From contig NZ_CP088081.1 in NCBI RefSeq assembly GCF_021049305.1, positions 3,771,119 to 3,835,118 of the forward strand: 64,000 nt of DNA, in the 5' to 3' direction. Position numbers and translations under genes: made by a program. Of the stretch, positions 1 to 64,000 are shown piece after piece. The stretch is from Ideonella dechloratans. GTDB taxonomy: Bacteria > Pseudomonadota > Gammaproteobacteria > Burkholderiales > Burkholderiaceae_C. The notes beneath the pieces are model-generated. The model was given only the letters and a program-made list of their open reading frames with translations. It did no database searches and had not been told where the DNA came from. Within the stretch, counting starts at the first letter, position 1; each line of letters opens with the position of its first letter.

Positions 1-733
1 AGCTCGCGCAGTTGCCGCGGGCGGGATCGTTGAAGGCCTCGAAGCCGCGGTGCTCGGCCGGCGAGAGCTGCACCTGCCCGCGCAGGAAGGCGTCGTACTT
101 GCTGCTGTAGGGCGAGAAGGTGGGCGGGTGCTGCTGGAAAACCTCCAGCGCCAGCAAGAGGCCCTTCCAGGCCAGTTCGGGCTGGGCCAGCACATGCGGG
201 CCGAAGGCGGCCTGGAAGGGCGCCGCGCTGGACGAGCGGGCCAGGCGGGTGATCACCTCGGCCGGGTTGGCGTTGGCCATCTCGTTGGCCGCCAGCAGGG
301 GCAGGGCCGCCTGGTCGTGCACGCTGGCGGCGCGGCCGTCCCAGGTGAAGCCGCCGGTGGGGCCGTTGTCGATGCTGTCGTCGCCCTCGCTCTCCTGGTA
401 GTGCTCGGAGAAGCTGGGGGTGGCGGCCCGGTACATCAGCGAAGGCGGCGGGCGCAGACCCACCTGGTCCAGATGCGGGCCGCCCTTCTGGGCCGACAGG
501 CCGTTGGGCGGGCCATAGGCATGGGCCGGGTCGTGGCAGCTGGCGCAGGCCATGCGGCCCGAGGCCGAGAGACTGCGGTCGAAGAACAACACCCGCCCCA
601 GATCGGTCAGCGTGGCGGCATCGGGTTGGTGCTCGAAGCGGGTGCCGTAGAAGGAGGGCGCGGCCGCGGCGGACAGCAGCGTGGCGGCCAGCGCCAGCGG
701 CCAGCGCCGCAGGAATCGGGACAGGGCAATCAC
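1..733 (-). CDS. Di-haem cytochrome c peroxidase / MauG-family protein (partial, C-terminus outside window)
   Basis: Read leftward from a GTG start. The N-terminus is a signal peptide with a basic start and an Ala/Leu-rich core, so the protein is probably periplasmic. A first haem-binding motif CASCH lies at about residues 63-67, followed by the PxxAYG-type loop seen in bacterial cytochrome c peroxidases. The sequence leaves the window inside what looks like the second haem motif (GNCAS...). Family members use two c-type haems to reduce hydrogen peroxide or to oxidise protein substrates. About 244 codons are visible, roughly two thirds of a usual member. It is divergent from the phosphoesterase gene, with about 160 bp between them. 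Peroxidase versus MauG-like activity cannot be settled. Confidence 0.85.
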   Translation of the reverse strand, partial: MIALSRFLRRWPLALAATLLSAAAAPSFYGTRFEHQPDAATLTDLGRVLFFDRSLSASGRMACASCHDPAHAYGPPNGLSAQKGGPHLDQVGLRPPPSLMYRAATPSFSEHYQESEGDDSIDNGPTGGFTWDGRAASVHDQAALPLLAANEMANANPAEVITRLARSSSAAPFQAAFGPHVLAQPELAWKGLLLALEVFQQHPPTFSPYSSKYDAFLRGQVQLSPAEHRGFEAFNDPARGNCAS

Positions 734-897
734 GGGGAACCTGTGTGAGACAGCGGAAACCAGGTGACACGATAAGACCGCGAAGCTGTCCATCGGGTGA
801 CATCGGCGAGAGGCAGTACGGGGCGCTGGCCCATCACGGAACTGTCACGCGGGATGCCGAAGCTGCGCGGACGTTTCAACTTCTTTGCCCGCCCACC

Positions 898-2577
898 ATG
901 ATCGGAAACATCCGCACCCTGCGTGCCCTGACCGCCCCGGCCGTGCTGCTGGCCACCCTCGGCACCACCGGCTGCAACGGCAGCAGCCAGACCACCACCG
1001 AGGCCCTGCAGTCGGACATCCAGAACATCGTCGTCATCTACGCCGAGAACCGCTCCTTCGACAGCCTGTTCGGCCACTTCCCCGGCGCCAACGGCCTGTC
1101 GGCCGTGATGGACGCCAACGGCAAGCCCACCAGCGCCTACATCCCCCAGGTGGACCGCGACGGCAGCGCCCTGTCCACCCTGCCCCCGGTGTGGGGCGGC
1201 GTGACCGCCGGCGGCATCACCCCGGCCGTGACCCAGGCCCAGAGCACGGGCCTGGCCAACCAGCCCTTCAGCGTCGAGACCGCCTTCCAGACCTCGGCCA
1301 ACGCCACGCTGGACCTGTCCACCGTCACCCGCGACATGTACCACCGGTTCTTCGAGAACCAGATGCAGATCAACGGCGGCAAGAACGACCAGTTCGTCGC
1401 CTGGGCCGACTCCGGCGCCATGGTGATGGGCCAGTTCGACAGCAGCAGCTCGGCCCTCTACAAGCTGGCCCAGCAGTACACCCTGGCCGACAACTTCTTC
1501 CAGGGCGCCTTCGGCGGTTCCTTCCTGAACCACCAGTACCTGATCTGCGCCTGCGCGCCCGAGTACCCCAACGCCGACACCGCCGCCGCCGCCCCCAGCA
1601 TCGCCGTGCTGGACAAGGACAGCAGTGGCAACTACACCCACAACCTGAGCGTGGCCAGCGGCAGCCCGGCCTCGGCCATGGACGGCAAGCCCGTCTTCGT
1701 CAAGAGCGGCAACATCACGCCGGCCAACTACTTCGGCGACAACAAGTTCTACGCCGTCAACACCATGCAGCCGCCCTACCAGCCCAGCGGCAATGCGCCG
1801 GTGGACGTGAGCGGTACCGACAGCCTCTACGCCAACGCCACCAAGAGCACCACCCTGCCGGCCCAGACGGCCACCAACATCGGTGACCTGCTGACCGCCA
1901 AGGGCGTGAGCTGGAAGTGGTACGCCGGCGCCTGGAACGCCGCCACCACCGACGGCACCCAGGACCCGGCCAGCACCCGCTCGGTGATCTATGCCGGCAA
2001 CAGCTACGGCGTGGCCACCACCGCCAACCTGGACTTCCAGCCCCACCACCAGCCCTTCAACTACTACGCCGAGTTCGACCCGGTCACCCACGCCACCGAG
2101 CGCGCCAACCACCTGCAGGACTACACCAACCTGGTGGCCGACGCCGCCGCCGGCACCCTGCCCGCCGTGTCCTTCTACAAGCCCGAAGGCCTGTACAACC
2201 AGCACCCGGGCTATGCCAACGTGACGGACGCCGACCAGAAGATCGCCGACCTGGTGGCCAAGCTGCAGGCCAGCCCGCAGTGGAAGCACATGATGATCGT
2301 CATCACCTACGACGAGAACGGCGGCCAGTGGGACCACGTGGCGCCGCCCGCCGCCGACAAGATGGGCCCGGGCACCCGCATCCCGGCCCTCATCATCTCG
2401 CCCTACGCCAAGAAGGGCACGGTGGACCACACCCAGTACGACACCGCCTCGGTGCTGCGCCTGATCACCCGCCGCTTCGGCCTGCCCACCCTGCCGGGCC
2501 TGACCACCCGCGACGAGGCCCTGAAGGCCAATGGCGGCCAGCCCATGGGCGACCTGACCAACGCGCTGAACCTGTGA
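898..2577 (+). CDS. Exported acid phosphatase / phospholipase C-like phosphoesterase (AcpA type), copy 1
   Basis: A 559-residue member of the phosphoesterase family that includes Francisella AcpA and bacterial phospholipases C. The ATG at 898 gives a short signal ending in a lipobox-like TTGC, so a lipoprotein is likely; longer upstream reading has no signal sequence. Conserved blocks include AENRSFDSLFG near the N-terminus (Glu-Asn, metal ligands in AcpA), GGSFLNHQYLICAC in the middle (candidate nucleophile Ser) and TYDENGGQWDHV near the C-terminus (Asp-Glu ligands). The expected reaction is hydrolysis of phosphomonoesters or phospholipid head groups in the periplasm or at the cell surface. 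It is followed after about 130 bp by a paralogue of identical length. Substrate unknown. Confidence 0.88.
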   Translation: MIGNIRTLRALTAPAVLLATLGTTGCNGSSQTTTEALQSDIQNIVVIYAENRSFDSLFGHFPGANGLSAVMDANGKPTSAYIPQVDRDGSALSTLPPVWGGVTAGGITPAVTQAQSTGLANQPFSVETAFQTSANATLDLSTVTRDMYHRFFENQMQINGGKNDQFVAWADSGAMVMGQFDSSSSALYKLAQQYTLADNFFQGAFGGSFLNHQYLICACAPEYPNADTAAAAPSIAVLDKDSSGNYTHNLSVASGSPASAMDGKPVFVKSGNITPANYFGDNKFYAVNTMQPPYQPSGNAPVDVSGTDSLYANATKSTTLPAQTATNIGDLLTAKGVSWKWYAGAWNAATTDGTQDPASTRSVIYAGNSYGVATTANLDFQPHHQPFNYYAEFDPVTHATERANHLQDYTNLVADAAAGTLPAVSFYKPEGLYNQHPGYANVTDADQKIADLVAKLQASPQWKHMMIVITYDENGGQWDHVAPPAADKMGPGTRIPALIISPYAKKGTVDHTQYDTASVLRLITRRFGLPTLPGLTTRDEALKANGGQPMGDLTNALNL

Positions 2578-2710
2578 TGGCCTTGTGAGGATCGCCGGAC
2601 GCCCCCGGGGCGTCTGGTGTCAAATCCGCGGCGCGGCGCCTCCGGCAACGGGGGGCCGCGCCGCGTCCATTTCAGTGTGCAAAAGGGCGCGTCCATCTGG
2701 GAGCCCCGCC

Positions 2711-4390
2711 ATGAAGACCCCGACCCTGTTCCTGCTGCGCAGTGCCCTGGCCCTGGCGGCCCTGCATGCCCTGTCGGCCCAGGCCGCCCCGGCCGCCCCG
2801 GCCACCGCGCCCGATGCGCTGACCACCGCGCTGCGCGCCAAGGTGCAGAACATCGTCGTCATCTACGCCGAGAACCGCGCCTTCGACAACCTCTACGGCC
2901 GCTTTCCCGGCGCGGACGGTCTGGCCACGGTGCTGGATGCCCAAGGCCGCCCCACCGCCGCCTACGCCCCCCAGCACGACCGCGACGGCAGCCTGCTGGC
3001 CCAGTTGCCGCCCACCTGGGGCGGGGTGACCATGCCCGGCGTGCTGCCGGCGGTGACCCAGGCCCAGAGCGCCGGCCTGCCCAACCGGCCCTTCGACATC
3101 GGCCAGGCCTTCGGCACCCGGCTGGGCACGGACACCGTCACCCGCGACCTGTACCACCGCTTCTTCGAGAACCAGATGCAGATCAACGGCGGCCGCAACG
3201 ACGGCTTCGTGGCCTGGGGCGACAGCGGCGGCCTGGTGATGGGCCACTTCGACACCGGCGAGACCGCCATGACGGCGCTGGCGCGCGAGTACGTGCTGGC
3301 CGACCACTTCTTCCAGGGCGCCTTCGGCGGCTCCTTCCTGAACCACCAGTACCTGATCTGCGCCTGCGCGCCCGAGTACCCGAACGCGGACACCGCGCCG
3401 GCCAAGCCCAGCATCGCCGAGCTGGAACGCGACGCGCAGGGCGCCTACCTGCCCCGCCTGGCCGTGTCGGCCAAGAGCCCGGCCTCGGCCATGGACGGTC
3501 GGCCCATCTTCGTCCACTCCGGCAACCTGACACCGAAGAACTACTTCGGCGACGGCACCTTCCGCGCCGTCAACACCATGCAGCCGGCCTGGCAGCCCAG
3601 CGGCAACCCGCCGGCCGATGCCGCCAAGGCGCCGATGGTGGCCAACCCGGCCAAGCCCACCACGCTGCCACCGCAGACCACCCCCACCATCGGCGACCTG
3701 CTCAGCGCCAAGGGCATCGGCTGGGCCTGGTACGCCGGGGCCTGGGCCGAGGCGGTGGCCGACGGCCAGCAGCCTGCCGGCACGCCGCGCCGGGTGATCT
3801 ACGCCAGTGAGCAGACGGGCGTGACCTCGCCCGCGGCGGTGGGCTTCCAGCCGCACCACCAGCCCTTCAACTACTACGCGGCGATGGACCCGCTGCGCCA
3901 CCCCGAGGCCCGCGCCGCCCACCTGCAGGACGGCCGCGACCTGCTGCGCGCCGCGGCCGCGGGCAGCCTGCCGCCGGTGGCCTTCTACAAGCCCGAGGGC
4001 CTGTACAACCAGCACCCGGGCTATGCCAGCGTGGCCGATGGCGACCGCCAGATCGCCGCCCTGGTGCGCCGCCTGCAGGCCAGTCCGCAGTGGAAGCAGA
4101 TGGTCATCGTGGTGACCTACGACGAGAACGGCGGCCAGTGGGACCACGTGGCGCCCCCGACCGGCGACAAGCTGGGCCCGGGCACCCGCATCCCGGCCAT
4201 CGTCATCTCGCCCTTCGCGAAGAAGGGCACGGTGGACCCCACGCCTTACGACACCGGCTCGGTGCTGCGCCTGATCACCCGGCGCTTCGACCTGCCCACG
4301 CTGGCCGGGCTGCGCACCCGCGACGAGGCGCTGAAGGCGCATGGCCAGCCGGCCATGGGCGACCTGACCGCGGCGCTGACGCTGGACTGA
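2711..4390 (+). CDS. Exported acid phosphatase / phospholipase C-like phosphoesterase (AcpA type), copy 2
   Basis: A second 559-residue phosphoesterase, collinear with the gene before it and sharing nearly every conserved block: QNIVVIYAENRAFDN, FLNHQYLICACAPEYP, TYDENGGQWDHV, ISPFAKKGTVD. The ATG at 2711 gives a Sec-type signal peptide ending near SAQA; unlike copy 1 it has no lipobox Cys, so the product should be soluble in the periplasm or secreted. Some DNA blocks are nearly identical to copy 1, which suggests tandem duplication with later divergence or gene conversion. Loss of the lipid anchor in one copy suggests different locations for the two enzymes. Confidence 0.88.
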   Translation: MKTPTLFLLRSALALAALHALSAQAAPAAPATAPDALTTALRAKVQNIVVIYAENRAFDNLYGRFPGADGLATVLDAQGRPTAAYAPQHDRDGSLLAQLPPTWGGVTMPGVLPAVTQAQSAGLPNRPFDIGQAFGTRLGTDTVTRDLYHRFFENQMQINGGRNDGFVAWGDSGGLVMGHFDTGETAMTALAREYVLADHFFQGAFGGSFLNHQYLICACAPEYPNADTAPAKPSIAELERDAQGAYLPRLAVSAKSPASAMDGRPIFVHSGNLTPKNYFGDGTFRAVNTMQPAWQPSGNPPADAAKAPMVANPAKPTTLPPQTTPTIGDLLSAKGIGWAWYAGAWAEAVADGQQPAGTPRRVIYASEQTGVTSPAAVGFQPHHQPFNYYAAMDPLRHPEARAAHLQDGRDLLRAAAAGSLPPVAFYKPEGLYNQHPGYASVADGDRQIAALVRRLQASPQWKQMVIVVTYDENGGQWDHVAPPTGDKLGPGTRIPAIVISPFAKKGTVDPTPYDTGSVLRLITRRFDLPTLAGLRTRDEALKAHGQPAMGDLTAALTLD

Positions 4391-4411
4391 GCCCCGGCCG
4401 GGGTCGGCGGA

Positions 4412-5149
4412 TCAGGCCACCCGAGCCATCCGCTCGGCCGCCAGCGCCAGCCAGCGGCCGTAGATGCGCGCGGCGGTGGCCTGGCTGTCGGCCAGCCAGC
4501 GCGCGGTGTCGGCCCGCATCGCGGCCTCGCCCTGCACGCCGGCATGGGCGCGCAGCGGGTGGCCGTCGGCCGGGGCCTCGGCGCACCAGCGGTCCAGCTT
4601 CTCGGCATCCACCTCGATGTGGAACTGCATGCCCAGGTGCGGCCCGAAGGCGAAGGCCTGGTGGGCGCAGGCGGCGTTGCGCGCCAGCAGGGTGGCCCCG
4701 GCCGGCAGCGCGAAGGTCTGGAAGTGCCACTGGTAGGCCGGCAGCGCGGCGCGCTCGCCCAGCCAGGCGGCGGCCAGCGGATCGGCGGTGGTCTCGACGC
4801 GCGACCAGCCGATCTCGGGCACGGGGTTGTCGGTGGTGGGCGCGCCCAGGGCGCGCGCCAGCATCTGCCCGCCCAGGCAGTGGCCGACGATGGGCACGCC
4901 GCGGCCGATGGCGTCGCGCATCAGGGCCTCGGCGCGGCGCAGGAAGGGCAGCTCGTCGTTGACGCTCATGGTGCCGCCCAGCATGGCGATGGCGTCCCAG
5001 TCGCGGGCCTCGGTGGGCACGGTGTGGCCCTCGGCCACCTGGCACAGCGTGAAGGCCTGGCTGCGCTGCTGCAGCCAGTGCGCCAGAAAGGCCGGGCCGT
5101 CGCTGGCCAGGGGTTGCAGGATCAGGACACGGGGCGCGGCAGACGGCAT
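4412..5149 (-). CDS. Class I glutamine amidotransferase-like protein (GuaA N-domain type)
   Basis: A 245-residue stand-alone class I glutamine amidotransferase domain. The nucleophile elbow GHCLGGQ puts the catalytic Cys at about residue 91, and MQFHIEVD near residue 180 supplies the catalytic His and Glu. An early LGGTMSVND block matches GMP-synthase-like amidotransferases of the YfeJ/GAT1 group. Such proteins hydrolyse glutamine or a gamma-glutamyl amide, but stand-alone members mostly lack a known partner. It is convergent with the phosphoesterase gene. No synthetase partner is nearby, so the substrate is open. Confidence 0.85.
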   Translation of the reverse strand: MPSAAPRVLILQPLASDGPAFLAHWLQQRSQAFTLCQVAEGHTVPTEARDWDAIAMLGGTMSVNDELPFLRRAEALMRDAIGRGVPIVGHCLGGQMLARALGAPTTDNPVPEIGWSRVETTADPLAAAWLGERAALPAYQWHFQTFALPAGATLLARNAACAHQAFAFGPHLGMQFHIEVDAEKLDRWCAEAPADGHPLRAHAGVQGEAAMRADTARWLADSQATAARIYGRWLALAAERMARVA

Positions 5150-5173
5150 GGGCGGCGGGAACAGGACGGGTCT

Positions 5174-5518
5174 TCAGTGCCCCGCACTGTAGCCGGCCGT
5201 GCGCACCGGCGCCTCGGGCACGAAGACCCACAGCAGCACGTAGAGCAGCAGGCCGGTGCCGCCGAACAGCACCAGCAGCACCGCGATCAGGCGCCAGATC
5301 CACGAGGCCAGGCCGGTGATCTCGGCCAGGCCCCCGCAGACGCCGCCCAGCCAGCGGTCCTCGCGGCTGCGGCGCAGGCCGTTGACGCTCTGGGCGAAGG
5401 CGTTGGCGGGCGGCTCGCCGCGCAGCAGCCGCGCCTTGGCACGGGCGAATTCATCGTCGGAGAGCTGGCCGCGGGCATGCAGCTCGGCCAGCTTGGCCAG
5501 TTCGTCGGCATCGGACAT
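5174..5518 (-). CDS. PspC-domain membrane protein with N-terminal SHOCT-like helix
   Basis: A small protein of 114 residues. Residues 5-30 (LAELHARGQLSDDEF) resemble the SHOCT oligomerisation motif. Residues about 48-108 form a PspC domain, with RSREDRWLGGVCGGLAE followed by two close transmembrane stretches rich in Leu and Val. In the phage-shock response PspC senses envelope stress and binds PspA, but many stand-alone PspC proteins are uncharacterised. The gene follows the amidotransferase on the same strand. No pspA or pspB is visible here. Confidence 0.85.
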   Translation of the reverse strand: MSDADELAKLAELHARGQLSDDEFARAKARLLRGEPPANAFAQSVNGLRRSREDRWLGGVCGGLAEITGLASWIWRLIAVLLVLFGGTGLLLYVLLWVFVPEAPVRTAGYSAGH

Positions 5519-5659
5519 GGGGGTCTCCTGGGGAAGGCATCGATGGGCACAGTGTGAGGCGGTCGGCCGGCCCCGGCCATCCCCAGGCGACCAATGGGGT
5601 CACCGGCAGCATGGTCTGCCCATGGCCGCGACGAACCGCGGCGGGCCGCGGCCGCCGGA

Positions 5660-6847
5660 TCAGCCCGGGGTCCCGGTCAAGGCCCGCGCGGCCGCCTGCC
5701 GACACAGCGCCCCGTCGGCCAGGCCGTGGGCGGCATGGTCCTGGCAGGCATGCACCAGCTTGATCACATGGTCGTCGTCCTGGGCGCAGGCGGCCGCGCG
5801 CAGGGCCGGCCAGCCGGGCAGGGTGTCGGGCCGGGGCAGCGGGCGGAACGATGCCCGGTGCAGCGGCGCGGCCAGCCAGCCGGCCACCACCACCCGCCAC
5901 AGCACGCTGGCATCGGTCTGCGGCGGCAGCCAGGGCAGCAGCACCCGCACCGCCCGCAGGCCGGTGACCAGGTGCAGCACGGTGAAATCGCCGCTCAGGG
6001 CATGGCCTTGCAGGGCCACGGGCACCAGCCGGGCCAGGGCCTCGCCCAGCGGCAGGGCCTGCGGCGCCCGGGCCAGCAGATGCTGGTAGAGCGGGCTGCG
6101 GCTGGCCTCGGCCATGCAGTGGCTGATCGACGGCGCCTCCAGCGCCAGGCGCCCGCCCGCGGCCTGCAGCGCCACGACCCAGTCGGCCCAAGGCTGGGGA
6201 TCGGTGGCGGCCACCGCCGGCAGGGGGCGCCAGCGGCTGGCCCAGAAGGCCAAGGCCGAAGCCAGCTCGGCGTCATGGCCGGCCTGCAGCGCATGGGCCA
6301 CGCGGATGGGGCCGTGCAGCGCAGCCGCGCCCAGGCCCGGCCAGAGCGCGGGCAGCACGCCCCGCACCCAGGGCCCGGTGCCATGCAGGGCCAGGCCCTG
6401 GACCATGGCCTCGCGCAGCGGGCCATAGGCGTCGGCCAGCCCCCGCAGGCGCTGCCAGCCGGGCAGCACCTGCGGCGGCGCCGGGGGCGGCGGAGGCGCC
6501 CCCTCGGCCGCATCGGTCCCGTTGGTCCCGTTGCCCCCGTTGGCCGCACCCGCTCCCGCCAGACCCTGACGCATCAGGTACTGGTGGGCGAAGGCCTCCA
6601 GCCGGTCGGCATCGGCGCCCAGACGGGCCAGGGCATGCAGGGCCATGGGCAGGTGGTTGGTGTAGCCGCTGGGCAGCGCGGGGTCGAGGGTGGCGCAGCG
6701 GTCCAGCAGCGCCTGCAGGGCGGTGCGGGCCCGGGCCGCCGGGCGGCTCAGCGCCTCGGGCGGCAGCTGCGATGACGGCACCCGGGACGGCGGAAAGGGC
6801 AAGGCGGCAGAGGCCTGACGGGCCAGGGCGGAAAGGGCAGCGGGCAT
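5660..6847 (-). CDS. Questin oxidase-like protein, probable SoxR target
   Basis: A 395-residue protein with the features of the questin-oxidase-like family: an early Asn-His block (YTNHLPMALHALARLGA, about residues 60-76) and a C-terminal DDHVIKLVHAC block. Fungal questin oxidase opens an anthraquinone ring in a Baeyer-Villiger-like step; bacterial members are largely uncharacterised. A Gly/Asn/Thr low-complexity linker and a Pro-rich run occupy about residues 95-125. The gene is divergent from a SoxR-type regulator, and a MerR-type promoter (19-bp spacer containing a palindrome) points straight at it, so redox-controlled expression is inferred. The family call comes from motif memory and is moderately sure. 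Confidence 0.65.
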   Translation of the reverse strand: MPAALSALARQASAALPFPPSRVPSSQLPPEALSRPAARARTALQALLDRCATLDPALPSGYTNHLPMALHALARLGADADRLEAFAHQYLMRQGLAGAGAANGGNGTNGTDAAEGAPPPPPAPPQVLPGWQRLRGLADAYGPLREAMVQGLALHGTGPWVRGVLPALWPGLGAAALHGPIRVAHALQAGHDAELASALAFWASRWRPLPAVAATDPQPWADWVVALQAAGGRLALEAPSISHCMAEASRSPLYQHLLARAPQALPLGEALARLVPVALQGHALSGDFTVLHLVTGLRAVRVLLPWLPPQTDASVLWRVVVAGWLAAPLHRASFRPLPRPDTLPGWPALRAAACAQDDDHVIKLVHACQDHAAHGLADGALCRQAAARALTGTPG

Positions 6848-6882
6848 GGCGGGCTCATCGGCTAGGTGGGAAGATGGGCGCC

Positions 6883-6913
6883 ATCGTGCAAGTTAAAGTG
6901 AACTTCATGTCAA
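6883..6913 (-). promoter_or_regulatory. MerR/SoxR-type promoter-operator for the questin-oxidase-like gene
   Basis: On the minus strand a perfect -35 TTGACA (6908-6913) is separated by 19 bp from a -10 CACGAT (6883-6888). The long spacer is the hallmark of promoters activated by MerR-family proteins. Inside it lies the dyad AAGTT-N6-AACTT (6890-6905), resembling the core of SoxR boxes. Transcription would run to the gene starting at 6847, and the site also abuts the soxR start, which would allow autoregulation. The site is read directly from the sequence; regulator binding is inferred. Confidence 0.7.
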
Positions 6914-7485
6914 GCGTCATTTCGGACCCATCCCTGCCCGCCGAGCGGCCGCAGGCCACGCAGGTTCTGAGCATCGGCGAGCTGGCCCGGCGGGCCGGCC
7001 TGGCGCCCAGCGCGATCCGCTTCTACGAGCAGCAGGGCCTGATGGCCTCGCAGCGCAGCGCCTCGGGCCGGCGGCGCTACACGCGGGCCGATCTGCGCCG
7101 GCTGGCCTTCATCCGCGCGGCCCAGACCCTGGGCCTGTCGCTGGAGGAGATCCGCGCCGCGCTGGCCAGCCTGCCCGAGGGCCGCACGCCCACCAAGGCC
7201 GACTGGGAGCGGCTGTCGCGCGGCTGGAAGGCGCTGCTGGACGACCGCATCGCGGCCATAACGCGGCTGCGCGACCGCCTGGGCAGCTGCATTGGCTGCG
7301 GCTGCCTGTCGCTGAAGACCTGCGCGCTGTACAACGCCGAGGACGCGGCCGCGGTGCGCGGCCCCGGCGCGCGCTACCTGCTGGGCGAGCCTCCGGCCAC
7401 CCGGCCTCCGATGGAGGCCGCGCCGATCACGCCGCCCGCAGGCAATCGACGATCTGCAGCCGGGCGGCCCGCCAGGCGGGGATGA
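6907..7485 (+). CDS. soxR: Redox-sensitive transcriptional regulator, SoxR type (MerR family)
   Basis: A MerR-family regulator of 192 residues from the ATG at 6907. The N-terminal winged helix-turn-helix is clear (SIGELARRAGLAPSAIRFYEQQGL), followed by a dimerisation helix and the SoxR cluster motif with Cys at about 128, 131, 133 and 139 (CX2CXCX5C), which binds a redox-active [2Fe-2S] centre. It is longer than E. coli SoxR because of a Pro/Arg-rich tail of about 35 residues. An alternative ATG at 6874 has a better Shine-Dalgarno (AGGTGGG) but would put the operator inside the coding region. Its 3' end overlaps the convergent ABC permease gene by 59 bp. Confidence 0.92.
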   Translation: MSSVISDPSLPAERPQATQVLSIGELARRAGLAPSAIRFYEQQGLMASQRSASGRRRYTRADLRRLAFIRAAQTLGLSLEEIRAALASLPEGRTPTKADWERLSRGWKALLDDRIAAITRLRDRLGSCIGCGCLSLKTCALYNAEDAAAVRGPGARYLLGEPPATRPPMEAAPITPPAGNRRSAAGRPARRG

Positions 7486-8596
7486 AGCCGCCGACGAAGC
7501 CCATGGCCAGCGCGAAGACCAGGGTCTGCACGACGATGCCGGGCGTGAGCTTGAACTGGAAGGCCAGTTCGGCGAAGGTCTGGAAGTTGGTGGTGCTGAT
7601 GTTGACCGTCTGCATCAGGCTGGCGCCGGCCAGGCCCATCAGGCCGCCCACCAGGGCCAGCAGCAGGCTCTCGCCCAGGAAGGCGACCAGCACCGCGCCG
7701 CGGCGAAAGCCCAGGGCGCGCAGCGTGCCGATCTCGGCGGTGCGCTGCGAGACGGCGGCGAACATGGTGATCATGGCCCCCACCACCGCGCCGATGCTGA
7801 AGATGATGGACAGCGCGGTGCCCAGGATGCGGATGAAGGTGGCCAGGGCCTGGCTCTGCTCTTCGTAGAACTGCACCTCGGGCTTGGCCTCCACGGTCAG
7901 CCGCGGGTCGGCGGCGATGACGGCCTGCTGGCGCGCGAAGCCGTCCGGATCGGCCAGGCGCCAGAGCACCACCGAGTAGGCGCTGCGGCGGAAGGCCTGC
8001 ATCATCACGTCCACATCGCCCCAGATCTCGCTGTCGAAGGCGGTGTGGGCGGCGTCGAAGATGCCGACGATGCGCCACTGCCGCCCGGCAAAGCGCAGGC
8101 TCTGGCCCAGGAGGGCGCCGGCAAAGCCTTCGCTGACGGCGCGGCCGACGATGATCTCGGCGCTGCCGGGGCGGAACATGCGCCCGGCCACCAGCTGCAC
8201 CTGGGGCCGCAGCGCCAGGCCGGCGGCCGAGGTGCCGCGCATGGTCAGGTTGCCGGCCTTGGCGCTGTCCTTCTTGGGCAGGGCGTTCAGCACCACGGTC
8301 TCGGCGCTGGCCAGGCGCTGGCCGTCGGCCCCGCGGGCGATGCCCGGCAGGCTGGCCAGGACGGCGGCCTGGCTGCGGTCCACGCCGCTGCTGATCTCCG
8401 AGGGCGAGCCCTTGCGCAGGGCGATGACGTTGTCGGGCCGGCCGGTGGCCACCAGGGTGGCGCGGATGCCCTCGCTCATCATCAGCACGGTGGCGAAGGT
8501 GTAGACCACCAGGGCCATGCCGCCGGCGGTGAGCAGGGTGGTGACGCGCCGCACCCAGAGGTTGCGGGCGATGTAGGACAGCGGCACGGCCTTCAT
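7427..8596 (-). CDS. ABC transporter permease, FtsX/MacB-like (second permease)
   Basis: A 389-residue inner-membrane permease: one N-terminal transmembrane helix (about residues 15-40), a large periplasmic domain (about 45-260), then three C-terminal helices with the FtsX signature around RTAEIGTLRALGF. This four-helix layout is that of MacB and LolC/E-type permeases, which move substrates from the periplasm or outer leaflet rather than across the inner membrane. It follows the partner permease by 10 bp as the last gene of the adaptor-ATPase-permease-permease set. Its 3' end lies antisense to the end of soxR. Substrate unknown. Confidence 0.88.
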   Translation of the reverse strand: MKAVPLSYIARNLWVRRVTTLLTAGGMALVVYTFATVLMMSEGIRATLVATGRPDNVIALRKGSPSEISSGVDRSQAAVLASLPGIARGADGQRLASAETVVLNALPKKDSAKAGNLTMRGTSAAGLALRPQVQLVAGRMFRPGSAEIIVGRAVSEGFAGALLGQSLRFAGRQWRIVGIFDAAHTAFDSEIWGDVDVMMQAFRRSAYSVVLWRLADPDGFARQQAVIAADPRLTVEAKPEVQFYEEQSQALATFIRILGTALSIIFSIGAVVGAMITMFAAVSQRTAEIGTLRALGFRRGAVLVAFLGESLLLALVGGLMGLAGASLMQTVNISTTNFQTFAELAFQFKLTPGIVVQTLVFALAMGFVGGFIPAWRAARLQIVDCLRAA

Positions 8597-8606
8597 GCGG
8601 GCCCCC

Positions 8607-9764
8607 TCATGCCATGAACCTCAGGCCGCTGACGATGTCGATGTGGCTCATGCGCCAGGCCGGCCAGGCCGCGGCCACCGTGCCCACCAGCAGGGCCGCG
8701 CCGATCTGCAGGCCCATGGTCAGCGGCGTGATGTGGAAGGCCGGCAGGAAGCTGCCCAGCGCGTGGGCGATGCCGGCCACCGCCGGGAAGGTGGCCAGGA
8801 GACCCAGCGCGCCGCCGATCACCGCGATCAGCAGGCTTTCGCCGAAGAGCAGGGCGACGACGAAGCGCGGCGGGAAGCCCAGGGCCTTGAGCGTGGCGTA
8901 CTCGGACAGGCGCTCGCGCGCGGTCATGGTCATGGTGTTGGCCATGACCGCCATGATGATGACGATGATGATGAAGCTCACCGCCTGGATGGCCGCCAGG
9001 ATGGCGTCGCTCATCGAGACGAAGCTGAGCTGGAAGGCGGCTTCGGTCTCGGTCAGGGTCTCGGCCAGGGAGTTGCGGAACTCGGCGTCGATGTGCTGCG
9101 AGATGAGGGCGGCATTGGCCGGCTGGTCGATGCCGACGATGAAGGCGCCGGTGCTGTCGCCCCGGCCGGGGAAGCGCTGCTTGATGCTCTCGTTGACCAG
9201 CTCGTAGTGGACCAGCATCTGGTTCTCGTCGGTCCTGGCTTCGGCGCCGGTCCAGATGCCGCGCAGCGTGAAGGTCCAGGTGCCGGGGTAGATGGTGCCG
9301 CGCAGCGGGATCTGGTCGCCGATCTTCCAGCCGTACTGGGCGGCCAGCTTGCGGCCCACCACCGCCCCCTGGCGGTCGCGGATGAAGGCCTCCTTCTCCT
9401 CGGGCTTGAGCACGTACTCGGGGTAGAGCTTGAGGTAGCTGGCGGGCTCCACCGCGAACTGGGGGAAGAAGTTCTTCTCGCTCTGGTAGATGCCGCCGAA
9501 CCAGTTGGCCCAGCTGACCGCGGTGACGCCATCGACCGCCTTGATGCGCGGGGCGTAGCTCAGCGGCAGGGCGAAGGTCAGCGAGATGGCGCTGCGGGTG
9601 ACCAGGCGGGTGCTGGAGCTGGCCTCCACGCCCGCGTACCAGGCGTTGATGAGGGTGCGCAGCAGGCCGAAGGCGGTGATGGCCACGACCAGGCCGAGGA
9701 TGGTCAGCCCGGTGCGCAGCCGGTGGCGGAAGGCGTTGCGCAGCAGCAGCTTCAGTAAAAACAT
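8607..9764 (-). CDS. ABC transporter permease, FtsX/MacB-like (first permease)
   Basis: A 385-residue FtsX-family permease with the same architecture as its downstream neighbour: an N-terminal helix after [19 protein letters not shown], a periplasmic domain of about 220 residues and three C-terminal helices, with the cytoplasmic motif [12 protein letters not shown] that contacts the ATPase. Two different permeases with one separate ATPase suggest a heterodimeric transporter, as in LolCDE, rather than the fused MacB homodimer. It lies 22 bp downstream of the ATPase gene. Confidence 0.88.
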
Positions 9765-9786
9765 GCCTACCCCCGCCCGTGGCCGC

Positions 9787-10485
<699 letters not shown>

Positions 10486-11793
10486 TCACTTGGCTCCCGC
10501 GGCGGCCACCTTGACGCGCGCCTGGTCCTTCAGGCCCTCGGGCGGCGAGAGCACCAGGCGGTCACCGGCCTTCAGGCCGCCGGCCTGGCGCAGCTCGACC
10601 ACATCGCCCAGGGTGCGGCCCTTGGCCACGGTGACGGCGCTGGCCTTGTCGTCGGCGCCGATGCGGAAGACCACCTCGTGGCCGTCGCGGGGGACGATGG
10701 CCTGCGGCGGCACGGCCAGCACCGGCTGCTGGTCGGCGGCGCTGACCGCCTGGGACAGGAAGCTGACCTTGGCGCTCATCTCCGGCAGGATGCGCGGGTC
10801 CAGCTGCTCGAAGCGCACCTTGGTCATCACCGTGGCCTTGGCCCGGTCCACCGTGGGCACGATGCGCGAGACGCTGCCGCGAAAGCGCACGCCGGGAATG
10901 GCGTCCAGCGTGATCTCCACCGGCTGATCGGGCTTGACCTGGGCCACGTTCGATTCGGAGACATCGGCCTCGACCTCCAGCGTGGACATGTCGGCCACCG
11001 TCACCACCGCGCCCGAGGTGCCCGAGGCGTTGGAGAAGGGCGTGATCAGGTCGCCCACGTTGGCGTTCTTGACCAGCACCACGCAGTCGAAGGGCGCGCG
11101 GATCTCGGTGAAGTCGCGGTTGACCTGCTGGACCTGCACCTGGGCCTGGGCCTGGGCCAGGCCGGCGCGCGCGGTGCCCACGCCGGCCACGGCGGCGGCG
11201 GTGGCGGCCTGGGCCGCCCGGGCCTGGGTGCGGGCCGTCTCCACCGCCTGGGGCGAGACGAAGTTCTGGGCCGCCAGGCCCTCGGTGCGGCGCAGGTTGT
11301 CCTCGGCCAGGGCCTGCTGGGCCTGGGCCTGGGCCTGGCTGGCCTGGGCCTGCCTGAGCGCCGCCTCGGCCTGCTGCACCCCGGCCTGGCTGGCCGACAG
11401 CGAGGCCAGCACGTCGGAGGCGTCCAGCCGCGCGATCAGATCGCCCTTCTTGAGCACGCTGCCCTCGCGCACTTCCAGCGCCACCAGCCGGCCGGTGGCC
11501 TTGGACGCCACGGCCGCGCGGCGCTGGGCCACCACATAGCCCGAGGCGGCCAGCAGGTTGTACTGCTGCGAACCGTAGGCCGTCTGCACCGCGGTGGCCT
11601 GCACCTCGGTGGTGTGGGGCCCGAACAGGCCCACCGCCACCGCGATGGCCACGCCCACCGCCAGCACCACCGGCCAGCGGCGGCGGCGCCGGGCCGGGCC
11701 GGCACCGCGCTGGATCTTCAGGCCGGCCAGGCCGGTGGGCGCCGCGGGGGGCGGGGGGGCGGAAGCGGGCGAGGCGTGGGAGGGATCGACCAT
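10486..11793 (-). CDS. Periplasmic adaptor (membrane-fusion) protein of ABC efflux system, MacA/HlyD family
   Basis: First gene of the efflux operon. From the ATG at 11793 it encodes 435 residues: a Pro/Ala-rich cytoplasmic start, Arg-rich stop signal, one membrane anchor, then a barrel-sandwich domain (SKATGRLVALEVREGSVLKKGDLIARLD), a long Gln/Ala-rich coiled-coil hairpin (about residues 130-230) and beta-barrel and membrane-proximal domains. Such adaptors link an inner-membrane ABC pump to an outer-membrane channel; no TolC-like gene is present here. An in-frame start at 11904 exists but lacks signal features. Short C-runs near the start (coding PPPP) could be slippage-prone. Confidence 0.88.
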   Translation of the reverse strand: MVDPSHASPASAPPPPAAPTGLAGLKIQRGAGPARRRRRWPVVLAVGVAIAVAVGLFGPHTTEVQATAVQTAYGSQQYNLLAASGYVVAQRRAAVASKATGRLVALEVREGSVLKKGDLIARLDASDVLASLSASQAGVQQAEAALRQAQASQAQAQAQQALAEDNLRRTEGLAAQNFVSPQAVETARTQARAAQAATAAAVAGVGTARAGLAQAQAQVQVQQVNRDFTEIRAPFDCVVLVKNANVGDLITPFSNASGTSGAVVTVADMSTLEVEADVSESNVAQVKPDQPVEITLDAIPGVRFRGSVSRIVPTVDRAKATVMTKVRFEQLDPRILPEMSAKVSFLSQAVSAADQQPVLAVPPQAIVPRDGHEVVFRIGADDKASAVTVAKGRTLGDVVELRQAGGLKAGDRLVLSPPEGLKDQARVKVAAAGAK

Positions 11794-11898
11794 GGGCAGG
11801 AGCGGGGCGAGCCAGGGAAACCCCAAGCATGCCATGAGTGCACCGGTCGCCAGAAACCCGGCCCCCCTGTCCACCGCCCGGGCACTGCTAACGTTGGA

Positions 11899-11921
11899 GG
11901 CCATGTTGGAACCTCATGGCC
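11899..11921. promoter_or_regulatory. Inverted repeat upstream of efflux operon (candidate operator)
   Basis: GGCCATG-N9-CATGGCC forms perfect 7-bp arms in the 180-bp gap between the leftward adaptor gene and the rightward thioredoxin-fold gene. It does not resemble the SoxR dyad at 6890. It could be an operator or a chance palindrome, and no -10/-35 pair is convincing beside it. Confidence 0.3.
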
Positions 11922-11973
11922 CGGACGGACTCTGACACCGGCGCCCTGACCTTTGCGTGACAAGGAACCCGTT

Positions 11974-12555
11974 GTGAACCGTCGACACTTCACCCTGCAG
12001 ACCGCCGCCGCCCTGATGGTGGGCGTGCTGGCCGCCTGCGACCAGACCCCGGCCCAGGCCGCCGCCCCCAGCGTGGCCAAGATCCCGGCCGACCAGGCCT
12101 ACGCCCTGGCCGCCAAGGGCACCGGCTTCTCGGTGGGGCCGCTGATGGCCGCCCACACCGCCTATGTGTTCTTCGACACCACCTGCCCGCACTGCGCTCA
12201 CCTGTGGCAGGCCCTGCAGCCGCTGGCCAGCCAGGTGCGGGTGGTGTGGATGCCGGTGGGCTATCTGCAGCCCAAGTCCCTGACCCAGGGCGTGACCATC
12301 CTGTCGGCGCCGGAGCCCAAGGTGGCGATGGCCGAGAACGAGCAGCGCCTGCTGGCCCGCCAGGGCGGCATCACGCCGGCCAGCACCCTGAATGAAGACC
12401 TGGTGCAGAAGGTCAAGGCCAACACCGCGCTGTTCATGCAGATCAGCGGCGAGAGCGTGCCGCTGATCCTGTTCCGCAACGCCAAGACCGGCGAATACGG
12501 CAGCCAGGCCGGGGCGATGGACACCGCCCAGTTCGCCGCCCTGCTGGGGCTGTGA
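11974..12555 (+). CDS. Thioredoxin-fold thiol:disulfide interchange lipoprotein (DsbG-like)
   Basis: The GTG start at 11974 is favoured: AAGGAA lies 6 bp upstream, and the product then begins NRRHF with a hydrophobic core and lipobox LAAC (Cys about residue 22). The mature part is a thioredoxin fold with active site FFDTTCPHC (Cys about 71 and 74) and a cis-Pro segment SVPLILF. The CPHC pair suggests an oxidase or isomerase acting on exported proteins. With 193 codons it is shorter than DsbG or DsbC and lacks their N-terminal dimerisation domain. The twin Arg might instead indicate Tat export. Confidence 0.8.
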   Translation: MNRRHFTLQTAAALMVGVLAACDQTPAQAAAPSVAKIPADQAYALAAKGTGFSVGPLMAAHTAYVFFDTTCPHCAHLWQALQPLASQVRVVWMPVGYLQPKSLTQGVTILSAPEPKVAMAENEQRLLARQGGITPASTLNEDLVQKVKANTALFMQISGESVPLILFRNAKTGEYGSQAGAMDTAQFAALLGL

Positions 12556-12582
12556 ACCCGCCGCGCAGGACGGGCGTCGGCC

Positions 12583-13704
12583 TCAGGTCGGCGCGTCCTG
12601 CAGTTCGGCGCTGGCGATGACGCCACCGCCCAGGCAGACCTCGCCGTCGTAGAGCACGGCCGACTGGCCCGGGGTGACGGCCCATTGCGGCTCGGTGAAG
12701 TCCAGCCGCAGCGTGGCCCCGGCGCCGGGCGCCAGCGTGCAGGGCGCGTCAGCCTGGCGGTAGCGGGTCTTGGCGGCGATGGCCCCGGGCGCCGGCGGCT
12801 CGCCGGCCACCCAGCTGGTGTCGTCGGCCACCAGGCTGCGGTACTGCAACCAGGGGTGGTCGTGGCCCTGCACCACGTAGAGGATGTTGCGCTCCAGGTC
12901 CTTGCGGGCCACGTACCAGGGGGCGTGCTCGCCGCCGCCGCGCTGGGCCTTCTTCTCCTTCACGCCGCCGATGCCCAGGCCCTGGCGCTGGCCCAGGGTG
13001 TAGAAGGACAGGCCCACATGCTCGCCCAGCCGGCGGCCGCGGTCATCCAGGATGGGGCCGGGCTGGTTGCTGAGGTAGCGGTTGAGGAAGTCGCGGAAGG
13101 GCCGCTCGCCGATGAAGCAGATGCCGGTGGAGTCCTTCTTCTTGGCATTGGGCAGCTTGAGCTCGGCGGCGATGCGGCGCACCTCGGTCTTGGGCAGCTC
13201 ACCCACCGGGAAGATGGTCTTGGAGAGCTGGGCCTGGTTGAGCCGGTGCAGGAAGTAGCTCTGGTCCTTCAGCGGGTCCAGGCCCTTGAGCAGCTGGAAG
13301 CGTCCGCCCACTTCGCGCACCCGGGCATAGTGGCCGGTGGCGATCTTGTCGGCGCCCAGGCGCATGGCGTGGTCCAGGAAGGCCTTGAACTTGATCTCGG
13401 CGTTGCACAGCACGTCCGGGTTGGGCGTGCGGCCGGCCTGGTACTCGCGCAGGAACTCGGCGAAGACGCGGTCCTTGTACTCGGCCGCGAAGTTGACGTG
13501 CTCGATCTCGATGCCCAGCACGTCGGCCACCGAAGCGGCGTCCAGGAAGTCCTGGCGCGTCGAGCAGTACTCGCCGTCGTCGTCGTCTTCCCAGTTCTTC
13601 ATGAAGATGCCGATGACCTCGTAGCCCTGCTGCTGGAGCAGCCAGGCGGAGACCGAGGAATCGACGCCGCCGGACAGGCCGACGACCACACGTTGTGAAG
13701 CCAT
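12583..13704 (-). CDS. mnmA: tRNA-specific 2-thiouridylase MnmA
   Basis: A 373-residue MnmA/TrmU. The PP-loop SGGVDSS is at residues 11-17, catalytic Cys at about 100 (NPDVLCN) and about 196 ([11 protein letters not shown]), and the family block GHYARV is present. The enzyme adenylates U34 of tRNA Lys, Glu and Gln and inserts sulfur to make 2-thiouridine, relaying sulfur from IscS. It lies 60 bp downstream of a NudJ-like gene on the same strand, an arrangement also found in enterobacteria. Confidence 0.97.
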
Positions 13705-13764
13705 ATCCCGGATTGTAAAAAGGCCGGGCTGCCCGCGCCGGCGTGGGGCCTCGCCCGGCGGCCC

Positions 13765-14247
13765 TCAGGCCCGGCCGTAGAGGCTGGGATCGGTGTGCAG
13801 CAGGTCCAGGGGGTAGCGCTGCCCGGCCCGGTACTGGCCGATGCTGTCGAGCACGAAATGGCTGCGGTGCCGCGCACGGCAGGCCTGCAGTTCCTCCCAG
13901 CTCAGCCAGTGGTTGGCCACCACCGGCGCGTCGTAGACCCGGCCGGCCACAGGCTCAGCCACCGAGCCGGTGAAGGCGAATCGCAGGAAGGTGATGTCCT
14001 CGCCACCCGGGCGCTGCAGCCGACCCATGTGGATGCCCACCAGCGCCTGCGCCACAAAGGGCCGCATGGTCTCTTCCAGCACCTCGCGGGCCACCGCCTC
14101 GACCAGGCTCTCGCCCGGGTCCAGGTGGCCGGCCGGCGTGTTCAGGCGCAGGCCGTCGGCCGTCATTTCCTCGACCAGCAGAAAGCGGCCGTCGCGCTCG
14201 ATCACCGCGGCCACGGTGACGTTCGGTTTCCAGCGTGGTGCACCCAT
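13765..14247 (-). CDS. nudJ: NUDIX hydrolase, NudJ type
   Basis: A 160-residue NUDIX hydrolase from the ATG at 14247; the start WKPNVTVAAVIERDGRFLLV matches NudJ. The Nudix box GHLDPGESLVEAVAREVLEET is complete except that the usual Gly after EET is Met; the metal-binding REVLEE core is intact. E. coli NudJ removes phosphate from nucleoside tri- and diphosphates and from thiamine pyrophosphate precursors. Position just upstream of mnmA supports the name. A longer in-frame extension upstream lacks family similarity and was left out. Confidence 0.88.
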   Translation of the reverse strand: MGAPRWKPNVTVAAVIERDGRFLLVEEMTADGLRLNTPAGHLDPGESLVEAVAREVLEETMRPFVAQALVGIHMGRLQRPGGEDITFLRFAFTGSVAEPVAGRVYDAPVVANHWLSWEELQACRARHRSHFVLDSIGQYRAGQRYPLDLLHTDPSLYGRA

Positions 14248-14437
14248 GCCGGCATGGTAACCAGCCTGAAACCCGGCGCGGTTTTTGGGGGGTGGCGGGC
14301 AGGCCCGTCGGGGGCCTGCCACACCCCGGCCGCCCCCCTCTCGCAAGTGGGGCCATTGCCTGTAAGCTGCCCTGCAACCAGCGGGCGGCAACGCACCGCC
14401 CGCAGACCATCCCCGCATTGAAGAAGAGGAGAGACCC

Positions 14438-15571
<1,134 letters not shown>

Positions 15572-15606
15572 ACCTCTTTCATCCCAACATCGATCGGAGC
15601 CCTGCC

Positions 15607-15921
15607 ATGGACGCCGTGTCCCCGACCCTGATCAACCTGATCATCTTCGTGCTGGCCATCTACGTGGGTTACCACGTGGTGTGGACCGTCACCCCCGCGC
15701 TGCACACCCCGCTGATGGCGGTGACCAATGCGGTGTCTGCCATCGTCATCGTGGGCGCCATGCTGGCCGCCGCGCTGACCGAAACCCCCCTGGGCAAGAC
15801 CATGGGGGTGCTGGCCGTGGCCCTGGCCGCGGTGAACGTCTTCGGCGGCTTTCTGGTGACGCGCCGCATGCTGGAGATGTTCAAGAAGAAGGAGAAGAAG
15901 AAGCCGGAGGAGAAGGCGTGA
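15607..15921 (+). CDS. pntAB: NAD(P) transhydrogenase, alpha subunit part 2 (membrane)
   Basis: A 104-residue membrane subunit with about three helices (residues 8-27, 38-58, 63-85) and a Lys/Glu-rich cytoplasmic tail. It corresponds to the membrane end of E. coli PntA and forms part of the proton channel with PntB. Its stop overlaps the GTG start of a small downstream gene (GTGA), so translation of the two is probably coupled. Confidence 0.94.
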   Translation: MDAVSPTLINLIIFVLAIYVGYHVVWTVTPALHTPLMAVTNAVSAIVIVGAMLAAALTETPLGKTMGVLAVALAAVNVFGGFLVTRRMLEMFKKKEKKKPEEKA

Positions 15922-16130
15922 AAGCCGTCGTCCTCACCGTCGTCTTCGTCGTCGGCCTGATCAACGCCAGTTTCGTCGGCGTGGTCGTGGCCGAGCTGGC
16001 CGAATCCCGCACCGCGGGCGCGCTGGCTGCACTCGTCACGATGGCCCTGGAGGCCCTCGTCGTGCGCCAGGTCCGCAAGGCCATCGCCGCTTCCTCTTCC
16101 GCCCAGCCCCAGCCCGGGAGTCCCGCATGA
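15918..16130 (+). CDS. Small hydrophobic membrane protein between pntAB and pntB
   Basis: A 70-residue reading frame filling the space between pntAB and pntB. Its GTG overlaps the pntAB stop (GTGA), and its TGA overlaps the pntB ATG (ATGA), so all three genes are likely coupled in translation. The sequence shows a hydrophobic helix at about residues 3-25, a second hydrophobic stretch at about 31-47 and a basic Arg/Lys patch (RQVRKA) before a Pro/Gln tail. I recognise no family. It could be an accessory subunit or assembly factor of the transhydrogenase. Coding status is inferred from the tight overlaps and uninterrupted hydrophobic pattern. Confidence 0.6.
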   Translation: MKAVVLTVVFVVGLINASFVGVVVAELAESRTAGALAALVTMALEALVVRQVRKAIAASSSAQPQPGSPA

Positions 16131-17551
16131 GCATGAACCTCGTGACGCTGCTGTACCTGATCGCCAGCGTCTGCTTCATCCAGGCCTTGAAGGGCCTGTC
16201 CCACCCCACCACCTCGATCCGCGGCAATGTGTTCGGCATGACCGGCATGACGATCGCGGTGGTGACCACCGCCGCGCTGATCGCCAAGCTGGCCGGCTCG
16301 CCCATGGGCCTGTCCTGGGTGCTGGTCGGCCTGCTGGTGGGCGGCAGCGCCGGCGCCATCATGGCCCAGCGGGTGGAGATGACCAAGATGCCCGAGCTGG
16401 TGGCCTTCATGCACAGCATGATCGGCCTGGCCGCGGTCTTCATCGCGGTGGCCGCCGTGGCCGAGCCCGGCGCCCTGCTGCACGGCCTGGCCAAGGGCGA
16501 CCCCATCCCCACCGGCAACCGGCTGGAGCTCTTCCTGGGCGCGGCCATCGGCGCCATCACCTTCAGCGGCTCGGTCATCGCCTTCGGCAAGCTCTCGGGC
16601 AAGTCCAAGTTCCGCCTGTTCCAGGGCGCGCCGGTGCAGTTCGGCGGCCAGCACCTGCTGAACCTGGTGCTGGGCCTGGCCACCGTGGGCCTGGGCCTGG
16701 CCTTCATGGCCACCGAGAGTTGGAGCGCCTTCTTCGCCATGCTGGCCCTGGCCTTCGTGCTGGGCGTGCTGATCATCATCCCGATCGGCGGCGCCGACAT
16801 GCCGGTGGTGGTCTCCATGCTCAACAGCTACTCGGGCTGGGCGGCCGCGGGCATCGGCTTCTCGCTGAACAACGCGATGCTGATCATCGCCGGCTCGCTG
16901 GTGGGCAGCTCGGGCGCCATCCTCAGCTACATCATGTGCAAGGCGATGAACCGCTCGTTCATCAACGTGATCCTGGGCGGCTTCGGCGGTGACACCGCCA
17001 CGGCGGCCGCGGGCGACCAGGTGCAGCGCTCGGTCAAGAGCGGCAGCGCCGACGACGCGGCCTTCATCCTGGGCAATGCCGAGACGGTGGTCATCGTGCC
17101 GGGCTATGGCCTGGCGGTGGCCCGCGCCCAGCACGCGGTCAAGGAGCTGGCCGAGAAGCTCACCGAGAAGGGCATCACGGTCAAGTACGCCATCCACCCG
17201 GTGGCCGGCCGCATGCCCGGCCACATGAACGTGCTGCTGGCCGAGGCCGAGGTGCCCTACGACCAGGTCTTCGAGATGGAGGACATCAACGGCGAGTTCG
17301 GCCAGACCGATGTGGCCATCATCCTGGGCGCCAACGACGTGGTGAACCCGGCCGCGCTGCAGAAGGGCTCGCCCATCTACGGCATGCCCATCCTGGAGGC
17401 CTACAAGGCCAAGACCATCATCGTGAACAAGCGCTCGATGGCCGCAGGCTACGCCGGCCTGGACAACGAGCTGTTCTACATGGACAAGACGATGATGGTC
17501 TTCGGCGACGCCAAGAAGGTGGTCGAGGAGATGGTCAAGGCCGTGGAGTGA
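16127..17551 (+). CDS. pntB: NAD(P) transhydrogenase, beta subunit
   Basis: A 474-residue PntB: about eight or nine transmembrane helices (proton channel, domain II) in the first 270 residues, then the NADP(H)-binding domain III with the inverted Rossmann motif GYGLAVARAQHAV, HPVAGRMPGHMNVLLAEA and GANDVVNPAA. It binds NADP(H) outside the membrane next to PntAA. The ATG overlaps the end of the upstream small gene. Confidence 0.97.
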   Translation: MSMNLVTLLYLIASVCFIQALKGLSHPTTSIRGNVFGMTGMTIAVVTTAALIAKLAGSPMGLSWVLVGLLVGGSAGAIMAQRVEMTKMPELVAFMHSMIGLAAVFIAVAAVAEPGALLHGLAKGDPIPTGNRLELFLGAAIGAITFSGSVIAFGKLSGKSKFRLFQGAPVQFGGQHLLNLVLGLATVGLGLAFMATESWSAFFAMLALAFVLGVLIIIPIGGADMPVVVSMLNSYSGWAAAGIGFSLNNAMLIIAGSLVGSSGAILSYIMCKAMNRSFINVILGGFGGDTATAAAGDQVQRSVKSGSADDAAFILGNAETVVIVPGYGLAVARAQHAVKELAEKLTEKGITVKYAIHPVAGRMPGHMNVLLAEAEVPYDQVFEMEDINGEFGQTDVAIILGANDVVNPAALQKGSPIYGMPILEAYKAKTIIVNKRSMAAGYAGLDNELFYMDKTMMVFGDAKKVVEEMVKAVE

Positions 17552-17587
17552 GGGCGGCGCGAGGGCCGGCCCGCGTACCATGCGGGC

Positions 17588-18325
17588 ATGACCCTCGCCA
17601 TCGTCAGCGCCCTGCCCGACGAGCTGGCCGCGCTGCAGGCGCGGCTGGACGTCGACCACACCCAGACCCTGGCCGGCCGCACCCTGCACCGCGGCCGCCT
17701 GGCCGGCCACGACGCCATCCTGGTGCTGTGCGGCGTGGGCAAGGTGGCCGCGGCCACCACCACCGCGCTGCTGCTGGACCGCTTCGACGTGGGTGAGCTG
17801 CTGTTCACCGGCGTGGCCGGCGGCATCGGCCCCGGCGTGGCGGTGGGCGACGTGGTGGTGGCCGACACCCTGCTGCAGCACGACATGGACGCCTCGCCGC
17901 TGTTCCCGCGCTGGGAGGTGCCGCTGACCGGCCTCAGCCGCTTCGCCGCCGATGGCGCGCTCTCCGCCCGGCTGGCCCGCGCGGCCGCGCAGGTGCTGCG
18001 CGAGGCCCCGCCGCCCGCGCTGCGCGAGTTCGGCGTGCAGGCGCCCCGGGTCCACACCGGCCTGGTGATCAGCGGCGACCGTTTCGTCTCCTCGCACGCC
18101 GAGGTGGACACGCTGCGGGCCGAGCTGCCCGACGCCCTGGCCGTGGAGATGGAGGGCGCGGCGGTGGCCCAGGTCTGCCACGACTTCGGCCGGCCCTTCG
18201 CGGTGCTGCGCAGCATCTCCGACCGTGCCGACGACGCGGCGCACGTGGACTTCCCGCGTTTTCTGCGCCAGGTGGCGGCCCCGTATTCGCGCGACATCGT
18301 GCTGGCGGCCCTGCAGGCCGGCTGA
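17588..18325 (+). CDS. mtnN: 5'-methylthioadenosine/S-adenosylhomocysteine nucleosidase
   Basis: A 245-residue nucleosidase of the MtnN/Pfs family. It starts TLAIVSALPDELAAL, placing the catalytic Glu at residue 12; VAGGIGPGVAVGDVVVA and VEMEGAAVAQVC (substrate-binding Glu) follow, and SISDRADD holds the catalytic Asp. The enzyme cleaves adenine from MTA, SAH and 5'-deoxyadenosine, feeding methyl-cycle recycling. It follows pntB by 36 bp on the same strand and may be co-transcribed, though a functional link is not evident. Confidence 0.93.
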   Translation: MTLAIVSALPDELAALQARLDVDHTQTLAGRTLHRGRLAGHDAILVLCGVGKVAAATTTALLLDRFDVGELLFTGVAGGIGPGVAVGDVVVADTLLQHDMDASPLFPRWEVPLTGLSRFAADGALSARLARAAAQVLREAPPPALREFGVQAPRVHTGLVISGDRFVSSHAEVDTLRAELPDALAVEMEGAAVAQVCHDFGRPFAVLRSISDRADDAAHVDFPRFLRQVAAPYSRDIVLAALQAG

Positions 18326-18370
18326 GCGCCGCGACACCGGATACACCCCCCGGGATTACCCGGATCCGAC

Positions 18371-18399
18371 TTATTTTCGAACGATCGTTCGATTACGAT
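18371..18399 (+). promoter_or_regulatory. Promoter with 16-bp perfect palindrome (candidate TetR-type operator) upstream of fadD
   Basis: TCGAACGATCGTTCGA (18377-18392) is a perfect palindrome. It sits in the 17-bp spacer between a weak -35 TTATTT (18371-18376) and a -10 TACGAT (18394-18399), about 36 bp before the fadD start. A repressor bound here would block RNA polymerase. Fatty-acid regulons of proteobacteria are often under TetR-family repressors with palindromes of this kind. No such regulator gene is in the window. Confidence 0.6.
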
Positions 18400-18427
18400 C
18401 TGGGTCGCATCTATGGAGTCCCCGGGA

Positions 18428-20119
18428 ATGGAACGAATCTGGTTGAAGCACTATCCGGAAGGCGTGCCCGCCGACATCGACGTGTCGGTGTACCCCTCGC
18501 TGGTCGCCCTGCTGGAGGAGAGCTTCCGCAAGCATGCCGCGCTGCCGGCCTACCGCTTCATGGGCAAGAGCTTCAGCTACGCCCAGGTGGACGAACTGTC
18601 GCGCGCCTTCGCGGCCTATCTGCAGGCCAGCGGCCTGCAGCCCGGCGACCGCGTGGCGGTGATGATGCCCAACGTGCCCCAGTACCCGGTGGTGGTGGCC
18701 GGCATCCTGCGCGCGGGCATGGTGGTGGTCAACGTCAACCCGCTCTACACCCCGCGCGAGCTGGAGCACCAGCTCAAGGACGCCGGCACCAAGTCCATCG
18801 TCATCATGGAGAACTTCGCCGCCACGCTGCAGGCGGCGCAGGCCCACGCCAAGGTGGTGGACCACGTGGTGCTGACCGCCATGGGCGACATGCTGGGCTG
18901 GATCAAGGGCGCGGTGGTCAACCACGTGGTGCGCCGGGTCAAGAAGATGGTGCCGGAGTTCCAGCTGGCCGACGCGGTGCGCTTCAACGACGCCATCGCC
19001 CAGGGCCGCGGCGCGGTGTTCAAGCCGGTCACCGTGCGCCCGGACGACATCGCGGTGCTGCAGTACACCGGCGGCACCACCGGCGTCAGCAAGGGCGCGG
19101 TGCTGCTGCACCGCAACCTGGTGGCCAACGTGCTGCAGTCCGAGGCCTGGTACCGCCCGGCCATCGACCGCGTGGCCGCCGAGGGCCAGGTGGTCACCAT
19201 CTGCGCGCTGCCGCTCTATCACATCTTCGGCTTCAACACGAACATGATGCTGGGCCTGCGCATGGGCGGCTGCGGCATCCTGATCCCCAACCCGCGCGAC
19301 CTGGCCGGCACGCTCAAGACCCTGTCCACCGAGCGCTTCCACAGCTTCCCGGCGGTCAACACCCTGTTCCACGCCCTGGCCCACCACCCCGACTTCGACA
19401 AGGTGGACTGGAGCCACCTGAAGATGTCGGTGGGCGGCGGCATGGCGGTGCAGCAGGCCACGGCCAAGCTGTGGCTGGAGAAGACCGGCTGCCCGATCTG
19501 CGAGGGCTACGGCCTGTCGGAGACCTCGCCGGTGGTGTCCTGCAACCCCACCACCTCCACCGCCTACAGCGGCACCATCGGCCTGCCGGTGCCCAACACC
19601 GAGCTGCGCCTGATCGACGACGAGGGCCACGAGGTGCCCGCAGGCCAGGCCGGCGAGATCGCGGTGCGCGGCCCGCAGGTGATGGCCGGCTACTGGCAGC
19701 GCCCGGACGAGACCGCCCGGGTGATGACGGCCGACGGCTTCTTCCGCACCGGCGACGTGGGCATGGTGGACGAGCGCGGCTACTTCCGCATCGTCGACCG
19801 CAAGAAGGACATGATCCTGGTGTCCGGCTTCAACGTTTACCCTAACGAAGTCGAGGACGTGATCACCCAAATGCCGGGCATCATGGAGTGTGCCGCCGTC
19901 GGGGTTCCCGACGAGAAGGCCGGCGAGGTGGTGAAGGTCGTGATCGTGAAGAAGGACCCCGCAGTGACAGAGGCCGATGTGCGGCACTGGTGCGAAGCCA
20001 ACCTGACCGGCTACAAGCGGCCCAAGTTGGTGGAGTTCCGCAACGACCTGCCCAAGACGCCGGTGGGCAAGGTGTTGCGGCGCGAACTGCGCGACCGGCC
20101 AGCCACGCCGGCGCGCTGA
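18428..20119 (+). CDS. fadD: Long-chain fatty acid--CoA ligase
   Basis: A 563-residue acyl-CoA synthetase. The start at 18428 is preceded by GGAG at 18416-18419; an ATG at 18413 is possible but has no ribosome-binding site. Motifs of the adenylate-forming family are in order: P-loop YTGGTTGVSKGAVLLHRN, GYGLSETSPV, the TGDVG Asp, and hinge DRKKDMILVSGFNVYP, with the C-terminal Lys in PKTPVGKVLRREL. The enzyme activates long-chain fatty acids with ATP and CoA for beta-oxidation at the inner membrane. The palindrome in its promoter suggests repression in the absence of fatty acids. Confidence 0.95.
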   Translation: MERIWLKHYPEGVPADIDVSVYPSLVALLEESFRKHAALPAYRFMGKSFSYAQVDELSRAFAAYLQASGLQPGDRVAVMMPNVPQYPVVVAGILRAGMVVVNVNPLYTPRELEHQLKDAGTKSIVIMENFAATLQAAQAHAKVVDHVVLTAMGDMLGWIKGAVVNHVVRRVKKMVPEFQLADAVRFNDAIAQGRGAVFKPVTVRPDDIAVLQYTGGTTGVSKGAVLLHRNLVANVLQSEAWYRPAIDRVAAEGQVVTICALPLYHIFGFNTNMMLGLRMGGCGILIPNPRDLAGTLKTLSTERFHSFPAVNTLFHALAHHPDFDKVDWSHLKMSVGGGMAVQQATAKLWLEKTGCPICEGYGLSETSPVVSCNPTTSTAYSGTIGLPVPNTELRLIDDEGHEVPAGQAGEIAVRGPQVMAGYWQRPDETARVMTADGFFRTGDVGMVDERGYFRIVDRKKDMILVSGFNVYPNEVEDVITQMPGIMECAAVGVPDEKAGEVVKVVIVKKDPAVTEADVRHWCEANLTGYKRPKLVEFRNDLPKTPVGKVLRRELRDRPATPAR

Positions 20120-20173
20120 CCCCGAGCCCCCGGTGCGCCCGCCGGCGCACCCGTCTCCCGGCCGTCAGACAGC

Positions 20174-20743
20174 ATGAGCAGTTCCCGCTACGTCAAGACC
20201 GCCGCAGGCCACGCGGAGATCCAGTCCAAGTCCCTGGCCCTGAGCCGGCCGGTGCGCAACCTGCTGCTGGTCATCAACGACAGCCAGCCCGGCACCTTCT
20301 GGCTGCAGCAGATCCGCGGGCTGGCAGACAGCGACCTGAACGCCTTGCTGGAAGCGGGCCTGATCGCCGAGGTGGCCGGTTCCGCCGGCGCCCCGGCCGC
20401 GCCCCGCCCCGCGCGCAAGCCGGAGCCCGCTGCGGACGAGGGCCCGGACACGGTGCCCAGCGCGTTCGACCCGCAGGGCGGCGACGCCGCCGCATCGCTG
20501 CTGCAGGACACCCTGCAGGCCATCGGCGAGGCCAGCTACAGCGCCCTCTACGACACCCTGACCGCCCAGGCCAAGGGCCAGCTGGGGCTGGTCAAGGGCT
20601 ACCGCTTCGCGCTGGAGGTGGAGCGCGCGGCCGGCCCCACCGAGCTGCAGACCCTGGCCCGGCGCTTCACCCAGGGGCTGCGGGACGACCATGGCATGGC
20701 CGCGGTGCGCCAGTTCCTGGACGCCCTGCGCGCCGCGGGCTGA
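20174..20743 (+). CDS. Hypothetical protein
   Basis: A 189-residue soluble protein I cannot assign to a named family. The N-terminal about 60 residues (SLALSRPVRNLLLVINDSQPG) look folded and resemble proteins common in Burkholderiales that share a conserved LLxxIDG-like core. A Pro/Ala-rich linker (about 70-95) leads to a helical C-terminal domain of about 80 residues. There is no signal peptide or membrane segment. It lies 54 bp after fadD and 39 bp before rsmE on the same strand. Confidence 0.75.
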   Translation: MSSSRYVKTAAGHAEIQSKSLALSRPVRNLLLVINDSQPGTFWLQQIRGLADSDLNALLEAGLIAEVAGSAGAPAAPRPARKPEPAADEGPDTVPSAFDPQGGDAAASLLQDTLQAIGEASYSALYDTLTAQAKGQLGLVKGYRFALEVERAAGPTELQTLARRFTQGLRDDHGMAAVRQFLDALRAAG

Positions 20744-20782
20744 GGCGCGGCGACCCCGCCCGGGGCTGGCACACTCACGCCC

Positions 20783-21505
20783 ATGCCCGTCCGAGTCCAC
20801 CTGGAAGCGCCCCTGAGCGAAGGCGCCGCGCTCACCCTGCCCCCCGAACCCTCCCGCCACATCCAGGTGCTGCGCCTGCAGCCCGGCGATGCCCTGACCG
20901 TCTTCAACGGCGAGGGCGGCGAGTGGGACGCCACCGTGACCCGCATGGGTCGGCAGGACGTGGACCTGCGCATCGGTGCCCACCACCGCGCCGAACGCGA
21001 GCTGGCCTGCCCGGTGACCATCGCCCTGGGCATGCCGGCCAACGAACGCATGGACGCCTTGGTGGAGAAGGCCACCGAGTTGGGGGTGGCCGCCATCCAG
21101 CCGCTGATGTGCGCCCGCTCGGTGCTCAAGCTGGCGGGCGACCGGGCCGAGAAGCGGCGCGCCCACTGGCAGGCGGTGGCGGTGGCGGCGGCCGAGCAGA
21201 GCGGTCGCACCCGGGTGCCCGCCGTGGCCCCCATCCTGGCGCTCGACCGCTGGCTGGGCGCGCTCGGTCCCGCCGCGGGCCTGCGCCATGTGCTGAGCTT
21301 CGGCCCCGACGCCGCTGCCCCGGCCACACTGCTGCAGGCCCGCGGGCCGGTGTTGCTGCTGTCCGGCCCCGAGGGCGGCCTGGACCCGCGCGAGGAAGGT
21401 CAGGCCCGGCAGGCCGGCTTCGCGCCCTTGAGCCTGGGCCCGCGCGTGCTGCGGGCCGACACCGCGCCGCTGGCCGCCCTGAGCCTGCTGGCCCTGGCCG
21501 GCTGA
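20783..21505 (+). CDS. rsmE: 16S rRNA (uracil-1498-N3)-methyltransferase
   Basis: A 240-residue SPOUT-class methyltransferase. The N-terminal PUA-like domain includes SRHIQVLRLQPGDALTVFNG. The C-terminal knot domain has KATELGVAAIQPL, the AEQSGRTRVP block, the SAM-binding SGPEGGLDPREE and LGPRVLRADTAPLAAL. RsmE methylates U1498 of 16S rRNA in the assembled 30S subunit. Confidence 0.95.
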   Translation: MPVRVHLEAPLSEGAALTLPPEPSRHIQVLRLQPGDALTVFNGEGGEWDATVTRMGRQDVDLRIGAHHRAERELACPVTIALGMPANERMDALVEKATELGVAAIQPLMCARSVLKLAGDRAEKRRAHWQAVAVAAAEQSGRTRVPAVAPILALDRWLGALGPAAGLRHVLSFGPDAAAPATLLQARGPVLLLSGPEGGLDPREEGQARQAGFAPLSLGPRVLRADTAPLAALSLLALAG

Positions 21506-21635
21506 GCGCTGTCGCGCCGGCTCCACGCCGGCCCCACCTTTCACACGGTCGCCCCCCTGCGAGGGATGAGGGACGTGACAAGGTCCTCCGGGGCGGTCAT
21601 GCTGCGGACACTCACATCAACTCAAGGAGAACACC

Positions 21636-22064
21636 ATGGGATTGCTGGATGCGGTCAGCGGCCTGCTCAACGAATCGGCCGGCGGCGGGGGCAGCCCGGA
21701 CCTGATGTCCGTCGCCACCCAGCTGCTGGACAGCAACGCGCCGGGCGGTGGCCTGGCCGGGCTGGTGCAGCACTTCGAGCAGGGCGGCCTGGGGGCGCTG
21801 GTGGGCTCCTGGATCTCCAACGGGCAGAACCTGCCGATCAGCGCCGAGCAGCTGCAGTCGGCCCTGGGCGACCACCCGGCCCTGGCCGGCCTGCTGCAGC
21901 AGGTGCAGGGCCCGCAGGCCCAGGCGCTGTGGGGTCAGCTGGCCCAGATGCTGCCCGAGCTGGTCAACCGGATGACGCCGCAAGGCCAGCTGCCCGCGTC
22001 GCCCGCGGAATCGCCCGACCTGGGCAGCCTGCTGGGTGGACTGAGCGGGCTGCTCAAGGGCTGA
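21636..22064 (+). CDS. YidB-family protein (DUF937)
   Basis: A 142-residue protein starting GLLDAVSGLL after a good AAGGAG. A repeated Gly/Leu pattern (GGLAGLVQHFEQGGLGALVGSWISNG) followed by a QLQSALGD helix is the mark of YidB/DUF937 proteins. They are soluble; E. coli YidB is sequence-conserved but has no settled role. The C-terminal GSLLGGLSGLLKG repeats the same hydrophobic pattern. Confidence 0.85.
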   Translation: MGLLDAVSGLLNESAGGGGSPDLMSVATQLLDSNAPGGGLAGLVQHFEQGGLGALVGSWISNGQNLPISAEQLQSALGDHPALAGLLQQVQGPQAQALWGQLAQMLPELVNRMTPQGQLPASPAESPDLGSLLGGLSGLLKG

Positions 22065-22077
22065 GCGCCCGAGGGGC

Positions 22078-23418
22078 TCAGCCCTCGGAGCTGTCCGGGC
22101 CCTTGCGGGCGGAGCCGGCCACCATGTCGAAGCGGAACAGCCGGCACTCGATCGGCCCGTTCCACATCGGCACGCGCCGGCTTTCCTTCAGCCGCATCAG
22201 GCTGGGCAGCTTGGCCTCGGGGGTGAGCACCCAGGCGGTCCAGCCGGCGTAGCCCTTCTTCCAGTGCGCGGCCAGGCGGGCATAGAACTCGCCGGCATCG
22301 GCTGCGCCTTCGAACTTCTCGCCCTGGGCGCCGGCCCGGCCGTGGCCCAGGCCGCCCTGGCCCTGGCCGGAGCCCTTGGGCGCGATGCGCTCGCCATAGG
22401 GCGGGTTCATCAGCAGCACGCCATGGTCGGCCGGTGCCGGGCGCTGCAGCGCATCGGCGGTCTTGAACTCGATGGCGTGCTTGACGCCGGCGCGCTCGGC
22501 ATTGCGCGTGGCGAAGTCGGTCATGCGGAAGGACACGTCGCCCGCCCACACCGGCACCGTGGGCGCATGCACGGCGGCCTGGGCCGCGGCCTTCATCTCG
22601 CGCCAGGCGCCCAACTGGTCCCGGAAGGGCAGCAGGCGCTCGAAGGCGAAGCGGCGCTGCAGGCCCGGGGCGATGCCGCAGGCGATCTGCGCGGCCTCGA
22701 TGGCGATGGTGCCGGCACCGCAGCAGGGGTCCAGCAGGCCGCCGTCCTCGGGCCGGCCCTGCCAGCCGATGGCCGCCAGCATGGCCGCGGCCAGGGTCTC
22801 CTTCAGCGGGGCCTCGCCCTTGGCTTCGCGCCAGCCACGCTTGAACAGGGCCTCCCCTGAGAGGTCCACGCTCAGGCTGGCGTGGTCGGGGCCCAGGTGC
22901 AGCACCAGGGACAGGTCGGGGTGGTGGGTGTCCACGCTGGGCCGCTCGCCGCAGGCCTCGCGCATCTGGTCGCAGACCGCGTCCTTGATGCGCAGGGCGG
23001 CGAAGTTCAGGCTCTGCAGCGGCGAGCGCCAGGCACTGGCGTCCACCCGCAGGGTCTGCTGGGGCGTGATCCACTCGTTCCAGCGCACCCGGCGCGCCAG
23101 CTCGTAGAGGTCGTGTTCGTTGGCGTAGCCGCCCTCGGCCACCTGCCACAGCACGCGCTGCGCCAGCCGGCTGCCCAGGTTCAGGCGCATGGCCTCGGCC
23201 AGGCCGCCCTCGACATAGACGCCACCGCGGCCGGCCTCGACCCGGGCCTGCGGGCCCAGCAGGGCCTGGCATTCCTCGGCCAGCCAGGGCTCGGTGCCGG
23301 CGGCGCAGGGCAGGAACAGCGTGCCCTGGCGCACGCTGGAGGTGGGACGGGGACCGGCGGCCCGCACCACGCGGCGCGGACCGGCCGCGCCGGGCGCCGG
23401 GGTGGGGGTCGAGCTCAT
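22078..23418 (-). CDS. THUMP-domain 23S rRNA (guanine-N2)-methyltransferase, RlmL-like
   Basis: A 446-residue class I SAM RNA methyltransferase. An N-terminal THUMP/ferredoxin-like region (about residues 30-190) binds RNA. The methyltransferase core has motif I DPCCGAGTIAIEAA and motif IV MNPPYGERI. It corresponds to the N-terminal half of E. coli RlmKL (G2445 of 23S rRNA) without the RlmK domain, which is usual in betaproteobacteria. A Gly/Gln-rich insert follows motif IV. The ATG overlaps the rpoN stop by four bases. Confidence 0.88.
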   Translation of the reverse strand: MSSTPTPAPGAAGPRRVVRAAGPRPTSSVRQGTLFLPCAAGTEPWLAEECQALLGPQARVEAGRGGVYVEGGLAEAMRLNLGSRLAQRVLWQVAEGGYANEHDLYELARRVRWNEWITPQQTLRVDASAWRSPLQSLNFAALRIKDAVCDQMREACGERPSVDTHHPDLSLVLHLGPDHASLSVDLSGEALFKRGWREAKGEAPLKETLAAAMLAAIGWQGRPEDGGLLDPCCGAGTIAIEAAQIACGIAPGLQRRFAFERLLPFRDQLGAWREMKAAAQAAVHAPTVPVWAGDVSFRMTDFATRNAERAGVKHAIEFKTADALQRPAPADHGVLLMNPPYGERIAPKGSGQGQGGLGHGRAGAQGEKFEGAADAGEFYARLAAHWKKGYAGWTAWVLTPEAKLPSLMRLKESRRVPMWNGPIECRLFRFDMVAGSARKGPDSSEG

Positions 23419-24935
23419 AGGGCTTTGCGGAGGTTGGCGGGCGCGATCTTCAGCGCTTCGCGGTACTTGGCCACGGTGCGGCGTGCCACCTGGATGCCCT
23501 GCTCTTCGAGCATGTCGGCGATCTGGCTGTCGGACAGCGGCTTCTTGGCGTCCTCGGCCGCCACGAACTGCTTGATCAGCGCGCGCACCGCGGTGCTGGA
23601 GGCGTTGCCGCCGGCATCGGTGTTGAGCGAGGAGCCGAAGAAGTACTTCAGCTCGAAGGTGCCCTGCGGCGTGGCCATGTACTTGGCCGTCGTGACGCGG
23701 GAGATGGTGGATTCGTGCAGGCCCAGCTCGTCGGCGATCTCGCGCAGCACCAGCGGCTTCATGGCGATCTCACCGTGGGTGAAGAAGTTCTTCTGCCGCT
23801 CGACGATGGCCGCGCTCACGCGCAGGATGGTGTCGAAGCGCTGCTGGATGTTGCGGATGAACCAGCGGGCTTCCTGCAGACGGGCCGACAGGTTGCCGCC
23901 GCCGCGCTGGCCGCGGATGGCCTGGGCGTAGAGGTCGGACACGCGCAGCTTGGGCATCACGTCCGGGTTGAGCGTGGCCTTCCAGTTGCGGCCGGACTTC
24001 ACAACGATGACGTCGGGCACGACGATCAGCTGCTCGGCCCGGGCAAAGGGCCGGCCGGGCTTGGGCTCGCAGGCGACGATCAGGGCCTGGGCGGCCTTGA
24101 CCGTGGCCTCGTCGCTGCCGGTGGCGGCCGACAGCTTCTTCAGGTCGCGGCGGGCCAGCAGCTCCAGATGGGATGCCGCGATCTGCAGCGCGCAGGCGCG
24201 CGCCGGGGTGTCGGCCTGCTGGCGCAGCTGCAGGCACAGGCATTCGGACAGGTTGGCCGCGCCGACGCCGGCGGGCTCCAGGCTCTGCAGCCACTTCAGG
24301 CCGCAGCGCAGCTCGTCCAGCAGCTCCTCGCGGGCCTCGGGGTCGGTGATGTCCAGCGAATCGGCGATGCGCTCGGCGATCTCCTCCAGCGTGCCGTCGA
24401 GGTAACCGTCCTCGTCCAGCGATTCGATCAGGGCCAGCACGGCCGCGGCGTCGCGGTCGGCCAGGCGCATGCCGCTGAGCTGATGGCGCAGGTGGTCCTG
24501 CAGCGTGGGGCCCAGACCGGCGCGGTCCTGGGGTTCGAACTCGTCGTCGCCGCCGGTGCCGCTGCCGGTACCGGGCGTCTCGCGGATGCCGTCGAAGTCG
24601 TCGCCCTCGGTGCCGTTCTCCCAGTCGTCGCGCTCGGTGGTGCCGAAGTCCGAGGCCTCCATGCCGGCCGGCTCGTCCGAACCTTCACCACTGCCGCCGC
24701 TGTCTTCGTCCGACGCCGTCGCGCTGCTGCTGCTCGCGCTGGCCCGGTCGGCCAGGATCTGGTCCTCGAAGCTGCCCCGCTCCTCTTCCGGCTCGAGAAA
24801 AGGGTTCTGCTCGAGCATCTGCTCGACTTCCTGGTGCAGCTCCAGTGTGGAGAGCTGCAGCAGGCGGATGGACTGCTGCAGCTGCGGCGTGAGCGCCAGA
24901 TGCTGGGACAGGCGGACCTGCAGGGTCGGCTTCAT
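23415..24935 (-). CDS. rpoN: RNA polymerase sigma-54 factor
   Basis: A 506-residue RpoN. Gln/Leu-rich region I (residues 1-50, LSQHLALTPQLQQSIRLLQLS) contacts enhancer-binding activators. A long acidic, Ser/Gly-rich region II follows (about 55-140), then the core-binding and DNA-binding regions, the helix-turn-helix DELGLHESTISRVTTAKYM, and the RpoN box ARRTVAKYRE near residues 484-493. It lies 10 bp downstream of lptB, as in many proteobacteria, but is followed by an rlmL-like gene rather than the common hpf/ptsN genes. Confidence 0.97.
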   Translation of the reverse strand: MKPTLQVRLSQHLALTPQLQQSIRLLQLSTLELHQEVEQMLEQNPFLEPEEERGSFEDQILADRASASSSSATASDEDSGGSGEGSDEPAGMEASDFGTTERDDWENGTEGDDFDGIRETPGTGSGTGGDDEFEPQDRAGLGPTLQDHLRHQLSGMRLADRDAAAVLALIESLDEDGYLDGTLEEIAERIADSLDITDPEAREELLDELRCGLKWLQSLEPAGVGAANLSECLCLQLRQQADTPARACALQIAASHLELLARRDLKKLSAATGSDEATVKAAQALIVACEPKPGRPFARAEQLIVVPDVIVVKSGRNWKATLNPDVMPKLRVSDLYAQAIRGQRGGGNLSARLQEARWFIRNIQQRFDTILRVSAAIVERQKNFFTHGEIAMKPLVLREIADELGLHESTISRVTTAKYMATPQGTFELKYFFGSSLNTDAGGNASSTAVRALIKQFVAAEDAKKPLSDSQIADMLEEQGIQVARRTVAKYREALKIAPANLRKAL

Positions 24936-24945
24936 CGTCTCGGAC

Positions 24946-25710
24946 TCACATGCGGAAATGTTCGCCGAGGTAGACCCGGCGCACGTCCGGGTTCTCGATG
25001 ATCTGCTGCGGGGTGCCTTCGGCCAGCACGTCGCCCTGGCTGATGATGTAGGCCCGGTCGCAGATGCCCAGGGTCTCGCGCACGTTGTGGTCGGTGATCA
25101 GCACACCGATGCCGCGCGCCTTGAGGAAACTGATGATGCGCTGGATCTCGATCACCGCGATCGGGTCCACGCCGGCGAAGGGCTCGTCCAGCAGGATGAA
25201 GCGCGGCTGGGTGGCCAGCGCGCGGGCGATCTCGACCCGGCGGCGCTCGCCGCCCGAGAGCGCGGGCGCTGGCGTGTCGCGCAGGCCGGTCAGGCTCAGG
25301 TCGCTGAGCAACTGGTCGAGCTGGCGCTGGATGGTCTCGGCCTTGAGCGGCCTGCCGCGCTCGTCGGTCTGCAGCTCCAGCACCGCGCGGATGTTCTCGT
25401 CCACCGTGAGCTTGCGGAAGATCGAGGCTTCCTGCGGCAGGTAGGACAGGCCCAGGCGCGAGCGCAGGTGGATGGGCATGCGCTCCACCGGCGTGCCGTC
25501 GATGGTGATCTGGCCGTCGTCGCAGCGCACCAGGCCCACGACCATGTAGAAGGTGGTGGTCTTGCCGGCGCCGTTGGGGCCCAGCAGCCCCACCACCTCG
25601 CCGGCCGCCACCGCCAGGTGCACGTTCTTGACCACGGTGCGGGCACCGTAGGTCTTGCGCAGGCCGGAGGCCTCCAGGCGGCTCTGGGCCGTCAGCTCGG
25701 GACCGCTCAC
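24946..25710 (-). CDS. lptB: Lipopolysaccharide export ATP-binding protein LptB
   Basis: A 254-residue ABC ATPase that starts with GTG overlapping the lptA stop (GTGA). Walker [19 protein letters not shown], signature [15 protein letters not shown], Walker [17 protein letters not shown] and switch His [10 protein letters not shown] match LptB. It powers extraction of LPS from the inner membrane by LptB2FG. lptF and lptG are not in the window; lptC lies 15 kb away. Confidence 0.97.
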
Positions 25711-26324
25711 TGGCCCGCCCCCGCCGCACTGGCCCCGCTGCCCGCCGCCGAGGCCGCCGCCGGTGCGGAGGCGCTGCGCGGCGTGAACACCAACCGCACC
25801 TTGCCCGGCACCACCCCGGGCTTCACCGTGGGGGCTTCGCCGTCGAAGATGACCGTGTCCACCTTCTGGTCGTAGGTGATGATGGCGCCGCTGGCCTCGT
25901 CGGTCACCACGCCGGCACGGCGCATGCGCAGCCAGGCATTGCCCAGGAACTTGACCTTCTCGGAGGCACCGTCGTATTCGATGCGGTCGGCCTGGGCCTC
26001 GATGTATTCGTTCTCGCGGTCGCGCTTCTGGCGGAAGGTGGCCTGCTGGCTGGGCCAGCTGTAGGCCACCGCGTTGTAGACGCCGTCCTGCGGCTCACGC
26101 ACCTCGACACGATCGGCGCGGATCAGCATGGACCCCTGGGCGATGCTGACGTTGCCGCTGACCACGGTGAGCTTGCGGGCCAGATCGACCTGCGCGCTCT
26201 GCTTGCCGTCGCTTTCCACCACCAGGGGCTGCTGACGGTCGGCCTTCTCGGCATGCACGGCCGAACCCATCCCCGTCAGGAGAATGGACAGGGCCAGAGC
26301 GGTGGAAGGGCGACGCAGCGGCAT
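25707..26324 (-). CDS. lptA: Lipopolysaccharide transport periplasmic protein LptA
   Basis: LptA with a signal peptide cleaved near AVHA and the jelly-roll OstA repeats ([50 protein letters not shown]). It bridges LptC and LptD across the periplasm. A second possible ATG at 26336 exists. A -10 TAGAAT is visible at 26351-26356 on the minus strand and would suit the 26324 start; lptA needs its own promoter here because lptC is not upstream. The C-terminus is Ala/Ser-rich and probably disordered. Confidence 0.92.
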
Positions 26325-26468
26325 GGTTATCGGCATGAAAATTGCAGATCATTCTACGACGCCCACCGCGGACTGCGGCAGGCGTCGTGCGACCCGAGCA
26401 ACGCGCTGGGGGATGTGGCCGAAAGACTTGACCTGCCGCCCCTGAAAGGGCTTGCAGGCCGCACACCG

Positions 26469-27113
26469 TCAGCCCAGGCTCTTGGCCACCTGCGCGATGA
26501 GCATGTCGGCGGTGGCGTAGAGCCGGGGCTCGCTGCCCGTCATGGCCGCCGAGGTGGTGAAGCGCCCCTGGATGCCCAGGGTGGGCACGCCGTCGATCTT
26601 GTAGCCCTGGGCCAGGGCCTTGGCCTGGCGCAGCTTGCCCTCGACGGTGAAGGACTTCATGGTCTGCAGCACCTTCTGGCCATCCAGACCCTGGGCGGTG
26701 AAGAAGGCGGCCACGTCGGCGTCCTTGTCCAGGCGCTGGTGCTGCACGTGGATGGCGGCGAACACCTTGGTGTGGAAGGCCTCGACCTTGCCCATCAGCT
26801 CCAGCGCGTAATAGATGCGGGCGTGGTAGCTGTGCATGGGGCTGAAGGTGGCCGCCACGCGCTCGAAGTGGACGTTGGACGGCAGCCGCTTGACCCAGGC
26901 TTCCAGCGAGGGCTCCAGCGCATTGCAGTGGGGGCAGCCGTACCAGAAGAACTCCACCACCTCGACCTTGCCCGTGGGGGCCATGGGCACCGGCGGCGAG
27001 ATCCGCAGGAAGTCCTTGCCTTCCACCGGCGCGCCCTGGGCCAGGGCCGGGCCGCTCAGGGCCAGAAGACCGGCCAGGCCGGCCAGGTGCAGGGGAAAGT
27101 CGCGCCGATTCAT
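26469..27113 (-). CDS. dsbA: Thiol:disulfide interchange protein DsbA
   Basis: A 214-residue periplasmic oxidase with a signal peptide ending near ALAQ and the active site FFWYGCPHC (Cys about 60 and 63). Helical insert residues and the cis-Pro block GVPTLGIQGRF are typical of DsbA. It introduces disulfides into exported proteins and is reoxidised by DsbB. It starts 53 bp after the SPOR-domain gene; argS, the SPOR gene and dsbA run in one direction and look like an operon. AAGGA precedes the start. Confidence 0.95.
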   Translation of the reverse strand: MNRRDFPLHLAGLAGLLALSGPALAQGAPVEGKDFLRISPPVPMAPTGKVEVVEFFWYGCPHCNALEPSLEAWVKRLPSNVHFERVAATFSPMHSYHARIYYALELMGKVEAFHTKVFAAIHVQHQRLDKDADVAAFFTAQGLDGQKVLQTMKSFTVEGKLRQAKALAQGYKIDGVPTLGIQGRFTTSAAMTGSEPRLYATADMLIAQVAKSLG

Positions 27114-27165
27114 GAGGAAGGATCCTTGTAGAGGGAAGAGGGAAGCCAGCGGCAAGCCAGATGCC

Positions 27166-27888
27166 TCAGGGCTGGGCCTTGCTGCGCTCGACCCGCACCA
27201 GGGCGGAGTCCATGCCCGCACCCTTGAGGCGGTCCTGCTGCCGTTCGGCTTCGTCCCGGCTGTCGAAAGGCCCCAGGCGGACCCGGTAGACATTGCGTCC
27301 GGCCTGCTCGCGCTCGGACACCTTGGCCACCAGCCCCTGCATGGCCAGGCGCGCGCGCTGCTGCTCGGCATCGTTGGCGCTGGAATAGGCCCCGGCCTGG
27401 ACGAAGTAGACGAATGGATCCGCGCCGGCGGCCGCAGGTTCCGCGGGCTTGTCGGCATGGTTCGGCACCGGCGCCCCCGACAGGATGGCGGCCGGGTCAC
27501 GCTTGGACTTGGCTTCGGCAGGCGCCGCTGCGGAGGCCGCCTTGGCGGCCGAAGCGGGCTTGCCCACCACGGCCACCGGCACGGGCGAGGACGCACCGCC
27601 CACATAGGGCAGCGGCGCACTGCCCGCCTCGGAGGCGGCCGGCACCGGCCGGGGGGCCTGCTTGCCGGCCAGGCCGGCGTTGGGGTCCCAGGTCTTGAGC
27701 TTCTCGGCCTCCTGGGCCTCCTGCTCGGGCGTGCGGTGCCCCACCTTGTCCATGAAGGGCACGGGCACCTTGGCGATGTAGAGCGCCACTCCCAGGGCGA
27801 TGGCCAGGCCGACCAGCAGGCCGACGATCATGCCCAGGACGAAACCACCCCGCTGTGCCTGCCGACGGGCACCGCTGCCGAACTTCAT
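27166..27888 (-). CDS. SPOR-domain cell-division-type protein (FtsN-like)
   Basis: A 240-residue bitopic membrane protein: a basic cytoplasmic start, one transmembrane helix (about residues 15-38), a Pro/Ala-rich periplasmic linker (about 60-155) and a C-terminal SPOR domain (about 160-235: [44 protein letters not shown]). SPOR domains bind denuded peptidoglycan at the septum, so a role in division is likely. The start overlaps the argS stop (ATGA), and ACAGGAGAACGC precedes it. In many Burkholderiales the same gene follows argS. Confidence 0.9.
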
Positions 27889-29585
27889 GCGTTCTCCTGT
27901 TGTTCCGCGCGAGTCATGGATTCTGGTGCGCTCACGCCCAGCACCGCCAGCGCGTTGCGCAGCACGTGGCGCGTGGCCGACAGCAGGGCCAGACGGGCTT
28001 GCGCCAGGGCCTTGTCCTCCACCAGGAAGCGCTCGGCCGCGTAGTAGCTGTGGAAGGCCGAGGCCAGGTCACGCACGTAGAAGGCCACGTCGTGCGGGGC
28101 CAGCGAGGCCGCCGCCGACGTGAGCATCTCGGGGTACTCGGCCAGCTTGAGCATCAGCGCCAGCTCGGCCGGCGCGGTCAGCAGCGTCAGGTCGGCCCCC
28201 TCGGGCGACAGGCCCTGGGTGGCGCCCTGGGCCAGCACCGAGCAGATGCGGGCATGGGCGTACTGGACGTAGAACACCGGGTTCTCGTCGTTCTGCTTGA
28301 GCGCCAGGTCGATGTCGAAGGTGAACTCGGTGTCGGCCTTGCGGCTGATCAGGAAGAAGCGCACCGCGTCGCGGCTGGTCCAGTCGATCAGGTCGCGCAG
28401 CGTGACGTAGCTGCCCGCGCGCTTGCTGATCTTGACCTCGGCGCCGTTGCGCATCACCCGCACCATGGTGTTGAGCACGTAGTCGGGGTAGCCCTGGGGG
28501 ATGCCCAGACCCACGCCCTGCAGGCCGGCGCGCACCCGGGCGATGGTGCCGTGGTGGTCGGTGCCCTGGCAGTTGATGACCTTGGTGAAGCCGCGCTCCC
28601 ACTTGGCGATGTGGTAGGCCACGTCCGGCACGAAATAGGTGTAGGAGCCGTCGGACTTGCGCATCACGCGGTCCTTGTCGTCCCCGTAGTCGGTGGAGCG
28701 CAGCCACAGCGCGCCGTCCTGTTCGTAGGTCTTGCCGGCGTCGACCAGGGCCTTGACGGTCTTCTCGACCCGGCCGCTGGTGTAGAGGCTGGACTCGAGG
28801 TAGTAGTTGTCGAACTGCACGCTGAAGGCCTGCAGGTCCAGGTCCTGCTCGTGACGCAGGTAGGCCACGGCGAACTGGCGGATGCCGTCCAGATCGTCCG
28901 GATCACCCGAGGCAGTGAACTCGCGGTCGTCGGCCTTGACCGTCTTCTTGGCCAAAAAATCGGCGGCGATGTCGGCAATGTAGTCGCCGTTGTAGGCACT
29001 TTCGGGCCAACCGGCGTCACCGGGCTTGAGGCCCTTGATGCGGCACTGGGTGGAATTGGCCAGGGTGGCGATCTGCACGCCCGCGTCGTTGTAATAGAAC
29101 TCGCGGGTGACGTCCCAGCCCTGGGTCTGGAACAGGTGGCACAGGCTGTCGCCCAGCGCGCCCTGGCGGGCATGGCCCACGTGCAGCGGGCCGGTGGGGT
29201 TGGCCGAGACGAACTCCACCATCAGCTTCTGACCGTTGGCCGGCTGACGGCCGAAGGCGTCGGGGGCCGCCAGCACCTCGGCCACCACGGCCTGCTTGGC
29301 CGCCGGCGCGAGGCGCAGGTTGATGAAGCCGGGGCCGGCGATCTCGAGCGACGACACCCAGCGCTCGAACGCGGGCTGAGCCTTGAGCGCGGCCACCAGC
29401 TGCTCGGCCACGGCGCGGGGGTTGGAACGCAGCGGCTTGGCCAGCTGCATCGCCACGGTGATGGCCAGGTCGCCATGGGCGGCCTGCTTGGGCGATTCGA
29501 ATTGGGGGGTGAGGGCGGCGTCAGGGGCCAGCTGCGCGACCGCAGCGGCCAGCGCGCGCTGGAGCTCTGCCTTGGCTTGGATCAT
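27885..29585 (-). CDS. argS: Arginyl-tRNA synthetase
   Basis: A 566-residue class I synthetase. The N-terminal Add-1 domain recognises the tRNA D-loop; the HIGH motif appears as [17 protein letters not shown]; the KMSKS-like loop is [17 protein letters not shown]; the C-terminal anticodon domain ends the protein with DALY-type helices. It charges tRNA Arg with arginine. It is first in a leftward run with the SPOR and dsbA genes. Confidence 0.97.
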
Positions 29586-29709
29586 GGGCGGATTCTAAGG
29601 TTGCGCCTGTCGAAAAGCCGGGCGGGGACCGCTCTGTTCCATTGCTGGCCCGATCCGAGTGCTGGCACATTAGATGTTCCTGCATGACGCTCCGCCCGGG
29701 CGCGCGCCC

Positions 29710-31107
<1,398 letters not shown>

Positions 31108-31246
31108 ACCGAGCATCCCCAGGCCGGCTGAGGCGCCTCCCCCACAGGAGGGTCAACGGGACGGGGCCTGCCGCGTTGAAATGGTCAGGACGGTGTCATG
31201 CAGTTGCGGCACTGTCCGACCCACCACTCCCAAAGCAGAGGACTTC

Positions 31247-31594
31247 ATGAAGCACTTCATCCTGGCTGCCGCCCTGACTTGCGTCGCTGGTCTGGCCATG
31301 GCACAAACCTCGGCCGCTCCGGCCGCCTCCGCCGCTTCCGCCCCCAAGGCCAAGACGGCCCAGCAGAGCAAGATGGCCGCCTGCAACGAGCAGGCCGCGG
31401 ACAAGAAGGGCGCCGAGCGCAAGGCCTTCATGAAGGAATGCCTGAGCGCCAAGGCACCGGCGGCGGCGGCCTCCGGTTCGGCCAAGACGGCCCAGCAGGA
31501 AAAGATGAAGACCTGCAACGCCGACGCCAAGGCCAAGAACCTGGCCGGCGCCGAGCGCAAGGCCTTCATGAAGGAATGCCTGAGCGCCAAGTGA
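31247..31594 (+). CDS. PsiF-repeat periplasmic protein
   Basis: A 115-residue exported protein starting after AGAGGA, with a signal peptide ending at AMAQ. The mature part holds two copies of the PsiF repeat, each with a TAQQxKM...CN...GAERKAFMKECLSAK pattern and two Cys. E. coli psiF responds to phosphate starvation, but the function is unknown. The two repeats share the same 12-residue end, as in other two-repeat family members. A strong hairpin terminator follows. Confidence 0.88.
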   Translation: MKHFILAAALTCVAGLAMAQTSAAPAASAASAPKAKTAQQSKMAACNEQAADKKGAERKAFMKECLSAKAPAAAASGSAKTAQQEKMKTCNADAKAKNLAGAERKAFMKECLSAK

Positions 31595-31618
31595 GGCGTT
31601 GACGGCGCCTGAACGACC

Positions 31619-31645
31619 AAGCCCGGCCGAAGCCGGGCTTTTTTC
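31619..31645 (+). terminator. Rho-independent terminator after the PsiF gene
   Basis: AGCCCGGC, loop CGAA, GCCGGGCT, then a run of six T. It lies 25 bp past the stop codon and is a strong intrinsic terminator for rightward transcription. Confidence 0.9.
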
Positions 31646-31682
31646 ATCGCGGCCCCCGAAGCACCGGCGGCCCAGCGCACGC

Positions 31683-31955
31683 TCACTTCTTCTGCTGCTC
31701 CAGCAGCTTGGCGTAGTCGGCCGACACCTTCTCGAGAAAGGCCACCGCCGCCTGTTGCTGCTCCGCCTGGAACTGCACCAGCTTCTCGAACTGGTCAGCC
31801 GCCATCGCGAAGGGGGCCCCGGCGGGCCGCATGGAGTTGAGCAGGGTCTGCTGGGACTTCAGCACCATGGCCCAGGCGTCCTGCGCCTGCCGTGCGGCCG
31901 CGCGGGATTGCTCCCACAGCGTCTTGGCCATTTCCATCTGAACCTTGTCCATCAT
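31683..31955 (-). CDS. Small helical phasin-like protein
   Basis: A 90-residue, almost wholly helical protein. Its pattern of Gln, Ala, Glu and aromatic residues (FEKLVQFQAEQQQAAVAFLEKVSADYAKLLE) resembles phasin-type proteins that coat polyhydroxyalkanoate granules, though it is shorter than classical PhaP. There is no signal peptide or membrane helix. Two adjacent ATG codons (31955, 31952) are possible starts. It lies opposite the PsiF terminator. The family call is tentative. Confidence 0.65.
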   Translation of the reverse strand: MMDKVQMEMAKTLWEQSRAAARQAQDAWAMVLKSQQTLLNSMRPAGAPFAMAADQFEKLVQFQAEQQQAAVAFLEKVSADYAKLLEQQKK

Positions 31956-32050
31956 TGGCGTCTCCTTGCAGACCTGCGGCACATGCCAGCCCCAGGCTAG
32001 CAGGCCGGTCGGGTCGACCGCAAGGGGAAAGCGCAAAACAGCGTCCCGGC

Positions 32051-32959
32051 TCAGCGCCCTCCCCAGTAGGCGGCGTCGCCGTAGTTGTGCTTGAGAAAGT
32101 CGATCCACAACCGCACCCGCAACGCCAGGTGGCGGGCGCTGGGGAAGACGGCGTAAATGCCGTTGGGCGGCGCCGCGAAGTCGTCCAGCACGCTCACCAG
32201 CCGGCCGGCCGCCAGGTCGGCCTGCACCTCCCAGGTGCTGCGCCAGGCAATGCCCAGGCCCTGCAGGCACCACTCGTGCAGCACCTGGCCGTCGCTGCAG
32301 TCCAGCCGGCCGCGCGGGCGCAGGTACTGCACTTCGCCATCGATGCGGAAGGCCCAGCCGCGGGTCTGACTGGCGTCGGAGCTCAGCGTCAGGCATTCGT
32401 GCCGCAGCAGCTCGGACGGATGCTGCGGCTGACCGGCCCGGGCCAGGTAGGCGGGTGCCGCCACACACAGGCGGCGGTTGTCGGCCAGGCGCACGCTGAC
32501 CAGGCGCGAATCCGGCAGGTCACCCACCCGCACCGCGCAGTCCACCGCCTCGTTGACGATGTCCACCACCCGGTCGGACAGGTTCAAGGACAGCGTCACG
32601 TCCGGGTGCTCGGCCAGGAAGGCCGGCACCAGCGGCGCCACATGGCGACGCCCGAAGCCGGCCGGCGCGGTCAGTCGCAAGTGACCACTCGCTTTGACGC
32701 CACCTTCGGACACGCTGGCCTCGGCGTTGTTGAAGTCGGTGATCAGGCGCTGGCAATCCTCCAGAAAGGCGCTGCCCTCGTGCGTGAGGGTGATGCGCCG
32801 GGTGGTCCGGGTCAGCAGCTTGACCCCCAGCCGGGCCTCCAGCGCGTCCATGCGCCGACCGATGATGGCCGGCGCCACGCCTTCGGCCTGGGCGGCCGCG
32901 CTGAGCGAGCCGCGGGTGGCCACGGCCACGAAGGTTTCCATCTGCTTGAGGCGGTCCAT
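32051..32959 (-). CDS. LysR-family transcriptional regulator (divergent from haloacid dehalogenase)
   Basis: A 302-residue LysR regulator from the ATG at 32959. The winged helix-turn-helix is at residues 1-60 (LKQMETFVAVATRGSLSAAAQAEGVAPAIIGRRMDALE), with the effector-binding domain at about 90-295. The start is separated by 92 bp from the divergent dehalogenase gene, the standard LysR layout in which the regulator controls the neighbour and itself. The effector is unknown. Confidence 0.92.
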   Translation of the reverse strand: MDRLKQMETFVAVATRGSLSAAAQAEGVAPAIIGRRMDALEARLGVKLLTRTTRRITLTHEGSAFLEDCQRLITDFNNAEASVSEGGVKASGHLRLTAPAGFGRRHVAPLVPAFLAEHPDVTLSLNLSDRVVDIVNEAVDCAVRVGDLPDSRLVSVRLADNRRLCVAAPAYLARAGQPQHPSELLRHECLTLSSDASQTRGWAFRIDGEVQYLRPRGRLDCSDGQVLHEWCLQGLGIAWRSTWEVQADLAAGRLVSVLDDFAAPPNGIYAVFPSARHLALRVRLWIDFLKHNYGDAAYWGGR

Positions 32960-32974
32960 GGCGGGATGGTCGAC

Positions 32975-32999
32975 GATTCGAACCTTTTTGTCACGAATC
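32975..32999. promoter_or_regulatory. Inverted repeat in LysR/dehalogenase divergent region
   Basis: GATTCG-N13-CGAATC, perfect 6-bp arms, lies 16 bp before the LysR start. It is a candidate LysR binding site on position and symmetry, though the spacing is not the canonical T-N11-A. Confidence 0.4.
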
Positions 33000-33051
33000 A
33001 ATCGACTTTGCGGCTATCAATGTTCTGCCAAGTATCGAATAGATTGGCGAC

Positions 33052-33738
33052 ATGGAAAAGCGCCCCCAGCCCCGTGCCGTGCTCTTCGATGCCTACGGCA
33101 CCCTGTTCGACGTGTACAGCGTCGGGCTGCTGGCCGAGCAGCTGTTTCCGGGCGCGGGCGAACGCCTGGCCCAGCTCTGGCGCGACAAGCAGATCGAATA
33201 CACCCGGCTGGTGTCGATGAGCGGCACCTACCAGCCCTTCTGGACCCTGACCCGCAGTGCCCTGCAGTTCAGCGCCGAGAAGCTGGGCCTGGCGCTGGCG
33301 CCAGAGGCCGAGGACCGGCTGATGAACGAGTACCGGCACCTGTCGGCCTTTCCGGAGAACCGCGAGGTGCTGCAGGCGCTGAAAGCGCGCGGCGTGCGCG
33401 CCGGCATCCTGTCCAACGGCGACCCGGAGATGCTGGCCATCGCGGTGCGCAGCGCCGGCTTCGGCGGCCTGCTGGACCCGGTGCTGAGCGTGCATGAAAC
33501 GCGCCGCTTCAAGACCGACCCGGCCGCCTACCAGGTGGGCCTGGACGCGCTGCAACTGCCCGCCCGCGAGATCCTCTTCGTCTCCAGCAATGGCTGGGAC
33601 GCCGTCGGCGCCACCTGGTTCGGCTTCACCACGCTGTGGGTGAACCGCGCCGGCGGCCCGCTGGAACGGCTGGGCACCGAACCCACGCGCATCGGCCACA
33701 GCCTGCGCGACGTGCTGGACTTCTTTCCCGCGGCCTGA
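33052..33738 (+). CDS. (S)-2-haloacid dehalogenase type II (HAD superfamily)
   Basis: A 228-residue HAD protein with nucleophile Asp13 in LFDAYGTLFD, the cap-domain block SMSGTYQPFW, Ser/Asn of motif II (GILSNGDPEML), motif III Lys in RFKTDPAAYQ and SSNGWDAVGATWFG, matching type II haloacid dehalogenases. These hydrolyse short-chain (S)-2-haloacids to 2-hydroxyacids. It is followed after 54 bp by malate synthase G on the same strand. Many family members are annotated this way without tested activity. Confidence 0.88.
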   Translation: MEKRPQPRAVLFDAYGTLFDVYSVGLLAEQLFPGAGERLAQLWRDKQIEYTRLVSMSGTYQPFWTLTRSALQFSAEKLGLALAPEAEDRLMNEYRHLSAFPENREVLQALKARGVRAGILSNGDPEMLAIAVRSAGFGGLLDPVLSVHETRRFKTDPAAYQVGLDALQLPAREILFVSSNGWDAVGATWFGFTTLWVNRAGGPLERLGTEPTRIGHSLRDVLDFFPAA

Positions 33739-33792
33739 GGCCGCACCCCGTTTCCCTTCCTCTTTCTTCTCTGACCGACCCGAGGTGACGAT

Positions 33793-36009
33793 ATGAACGC
33801 ACGCACCCCCATCCACGGCCTGCAGGTGGCCACCGAACTCTTCCGCTTCGTCGAGGACGAGGTGCTGCCGGGCACCGGCGTGGACACGGCCACCTTCTGG
33901 GCCGGCTTCGACAAGATCGTCGCCGATCTGGCGCCCAAGAACGCCGCCCTGCTGGCCGAGCGCGACCGCATCCAGGCCGAGATGGACGCCTGGCACCGCG
34001 CCCACCCGGGCCCCATCACCGACATGCCGGCCTACCGCGCCTTCCTGGAGAAGATCGGTTACATCGTGCCCGAGCCGGCCAGCGTGAGCGCCACCACCGC
34101 CAATGTGGACGCCGAGCTGGCCGTGCAGGCCGGACCGCAACTGGTGGTGCCCATCCTGAACGCCCGCTACGCGCTGAACGCCGCCAACGCGCGCTGGGGC
34201 AGCCTGTACGACGCGCTGTACGGCACCGACGCCATCCCCGAGACCGACGGCGCCGAGAAGGGCCGCGGCTACAACCCGGTGCGCGGCGCCAAGGTCATCG
34301 CCTTCGCCCGCCAGGTGCTGGACCAGGCCGCGCCGCTGGTCAGCGCCAGCCATGTGGACGCCGCCGGCTACGCCATCGAGGCCGGCCAGCTGGTGGTCAA
34401 GCTGAAGAACGGCACCCACACCGGCCTGGCCAACCCGGCCCAGCTGGTGGGCTACCAGGGCGAGGCCGCCGCGCCCAAGAGCGTGCTGCTGGCACACCAC
34501 GGCCTGCACCTGGACATCCAGATCGACCGCAGCACCCCGATCGGCCAGAGCGATGCCGCCGGCGTGAGCGACATCATCATGGAAGCCGCCCTGTCCACCA
34601 TCCTGGACCTGGAAGACTCCGTCGCCGCGGTGGATGCCGAGGACAAGGTGCTGGCCTACCGCAACTGGCTGGGCATCCAACTGGGCACGCTGACCGAGGA
34701 AGTGAGCAAGGGCGGCAGCACCTTCACCCGCCGCCTGAACGCCGACCGCGTCTACACCGCGCCGAGCGGCCAGGGCACCGTCGCCCTGCACGGCCGCAGC
34801 CTCATGTTCGTGCGCAATGTCGGCCACCTGATGACCAACCCGGCCATCCTGTGGGGCGCCGAGGGCCGCGAGATACCCGAGGGCATCATGGACGCGGTGA
34901 TCACCACCGCCATCGCCATGCACGACCTGCAGCGCCATGGCCAGAACGGCATCACCAACTCGCGCACGGGCTCGGTCTACATCGTCAAGCCCAAGATGCA
35001 CGGCCCGGCCGAAGTGGCCTTCGCCAACGAGCTGTTCGGCCGCGTCGAGCAGCTGCTGGGTCTGCCGCCCAGCACCGTCAAGCTGGGCATCATGGACGAG
35101 GAGCGCCGCACCTCGGTCAACCTGAAGGCCTGCATCGCAGCGGCCGCCAGCCGCGTGGCCTTCATCAACACCGGCTTCCTGGACCGCACCGGCGACGAGA
35201 TGCACACCGCCATGCTGGCCGGCCCGGTGATGCGCAAGGGCGATATCAAGGGCAGCGCCTGGATCGCCGCCTACGAGCGCCGCAACGTGCTGATCGGCCT
35301 GCAGTGCGGCCTGCGCGGCCGCGCCCAGATCGGCAAGGGCATGTGGGCCATGCCCGACCTGATGGCCGAGATGCTCAAGCAGAAGATCGGCCACCCCAAG
35401 GCCGGCGCCAACACCGCCTGGGTGCCCAGCCCCACCGCCGCCACCCTGCACGCGCTGCACTACCACCAGGTCAGCGTGGCCGAGGTGCAGCAGACGCTGG
35501 AAGCCGAGGCCGCCAGCATGGCCACCAGCGGCCTGCACGAGAAGCTGCTGAACGACCTGCTGACCATCCCCGTGGTGGCCCAAGCCACCTGGAGCGCCAC
35601 CGAGCGCCAGCAGGAGATCGACAACAACATCCAGGGCATCCTGGGCTATGTGGTGCGCTGGATCGACCAGGGCGTGGGCTGCTCCAAGGTGCCCGACATC
35701 AACGACATCGGCCTGATGGAAGACCGCGCCACGCTGCGCATCTCCAGCCAGCACGTGGCCAACTGGCTGCACCACGGCGTGGTGAGCGAGGCCCAGGTGC
35801 GCGAGACCTTCGAACGCATGGCCGCCAAGGTGGACCAGCAGAACGCCGGCGACCCGCTGTACCTGCCGATGGCCGGCCACGCCGAGACCAGCTTCGCCTA
35901 CCGCGCGGCGCTGGACCTGGTCTTCAAGGGTCTGGCCCAGCCCAGCGGCTACACCGAGCCGCTGCTGCACGCCTGGCGCCTGAAGGTGAAGGCCGCCCGC
36001 CGCGCCTGA
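33793..36009 (+). CDS. glcB: Malate synthase G
   Basis: A 738-residue malate synthase of the single-chain G type (the A isoform is about 530). It has the family blocks [24 protein letters not shown] and [13 protein letters not shown], catalytic regions, and a C-terminal helical plug. It condenses glyoxylate with acetyl-CoA to malate. The Shine-Dalgarno GAGGTGACG precedes the start. It may form an operon with the dehalogenase gene, linking 2-carbon acids to central metabolism. Confidence 0.97.
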
Positions 36010-36030
36010 GCCCGCTGCGCTGCCAGACGC

Positions 36031-36058
36031 AGGGCCGCCCCACGGGGCGGCCCTTTTT
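36031..36058 (+). terminator. Rho-independent terminator after glcB
   Basis: AGGGCCGCCC, loop CACG, GGGCGGCCCT, then five T, 21 bp past the glcB stop. Confidence 0.9.
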
Positions 36059-36070
36059 CATGGGCGGACC

Positions 36071-36832
36071 TCAGTGCCCGAACGCGTCCCAGCCGGTCTT
36101 GAGAATCAACAGGCTGACCACGACGATGAACACGCCGCGCACGAAGCCGGCGCCATGGCGCAGGGCCAGGCGGGTGCCCAGCAGGCTGCCGGCCACATTG
36201 GCCGCCGCCAGCAACGCCGCCACCTGCCACCAGATGTGGCCCTTGGTGATGAACAGCGCCAGCGCCGCCGCGTTGGTGGCGGTGTTGAGCAACTTGGCGG
36301 CGGCCGAGGCATTGAGGAAGTCGTAGCCCAGCACGCGCACGAACAGGAACACGAAGAAGCTGCCGGTGCCCGGGCCGAAGAAGCCGTCGTAGAAGCCGAT
36401 GGCCAGGCCGATGGCGCTGGCCGTGAGGGCCTCGGCACGTCCGGCCAGGCGCGGTGCGTGGACCCGGCCCAGATCCTTGCGGACCAGGGTGTAGAGCAGG
36501 ATGGCCGCCAGCACGAAGGGCAGGGCGCGACGCAGGCTCTCGGCGTGCACCAGGGTCAGCGTCCAGGCACCGACCAGACTGCCCAGCAGGGCCGCGCCCA
36601 CCGCCGGCCCCAGGGCGGCCCAGCGCAGCTGCACCCGTCGGGCGAACTGGCCTGCGGCCCAGGCCGTGCCCCAGATGGCCCCGCCCTTGTTGGTGCCCAT
36701 CAGCGTGGCCGGCGGGGCGGCAGGATAGGTGGCGAACAGCGCCGGCACCAGGATCAAGCCGCCACCGCCCACGATGGCATCGACACAACCGGCCAGCCCG
36801 GAGGCGGCCGCCACCAGCAGCAAATCCCACAT
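36071..36832 (-). CDS. TSUP-family membrane transporter (TauE/SafE-like)
   Basis: A 253-residue integral membrane protein with about seven or eight helices. Two repeats carry family marks: CVDAIVGGGGLILVPAL near the N-terminus and GFYDGFFGPGTGSFFVF in the middle. TSUP proteins are implicated in export or uptake of sulfite, sulfoacetate, sulfolactate and other organosulfur anions; the substrate here is unknown. It is convergent with glcB. Confidence 0.9.
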   Translation of the reverse strand: MWDLLLVAAASGLAGCVDAIVGGGGLILVPALFATYPAAPPATLMGTNKGGAIWGTAWAAGQFARRVQLRWAALGPAVGAALLGSLVGAWTLTLVHAESLRRALPFVLAAILLYTLVRKDLGRVHAPRLAGRAEALTASAIGLAIGFYDGFFGPGTGSFFVFLFVRVLGYDFLNASAAAKLLNTATNAAALALFITKGHIWWQVAALLAAANVAGSLLGTRLALRHGAGFVRGVFIVVVSLLILKTGWDAFGH

Positions 36833-36883
36833 CGTCAGGTGCGCAAGCGCGAAACAAAGGCGCTGTGCACGCCGGAAATGAAC

Positions 36884-36911
36884 AAGGGCGCCAGCGGTGG
36901 CTGGCGCCCTT
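36884..36911. terminator. Perfect 12-bp hairpin upstream of the TSUP gene
   Basis: AAGGGCGCCAGC, loop GGTG, GCTGGCGCCCTT. It lies about 190 bp past the end of the leftward GMC oxidoreductase gene and could end that transcript, but only short T-rich sequence follows on the minus strand. Confidence 0.5.
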
Positions 36912-36915
36912 GATT

Positions 36916-36928
36916 GTCACATTGTGAC
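36916..36928. promoter_or_regulatory. 13-bp odd palindrome, candidate operator
   Basis: GTCACA-T-TGTGAC, 84 bp before the TSUP start and next to the hairpin. The rest of the 265-bp gap (36833-37097) holds another 12-bp palindrome, AGTGCATGCACT (37054-37065), and no gene. No regulator is assigned. Confidence 0.3.
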
Positions 36929-37097
36929 GGCCCGGTCAGGTTCCGGTTGTCGGACCTGCCGGATGGGCTGGCTTGAGTTCTGAGTCTCAGCCCAACGGTT
37001 TTTGTCTCCTCGGCCCCCTACAGCAGCGCACCACGCAGGGGCTTATCGCTGAGAGTGCATGCACTTTAATGGCGCGGGGGCTTGAGGCACATCAGGG

Positions 37098-38804
37098 CTA
37101 ACCCCGGTCCTGGCGGATCCAGCCGGCCGCCCGCTCCGCAATCATCAGCGTGGGCGAGTTGGTGTTGCCGCTGGTGATCGAGGGCATCACGCTAGCGTCA
37201 GCCACCCTCAACCCACGCAGGCCGCGCACGCGCAGGCGGCTGTCCACCACGGCCAGCGGATCGTCCGGGCGGCCCATCTTGCAGGTGCCCACCGGATGGA
37301 AGATGGTGGTGCCGATGTCCCCGGCCAGACGCGCCAGATCCTCGTCGCTCTGGTACTGCACGCCGGGCTTGACCTCCCGCGGACGGTAGGGTGCCAGCGA
37401 GGGCATGGCGGCGATGCGGCGGGTCAGGCGCAGCGAGTCGGCCGCGACCTGGCGGTCTTCCTCGGTGCTGAGGTAGTTGGCCAGGATGGACGGCGCGGCC
37501 TCTGGATCGGCCGAGGTGATCTGGATGCGGCCACGGGAGCTCGGGTTGAGGTTGCAGACGCTGGCCGTGAAGGCGTTGAAGCTGTGCAGCGGCTCGCCGA
37601 AGGCCTCCAGCGACAGCGGCTGCACGTGGTACTGCACATTGGGCCAGGCGTAACGTTCCGACGAGCGGGTGAAGGCCCCCAGCTGCGACGGCGCCATGCT
37701 CATCGGGCCGCGGCGGCGCAGCGCATAGTCCAGGCCGATGCGGGCCTTGCCCCACCAGGTCTGGGCCAGGGTGTTGAGCGTGGGCACCCCATCGACCTGG
37801 AAGACCGCGCGGATCTGCAGGTGGTCCTGCAGATTGCCGCCCACGCCGGGCAGCTCGTGCACCGGGGTGATGCCCAGGCCGTGCAGGAAGGCGCCCTCGC
37901 CCACGCCGGAGCGCTGCAGGATGGACGGCGTGCCCACCGCGCCGGCGGCCATCACCACCTCCTGGCGGGCCCGCGCCACCAGCGGCGCACCGCCGCCCAG
38001 CGGCAGCGCCTCCACCCCGGTGACGCGCGGTGCACCGTCGGCATCGGTGTCGATCAGCAGGCGGCTGACGGTGGCACCGGTCCAGACCTGCAGGTTGTCG
38101 CGGTGGTCGCGCAGCAGGGCCGGCTTCAGGAAGGCCTTGGCCGCATTCCAGCGCCAGCCACTGCGCTGGTTGACCTCGAAATAGCCCACGCCCTCGTTGT
38201 TGCCACGGTTGAAGTCCTCGGTGGCCGGAATGCCGGCCTCCTGGGCCGCGGCAGAGAAGGCGTCCAGGATCTTCCAGGACAAGCGCTGACGCTCGACCCG
38301 CCACTCGCCACCGGCGCGCGCGCCCTTGGGATCGAAGCCCGGCGCCGCGTGGTGCTCGCTGGCACCCCGCCAGTGATCTTCATGGGCCAGGAAGGCGGGC
38401 AGGCATTCCTCCCAGCGCCAGGCCGCATCGCCCACCTGCTCGGCCCAGCGGTCGTAGTCGCGCGACTGGCCGCGCATGTAGATCATGCCGTTGATGCTGG
38501 AGCAGCCGCCCAGCACCTTGCCGCGCGGGTAGCGCAGGCGCCGGCCGTTGAGGCCCGGGTCGGCATCGGTCTGGTAGAGCCAGTCGGTGCGCGGGTTGCC
38601 GATGCAGTAGAGATAACCCACCGGGATGTGGATCCAGAGGTAGTCGTCCTTGCCGCCGGCCTCGATCAGCAGCACCCGGCAGGTCGGATCGGCCGACAGC
38701 CGGTTGGCCAGCAGGCAACCTGCGGTGCCCGCACCGACGATGACGACATCGAAATCCTGGACAGGGCCCGGCGTGCGGGCCGTGGAAGCGGTGTTTGATT
38801 TCAA
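37098..38804 (-). CDS. GMC-family oxidoreductase (choline dehydrogenase-like)
   Basis: About 568 residues from a TTG at 38804, preceded by GGAG about 10 bp upstream; a longer reading has no support. It shows the FAD-binding Rossmann start FDVVIVGAGTAGCLLANRLS, GMC signature 1 (YPRGKVLGGCSSINGMIYMRG), signature 2 region AAGAVGTPSILQRSGVG and the C-terminal catalytic His segment FHPVGTCKMG plus SGNTNSPTLMIAERAA. GMC enzymes oxidise alcohols such as choline, glucose or long-chain alcohols. It is divergent from a LysR regulator with a clear LysR box between. Substrate unknown. Confidence 0.93.
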   Translation of the reverse strand: MKSNTASTARTPGPVQDFDVVIVGAGTAGCLLANRLSADPTCRVLLIEAGGKDDYLWIHIPVGYLYCIGNPRTDWLYQTDADPGLNGRRLRYPRGKVLGGCSSINGMIYMRGQSRDYDRWAEQVGDAAWRWEECLPAFLAHEDHWRGASEHHAAPGFDPKGARAGGEWRVERQRLSWKILDAFSAAAQEAGIPATEDFNRGNNEGVGYFEVNQRSGWRWNAAKAFLKPALLRDHRDNLQVWTGATVSRLLIDTDADGAPRVTGVEALPLGGGAPLVARARQEVVMAAGAVGTPSILQRSGVGEGAFLHGLGITPVHELPGVGGNLQDHLQIRAVFQVDGVPTLNTLAQTWWGKARIGLDYALRRRGPMSMAPSQLGAFTRSSERYAWPNVQYHVQPLSLEAFGEPLHSFNAFTASVCNLNPSSRGRIQITSADPEAAPSILANYLSTEEDRQVAADSLRLTRRIAAMPSLAPYRPREVKPGVQYQSDEDLARLAGDIGTTIFHPVGTCKMGRPDDPLAVVDSRLRVRGLRGLRVADASVMPSITSGNTNSPTLMIAERAAGWIRQDRG

Positions 38805-38874
38805 TTTGACTTGTCTCCTGCGGCACACTCTAGGCAAAGTATCCAGGGCTGAGCACACTTCTGCCCCGATTCTC

Positions 38875-38893
38875 ATTTCAATATTCCTGAAAT
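38875..38893. promoter_or_regulatory. LysR-type (T-N11-A) binding site between GMC oxidoreductase and LysR genes
   Basis: ATTTCA-N7-TGAAAT is a perfect dyad containing the T-N11-A core typical of LysR sites. It lies a few bases before the LysR start at 38897 and about 70 bp before the GMC start, so it suits autoregulation and control of the neighbour. Confidence 0.65.
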
Positions 38894-38896
38894 CGC

Positions 38897-39802
38897 ATGC
38901 GTGCCGACCTGCGCCAGCTCCAGGCCCTGGTGGCCATCGCCGACCAGGGCACGCTCGGCCGGGCCGCCGACGCGCTGCATTGCAGCCCCTCGGCCCTGTC
39001 CATGCAGCTCTCCGCGCTGGAGGCCCGCATCGGCCAGGTGCTGACCCAGCGCACGGGCCGCGGCCTGCGCCTGAGTGCCGAGGGTGAGCGCCTGCTGCCG
39101 GCGGCGCGCGACACGGTGCAGGCCGCCGAGCGCTTCGCCCAGTTGGCCCGTGCCGCGCCGGTGGATGGCCAGCCCACCCCGGCCGTGCCGGTGGTGGTGG
39201 GCACCATCCTGGATCCGCCGGCCATCCGGCTGGGCGAATTCCTGCGCGCCGTGCGCGAACGCGGCCCGCAGCTGCACCCGGAGCTGCGCCACGGCATCTC
39301 GGGCAGCGTGCTGCGCGAGGTGCAGGACGGGCGGGTGGATCTGGGCTTCTTCCTGGGCGAGGTGGAGGGGCCCGGCTGGCGGGTGCAGACCCTGGCCCCG
39401 GTGCGCTACGTGGTGGTGGCCCCGCGCGGCTGGCAGTCGCGGCTGGAGGGCCGGCAGTGGGAGGACCTGGCCACCCTGCCCTGGATCGACACGCCCAGGG
39501 AATCGGTGCACCACGCGCTGCTGCGGCCGGTCTTCGGTGGGCGCGCCCGCGCCACCGTCGCCCGGGTGGACCAGGAGGCCTCGATGCTGGATCTGGTGCG
39601 CGCCGGCTTCGGCCTGAGCCTGGCGCGGGAGGCGGTGGCCCTGCGCGAGGCCCATGTGGGCGGGCTGGCCGTCTCCCGCGAACACCGCCTGGACACCACG
39701 CTGTCCCTGGGCGCCCTGGACCGCCAGGACGACCCGGCCCGGGCTGCCGCCCTGGACACCCTGTTCGACGCCGCCGCCGCCGTCTGGCGCAGCGGCCCCT
39801 GA
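38897..39802 (+). CDS. LysR-family transcriptional regulator (divergent from GMC oxidoreductase)
   Basis: A 301-residue LysR protein: N-terminal helix-turn-helix (ALVAIADQGTLGRAADALHCSPSALSMQLSALE, about residues 10-42) and an effector domain (about 90-295). It is divergent from the GMC oxidoreductase and is its probable regulator. The 3' end is convergent with the MarC gene after 19 bp. Confidence 0.93.
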   Translation: MRADLRQLQALVAIADQGTLGRAADALHCSPSALSMQLSALEARIGQVLTQRTGRGLRLSAEGERLLPAARDTVQAAERFAQLARAAPVDGQPTPAVPVVVGTILDPPAIRLGEFLRAVRERGPQLHPELRHGISGSVLREVQDGRVDLGFFLGEVEGPGWRVQTLAPVRYVVVAPRGWQSRLEGRQWEDLATLPWIDTPRESVHHALLRPVFGGRARATVARVDQEASMLDLVRAGFGLSLAREAVALREAHVGGLAVSREHRLDTTLSLGALDRQDDPARAAALDTLFDAAAAVWRSGP

Positions 39803-39821
39803 GCCCGGGCGCCGCGCCGGC

Positions 39822-40460
39822 TCAGCGGCCGTGCGAGGCCAGCACCGGGAAGAGCACACCCAGCCCGTCGGCCAGCAGCTCCACCGCCATGGCCGCCAGG
39901 ATCAGGCCCATCAGCCGCACCATCACGTTGATGCCGGTCTGGCCCAGCACCCGGGCGATGCGACCGGCGGCCGAAAAGGCGAGAAACGTGGCCGCGCCGA
40001 TCACCACGCCATAGCCCACCAGCACCGCGTGCTCCCAGAAGGTGCGGGTCTTCTCGGCGTAGATCACCATGGTCGAGATGGTGGCCGGGCCGGTCAGCAG
40101 AGGGATGCCCAGCGGCACCACCGCCACCGAGGCCCCGGACTCGGCCTTCGCGCGCCCCTGGTCCACATCGCCGGGACGGCTCTCGCCCGGTTTGGCGTTC
40201 AGCATGTTCAGCGAGGAGACCAGCAGCAGCATGCCGCCGCCCACCTGGAAGGACGCCACCGAGATGCCGAAGAAGGCGATGATCTTCAAGCCCGCGATGG
40301 CGCTGACGGCGATGACCGCGAAGGCGGTCAGCGAGCTGACCCGGATCGTGCGCCGCCGCTCCTGGGGCGTCAGGCCCTGCGTGAAGTGGATGAAAAACGG
40401 CACTGCCCCGATCGGGTTGACGATCGCCAGCAGCGCAATCAGGGGCTTGATCAGGTCCAT
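39822..40460 (-). CDS. MarC/UPF0056-family membrane protein
   Basis: A 212-residue integral membrane protein with six likely helices. The early ALLAIVNPIGAVPFFIHFT and middle PLGIPLLTGPATISTMVI blocks are the paired NP(I/L)G repeats of MarC proteins. The role is unknown; the link to multiple antibiotic resistance has been withdrawn for E. coli MarC. An upstream in-frame extension to 40538 lacks similarity, so the ATG at 40460 was chosen. Confidence 0.9.
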   Translation of the reverse strand: MDLIKPLIALLAIVNPIGAVPFFIHFTQGLTPQERRRTIRVSSLTAFAVIAVSAIAGLKIIAFFGISVASFQVGGGMLLLVSSLNMLNAKPGESRPGDVDQGRAKAESGASVAVVPLGIPLLTGPATISTMVIYAEKTRTFWEHAVLVGYGVVIGAATFLAFSAAGRIARVLGQTGINVMVRLMGLILAAMAVELLADGLGVLFPVLASHGR

Positions 40461-40574
40461 GCGGTCGATTCTGGGGGCAAGTGTGGGTTTTTCGCAGCGA
40501 GAACTTGTCGGCGGGGAGGCCCGAACGCCGAATTCCATCCACCCCCCAGGTCATCGGGGCATCAAAACAACAGA

Positions 40575-40742
40575 TTGCCGTTGACCCCTTTACTCTTCGG
40601 AACCTTTTGTGTTCATAATGCCTCGCAACCCGTTGTCAAGACGGGTGATGAATGCTGTGTCTGGACGCGGCACCTTCGCTTGATGGTTCACGCTGGGTTG
40701 AAGCTCCACATGGTCTCTTGGTGATTGAAAGGAGCTTCCCCC
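40575..40742 (+). promoter_or_regulatory. Promoter region and long leader of the RNA-binding protein gene
   Basis: The 282-bp gap 40461-40742 is less GC-rich than its surroundings. TTGACC (40581) and CATAAT (40614) are promoter-like, but their spacing (27 bp) is too long for one sigma-70 promoter, so the exact promoter is unclear. An untranslated leader of about 120 bases ending in AAAGGAGC is likely. Long leaders are common on cold-inducible RNA-binding-protein mRNAs. Confidence 0.4.
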
Positions 40743-41156
40743 ATGGGAAACAAGCTTTACGTCGGCAACCTCGCCTACAGCGTGCGCGACGATTCCCTGC
40801 AACAAGCGTTCGCCGAATTCGGCAACGTCACCTCTGCCAAGGTGATGATGGACCGTGAAACCGGTCGTTCCAAGGGCTTCGGCTTTGTGGAAATGGGCTC
40901 GGACGCTGAAGCCCAGGCCGCCATCAACGGCATGAACGGTCAGCCCCTGGAAGGCCGCAACATCGTGGTCAACGAGGCCCGTCCCCGTGAAGAGCGTCCG
41001 GGCGGCTTCGGCGGCGGCGGCAGCCGCGGCGGCTTCGGTGGCGGCGGCGGTGGTCGCAGCCCCTACGGCGGCGGCGGCTACGGCGGCGGCGGTGGTCGCA
41101 GCCCCTACGGCGGCGGTGGCCGCAGTGGCGGCGGCGGTGGCCGCGGCGGCTACTGA
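40743..41156 (+). CDS. Glycine-rich RNA-binding protein with one RRM
   Basis: A 137-residue protein: an RRM domain at residues 3-80 with RNP2 KLYVGNLAY and RNP1 KGFGFVEM, then a Gly/Arg-rich tail containing two RSPYGGGG repeats. It resembles cyanobacterial Rbp and plant glycine-rich proteins that act as cold-induced RNA chaperones. GGAG lies 8 bp before the ATG. A terminator follows. Confidence 0.93.
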   Translation: MGNKLYVGNLAYSVRDDSLQQAFAEFGNVTSAKVMMDRETGRSKGFGFVEMGSDAEAQAAINGMNGQPLEGRNIVVNEARPREERPGGFGGGGSRGGFGGGGGGRSPYGGGGYGGGGGRSPYGGGGRSGGGGGRGGY

Positions 41157-41186
41157 TCGCCAGACAGCCCTGCGCTGTCATTGAAG

Positions 41187-41219
41187 AATGCCCCGGCAAG
41201 CCGGGGCATTTTGCTTTTT
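41187..41219 (+). terminator. Rho-independent terminator after the RRM gene
   Basis: AATGCCCCGG, loop CAAG, CCGGGGCATT followed by TTGCTTTTT, about 30 bp after the stop. It can also act for leftward transcription because the left arm is preceded by A-rich bases. Confidence 0.85.
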
Positions 41220-41265
41220 GGCGGGATGCGCAAGAGGCGGCGCCGCTCAGGCGCCGCGACGGATG

Positions 41266-41958
41266 TCAGCGCTGCGCCGCGCTGGCGGCACGCGGCACCA
41301 GCACCGCGCGGGTGTGGCCCTTGAGGGTGAGCAGACCGCTGGCCTGGTCGTAGCTGAAGGCGTCGGCCGTCACCTCGGTGCTGCCCTGGCGAACCGACAC
41401 CGGCTTGTCCGAGGACACCCGCCGCTGCTTGGGCTCGGCGGTCAGTTCCTCGCCCAGCATGGTCACCGTGTCGCCCGAAGTGCTGGTGCTGATCACATGG
41501 GCTGCGCCCATCAACTGCACCTTGCTGCCATCGCCCGAGGCCAGCGCCTCGCGTGCCGTGGCCCGGGTCACCCGGCCGTCCGGGTGGTAGAACAACACGT
41601 GGACGGTGTCGATCTCGATCTCGTCGGTGTCGGGGTAGTGCCGCGAATGCTCACCCTCGATGCGGGTGGTCGGGCGGCCCTGGGCGTCGTAACGCTCCAG
41701 CGTGAAATGCTCCACCTGGTAATCGGGCACGTGACGCACGCTGCCCGCAGGGCGGGCCGTCTCGGCCTGGGGCGCGTTCTTCACCAGCCACCAGGTTCCG
41801 GCGGCCAGCACGGCCATGGTGAACAGGGGCAGGGCGGTGCCTGCCAGGCTGCCCAGACGGGCCCGCCAGGCCAGCCGCGGCTGACATGGGGCGCCGGGAT
41901 CCTTGCCCAGGCTGACCGGCACCTCGGGCAGGTCGGGCAGGTGCAGCTCGCCGCTCAT
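41266..41958 (-). CDS. lptC: LPS export system protein LptC
   Basis: A 230-residue bitopic protein: a cytoplasmic start of about 45 residues, one transmembrane helix (TALPLFTMAVLAAGTWWLV) and a periplasmic jelly roll with PDYQVEHFTLERYDAQG and the YDQASGLLTLKGHTRAVL end. It receives LPS from LptB2FG and passes it to LptA. It lies 42 bp downstream of kdsC. In most relatives lptA follows directly; here the next gene downstream is an unrelated convergent gene. Confidence 0.9.
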   Translation of the reverse strand: MSGELHLPDLPEVPVSLGKDPGAPCQPRLAWRARLGSLAGTALPLFTMAVLAAGTWWLVKNAPQAETARPAGSVRHVPDYQVEHFTLERYDAQGRPTTRIEGEHSRHYPDTDEIEIDTVHVLFYHPDGRVTRATAREALASGDGSKVQLMGAAHVISTSTSGDTVTMLGEELTAEPKQRRVSSDKPVSVRQGSTEVTADAFSYDQASGLLTLKGHTRAVLVPRAASAAQR

Positions 41959-42000
41959 CGGCCGTCCGCCTTGCCGCGCTGAAGACCTGGTGCGGCCATG

Positions 42001-42576
42001 TCAGCGGCCATCCAGTGTCTGCAGATGGCCGTGGAAGAGCTCGCCGTAGCGGCCGGATGCCATCAACAGCAGGTCGCAGAACTCGCGTGCCGCGCCCTGG
42101 CCGCCGGGCACGGCCGTGACGTGGTGGGCCACCGCCTTCACCTCGGCATGGGCGTTGGCCGGCGCGCAGGCGAAGGCCGCGCGCGTCAGCAGAGGCAGAT
42201 CGGGCCAGTCGTCGCCGATGGCCGCCGCCTCGGACCAGTCCGCCCCCAGCGAGGCCAGCAGCGGCGTGGCCGCGGCCAGCTTGTCCTTCACGCCATAGAG
42301 TGCATGGCGCAGGCCCAGATCGGCCACACGGCGACGCACCGCCGCCGAATCCCGGCCGGTGATGATCACCGGCTCGATGCCCGCCTGGGCCAGCAGCTTC
42401 AGGCCGTGGCCATCCAGGGTGGAGAAGGCCTTGAAGACCTCGCCCTGCTCGCCGATGAAGACGCTGCCGTCGGTCAGCACGCCATCCACATCGAACAGCG
42501 CGACCTTGACACCCAGTCCTGCCCCCTGGGCGCGCACCAGCAGCTCGGGCGGAAAACGCAGGGCAGGCTGGACCAT
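42001..42576 (-). CDS. kdsC: 3-deoxy-D-manno-octulosonate 8-phosphate phosphatase KdsC
   Basis: A 191-residue HAD phosphatase without a cap domain. Motif I FDVDGVLTDG has Asp29 and Asp31; GVKDK and GDDWPDLPLL carry motifs III and IV. It removes phosphate from KDO-8-P in KDO synthesis for lipid A-core. It starts one base after the kdsD stop. Confidence 0.95.
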   Translation of the reverse strand: MVQPALRFPPELLVRAQGAGLGVKVALFDVDGVLTDGSVFIGEQGEVFKAFSTLDGHGLKLLAQAGIEPVIITGRDSAAVRRRVADLGLRHALYGVKDKLAAATPLLASLGADWSEAAAIGDDWPDLPLLTRAAFACAPANAHAEVKAVAHHVTAVPGGQGAAREFCDLLLMASGRYGELFHGHLQTLDGR

Positions 42577-42577
42577 C

Positions 42578-43597
42578 TCAGATCACCTTGGCACGCATCA
42601 GGTCGTTGCTGTTGAGCGCGCCGACCAGACGGCCGTCGTCCTCGACCACCAGCACGCTGGTGATGCGGTGGCGCTCCATCAGTTCGGCCGCATCCACGGC
42701 CAGCGCGTCGGCCCGGATCAGCTTGGGCGAAGGATGCATCAGGTCCTTCGCACAGCGGGTGCGCAGCTCCTCGCCCGCTTCGATGCGGCGGCGCAGATCG
42801 CCATCGGTGAAGATGCCCAGCACCCGGTCGCCCTCGACCACGGCCGTGGCGCCCAGGCCGGTGCGCGACATCTCGCGCATCGTCTCGCTGAAGCTGGCCT
42901 CGGGGCCGACGCGCGGCACCTGGTCGCCGGTGCGCATCAGGTCGCGCACATGCATCAGCAGCTTGCGGCCCAGGGCGCCGCCGGGGTGGGAGGCCGCGAA
43001 GTCCTCCTCGCGGAAACCGCGCGCATCCAGCAGGGCCACGGCCAGCGCGTCGCCCAGGGCGATCTGCACCGTGGTGCTGGCCGTGGGCGCCAGGTTCAGC
43101 GGGCAGGCCTCCTGCGCGACCGAGGAATCCAGCACGATGTCGGCGTGGCGGGCCAGCGTCGACTCGGGCTTGCCAGTCACGGCCACCAGGCGCACGCCCA
43201 GGCGGCGCAGGGCCGGCAGGATGGCGTTGATCTCGCCGCTCTCGCCCGAATTGGACAGGGCGATCACGGTGTCGCCCGGCATCACCATGCCCAGGTCGCC
43301 ATGCGAGGCCTCGCCGGGATGGACGAAGAAGGCCGGCGTGCCGGTGGAAGCCAGGGTGGCGGCGATCTTGCGGCCCACATGGCCGCTCTTGCCCATGCCC
43401 ATCACCACCACGCGGTGGCTGCTGTCCAGCATGGCCTGCACCGCCTGCACGAAGGCCTCGCCCAGCCGGTCGCGCAGCGCCAGCAGGGCCTGGGCCTCGA
43501 CGGTGACGGCGTCGCGCGCCAGCTGCAGGGCGCGTTCGGGTTCGAAGGAAGAGCGTGCGTTCAAGGGGCTGGTCTGATTCAGAATGGGGCAGCGCAT
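42578..43597 (-). CDS. kdsD: Arabinose-5-phosphate isomerase KdsD
   Basis: A 339-residue isomerase: an N-terminal SIS domain (about residues 45-185: VVVMGMGKSGHVGRKIAATLASTGTPAFFVHPGEASHGDLG) and two CBS domains (about 215-335). It converts ribulose-5-phosphate to arabinose-5-phosphate, the first committed precursor of KDO. The ATG at 43597 is chosen; the open frame continues far upstream but is antisense to the antiporter gene. It is divergent from the antiporter with 54 bp between. Confidence 0.95.
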   Translation of the reverse strand: MRCPILNQTSPLNARSSFEPERALQLARDAVTVEAQALLALRDRLGEAFVQAVQAMLDSSHRVVVMGMGKSGHVGRKIAATLASTGTPAFFVHPGEASHGDLGMVMPGDTVIALSNSGESGEINAILPALRRLGVRLVAVTGKPESTLARHADIVLDSSVAQEACPLNLAPTASTTVQIALGDALAVALLDARGFREEDFAASHPGGALGRKLLMHVRDLMRTGDQVPRVGPEASFSETMREMSRTGLGATAVVEGDRVLGIFTDGDLRRRIEAGEELRTRCAKDLMHPSPKLIRADALAVDAAELMERHRITSVLVVEDDGRLVGALNSNDLMRAKVI

Positions 43598-43651
43598 TTT
43601 AGGCGCCCCGTCCGGCCGGCGCTTGGCCGGTCTCCCGCATCCCTCCCGCCG

Positions 43652-45649
43652 ATGGCCACCACGCTCGAAGTCGTCCTGCTGTACCTGATCGCCGCCGTGC
43701 TGGGGGTGGTGGGCTGCCGCCTGCTCAAGCTCCCGCCCATGCTGGGCTACCTGGCCGTGGGCGTGCTGATCGGCCCCAATGCCCTGGCCGTGGCCAAGGA
43801 TTCCAGCGCCATGGCCAATCTGGCCGAGTTCGGCGTGGTGTTCCTGATGTTCGCCATCGGGCTGGAGTTCAATCTGCCCAAGCTCCGGAGCATGCGCACC
43901 CTGGTGTTCGGCCTGGGCCTGACCCAGGTGGTGCTGACCGTGCTGGGCGCCGTGCTGGGCAACCTGATGCTGACCAGCGCCACCGCCTGGTTCGGCCTGC
44001 CCTGGGACCTGGGCTGGCAGGGCGCCTTCGTGCTGGGCGCGGCCATGGCCATGTCCTCCACCGCCATCGTGGTCAAGCTCATGGCCGAACGGCTGGAGCT
44101 GGAGAGCGAGCACGGCCGGCGGGTGATGGGCGTGCTGCTGTTCCAGGATCTGGCCGTGGTGCCGCTGCTGGTGCTCATCCCGGCCCTGGGCAGTGGCGGC
44201 GAGGGCCTGGTGACGGCCCTGGGCAGCGCCCTGGTCAAGGCGGTGGTCCTGCTGACGCTGCTGCTGATGGGCGGGCAGCGGCTCATGCGCTGGTGGCTGA
44301 CCCTGGTCGCGCGGCGCAAGAGCGAAGAGCTGTTCATGCTCAACCTGCTGCTGGTCACCCTGGGCCTGGCCTGGCTGACCGAGCATTTCGGGCTCTCGCT
44401 GGCGCTGGGCGCCTTCGTCGCCGGCATGCTGGTGGCCGAAACCGAATACAAGCACCAGGTGGAGGCCGACATCCGCCCCTTCCACGACGTGCTGCTGGGT
44501 CTGTTCTTCATCACCATCGGCATGAAGCTGGACTGGCACCCCGTGTGGGACCACTGGCTGCTGGTGCTGACGCTCACCACCCTGCCGGTGCTGACCAAGG
44601 CGGCGCTGGCGGCCGCGCTGGCCCGCGTGTTCCGCGCCACCCCCGGCGTGGCCCTGCGCACCGGCCTGTACCTGGCCCAGGCCGGCGAGTTCGGCTTCGT
44701 GCTGCTGACCCTGGGGGGCGAGCATGGCCTCATCGACGCCCGCTGGCAGAGCCCGGTGCTGGCCTCGATGGTGCTGTCGATGCTGGCCACGCCCTTCGTC
44801 ATCCTCTACAGCAACCGCATCGTCATGCGCCTGTCGGCCAGCGACTGGCTGATGCAGTCGGTGCAGCTGACCGCCATCGCCAAGAAGGCCATCCGCACCG
44901 AGGCCCACGTCATCATCTGCGGCTACGGGCGCAGCGGACAGAACCTGGCGCGACTGCTGGAGCAGGAGCACATCCCCTACATGGCACTGGACCTGGACCC
45001 GGACCGGGTGCGCCAGGCGGCGGCCGCGGGCCAGAGCGTGGTCTTCGGCGACGCGGCCCGTCTGACCAGTCTGGTGGCCGCCGGCCTCTCGCGGGCCAGT
45101 GCGGTGGTCATCAGCTACCACGACACGCCCTCGGCCCTGAAGGTGCTGCACCTGGTGCAGCAGCATGCCCCCCAGGTGCCGGTGGTGGTGCGCACGCTGG
45201 ACGACAGCGATCTGGAGAAGCTGCGCGCGGCCGGCGCCACCGAGGTGGTGCCCGAGGCCCTGGAAGGCTCGCTGATGCTGGCCTCCCAGGCCCTGGCCCT
45301 GGTGGGCGTGCCGCTGCGCCGGGTGATCCGCCTGGTGCAGGACGCCCGCTACGAACGCTACGGCCTGCTGCGCGACTACTTCCACGGTGCCGACGATGAC
45401 AGCGCCGGTGAGGCCCAGCAGCCCCGGCTGCGCACCGTCAGCCTGCCGCCCGGCGCGGTCAGCGTGGGGCGCCCGCTGGGCCTGCTGGCGCTGGACGGCC
45501 TGGGTGTGCATGTCGTGTCGGTGCGGGGGGCCGACGGCCATGTGCGGCCCGGCGAGGCCGACTTCGTGCTGACCGCCGGCGACACCCTGCTGCTCTCCGG
45601 CCGGCCCGAGGCCCTGGCCCTGGCCGAGACCCGCCTGCTGACCGGCTGA
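43652..45649 (+). CDS. Monovalent cation:proton antiporter with RCK domains (KefB/YbaL type)
   Basis: A 665-residue CPA2 transporter: about 12 transmembrane helices in residues 5-385, an RCK_N Rossmann domain (HVIICGYGRSGQNLARLLEQ, about 415-530) and an RCK_C domain (about 575-660). The RCK domain binds NAD(H) or nucleotides and gates K+ or cation efflux. Position upstream of and divergent from kdsD is the same in many proteobacteria, where this gene is annotated kefB or ybaL. Ion specificity is unproven. Confidence 0.92.
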   Translation: MATTLEVVLLYLIAAVLGVVGCRLLKLPPMLGYLAVGVLIGPNALAVAKDSSAMANLAEFGVVFLMFAIGLEFNLPKLRSMRTLVFGLGLTQVVLTVLGAVLGNLMLTSATAWFGLPWDLGWQGAFVLGAAMAMSSTAIVVKLMAERLELESEHGRRVMGVLLFQDLAVVPLLVLIPALGSGGEGLVTALGSALVKAVVLLTLLLMGGQRLMRWWLTLVARRKSEELFMLNLLLVTLGLAWLTEHFGLSLALGAFVAGMLVAETEYKHQVEADIRPFHDVLLGLFFITIGMKLDWHPVWDHWLLVLTLTTLPVLTKAALAAALARVFRATPGVALRTGLYLAQAGEFGFVLLTLGGEHGLIDARWQSPVLASMVLSMLATPFVILYSNRIVMRLSASDWLMQSVQLTAIAKKAIRTEAHVIICGYGRSGQNLARLLEQEHIPYMALDLDPDRVRQAAAAGQSVVFGDAARLTSLVAAGLSRASAVVISYHDTPSALKVLHLVQQHAPQVPVVVRTLDDSDLEKLRAAGATEVVPEALEGSLMLASQALALVGVPLRRVIRLVQDARYERYGLLRDYFHGADDDSAGEAQQPRLRTVSLPPGAVSVGRPLGLLALDGLGVHVVSVRGADGHVRPGEADFVLTAGDTLLLSGRPEALALAETRLLTG

Positions 45650-45749
45650 GGCGGTGCTGCGCCGCCGTGGTTGACGGGGGCCGGGCGCTTGGCGGCACAA
45701 TGCCGGCCCGCCCTGGCCTGCCGGGCCGCCCCTGCCCGCACCGAACACC

Positions 45750-46319
45750 ATGTCCCTGCCTCGCCCCGACCCCCTGCTGGACCGACCCACCGAACTGATC
45801 CGCAGCACCATCCGCACCGTGCCGGATTGGCCCGAGCCGGGGGTGCAGTTCCGCGACATCACGCCGCTGCTGCAGAACCCGCGGGTGTTCCGGGTGCTGA
45901 TCGACCAGTTCGTGCACCGTTACTTCGACGTGCGGCCCGATGTGATCGCCGGCCTGGACGCGCGCGGCTTCATCATTGGCTCGGTGCTGGCCTACGAGCT
46001 CAACGTCGGTTTCGTGCCCATCCGCAAGAAGGGCAAGCTGCCCTTCACCACAGTGGAGGAAACCTACGAGCTCGAGTACGGCAGCGCCACGGTGGAGTTG
46101 CACACCGACGCCGTCAAGCCGGGTGACCGGGTGCTGCTGGTGGACGACCTGATCGCCACCGGCGGCACGATGATGGCCGGCAAGCGCCTGCTGGAGAAGC
46201 TGGGCGCCACCGTGCTGGAGGGCGCGGCCATCGTGGATCTGCCCGAGCTGGGCGGCTCCGACCGCCTGCGCGAGGCCGGCCTGCCGCTGTTTACGCTGGT
46301 GGATTTTTCCGGCCACTGA
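45750..46319 (+). CDS. apt: Adenine phosphoribosyltransferase
   Basis: A 189-residue purine salvage enzyme. [23 protein letters not shown] is the family start, [14 protein letters not shown] the flexible-loop region, and [17 protein letters not shown] the PRPP-binding motif. It makes AMP from adenine and PRPP, recycling adenine released for example by MtnN. The ribosome-binding site is weak. Confidence 0.96.
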
Positions 46320-46354
46320 GGGCCGGGCGAGCGCCCGCCACGGGCCGGCGGCGC

Positions 46355-46831
46355 TCAGACGATGGGCTGACCGCGCTCCAGGTTGGCGCGCATGCGCTCG
46401 GCCATCACCGCGCCGATGGCGCGCAGCAGTTCGATGCCCAGGTCGGGCACCCGGGCCAGCAGTTCCTCGAAGCGGGGGCGGGTGAGCACCCACACCACCG
46501 CCGGCGACATGGCCTCGACCTGGGCCATGCGCGGGGTGTCGCCGAACATGCTGGGCTCGCCCACCACCGAACCCGGCCGCAGGATGGCCACAGGCCGGCG
46601 CCTGGGCGCGAGGTTGCCGTCATCGGGCACATAGACCTGCAGATTGCCGCTTTCCAGCAGGTACATGTTCCGGTCCTGGTCGTGGAAGCGCACCAGCATG
46701 TCGCCGGCGCGCAGCTTGTGCTGCTGCAGGTAGCTGCCGAACTGCGCCCAGCGCTTGGCATCAAAACGGGGGCGAAAGGCGTCCGGTGCGTTCAGCGACG
46801 CGGTGGCTTCGACCAACTGCTCGATTGACAT
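46355..46831 (-). CDS. Stand-alone cyclic-nucleotide-binding-domain protein
   Basis: A 158-residue protein: a CRP-like beta-roll (about residues 38-130: LRAGDMLVRFHDQDRNMYLLESGNLQVYV, GSVVGEPSMFGDTPRMAQVEAMSPAVVWVL) and a C-helix, but no helix-turn-helix DNA-binding domain. It cannot be a classical CRP/FNR regulator. It may bind a nucleotide and act through protein contacts. The gene is convergent with apt and divergent from the chemoreceptor gene. Its organisation recalls the C-terminal domain of the kinase at 29710. Confidence 0.85.
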   Translation of the reverse strand: MSIEQLVEATASLNAPDAFRPRFDAKRWAQFGSYLQQHKLRAGDMLVRFHDQDRNMYLLESGNLQVYVPDDGNLAPRRRPVAILRPGSVVGEPSMFGDTPRMAQVEAMSPAVVWVLTRPRFEELLARVPDLGIELLRAIGAVMAERMRANLERGQPIV

Positions 46832-47007
46832 GGCCTTGTCCCAGAAAGTGGAGGAGCCGCGCCCCACGACTGTCTCCCTGTGGTGGCTGCGGTTTTTCGA
46901 TTATCAGCGTCCTCCCGAGGCGGGCCAATCCCCTGGACTGCGGGGGAAGATGCGTCCGTCGCCCCGCATCAACCGTCTGTCACCCCGGACCGCTCTCCGG
47001 TGGCGCG

Positions 47008-47055
47008 AGGATGTCATCAAGCTTTACTGAGCGGCGAATCAGCCGATACCTACAG
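47008..47055 (+). promoter_or_regulatory. Candidate sigma-28 (FliA) promoter for the chemoreceptor gene
   Basis: GCCGATAC at 47042-47049 matches seven of eight bases of the FliA -10 element and lies about 70 bp before the chemoreceptor start. The matching -35 is poor (TTTACTGA at the expected spacing). The remainder of the 293-bp gap 46832-47124 shows nothing else. Confidence 0.4.
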
Positions 47056-47124
47056 CACCGTGGATGGCGCCTGCCCGACACAGTCGGTCCCTTGGCGCCC
47101 CTGATGTTCTGAAGATTGTTCGAA

Positions 47125-48579
47125 ATGCCGATTTCCGCTGCCCCATCCGCCTCGGCCCGCCAGGCCGACCTGTTCCAGATCGCCCGCACCGGGGACCTGG
47201 TGATGCTGTCCACCCTGGTGGCGAGTGAGTTGGCGGCCCTGGCAATCGGTCAGTACTACGGCGGCCTGGGTCTGGCGGCGGGCCTGGGCGGACTGCTCCT
47301 GGCCCTGGGCGCTGCGGCCTTCGCCCTGGCCCGCGGCCGCTGGCTGGCCCAGCTCACGTTGACCGCGACCAACGCCGCCATGGTGATGCTGCACATCCAG
47401 CTGGGACGCGGCACGATCGAGTTCCACTTCGGCGTGTTCGTCCTGCTGGGCCTGCTGCTGGTGTACCGCGACTGGCGCCCCATCGTGCTCGGCGCGGCCC
47501 TGTTCGCGGTGCACCACCTGGCGTTCGACCGCCTGCAGGCCCTGGGCTGGGGCCTGTATTGCACGCCGGAGGCCAACCTGCTCAAGACCCTGATGCACGC
47601 CATCTACGTGGTGGTGCAGACGGGCATCGAGATCTTCCTGGCCGTCGGCCTGCACCGCGCCGCCGTCGAGGCCGCCGAACTGACCGATCTGGTGCGCCGC
47701 GTCGACCGGGGCGGCTCGCTGTGCCTGGACGTGCACGAAGTCCATGCCAGCACACCGGTGTCGCAGATGCTCAAGAGCGCCCTGCAGAAGATGGAGGCTG
47801 CCATGGCCGACGTCAGCCAGTCTGCCGCGGCCATCGAGAACGCCGCCACCGAGATCGCCTCGGGCAACCTCAACCTCAGCCAGCGCACCGAAGAGCAGGC
47901 CAGCAACCTGCAGCAGACCGCGGCCTCGATGGAGGAGCTCACCAGCACCGTCCAGAACACGGCCCAGAGCGCGGGCCAGGCCAACGAGTTGGCCAGCCAC
48001 GCGGCCAGCTCCGCGCAGGCGGGTGGTGCGGTGGTCAACGAGGTGATCGAGACCATGGCCCACATTTCGGAGTCCTCCCAGCGCATCGCCGACATCAATG
48101 CGGTGATTGACGGCATCGCCTTCCAGACCAACATCCTGGCCCTCAATGCCGCCGTCGAAGCGGCCCGTGCCGGCGAGCAGGGCCGCGGCTTTGCGGTGGT
48201 GGCCGGCGAGGTGCGCACCCTGGCCCAGCGCTCGGCCGAGGCCGCCAAGGAGATCCGCTCGCTGATCAGCGCCAGCGTGGAGCGGGTGGCCAACGGCAGC
48301 GCCCAGGTCGGCCGGGCCGGCGAGCAGATGGGGGCCATCGTCCAGCAGGTGCGCCAGGTGAGCGACCTCATCAGCGAGATCTCCTCGGCCTCGCAGGAAC
48401 AGACCCAGGGCATCGATCAGGTCAACGACGCGGTCACCGAACTCGACCGCGTGACCCAGCAGAACGCGGCGCTGGTGGAGGAAAGCGCTGCGGCCGCCGA
48501 GAGCCTGCAGCGCCAGGCGGCCCAGCTCAATGCGGTGGTGGGGCGCTTCACCCTCGGGGCCCAGCGGCAGCCGGCCTGA
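47125..48579 (+). CDS. Methyl-accepting chemotaxis protein with polytopic membrane sensor
   Basis: A 484-residue receptor. Instead of the usual two helices flanking a periplasmic domain, the N-terminal about 190 residues hold five or six hydrophobic helices and a His-rich block ([20 protein letters not shown], then [11 protein letters not shown]). This module also occurs in other Burkholderiales receptors and kinases. After a short linker the cytoplasmic part carries methylation helices and the hairpin tip [37 protein letters not shown]. There is no obvious HAMP domain. The signal may be sensed within the membrane. Confidence 0.93.
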
Positions 48580-48613
48580 TGCGGACCTCGGGGCGTGCTC
48601 CCGGGGCGGGTGA

Positions 48614-49870
48614 TCAGCCTGCCAGGGTGGGCCGCGGAACGGCCAACCAGCCCCGACGCACCCCAGCCAGGGCCAGCAGCGCCAGCAGACCGTTCAGGGC
48701 CAGCGCCTCGCGCACGCCCCAGGCGCTGACCGTGAGGCCGGTGAGCAGGCCGCCCAGCGCCGTGCCGCCGCGCATGGCCAGCATGAACAGGCTGACCGTC
48801 TGGCCCCGGATGGCGGCCGGCGCCTGGGACTGCAGCCAGGCATTGGCCGAGGCATTGGCCATCGTCATCGCCAGCCCGCCAGCCACGAACAGCAGCGGCA
48901 GCGCCCAGGCCCAGGGGTTCAGGGCGGACAGCAACACCACCGCAGCGAAGCCGCTGGCGGCCCAGGAGGCCAGGGGCCGGCGGTCGCGCGCCGGGTCCAC
49001 CGCCATCAGCAGCAGGCCGCCCAGCAGCCCCCCCGCGCCGAAGGCGCTGACCGTCAGGCTGAACTGCGCCACGTCTGCCTGGAACACCGTCTTGACCAGC
49101 ACCGGGCAGAAGGTCAGCAACGGGCTGCACAGCAGGCTGCCGCCCAGCACCGTCAACACCGCGCCACGCAGCGCCGGCTGGGCCAGCACCGCGCGCGCAC
49201 CGGCCAGCGGCGGGCCATCCCTGCCACCCTCGGCCGGCGCCACCGCCTGCACCGTCGCCCGCGGCAGGATCCACAGCGCCACTGCGATGAAGGGCAGGTA
49301 GGACGCGGCGCTGACCGCAAAGGCCCCCACCGCACCGATGCTGGCCATCAGCACCCCGGCCAGCGAGGGCCCCAGGATGCGCGAGAGGTTGAACTGCGTG
49401 GTGTTGAGCGCGATGCCGGTGGGCAGCTGCCGGCGGTCCACCAGGGTCGAGACGATGGTCTGGAAGGAGGGCATGGACAGCGCATCCGTCACGCCCACCA
49501 CCAGAGAGAGCGCCACGATGATCCAGGGCTGGATGGACCCGTGCAGCAGCAGCCCCACGATCAGCAGCGGGCACAGCATCTGGATGGACTGCAGCGTGGC
49601 GATCAGCCGCCGGCGGTCGGCCCGGTCGGCCAGCACGCCGCCCAGCAGGGTCAGCAGCAGGCCCGGCCCGCCCAGGGCGAAGGTATCCAGCCCCAGCAGC
49701 CAGGGCGAGGCACCCAGCGACAGCATCAGCCAGGGCTGCGCCACCTGCTGGGCCCAGGTGCCGATGTTGGACAGCAGGCTGGCCAGCCAGAAGGTGCCGA
49801 AGCGCCGCGTCAGCAGCAGCTGCAGCGAGGCGTGGAAGGTGCGCGGGAAAGACCCCGACCTCAGGCTCAT
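48614..49870 (-). CDS. MFS transporter (EntS-like exporter family)
   Basis: A 418-residue transporter from the ATG at 49870, with about 12 helices. The start FGTFWLASLLSNIGTWAQQVAQPWLML and the loop-2/3 motif LADRADRRRLI are those of the MFS_3/EntS-type export group. Substrates in the group include siderophores and drugs; none can be chosen here. The frame remains open upstream but is antisense or non-family, so it was trimmed. Confidence 0.88.
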   Translation of the reverse strand: MSLRSGSFPRTFHASLQLLLTRRFGTFWLASLLSNIGTWAQQVAQPWLMLSLGASPWLLGLDTFALGGPGLLLTLLGGVLADRADRRRLIATLQSIQMLCPLLIVGLLLHGSIQPWIIVALSLVVGVTDALSMPSFQTIVSTLVDRRQLPTGIALNTTQFNLSRILGPSLAGVLMASIGAVGAFAVSAASYLPFIAVALWILPRATVQAVAPAEGGRDGPPLAGARAVLAQPALRGAVLTVLGGSLLCSPLLTFCPVLVKTVFQADVAQFSLTVSAFGAGGLLGGLLLMAVDPARDRRPLASWAASGFAAVVLLSALNPWAWALPLLFVAGGLAMTMANASANAWLQSQAPAAIRGQTVSLFMLAMRGGTALGGLLTGLTVSAWGVREALALNGLLALLALAGVRRGWLAVPRPTLAG

Positions 49871-49938
49871 GTCGACACCGCGTCCATCGCAAGCATGCGA
49901 CCGATTGTGCGTGCGATGCGGCCGCGGCGGCGGCGGCG

Positions 49939-50919
49939 TCAGGCTGCGGTCCGATCCACCGGGGGACGAAGCGACGGTGCGAGATGCGGCCGGAGCCGCG
50001 GCGCCAGATTGGCCAGCCATTCGTTGCGGCGCCGGTACATGCTGCGCTTCTTGGCCGGCACCTCGGACAGCTGCCGCTGCTCGCTGTCGTCCAGCGGCAG
50101 CACCCAGTGGCCGTCCCCGTTCAAGGTGCCACCCAACTCGCCCCAGAAGGTCCGATAGTCGAAGTGGTAGCCCTGGCGCAGCTTGTGGCGCCGCAAGCGC
50201 GCCTTGACCCGCAGGTCCACGCCCAGCAGCTGCTGGCCGCCGCATCGGGCCAGGGCCTTCAGCACGGCCAGCACCAGGTGCGGCGGCCGCAGGCCATGAA
50301 AGGCGTGGGTCGCGCGCCGGATCTCCCCCAGTGCCAGAGCATCCGACATCTTGGGGCCCTGCACGCAGCCCACCAGCAGACGGTCGCCCGGCAGAAAGCT
50401 CAGGCTCGCCGTGGACAGGCGCACGCCCTCGGCACCGCGCAGCGTCACCGACCACAAGCCCTCTTCCATGCTGTACTCGTTGACCCCCAGATCGATCTGG
50501 AAGCCATCCTGGGCGAGCAGGACCACGCGCCGCCCCTGCCGGAGCTCTTCCTGGGCGGTGACGCTCAGCAGCCGGTCTGCCGTCTGCACGCTGAGGGCAT
50601 ACACCTCGAAGCGCTCCGCCAGGCTGAGGCGACGGTCCGCCAGTTCCCGGACCAAGGGGGTGAAGGCCTCGGTTCCGCGCAGGAGGACCGCCTCCAGCAG
50701 CGGGCTCTCGCGCAGCTGCCCCGTCAAGCCGGACCACAGGCGGCGGGCCCGGACATGGTTGACCGCCATGGTGAGACTGCGCCCCAGATTGAGGGGGCTG
50801 GTGCGCATGTGCCGCAACAGCGCCGACAGGGATGGCCAGGCCAGCGCACCGCCCGACGCGAGCGCAGCAGCCCCCGCGCGCGAATCCGCCGCAGGGGCCA
50901 TGGAAATCACATTCGTCAT
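49939..50919 (-). CDS. VirK/YbjX-family protein (DUF535)
   Basis: A 326-residue protein of the VirK/YbjX family, recognised by the middle LADRRLSLAERFEVYALS, a GPKMSDALALGEIRRATHAFHG block and the end VPAKKRSMYRRRNEWLANL. No signal peptide. Enterobacterial members affect resistance to antimicrobial peptides and virulence, but the molecular role is unknown. It lies between the MFS gene and mnmE, all leftward; a GC-rich 7-bp stem at 51001-51017 lies upstream. Confidence 0.8.
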   Translation of the reverse strand: MTNVISMAPAADSRAGAAALASGGALAWPSLSALLRHMRTSPLNLGRSLTMAVNHVRARRLWSGLTGQLRESPLLEAVLLRGTEAFTPLVRELADRRLSLAERFEVYALSVQTADRLLSVTAQEELRQGRRVVLLAQDGFQIDLGVNEYSMEEGLWSVTLRGAEGVRLSTASLSFLPGDRLLVGCVQGPKMSDALALGEIRRATHAFHGLRPPHLVLAVLKALARCGGQQLLGVDLRVKARLRRHKLRQGYHFDYRTFWGELGGTLNGDGHWVLPLDDSEQRQLSEVPAKKRSMYRRRNEWLANLAPRLRPHLAPSLRPPVDRTAA

Positions 50920-51111
50920 CGTGTCCCGCAAGCAGGTGCCGGGACGCGCCGGGCACCCTTGCTCACCCTTGGGGGTATTGCCAGAGGGACACTCTAGGCG
51001 CCGGACCGCGGGTCCGGAGAGGCCGTCAGTCGGAGGACGGTCTGCCGACAGCCACCCGCCAGACAAGGCCCCCCACCGTGGCGAAGACGCCGCGGCGTCG
51101 GCCCTGCGGCC

Positions 51112-52515
51112 TCACTTGCCGATGCAAAAGCGGCTGAAGATTTCGCCCAGCAGGTCGTCGGCGCTGAAGCGGCCGGTGATCTGCTGCAGGGCCTCGTGGG
51201 CCAGGCGCAACTCCTCGGCCAGCAGGTCCAGCGCGGCGTCGGCCTGGTCGGCGTGCTCGGCCGCCAGGGCCAGGTGCTCGGCCGCCTCGCGCAGGGCCTG
51301 CACATGGCGGGTGCGGGCGATGTAGACGCCCTCGGGCGCGGCCTGCCAGCCGGCACGTTCCAGCAGCAGGCGGCGCAGGGCCTCCAGCCCCTGTCCCGTG
51401 CGGGCCGAGATGACCAGCGCGGCCTCGCCCTCCGGATGGGTGGCCAGCGCCTCGGTGCCGCTGTCGGCCTTGTTGAAGACCTGGATCCGCCGGGCCGGAT
51501 CCACCGCCTGCAGTTTCTGCGCGATCACCGCGTCGGCGGCCTGGTACGCCGGGTCTTGCAGCCGGGTCAGGTCGTGCAGGAAGAGCACCGCGTCCGCGCT
51601 GGCGATGGATTCCCAGCTACGCGCCATGCCGATGCGTTCCACCTCGTCGCTGGCGGCCGCGTCGTCGCGCAGGCCGGCGGTGTCGGTGATGTGGATGGGC
51701 ACGCCCTCGATCTGGATCGTCTCGCTGACCCGGTCGCGCGTGGTGCCCGCAATGGGGGTGACGATGGCCAGCTCGGCGCCGGCCAGGGCGTTGAGCAGCG
51801 AGCTCTTGCCCACATTGGGCTGGCCGGCCAGCACGACCCGCAGGCCCTCGCGCAGCAGCGCGCCCTGGCGGGCCCGGCCCAGCACCGCGTCCACCGCGGC
51901 CTGAATGGCGCGCAGCTTGCCGCGCGCGTCGGCCTTCTCCAGAAAGTCGATCTCCTCCTCGGGAAAGTCCAGCGTGGCCTCCACCAGCATGCGCAGCGTG
52001 ACGATGCGCTCGGCCAGGCCCTCGATCTCCTGCGAGAAGGCACCGGCCAGCGAGCGGGTGGCGCTGCGCGCTGCCGCCTCGGTGCTGGCGTCGATCAGGT
52101 CGGCCACCGCCTCGGCCTGGGCCAGGTCCAGCTTGTCGTTCAGAAAGGCGCGCTGGGTGAACTCGCCGGGCTCGGCCAGTCGCAGCGGCCAGCCCAGCGC
52201 GGCACCGGCACCCAGACAGCGGGCCAGCAGCAGCTGCAGCACCACCGGGCCGCCGTGGGCCTGCAGCTCCAGCACGTCCTCGCCGGTGTAGCTGTGCGGG
52301 GCCGGAAAGTAGAGCGCCAGGCCATGGTCGATCAGGGCGCCATCGGCCTCGCGGAAGGGACCGTACAGCGCGTGGCGCGGCGCCGGCACCTGGCCCAGCA
52401 GGGCCTGGGCCAGGGGTTTCAGGTCCGGCCCGGAGACGCGAACGATGCCCACCGCCCCGCGCCCGGGGGCGGTGGCGATGGCGACGATGGGGTCATGCAG
52501 GCGGGCCAAGGTCAT
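51112..52515 (-). CDS. mnmE: tRNA uridine-5-carboxymethylaminomethyl GTPase MnmE
   Basis: A 467-residue MnmE: an N-terminal formyl-THF-binding domain ([21 protein letters not shown]), a helical domain, an inserted G domain with P-loop [21 protein letters not shown] and DTAGLRD, and the C-terminal FCIGK end with its essential Cys. With MnmG it modifies U34 of tRNAs. In most Burkholderiales it follows yidC directly; here about 8.4 kb separate them. Confidence 0.97.
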
Positions 52516-52541
52516 GGCGACATTGTCTGACAGGCACAACG

Positions 52542-52550
52542 CCCCCCCCC
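52542..52550. repeat. Nine-C homopolymer before the TonB receptor operon
   Basis: A run of nine C (then GGG) in the 58-bp gap between the divergent mnmE and TonB-receptor genes, 24 bp before the receptor start. Such tracts can change length by slippage and alter expression, but no variation data are visible. Confidence 0.6.
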
Positions 52551-52573
52551 GGGAGAAGGCCCTCGCCTGAGGC

Positions 52574-54838
52574 ATGATCCCGGCGCTTGTTGCAGTTGCT
52601 TGCTCTATGTTGTTCTGCGTGAAGGGGGCCTCCCCCGCCCCCGGGTGCCCGCGGCGCCGTCGGTCCCCCCTGTCCGAAGTCGGCCTGCCGGCGCTGGCCC
52701 TGAGCGCCGCCGCCCTGGCCCCGGTGCCCGCGGCGCACGCCGCCGACACGGCCAACGACACACCCGCCCGGCTCACCATCGTCGGCACGGCCACACCGCC
52801 GGCAGCCAGCGATGGCCAGGTCCAGGTCATCGACCACGAGGCGCTGACCCGCTACGGCGACAGCAGCCTGAGCGATGCGCTGCGCCGCGTGCCCGGCGTG
52901 AGCGTGGACATGGACGGCCGCATCCAGCTGCGCGGCCTGGGCCGGGGCTACACCCAGGTGCTGCTGGACGGACGCCCGGTGGGCACCCAGGGCCAGGGCG
53001 TGGACCTCGGTGACCTCGACCTGTCGGCCATCGAGCGGGTGGAGATCGTGCGCGGCGCCACCGCCGCCGATGGCGGCGAGGGCATCGCCGGCACCATCCG
53101 CCTCTACACCCGCCGGGCGGGCGGCGCGGCGCGGCGCAGCCTGGTGGTGGAGGCCCAGGCCCGGCACCAGCGGCTGAACCCTGCCGTCGGCGTGGACCTG
53201 GCCGGGGCGCTCGGCCCCCAGCTGGACTGGCAAGCCGCGGCCCGCTGGCAGCGCGGTGCCAGTGCCGAATCCAGCCGGGTGCATTCGCAGTGGATCAGCG
53301 ACTACGGCGACGTGGTCTACACCGACCAGAGCCTGATCAGCCACCGCAGCGTCAGCCACCCCCGCCTGAACGCCAGCGGCGAACTGGCCTGGCAGGACGG
53401 GGCCGACCGGCTGGCCCTGGGGGCCATGGCCGTGGACGGCCCCACCCACAGCACCCAGCGCAGCGCGCTGCGCAACTGGAACTTCGACGGGGTCAACGCC
53501 AGCGTGTCCGAGGGCACGCAGACGATCCGCGACGACGAGCCCGAGGCCTGGCACCTGGAGCCGCACGCCCGGTGGCGACACGGCCTGGCCGAGGGTGGCG
53601 CGCTGCAGGCACAGTGGTCCTGGAGCAAGGACGTGAGCCACAGCCGCTGGCAGCTGCTGGCCCAGGACGCCCAAGGCCAGGTCACCGACGAGGAGGGCGA
53701 GGACGACCGCTCGGTGACCTACGCCCAGCAGACCCAGCTGCGCTGGGACCAGCCGCTGGGCGCAGGCTGGCGCACGACGCTGGGCGCGCAGTGGGTGCTG
53801 GACCGGCTCAGCGACCTGAGCCTGTCGGACGGTGAAGCCGACCGCAGCCAGCTGCGCCGCCCCACCCAGGCCCTGTTCGCCCAGGCCCACTGGCAGCCCG
53901 ACGCCGCCTGGCAGCTGGAGGCCGGCTGGCGCCAGGAGCACAGCCAGCTGGACCTGGACGGGCAGACCCAGCGACGCTTCGACCTCGGCCTGCCCTCGCT
54001 GGCCCTGCTGTGGACCCCGACGGCCGACCTGCAGTGGCACGCAGGTCTCTCGCGCAGCTACCGCCAGCCACGCCTGCGCGACCTCTCGCCCAACGGCCGC
54101 AGCACCGGCGACTACAACCAGCCCTGGTACCCCGATGTGCGCGGCAACCCCGCGCTGCGCAACGAGGTGGCCACGGGGCTGGAGCTCGGTCTGACCCGGC
54201 GCCTGGGGCCGGCCGAGTGGTCACTCAACCTGTACGCCCGCCGCCTCGACGACCCCATCGTCTTCCAGGTGGCCCAGAACGGCGACGGTCGCTGGGTGCT
54301 CTCGCCCGGCAACCTGGGCCGAGCCGGCCTGCGCGGCGTGGAGGTGCGCGGGCAGATCGACCTGGCCGCGCTGCCCGCCGACAGCCCCTGGCAGCTGCTG
54401 GCCACCCTGCGCGCCGACCTGAGCTTCAACCAGTCCCACGTGGACGGCCAGGCGGCACCCTCGCGCCTGCCCGGCCAGGCCCCGCTGCTGATCAACATCG
54501 GCTGGGATGCCCGGCCCGCCGGCTCGCTGGGCTGGGGCGCCACCCTGCACTACGAAGCCGGCTACGCCAGCCGCGCGCTGCCCACCACCAGCTTCAACCC
54601 CAGCTCCGGCACCGCCAACGACCCGAACACCCGGGTGGACCAGGCCGCCCAATGCACGCTGGATGTCTATGCCTTGTGGGCCCTGGCGCCGCAGAGCCGC
54701 CTGCGCCTGCGCGCCAACCAGCTGGGGGCCGACTGGCGCGCCGTGTCCCGCCAGCGCCAGCAGCAGGGTGAGTGGCGCACGCGCTTCGAGGGCAGCCGCC
54801 CCTGGGCGGTGGCGCTGAGCCTGGAACAGGACTGGTGA
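52574..54838 (+). CDS. TonB-dependent outer-membrane receptor
   Basis: A 754-residue receptor. The start is uncertain (ATG 52574 or 52607, or GTG 52619); all give an Arg-rich start and signal cleaved near AAHA. A TonB-box-like LTIVGTA follows at about residue 67. The plug (about 75-180: [37 protein letters not shown]) has no N-terminal STN signalling domain. The barrel ends in Trp. Substrates of this group include siderophores, vitamins and glycans. It lies 4 bp before the CHAT-protein gene and must be co-transcribed with it. Confidence 0.9.
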
Positions 54839-54842
54839 GGCG

Positions 54843-57380
54843 ATGAGCGGGCCGCTGCGGTGGCTGCGCGCCGGCCTGCTGGCCGCGCTCACGCTGCTGC
54901 CGCCCGCCCTGGCCCTGGCCGCGCGGCCCGGCCCCGCTTCTGACTCGACCTCGGCGCTGGCGCAGGCCGACGCCCTCGTCGTGCAGGCCAGCGCGGCCTA
55001 CGACGACCCGGCCCGGGCGCCCCAGGCCCGCGCCGCCCTGCGGCAGGCGCAGCAGATCCTGGCCCGCGCCCGGCTGACCGCCGAAGACCATGACCTGGCC
55101 CTGGCCCGCATCGGCTACGCCCTGAGCTGGGTGGAGGTCGGGGCGCACCGGCCGACCCAGGCCCGCGCGGCCGCCCAGCAGGCCCTGCAGCGGGCCCGGC
55201 GCTGGCGCCCCCCGGGCGCCGCCGAGGTGCTGTGGCCGCGCCAGGCCCTGTTCGCCCAGGCCGTCAACGCCCAGCACTGGGCGCAGGCCCGGCAGGCCCT
55301 GCGCCCGCTGCTGCCCTACCTGGACTTCGACGGTCACCGCTGCGGCGACGAGCTGTGCGCCGTCGTGCTGACCCACCGCTCCATGCTGCACGCGGCCCTG
55401 GGCGAGACGGCGCTGGCCTACAGCACCCGGCTGGCCAGCCACCGCTTTCTGGAACAGGCCGGCCTGCGCCCGCCCCTGCAACTGGCCTGGGACGAGCTGT
55501 CGCTGGCCCACCTGGCCCATGCTCAGGGCGAGACCGCCCTGGCCCTGCAGTGGCTGGACGCGGTGACCCAGCGGGCCCGGCAGGCCGGCCTGCCCGACGA
55601 TGCGCCCATGGTGCTGCAGGCCCGGGTGCTGCGCCCGCAATGGGCGGACGAACTGGCCCCGCAAGGGCCCGCCACCTGGCAGGCCGCACGGGCCCAGGCC
55701 CTGCGGGACGATGCCGCCGCCGTGGCCGCCCGCGGCTGGCTGGACGAAGACCGCGAAGCCCTGCTGTCGGCCTGTGCAAGGGCCAGCGCGCGGCTGGACG
55801 AGCCGGGCCCCGGTCTGCACTGCGCCGCCGAAGCCCTGGCGGTGGCCTGGAGCCAGCCGGGCGACACCCCGCGGCTGGGCGAGGTCTATGCCCTGCTGGA
55901 GCTGGGCCAGCTGACCCGGCAGGCCGGGGCCCCGGCCACCGCCACCCTGCTGGGCAAGTGGGCCCTCAATGCACTGCAGCGCCAGCGCGCCCGGCTGCGC
56001 GCCCTGCCGTCCGAGCAGCAGGCCCGCTACCTGCACCTGTGGCAGGACAGCTACCAGCAGCTGGCCGACGGCCTGCTGGACCAGCACCGCCTGAGCGAGG
56101 CCGAGCAGGTGCTGGCCCTGGCGCGCGACGCCGAGTACCACGAGCTCGTGCGCGGCGCGACGGACGCCGGCGAGCTGGCCCTCGGCCCCGGGGAGCGACA
56201 GGCCCTGCAGGCCCTGCAGGACTGGCGCGCCCGGCTGCACGGGGCCGCCAGGTCCGGGGTCGCCCTGCGCGGCCCGGGCCGCCCCGCCGTGCTGCGCCAG
56301 ACCCTGGACGCCCTGGCCGCCTGGCTGCAGACCGCGGCCCCCGCCGTGGCCACGCCACCGGCCGCGGCACCGGCCGACGCAGACACGGCGGCCACGACGC
56401 CCCACCTGCTCTACCTGCCCGGCCCGGCGCACCTGCGCATCGCGGTGCAGGTGGACGGTCGGACCACCGTGCGCGAGGTGGACATCGGCGAGCGCGCCCT
56501 GCTGGACGAGGTGGCCGCCCTGCGCCAGGCGGTGCAGGACCCCGGCCGCGACCCCCGGCCGCTGGCCCAGGCGCTCTACGCCCGGCTGTGGGCGCCGGTG
56601 GCGGACCTGCTGCCGCCGGACGCGCCGCTGCAGATCCAGGCCGAGGGCGTGTTGCGCTACCTGCCCTTCGGCCTGCTGCACGACGGCGGGGGCTGGCTGC
56701 TGGAGCGCCACACCCTGGCGATGGACGCGGGGCCGCCGCCCGCGCGGGCGCAGCAGGACGCCGGGACGCCGGTGCGCGCGCACCGGGGCTGGGCCCTGCT
56801 GGGCAGTGCCCGCGCCGCCGGCCTGCCCGCGCTGCCCCAGGTGCCCGCCGAGCTGCGGACCCTGGCCGCCCTGGCGCCGGCGGAACCCGCGCCCGAGCTG
56901 CGGCTGGACGGCGCCTTCACCCGCGCCACGCTGCGCCAGGCCCTGGCCCAGCGCCGCGTGGTGCACATCGCCAGCCACTTCCGGCTGGTGCCGGGCGATG
57001 CCCAGGCCTCTTGGCTGCAACTGGGCGGCGGACAGCGGGTGTCGCTGGCCGAGCTGGCCCGGCCCGGTTTCGATTTCCGCGGCGTGGACCTGCTGACCCT
57101 GTCGGCCTGCGAAACCGCGGTGCCGGCCGGTGTGGACGCCCGCGGCTCACCACTGGAAAGCCTGGCCCATGTGGCGCTGCTGCGCGGGGCGCGGCAGGTG
57201 CTGGCCAGCCTGTGGACGGTGCCGGACGAGGACACGGCGCAGCTCATGGCGGATGTGTACCGTGCCTATGCGGCCGGCCAGCCCGCCCCCGAGGCGCTGC
57301 GGCAGGCCCAGATCGCCCGGATGCGGGTGTCGCCCCACCCCTCGGCCTGGGGCGGCTTCATCGTGCTGGACCGGCCCTGA
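54843..57380 (+). CDS. Exported TPR-CHAT protease-domain protein
   Basis: An 845-residue protein with a signal peptide (cleavage near ALAA, about residue 27). Residues about 35-450 are Ala/Leu/Gln-rich helices of tetratricopeptide character. The C-terminal about 300 residues form a CHAT domain, the caspase-like peptidase fold: the His of VVHIASHF (about 712) and the Cys of LSACETA (about 756) make the dyad, and GARQVLASLWTVPDEDT is the family signature. CHAT proteins cleave protein partners in toxin and gasdermin-like systems, but usually in the cytoplasm; this one looks periplasmic or surface-bound. Its stop abuts the stop of the convergent caspase gene. Confidence 0.92.
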   Translation: MSGPLRWLRAGLLAALTLLPPALALAARPGPASDSTSALAQADALVVQASAAYDDPARAPQARAALRQAQQILARARLTAEDHDLALARIGYALSWVEVGAHRPTQARAAAQQALQRARRWRPPGAAEVLWPRQALFAQAVNAQHWAQARQALRPLLPYLDFDGHRCGDELCAVVLTHRSMLHAALGETALAYSTRLASHRFLEQAGLRPPLQLAWDELSLAHLAHAQGETALALQWLDAVTQRARQAGLPDDAPMVLQARVLRPQWADELAPQGPATWQAARAQALRDDAAAVAARGWLDEDREALLSACARASARLDEPGPGLHCAAEALAVAWSQPGDTPRLGEVYALLELGQLTRQAGAPATATLLGKWALNALQRQRARLRALPSEQQARYLHLWQDSYQQLADGLLDQHRLSEAEQVLALARDAEYHELVRGATDAGELALGPGERQALQALQDWRARLHGAARSGVALRGPGRPAVLRQTLDALAAWLQTAAPAVATPPAAAPADADTAATTPHLLYLPGPAHLRIAVQVDGRTTVREVDIGERALLDEVAALRQAVQDPGRDPRPLAQALYARLWAPVADLLPPDAPLQIQAEGVLRYLPFGLLHDGGGWLLERHTLAMDAGPPPARAQQDAGTPVRAHRGWALLGSARAAGLPALPQVPAELRTLAALAPAEPAPELRLDGAFTRATLRQALAQRRVVHIASHFRLVPGDAQASWLQLGGGQRVSLAELARPGFDFRGVDLLTLSACETAVPAGVDARGSPLESLAHVALLRGARQVLASLWTVPDEDTAQLMADVYRAYAAGQPAPEALRQAQIARMRVSPHPSAWGGFIVLDRP

Positions 57381-58382
57381 TCAGCCCGGTGACGGGGCCA
57401 GCCACAGCGGACGGCCCAGCGCCCCGCTGAACTGGGGCACCGGCCAGGCCGAGCGCGGCAGCTTCAGGCTGGCGGCCAGCTGGGCATGGCGGGCCTGGGT
57501 GGCCCGCACCAGCGCGGCATGGTCCCAGCCGGCGCGGGTCTGGGCCAGCGCGTCGCACAGGGCCGCACTGAACAGGCCGCGCACCAGCCCCTGCGGGCTG
57601 CGCCATTCGGGGGTGCGCTGCAGGCTACCGCAGGCCAGCAGGGCCACGCAGTCGGTGTCGCGCAACGGCGGCCCGGAGGCCGGCGCGGCGGGCAGCGGCG
57701 CGCTGGCGTGCGACGCCAGGTCTTCGGTGCGCAGGCCGCGCCAGCGCAGGCCCAGTGCGGGGTCGCTCGCCGACCGGGTGCTGCCACCGGCATAGCAGGT
57801 GTCGAAGACCACGCAGACCTGGGCACCCCGGGCCAGCCAGGCGTCGATGCGCTCCCCCACCTCGGCGCTGGCCAGCGCGCCCGCCAGCGGCCAGGGGCTG
57901 CCGGCGGGCGCGCGGGCCGCGTCCCGGGCCAGCAGCCAGGTGCTCAGGCCGTCCGGGCCCACCGGCGCCGCGGGCGCGACCGGCGCACTGCGCACCCCGT
58001 GACCGGACCAGTACAGCAGCACCTCGTCGCCGGCCACCAGCTCGGTCGTCAGCGCGTCCAGGGCCTGCAGCAGCGCGGCGCGGGTGGGCGGCGCGGCCTG
58101 TGCCCGGGGCCCCAGGCCGTCGGCCAGCACCCGGGTGCGTGCCGGCGCCACCCCCAGGCCGGGCAGCAGGCTACGCAGGGCCTGCACATCGTGCGCCGGC
58201 CCCTGCAGCCACAGGTCCGGGGGCTGGAACTGGAGGGCCGACACACCCACCAGCACCGCGTGGCGGGTGCCGCGGGACGGGGGTAAGGGCCGGGAGGACT
58301 GCGCCCGGACCGACAGCGGGGCAGTGCCCACGGCCACAGCGGCCTGCAGCCAGCGGCGACGGCGCGGGTCGGGGACGCGCAT
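57381..58382 (-). CDS. Exported caspase-family (peptidase C14) protein
   Basis: 333 residues from the ATG at 58382, preceded by GAGGGGG; a TTG at 58400 overlapping the upstream stop is another option. The N-terminus RRRRWLQAAVAVG resembles a Tat signal, cleaved near VRAQ. The caspase fold has His of LLYWSGHGV (about 128) and Cys of VVFDTCYAGG (about 196), both intact. It probably cleaves after Arg, Lys or Asp; specificity cannot be read. It is the last gene of the ECF sigma/anti-sigma operon. Tat export of a caspase homologue is unusual. Confidence 0.9.
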   Translation of the reverse strand: MRVPDPRRRRWLQAAVAVGTAPLSVRAQSSRPLPPSRGTRHAVLVGVSALQFQPPDLWLQGPAHDVQALRSLLPGLGVAPARTRVLADGLGPRAQAAPPTRAALLQALDALTTELVAGDEVLLYWSGHGVRSAPVAPAAPVGPDGLSTWLLARDAARAPAGSPWPLAGALASAEVGERIDAWLARGAQVCVVFDTCYAGGSTRSASDPALGLRWRGLRTEDLASHASAPLPAAPASGPPLRDTDCVALLACGSLQRTPEWRSPQGLVRGLFSAALCDALAQTRAGWDHAALVRATQARHAQLAASLKLPRSAWPVPQFSGALGRPLWLAPSPG

Positions 58383-58396
58383 CCGGTCCGGCCCCC

Positions 58397-59095
58397 TCAA
58401 GGCTGCGACTCGGGCCGCGGCGCGGACAGCAGGCTCGCCCGCTGCACCGCGGACAGGCTGCGCGCCGCAGCCAGGGTGGCGGCGGCCTCGTCGGCCGGCA
58501 GGCTGAGCACCCAGCGCCCGTCGATGCCCAGGCTGAGCTGACGCGGGCCGCCGGCCTGCGGCACCAGCAGCGGCGCCAGGGACTGCACACGGGCATCCGG
58601 CGCCAGTTGCAGCAGCAGCTGGGCACGGGGGGCGGCCTGCAGGGTGGCGGGGCGCAGACTGCGCCAGACCGGTTCCTCCTCGGCGGCGCGCTGGGCGTGC
58701 AGCAGCCAGCCGATGGCGCCGGCCTGCGCCACGATGACCAGGGTGGCCAGGGCCAGGGCCGGGCGCGCACCCAGGGATGCCTGGAGGCAGGCCCGCAGGG
58801 TGCTCCAGACCGAGGCCCGCGCAGATGCCTCATCCGGTGGCGCCAGCGGCCTGGCGGCCGGCTGCAACTGCTGCTGCAGGCGCTGCCAGGCCGGGCCGGT
58901 GTCCTCGCGGGCGGCCGCGTCGTGCAGGGCGCTGCGCAGCTGCTCCAGCGTGCGGGCCTCGGCGTCCAGCGCGGGGTGCTGTTGCCGCTGCCGCTGCATC
59001 CAGGCCTGTTCCGGCGCCGCCAGCTGGCCGGCCAGGAAGGCGGGCAGGGCGTCCTGGAAGCGGCGCTCGTCCTCGGGGCTCAAGGTCGGGGTCAT
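58397..59095 (-). CDS. Putative membrane anti-sigma factor
   Basis: A 232-residue bitopic protein whose ATG overlaps the sigma-factor stop (ATGA). The cytoplasmic N-terminus (1-110) begins with a short helical segment LPAFLAGQL that resembles the sigma-binding start of anti-sigma factors, but lacks the HxxxCxxC zinc site. A single transmembrane helix is at about 112-134. The periplasmic part (135-232) has a beta-rich QLLLQLAPDARVQSLAPLLVP and IDGRWVLSLP. Position and topology, not homology, support the call. It could sense a periplasmic signal or be cleaved. Confidence 0.75.
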   Translation of the reverse strand: MTPTLSPEDERRFQDALPAFLAGQLAAPEQAWMQRQRQQHPALDAEARTLEQLRSALHDAAAREDTGPAWQRLQQQLQPAARPLAPPDEASARASVWSTLRACLQASLGARPALALATLVIVAQAGAIGWLLHAQRAAEEEPVWRSLRPATLQAAPRAQLLLQLAPDARVQSLAPLLVPQAGGPRQLSLGIDGRWVLSLPADEAAATLAAARSLSAVQRASLLSAPRPESQP

Positions 59096-59700
59096 GGCGT
59101 GGCGCCCTCCTCGCGGCCCAGCCACTGCTGCAGGCAGTCGCGCAGGTGGCGCCGGCCGTGGAACAGGCGGGTCTTGACGGTGTTTTCGGGGGTGTTCTGC
59201 AGGCGGGCGATGTCGGCCAGGGGCATGTCCTCCAGGGCCCAGAGCATCAGGGCCTCGCGCTGCAGCGCGTTGCCCAGGCGGCGCAGGCAGTCCAGCACGC
59301 CGTGGCGGCGCTGCTGGCGGGCCAGGCCCTCGGGGGGCGTGGGCGCGTCGTCCGGCAGGGCCTGCCAGGCGGCCTCGCTCAGCTCGGTCTGCAGGGTGGC
59401 GCCCAGGCGGCGCTGGCGCAGCCGGTCCACCGCCTTGTTGCGCGCCAGGGTCAGCAGCCAGGTGCCAAAGGCCACGCGACCGTCGAAGCGGTCCGGGTGG
59501 CGCCAGAGATCCAGGAACACGTCGGCGGTGACCTCCTGGGCCAGGGCCTCGGCCTCGGCCCCGCAGGGGGCCAGCTGCAGCCGGGCGAAGACCTGGACCT
59601 TGCCCGCCCAGTCATGCCAGAGCATCTTCAGCGCCTGCTCGTCACCCGACTGCAGGGCAGCCAGCTGGAGCAGGGGGTTCATGGTGCGGTCGTCGCTCAT
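59092..59700 (-). CDS. ECF-type RNA polymerase sigma factor
   Basis: A 202-residue sigma-70 family factor of the ECF group. Region 2 (about residues 25-97: ALAQEVTADVFLDLWRHPDRF, FGTWLLTLARNKAVDRLRQRR) and region 4 (about 134-190: LQREALMLWALEDMPLADIARLQNTPENTVKTRLFHGRRHLR) are present; region 3 is missing. It is the first gene of a leftward, translationally coupled operon with the anti-sigma-like and caspase genes. The target promoters are not identified. Confidence 0.92.
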   Translation of the reverse strand: MSDDRTMNPLLQLAALQSGDEQALKMLWHDWAGKVQVFARLQLAPCGAEAEALAQEVTADVFLDLWRHPDRFDGRVAFGTWLLTLARNKAVDRLRQRRLGATLQTELSEAAWQALPDDAPTPPEGLARQQRRHGVLDCLRRLGNALQREALMLWALEDMPLADIARLQNTPENTVKTRLFHGRRHLRDCLQQWLGREEGATP

Positions 59701-59882
59701 GGGCGGTGATCGGGGAACTGCGGGGGCCACGGGCCCGGCCGTCGGTCGACGGGGCGCCCATCTTACAAAGCCCCGCCCCCGCCGCACTTTTTTGTTCGCG
59801 CGATGTGAACCTGGCGCACCGCCGCCACGAACAAGAGCTTGGGACTCTGTATTCAACCCCCTCTCTCTGGAAAGACAACGTG

Positions 59883-60701
59883 ATGACGAAGACTCTGAAG
59901 CCGCTGCTGGCGGCGATGGTGGCAGGCCTGGTGCTGGCGGGCTGCGGCGGCGGTGGTTCGGACAGCAGCAGCTCGGGTGGCAGCAATTCCGGTGGCAGCA
60001 GCTCGGGCGGGGGCAGCAGCTCCGGCGGCGGCACCGCCTCGGCCTGCTCGGGCAACATCTGGCAGACCGTGAACTACGACGTCTACGCCAGCGGCTCGGC
60101 CAGCCCGGTCAGCCAGGCGGCCAACTTCTACGGCGCCAGCAGCAGCGCCAGCACGCAGTGCGTGGACGTGGCCTCCACCCTGCAGCTGAGCACCACCGAC
60201 GGCTTCAACAACGTCAGCTGGGTGGACAGCGGCAGCACCGCCCTGGGGGCCAGCGCCGAGCGGCTCGACGCCGGCCTGCTGCTGACCTGCAGCAGCGGCG
60301 CCGACACCACCCGCCACCTGGCCGTGCGGGCCGATGGCAAGGTGGCGGCGGCCAGCGCCCATGCCATGGCCCAGGGCCAAGGCTTCGGCTCGCTGGAATG
60401 CAGCAGCAACGGCAGCGCCGTGGACGCCGGTGTGGCCTCGGGCGTCTTCAATGCCGATGGCACCTTGACGCTGACCGACGGCTCGGTGAATCCGCCCGAC
60501 ACCACGATCTGGTCGGCGGCCGAGGTGGATGCGGCCTTCAGCAGCGGCGGCTACACGGTCACCAGCAACGGCGTGAGCAAGACCTTCCGCCTGACGCTCT
60601 ACACGGTGCCGGCGGCGGGTGCAACCCGTCAGGCCATCGTGTTCTCGGCCACCAAGTCCGACGGCTCGGTGATCAACCCCTTCGTCTTCATCCAGCAATA
60701 A
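59883..60701 (+). CDS. Gly/Ser-rich secreted lipoprotein, hypothetical
   Basis: A 272-residue lipoprotein with lipobox VLAGC (Cys about residue 21), then a Gly/Ser-repeat linker of about 30 residues and a mature domain with three further Cys (ACSG, TQCVD, LTCSSG, LECSS) and a Thr/Ser/Asn-rich beta pattern. No known family was recognised. The stretch upstream (59701-59882) is the divergent control region with the sigma-factor gene. Likely anchored in the outer membrane and facing the periplasm or outside. Confidence 0.8.
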   Translation: MTKTLKPLLAAMVAGLVLAGCGGGGSDSSSSGGSNSGGSSSGGGSSSGGGTASACSGNIWQTVNYDVYASGSASPVSQAANFYGASSSASTQCVDVASTLQLSTTDGFNNVSWVDSGSTALGASAERLDAGLLLTCSSGADTTRHLAVRADGKVAAASAHAMAQGQGFGSLECSSNGSAVDAGVASGVFNADGTLTLTDGSVNPPDTTIWSAAEVDAAFSSGGYTVTSNGVSKTFRLTLYTVPAAGATRQAIVFSATKSDGSVINPFVFIQQ

Positions 60702-60849
60702 GAAGGGCTGGCGCGGGGGGCGGGCCGGCGCTGGCCGTCATCGGCCGGCGTCTGACCCTGCTCGCGAACGGCGCGTTCAAGGCGTGCCGTTCATCCCCGC
60801 ATCCTCACTATCGGGGCGGCGGACACGCTGGCGATCCGTAGAAACGACA

Positions 60850-60886
60850 ACGCACCGGGGCCGCGAAGCCGCCGGTGCGTCTTTTG
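60850..60886. terminator. Hairpin terminator between lipoprotein and yidC
   Basis: ACGCACCGG and CCGGTGCGT arms with a 13-bp GC-rich loop, then TCTTTTG. It lies between convergent genes and could end either; the T-run favours the rightward one. The rest of the 210-bp gap shows no gene. Confidence 0.75.
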
Positions 60887-60911
60887 TCACGAAACGTGAC
60901 TCAGGCGGCCG

Positions 60912-62570
60912 TCAGAGCACGCCCATGCGCTTGTTGATGACGTACTGCTGGGCAATGGACAGCAGGTTGTTCGTCAGCCAGTACAGCACCAGGCCGGACG
61001 GGAAGAAGAAGAACATGAAGCTGAAGGCCAGCGGCATGATCCACATCATCTTCTGCTGCATGGGGTCGGCCTGCTTGGGCGAGAGCCAGACCTGCAGCAG
61101 GCTGGACAGCGTCATCAGCACCGGCAGGATGAAGAACGGATCCTTGGCCGACAGGTCGGTGATCCAGCCGATCCAGGGCGCGCCGCGCATCTCGACAGTG
61201 GACATCAGCACCCAGTACAGCGCCATGAAGAAGGGCATCTGCACGAAGATGGGCAGGCAGCCGCCCAGCGGGTTGACCTTCTCCTCGCGGTAGATGCGCA
61301 TCATCTCCTGCTGCATCTCCTGCGGCTTGTCCTTCAGGCGCTCGCGCAGTTCCATGATGCGCGGGTTGACCGCCTTCATCTTGGCCATCGACTTGTAGGC
61401 GTTGGCGTTGAGCCAGTAGAAGGCCGCCTTGAGCAGCACCACCAGCAGGATGATGGACCAGCCCCAGTTGCCGATGAGCTTGTGGATGTGGTCCAGCACC
61501 CAGAACAGGGGCTCGGCCAGCACCTTGAACCAGCCGTAGTCCTTCACCAGTTCCAGGCCCGGGGCCAGGGTGGCGAGCTTCTTCTCCTCCTGCGGGCCGA
61601 CGAACAGGGTGGCGTCGCTGGTTTCGGTGGCGCCCGGTGCCACGGCGGGCAGGGGCTGCACCAGGGCCACGGTGAAGAGGTCCGGACCGATCTTGGTGGT
61701 GCGGAACTCGCGCGGCGAGCCGTCCTTCACCAGCCAGGCGGTGGCGAAGTAGTGCTGGACCATGGCGATCCAGCCGTCGTTGGCCTTCTGCACATGCAGC
61801 GGCGAGTCACCCGGCTGGTGCTTGGCGATGTCCTCGAACTTGACCTTCTGGTAGCGCTTCTCGTCGGTGTAGACGGCCGGGCCGGTGAAGGTGCTGTAGA
61901 AGGACGTGTGGGCGCCGGGCGCCTTGTCGTCACGTTGCAGCTGCAGGTAGAGCTGAGGCTGCAGCGGGGCACTGCCGACGTTGGTGAGGGCGTGCTTCAC
62001 ATCCACGGTGTACTGGCCGCGGTGGAAGGTGTAGGTCTTGACCAGCTTGGCGCCGCCCACCTCGGGCGACTCGAAGCGCACGGTCAGGGTGTCCTGGCCA
62101 TCCTTCAGATCGCGGTCGCCGGGCACGGCGCTCATCAGCGTCAGGTGGGTGGGCAACGGCGTGGCGCCCGCGCTGATGTAGCCGGTCTGGGCTTCGTAGC
62201 GGTGGCCCGTCTCGTCCAGCACCAGCATGGGCTGCCCGGGATCGGTGTCGCTGTGGTACTTGTTCAGTGCCACGCGACGCAGTGTGCCGCCCAGGGTGTC
62301 GAAGGTGGCCGTCATCACGTCGGTGTGGACGGTGAAGGTCTCGCTGCGGACGGGTGCGGGCGCGGAGGCGCCGGCCACCACCGGGGTGGCGCCATTGGCC
62401 GCGGCCGAGGCCGGCGTGGGCACGCCGTTGCCGGAAGCCGCTGCCGATGCCGCGGGCACCGGGCCGCCGAACAGGGTCGGCTGGCCGTTGTGGCGGCTCC
62501 ACGCGTCCCACAGCAGGACGAGCGACATGGTGAACACCACCCACAGCAGGGTGCGGCGCATATCGGTCAT
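60912..62570 (-). CDS. yidC: Membrane protein insertase YidC
   Basis: A 552-residue YidC: an N-terminal helix (TLLWVVFTMSLVLLWDAW), a large periplasmic P1 domain (about residues 75-340) and the conserved five-helix insertase core with MKAVNPRIMELRERLKDKPQEMQQEM and GGCLPIFVQMPFFMALYWVL. It inserts proteins into the inner membrane alone or with SecYEG. The start overlaps the yidD stop. Confidence 0.97.
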   Translation of the reverse strand: MTDMRRTLLWVVFTMSLVLLWDAWSRHNGQPTLFGGPVPAASAAASGNGVPTPASAAANGATPVVAGASAPAPVRSETFTVHTDVMTATFDTLGGTLRRVALNKYHSDTDPGQPMLVLDETGHRYEAQTGYISAGATPLPTHLTLMSAVPGDRDLKDGQDTLTVRFESPEVGGAKLVKTYTFHRGQYTVDVKHALTNVGSAPLQPQLYLQLQRDDKAPGAHTSFYSTFTGPAVYTDEKRYQKVKFEDIAKHQPGDSPLHVQKANDGWIAMVQHYFATAWLVKDGSPREFRTTKIGPDLFTVALVQPLPAVAPGATETSDATLFVGPQEEKKLATLAPGLELVKDYGWFKVLAEPLFWVLDHIHKLIGNWGWSIILLVVLLKAAFYWLNANAYKSMAKMKAVNPRIMELRERLKDKPQEMQQEMMRIYREEKVNPLGGCLPIFVQMPFFMALYWVLMSTVEMRGAPWIGWITDLSAKDPFFILPVLMTLSSLLQVWLSPKQADPMQQKMMWIMPLAFSFMFFFFPSGLVLYWLTNNLLSIAQQYVINKRMGVL

Positions 62571-62956
62571 GAGGATGGCCTGGAAGAAGTCAGGGGAACA
62601 AGGGTGGCCGGCTCGGCTGACGCGGTCGTGTCAGACGGGGGGACGGCCACGGGAGAGGCCACTGGCACGGTGGCGCCAGGCAGCAGATGCCGGAACAGGC
62701 GAGGCCGCTCGGCAGGCACCGGATCGCAGCCGCCGGCGCACCAGGGCGCGCAGCGCGCGATGCGCACCACGGCCAGGTAGCTGCCCGCCGCGGCGCCATG
62801 GCGCTCCAGCGCCTCCAGCGCATAGCGCGAGCAGGTGGGCTCGAAGCGGCATTGGTTGCCCAGCCAGGGGCTCAGCAGCAGACGATAGCCGCGCACGCCG
62901 GCCTGCAGCAGCCGCCGAGGCAGCAGACGCAGAGTGGGGAGCGGGCGGATCGGCAT
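62567..62956 (-). CDS. yidD: Membrane protein insertion efficiency factor YidD
   Basis: A 129-residue protein: an amphipathic start (RRLLQAGVRGYRLLLSPWLG) and the Cys-rich core NQCRFEPTCSRYALEALERHG and RIARCAPWCAGG that define YidD. The Pro/Thr/Ser-rich tail of about 45 residues is longer than usual. It helps insertion by YidC and lies between rnpA and yidC as usual. Confidence 0.92.
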   Translation of the reverse strand: MPIRPLPTLRLLPRRLLQAGVRGYRLLLSPWLGNQCRFEPTCSRYALEALERHGAAAGSYLAVVRIARCAPWCAGGCDPVPAERPRLFRHLLPGATVPVASPVAVPPSDTTASAEPATLVPLTSSRPSS

Positions 62957-62969
62957 CGCGAAACGTGCC

Positions 62970-63515
62970 TCAGGCCTTGGAGCGGGCACGCGGGCGCAGG
63001 CGCCCACCGCCATCGGCCGGCAAGGGCTGGCGGATGGCGCGGTCGAACAGCGTGTCCATCTCGGCATGGGCCGCTTCGCGCAGGGTCTCCGAGGCCGGGC
63101 TGAGGAACTGGGCCCGGTCGAAGGGCGCGCGCAGACGCACCACCCACAGGCCGGCAGGCAGCGTGGCCAGGTGGCGTGCCATGGCCGCGCGGGCCTGGCG
63201 CTTGATCAGGTTGCGGGTGACGGCGCGCTTGGCATGCCGCTTGGGCACGACCAGCCCCAGCCAGTGGCCGGAAGGACCGGACGGGCCGGATGCACCGGAT
63301 TCATCCACAAGCGCCCCAAGAGAGGGCGCAGAGGCTGTGGATAACTCTGGTGACAACACCGGGATAAGCGGTGCATCACCCGTGGACAGCCCCGACGGAC
63401 GTGAAGCCTGCGGCTCGCCACTCACATGGTGAATGGCGAAATGGGCACTGCGGGAACGCTGCGGAGCCGACAGCACGCGCTCGAAATCGGCCGGACGCAC
63501 GATGCGGCCGATCAT
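62970..63515 (-). CDS. rnpA: Ribonuclease P protein component (with long insertion)
   Basis: A 181-residue RnpA. The basic signature KRHAKRAVTRNLIKRQAR (about residues 93-110) is complete. It is about 60 residues longer than E. coli RnpA because of a Ser/Pro/Gly-rich insert at about residues 32-83, between the first strand and the core. The insert DNA contains DnaA boxes on both strands. The protein helps the RNase P RNA mature tRNA 5' ends. It starts 10 bp after rpmH. Confidence 0.93.
   Translation of the reverse strand: MIGRIVRPADFERVLSAPQRSRSAHFAIHHVSGEPQASRPSGLSTGDAPLIPVLSPELSTASAPSLGALVDESGASGPSGPSGHWLGLVVPKRHAKRAVTRNLIKRQARAAMARHLATLPAGLWVVRLRAPFDRAQFLSPASETLREAAHAEMDTLFDRAIRQPLPADGGGRLRPRARSKA
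63301..63344. promoter_or_regulatory. DnaA boxes inside rnpA
   Basis: TGTGGATAA (63336-63344) is a perfect DnaA box (TTATCCACA on the other strand). TCATCCACA (63301-63309) has one mismatch and faces it. Both lie in the insertion-encoding part of rnpA, about 650 bp from the window end and close to the predicted origin. Confidence 0.6.
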
Positions 63516-63525
63516 GGCGCCGGGA

Positions 63526-63663
63526 TCAGACCCGCGACAGCTGCTTGCGGCCCTTGGCGCGACGCGCGTTGATGACGGCGCGGCCACCACGGGTCTTCAT
63601 GCGAACGAGGAAACCGTGCGTGCGGGCGCGGCGGACCTTGGAAGGCTGATAGGTGCGCTTCAT
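63526..63663 (-). CDS. rpmH: 50S ribosomal protein L34
   Basis: A 45-residue ribosomal protein: [20 protein letters not shown] then a basic tail ending KGRKQLSRV. It is among the most conserved short proteins and marks the rpmH-rnpA end of the origin region. It has a promoter about 190 bp upstream and is first in the rpmH-rnpA-yidD-yidC run. Confidence 0.98.
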
Positions 63664-63848
63664 GTTGTGTACCTACTGGGTAGTGGCACCCTGAAAGAGT
63701 GCATGTGCTGCAAGGGAGCTCTGGTGAGCCTGGGGTTGCCCAGGCACGGCACCAGCGCATGTCAAAGGCCCCTGGCCCTGCCGCAGACGGCAAGAGCTCC
63801 AGGAAGTTCGACAGGCGAAAGCCCACCCAGGCGTTCGGGAAACCCACG

Positions 63849-63877
63849 ATTAGACCAAGAAACGCCAATCTGGTCAA
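63849..63877 (-). promoter_or_regulatory. Sigma-70 promoter for the rpmH operon
   Basis: On the minus strand TTGACC (63872-63877), a 17-bp spacer and TCTAAT (63849-63854), each five of six to consensus. Transcription would begin near 63842, giving a leader of about 180 bases before rpmH. Confidence 0.75.
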
Positions 63878-63912
63878 ACACTTGCACCACAACATGCGGC
63901 GCCGCGGGGGGA

Positions 63913-63941
63913 TTGACCCCGTGCAGGAAACTGTGGATAAC
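63913..63941 (+). promoter_or_regulatory. dnaA: Candidate dnaA promoter overlapped by a DnaA box
   Basis: TTGACC (63913-63918), 17-bp spacer, GATAAC (63936-63941), reading toward the window end. A perfect DnaA box TGTGGATAA (63932-63940) covers the -10, which fits DnaA autorepression. The dnaA coding sequence itself is outside the window. Confidence 0.55.
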
Positions 63942-64000
63942 CTCGCCCCAGGCGGCCCGAGGAGTGCGTAGAATGCGGCCGCTCAAGAAGAATTGTCCAC

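Follow-up and report, generated by a model that had tools for sequence, protein, structure and literature searches.

Genes and features of the locus

The window (the whole 64,000-nucleotide stretch of Ideonella dechloratans DNA that was analyzed) carries six genes between mnmE and yidC, all of which are present by ORF coordinates and Pfam where the initial annotation had placed them (Table 1). A gap of 4 bp separates the receptor gene from the CHAT gene, and the sigma and anti-sigma genes overlap by 4 bp. The borders of the insert were set by pairwise alignment with two sister species: the alignment of L128 to the window ends at 52533 and restarts at 60709, with 13 bp in between, and that of L127 ends at 52527 and restarts at 60701, with 9 bp in between, so that a clean insert of approximately 8.2 kb takes the place of 9–13 bp of the sister-species spacer. 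Its GC content is 0.757 versus 0.702 in the flanking window sequence, and the longest word common to its borders is 5 bp. Among 12 mnmE-yidC junctions of the genus the two genes adjoin in seven (L126, L127, L128, L132, L135, L136, L137), a single other gene separates them in two (L131, L133), and yidC falls outside the stretch examined in three (L129, L130, L134). The six-gene block is present in none of the 12. The clean insert bears out the earlier view of an inserted, accessory locus. An RNA element was considered and dropped, with zero Rfam matches in positions 48000–64000.

Table 1. Positions of the genes and sequence features in the window.
Feature	Position	Strand	Basis or detail
Whole inserted cassette	52534..60708	.	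8175 bp; alignment with sister species L128 and L127
TonB-dependent receptor, Plug and barrel	52574 (or 52607)..54838	+	ORF; Pfam
CHAT-domain protease, Sec-like start	54843..57380	+	Pfam CHAT 152.5 bits (cut-off 24)
CHAT His712	56976-56978	+	dyad residue
CHAT Cys756	57108-57110	+	dyad residue
C14 caspase homologue, twin-arginine start	57381..58382	-	Pfam Peptidase_C14 29.8 bits (cut-off 21.4)
Caspase Cys196	57795-57797	-	dyad residue
Caspase His128	57999-58001	-	dyad residue
Membrane-spanning anti-sigma factor	58397..59095	-	helical N-terminal part, TM ~114-132, stalk, outer domain
Anti-sigma stalk Trp144-Arg145, proposed protease site	58661..58666	-	invariant in 7/7 loci
ECF sigma factor	59092..59700	-	Pfam Sigma70_r2 and r4_2
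ECF-type promoter TGAACC-N16-CGAACAA, 5' of lipoprotein gene	59806..59834	+	motif match
Lipoprotein, Gly/Ser linker, 'short-type' globular domain	59883..60701	+	lipobox, by eye

Recurrence of the block

Six further loci, from Acidovorax Leaf160, four Comamonas and genome G453, carry these genes in an identical arrangement. Searches of 399 genomes of the family with the sigma factor (best matches E 1.4e-84 or better) and with the CHAT protein (best matches E 1.4e-196 or better) each pick the identical four genomes, the source genome included. The initial annotation had read the genes as one surface-signalling or envelope-proteolysis system, and their joint occurrence (7/7 loci, the same 4/399 genomes) speaks for that reading, the lack of co-occurrence named there as a refutation not being what is seen. 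Receptor-driven release of the sigma factor in the classical manner is not supported, as discussed below. Carriage by phage or plasmid was considered and dropped, as no viral relative of the window sigma was found and the plasmid matches, 52 records with the window caspase as query and 73 with the Acidovorax caspase, are all below 60% identity.

The receptor gene occupies this place in all seven loci and is interrupted in frame in L146 (= L106). Against the PDB, the receptor sequence gives matches to receptors for colicin I, enterobactin, B12 and heme, in and near the plug, so that no ligand can be named. Nothing was found in the receptor sequence that ties it to the anti-sigma factor. The lipoproteins carry a lipobox in 7/7 loci, and behind the common leader stand two unrelated kinds of domain. 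The lipoprotein is the most variable part of the block. The window lipoprotein has no Pfam domain, the five lipoproteins scanned match no PHROG of known function, and the structure model has a mean pLDDT of 33, too low for use. The exchange of domains hints that the system meets a surface partner that changes.

The two caspase-clan proteins

The His/Cys dyads of both proteases are invariant in 7/7 loci, and their leaders, read by eye as was the lipobox of the lipoprotein, are of the twin-arginine type in the caspase and Sec-like in the CHAT protein, in agreement on both counts with the initial annotation. That annotation had described a TPR-CHAT protein, but Pfam finds zero TPR in the window CHAT protein, and its premise that CHAT and caspase proteins usually act inside the cell is unsafe here, since the same bacterial family repeatedly has ECF/anti-sigma operons in which a C14 or CHAT protein begins with an apparent signal peptide (by eye). 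The C14 assignment holds by homology in 7/7 loci and is Pfam-confirmed in the four scanned (window, L143, L145, L191); the window protein is without the ~150-aa C-terminal extension found in its six orthologues. Alignment against the PDB gives metacaspases for the caspase (E 8.2e-11) and, for the CHAT protein, a designed pentatricopeptide as the sole match (E 0.0017). The caspase has D-x-C at its catalytic Cys, a feature that goes with basic specificity. PMC5756287 states that characterized C14 members except caspases prefer Arg or Lys at P1, and that by 2017 only one bacterial orthocaspase had been characterized.

Promoter and likely output of the sigma factor

The window sigma is 57–66% identical to its six orthologues. 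The motif TGAACC-N16-CGAAYA lies upstream of the lipoprotein gene in 7/7 loci with a spacing of exactly 16 bases, and in the window, with up to one mismatch allowed, that copy is the single match (0.03 expected). No match near the training score was obtained in five receptor upstream stretches (window, L143, L144, L146, L191; that of L146 lies mostly within the interrupted gene, and L145 and L211 were left out), nor was the motif found 5' of the sigma genes scanned. Because the promoter precedes the lipoprotein gene in every locus and was not found before the receptor and sigma genes scanned, the lipoprotein, previously treated as a bystander, is the likely output of the sigma factor, which we infer to pair with this promoter. 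The idea that the sigma drives the receptor and the proteases was dropped for lack of a promoter match in the stretches scanned; it appears to drive neither the receptor nor its own operon. Locus L211 has a second exact copy of the motif 5' of a small exported protein, past an IS5-like gene. Such a promoter may also serve other sigma factors, as Acidovorax G238 has five further exact matches, three of them intergenic.

The anti-sigma factor and its stalk

In the window anti-sigma Pfam finds zf-HC2 only, below threshold (14.3 versus a cut-off of 22.2). All seven anti-sigmas have a hydrophobic helix followed by 87–113 residues, from which the membrane-spanning topology is predicted. The outer domain of the window protein is folded in the structure model (beta-alpha-beta-beta-alpha-beta), with a predicted ferredoxin-like fold, and has no PDB match under E 0.001; a resemblance to a protease pro-domain is conjecture, neither favoured nor contradicted. 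The invariant Trp144-Arg145 lies in a low-confidence stretch of the model (106–153).

A hydrophobic-Arg-small motif, [WLIVMFY]R[GSAT], is present in the stalk of 22 of 27 caspase/CHAT-linked anti-sigmas versus 1 of 20 unlinked ones, where the motif was drawn up after viewing 25 rows, 24 of them among the 27 linked, and where "linked" means a match to home-made profiles at E 1e-5, with Pfam confirmation in part of the loci. Five linked rows are without the motif as written (L111, L113, L120, L247, L255) and the one unlinked row that bears it is L260; in further rows it is found in 5/5 linked versus 1/12 unlinked. Just three changes on the sigma tree suffice to place the protease label, leaving two to three independent pairs (sign test p 0.5), and two ECF groups may therefore simply have inherited the motif. 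From these alignments, the motif makes it more likely that a protease acts on the anti-sigma factor.

Proposed mechanism

Based on the conserved block, the coupling of its genes, the protease dyads, the export-type leaders, the promoter, the stalk motif and the variability of the lipoprotein, we propose with moderate confidence that the six genes form one portable envelope sense-and-respond circuit, in which regulated proteolysis is begun by a caspase-clan site-1 protease. Sigma, anti-sigma and caspase would be made together, with the sigma tethered to the inner membrane by the anti-sigma. On ligand contact by the receptor, the receptor-coupled CHAT protein and the caspase would become active in the periplasm, and one of these two presumably Arg-directed proteases would cut the periplasmic stalk of the anti-sigma after the invariant Trp-Arg. 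House proteases would then complete the breakdown of the anti-sigma, and the freed sigma would switch on the lipoprotein gene via the TGAACC-N16-CGAAYA promoter. The lipoprotein would move to the outer membrane and there encounter either the receptor or its ligand. Conjectural in this scheme are how the receptor acts on the protease, the cut itself, the sigma-promoter pairing and the role of the lipoprotein.

More tentatively, we suggest that the caspases and CHAT proteases exported by bacteria constitute a distinct class of site-1 protease that acts on ECF anti-sigmas, cutting after hydrophobic-Arg in the stalk, and that in this block a TonB receptor gates the pair, whose output is a swappable surface lipoprotein. 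This would be a periplasmic caspase pathway that leads to transcription, not death. In our judgement, few functions have been assigned to the caspase homologues and CHAT proteins that bacteria export. The proposal makes concrete predictions as to substrate (the anti-sigma), cut (after the stalk Arg), promoter and product. If true, it would provide the trigger protease for quite a number of the ECF sigma factors in Burkholderia-type bacteria, with caspase-clan enzymes serving as periplasmic signalling switches.

Alternative explanations

An unlikely alternative gives the proteases no part in sigma regulation: the sigma factor would answer some other envelope signal, and caspase and CHAT would process exported cargo (the lipoprotein, the receptor or an incoming ligand), for example to trim or destroy a protein imported through the receptor. 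The closeness of the receptor and CHAT genes fits this, as does the placing of both lipoprotein and receptor among the most variable parts of the block, and the cut in the anti-sigma is itself a prediction; however, cargo processing leaves unexplained both the recurrence of C14/CHAT genes beside ECF/anti-sigma pairs and the invariant Arg in the stalk.

That two unrelated units, receptor-CHAT and sigma-anti-sigma-caspase-lipoprotein, merely co-travel as a genomic cassette we consider improbable. The operons do face each other and have no common promoter motif, and sigma-caspase and sigma-CHAT operons are found alone elsewhere, but the link between the halves is old, since both are present in 7/7 block loci, which are spread over several genome sites and whose CHAT proteins share just 31–68% identity.

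An unlikely reading of similar standing is a conflict system in which a bacteriocin or phage would use the receptor as its port and the lipoprotein, once induced, would block or neutralize it; it is compatible with the sense-and-respond circuit and would answer what that circuit is for. It draws on the patchy occurrence of the block (in the Comamonas genus, 4 of 53 genomes have it), the clean insertion, the two kinds of lipoprotein and a PADLOC match to the 'caspase' model (56.4 bits), although this is the single match among the six proteins, with no other defence component and no described multi-gene anti-phage system; the absence of PHROGs of known function and of a viral sigma relative in the searches above also counts against it. 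Classical TonB cell-surface signalling of the FecA/FecR/FecI type with two extra proteases would account for a receptor, a membrane anti-sigma and an ECF sigma in one locus but is very improbable and was dropped, together with the earlier claim that a receptor-sensed signal releases the sigma in that way, after the domain tests failed: an N-terminal signalling domain is absent from 3/3 receptors scanned (window, L143, L144; Plug and barrel models only), 3/3 anti-sigmas scanned (window, L143, L145) have no FecR match and zf-HC2 at best, and the five receptor upstream stretches have no such promoter.

Comparison with known systems

The circuit proposed here, with its caspase-clan site-1 protease, has partial counterparts. 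In RseA/DegS, a membrane anti-sigma with a periplasmic domain is combined with a periplasmic protease as trigger. The block is predicted to have such an anti-sigma and would have such a trigger, but here the trigger would belong to the caspase clan and be encoded in the operon. The type III-E CRISPR-associated protease (CASP) system, with Csx29, Csx30 and CASP-sigma, is cytoplasmic. There, according to PMC10028731, which also mentions RseA/DegS-type regulated proteolysis, a TPR-CHAT protease (Csx29) cuts a sigma inhibitor, a precedent for the cut proposed here. CHAT protease, ECF sigma and sigma inhibitor are common to both, with the inhibitor as the protease substrate in type III-E; that system is RNA-triggered, whereas in the block both proteases seem to be exported and the inhibitor appears to span the membrane. 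A type III-E relative was considered and dropped, as the window CHAT protein scores 20 bits against the Csx29 profile (cut-off 300), and no Cas7-11 effector is among the six block genes scanned. Fox-type cell-surface signalling, as described in PMC11637429, likewise has a TonB-dependent receptor, a membrane anti-sigma, an ECF sigma and anti-sigma proteolysis, the last of which is proposed for the block; the block differs in having no receptor signalling domain or FecR-type match, a receptor that is not under the promoter found, and its own protease pair.

Operons of sigma-70 and metacaspase genes were already published for Myxococcus, Anaeromyxobacter, Haliangium, Sorangium, Ralstonia and Fibrobacter (Asplund-Samuelsson 2012, PMC3501461), and the block, which likewise has a sigma gene and a C14 caspase homologue in one operon, is a variant of them with CHAT, receptor and lipoprotein. 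The operon section of that account mentions neither cleavage of an anti-sigma nor a CHAT partner, and neither a TonB receptor nor a lipoprotein under sigma control, which are features of the block or proposals for it. The ECF/anti-sigma/C14 and ECF/anti-sigma/CHAT loci of the family that were examined have no receptor-CHAT pair or related lipoprotein alongside, but their core is that of the block and the stalk motif is present in most.

Layout and insertion of the block

ORF and Pfam checks place all six genes where the initial annotation had them; the TPR region that it also ascribed to the CHAT protein was not recovered, Pfam finding no TPR in the window protein. In the window, the receptor and CHAT genes run rightward with 4 bp between them, the sigma and anti-sigma genes overlap by 4 bp and are followed leftward by the caspase gene, and the CHAT and caspase stop codons touch. 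The corresponding CHAT-caspase distance in the other six loci is 18-211 bp, or the genes overlap (L145).

Insertion of the block between mnmE and yidC, as first proposed, is borne out by three sister species (G008, G005, and G013) in which the two genes lie side by side and mnmE is 94-95% identical to that of I. dechloratans. The insert measures 8175 bp and has a GC content of 0.757, compared with 0.702 for the window sequence on either side; the longest word common to its borders is 5 bp. The junctions of 12 genus members (L126-L137; G001, G009, and G011 were left out) were read with a home-made gene caller, and the block is present in none of them: mnmE adjoins yidC in seven (L126, L127, L128, L132, L135, L136, and L137), one other gene stands between them in two (L131 and L133), and yidC falls outside the fetched stretch in three (L129, L130, and L134). 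Protein searches of 15 genus sisters gave no match better than E 4.2e-17 for the caspase or 7.8e-17 for CHAT. PMC3501461 reports metacaspase genes of the Xanthomonas type adjoining the same trmE(mnmE)/yidC genes, a coincidence worth a look.

Table. Coordinates of features in the window and in related loci
Feature	Location	Remark
Lipoprotein start	window, ATG 59883	likely
Sigma factor start	window, ATG 59700	likely; longer ORF uses earlier codon
Caspase start	window, ATG 58382	likely; longer ORF uses earlier codon
CHAT stop codon	window, 57380	
Caspase stop codon	window, 57381	
Flank alignment with junction L128	ends window 52533, restarts 60709	pairwise; 13 bp left between
Flank alignment with junction L127	ends window 52527, restarts 60701	pairwise; 9 bp left between
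Flank alignment with junction L126	ends window 52503, restarts 60709	pairwise; ends earlier
mnmE-yidC junction	window 52530-60912; L129, L130, L131, L133, L134	variable in the genus of I. dechloratans
Short lipoprotein-like frame	L191, 9382-9696	between promoter and long-type lipoprotein gene
Region of second ECF-type promoter copy	L211, 858-1463	before a small exported protein

Relatives of the block

Order-wide searches returned 9 of 399 genomes for the caspase (E 1e-12 or better) and 6 of 399 for the anti-sigma factor (E 0.001 or better), own genome included in both, and from these G128 and G238 carry all six genes in the same layout. When the sigma alignment was run against named genomes, seven loci came up, four of them real relatives and three distant sigma factors; with two further loci the set comes to seven, the window included.

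Table. The seven block loci
Locus	Source	Found by	Lipoprotein kind
Window	Ideonella dechloratans (G000)		short
L143	Acidovorax sp. Leaf160 (G238)	sigma-alignment scan	short
L144	Comamonas MAG Pcu381_bin24	sigma-alignment scan	long
L145	Comamonas terrae	sigma-alignment scan	long
L146	Comamonas testosteroni NFYY023 (G128)	sigma-alignment scan	short
L191	G453	completes the set	long
L211	G808, same genus as G128	completes the set	short

All six genes are present in all seven loci, with blemishes in some: the L146 receptor gene has an in-frame interruption, the gene caller joined the L145 receptor to a frame upstream of it, the L191 anti-sigma factor is called short, the starts of the L143 CHAT protein and the L211 caspase are not pinned down, and the L211 lipoprotein, missed by the gene caller, was taken from reading frames. 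One neighbor gene on the lipoprotein side is common to the four Comamonas loci, and the neighbors in the window, L143, and L191 differ from those of the Comamonas loci.

Few genomes carry the block, its distribution is patchy and, as far as can be seen here, it is present whole or not at all, because the best four of 399 family genomes, own included, agree by listed handles between the sigma and CHAT searches (the same family was drawn for both), and the sigma factor occurs at E 1e-50 or better in 4 of 53 genomes of the genus of G128. The expectation that the two genes would co-occur in other genomes is upheld by this agreement. The sigma alignment places these four at 1.4e-84 or better and the next at 4e-40 (27 of 399 at 1e-30 or better), and the CHAT alignment at 1.4e-196 or better and the next at 1e-87 (28 of 399 at 1e-25 or better).

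Across the seven loci, identity is 52-84% for the sigma factor, 41-70% for the caspase, 31-68% for CHAT, 25-78% for the receptor, 21-58% for the anti-sigma factor, and 16-69% for the lipoprotein. The last is of two kinds that have leader and promoter in common; between the kinds the alignment covers leader and linker alone, and no relation between their globular parts was detectable by hhalign (probability 0.1 on a scale of 0-100). The window lipoprotein is weakly tied to the short group (best E 0.03). The receptors of L144 and L146 are 78% identical over the open L146 piece, yet their lipoprotein kinds differ, and thus parts of the block have been exchanged. Unlike its six orthologues, the window caspase has no C-terminal extension, a part that gives a sub-threshold DUF4384 match in L145 and none in L143.

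Sigma factor operons with C14 or CHAT genes

The block belongs beside a wider kind of operon. The analysis took in sixteen second-tier sigma loci (L192-L207), of which some sit on very short contigs and three lack a sigma call. In six of them (L192, L193, L194, L196, L197, and L200) sigma factor, anti-sigma factor and C14-type protein stand in a row, with C14 confirmed by Pfam in all four tested (L192, L193, L194, and L196). The same arrangement occurs in four more genomes, from short loci (L177, L178, L181, and L183). Among 15 second-tier CHAT loci, 11 (L246-L255 and L258) have an ECF sigma gene at most four genes 5' of CHAT; L245, whose sigma gene lies four genes downstream, was not counted, and none was found near CHAT in L244, L256, and L257. 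These 11 outline a broad operon family in this bacterial family, with an anti-sigma factor mostly called between the two genes; in some, C14 or large exported proteins are encoded close by. Many second-tier proteases start with an apparent signal peptide, as read by eye. Operons of sigma factor and metacaspase are already in print (PMC3501461).

An arginine motif in the anti-sigma stalk

In a model of the window anti-sigma factor, built from five sequences (mean pLDDT 67), the N-terminal part is helical, confidence is low over residues 106-153, TM helix included, and residues 157-223 form an outer beta-alpha-beta-beta-alpha-beta domain (block means 83-95 over 161-220), with weak, ferredoxin-like matches in the PDB. 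Trp144-Arg145, within the low-confidence stretch behind the helix (the stalk), is invariant in all seven anti-sigma factors, and a hydrophobic-Arg-small motif recurs in most of 18 further ones adjoining C14 or CHAT genes. Forty control stretches were added, and all loci of at least 7 kb were scored, minus two duplicates; 47 sigma/anti-sigma pairs were scorable, 19 of the 40 controls yielding such a pair. Some CHAT loci, L249, L250, and L258 among them, were lost from the count as no anti-sigma factor was called. The pattern [WLIVMFY]R[GSAT] within 26 residues of the helix occurs in 22 of 27 anti-sigma factors linked to a nearby C14 or CHAT gene, as judged by home-made profiles, versus 1 of 20 unlinked ones (Fisher 1e-7), a value that overstates the case because on the tree of the 47 sigma factors those with a linked protease form two main groups (3 changes), which leaves 2-3 independent pairs; in these the motif either changes in the same direction or shows no difference (sign test p 0.5). 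Shuffling linked stalks gave 4.1 expected motifs and at most 9 in 1000 shuffles, versus the 22 observed; unlinked stalks had 1 versus 1.3 expected. The pattern was defined after 25 rows had been seen; it fits two of the three new linked rows (L115, L117, and L247), and five of the 27 fail it. Further short loci carry it in 5 of 5 linked (one of which, L175, repeats a locus already seen) and 1 of 12 unlinked cases, the latter being L184, which shares its genus code with C14-linked L200 and whose flank is too short to tell.

Proposed mechanism

We propose, as the best reading of the sequences and by analogy, that a caspase-clan protease would act as site-1 protease of the anti-sigma factor, because C14 members that have been characterised, caspases apart, favour Arg or Lys at P1 (PMC5756287, which counts only one characterised orthocaspase), D-x-C is kept in all seven block caspases, a TPR-CHAT protease cutting a sigma inhibitor is known (PMC10028731), and the stalk presents an Arg. 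The same stalk motif in CHAT-linked and C14-linked anti-sigma factors suggests that either protease may serve. The identity of the cutting protease, the coupling of the receptor, and the role of the lipoprotein are all inferred. We found no account in the open-licence literature of the six-gene block or of a caspase cutting an anti-sigma factor; the one paper matching CHAT, caspase, ECF sigma and anti-sigma factor together is that on the type III-E system.

A conserved promoter before the lipoprotein gene

TGAACC-N16-CGAAYA stands upstream of the lipoprotein gene, pointing to it with the same spacing, in all seven loci. A weight matrix built from six of them found nothing near its score in five stretches before the receptor (that of L146 lying mostly inside the interrupted gene) or in six before the sigma gene. 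Exact matches in the whole genomes G000, G128, G238, G433, and G434 number 3, 1, 6, 1, and 3, and those to the reversed pattern, as control, 0, 1, 0, 0, and 1; G128 and G433 have no exact match besides the lipoprotein site. Nine extra sites exist, so the motif is exclusive neither to the lipoprotein nor to this sigma factor. Five lie inside called genes (L151, L153, L154, L158, and L160) and four are intergenic, L156 in the own genome and L157, L161, and L162 in Acidovorax G238; the intergenic ones could possibly reflect a wider regulon or another sigma factor of like specificity, and L156, which holds a palindrome, may be an unrelated operator. The small exported protein of L211 has no relative in the other loci compared and is separated from the receptor gene by what we take to be an IS5-like transposase.
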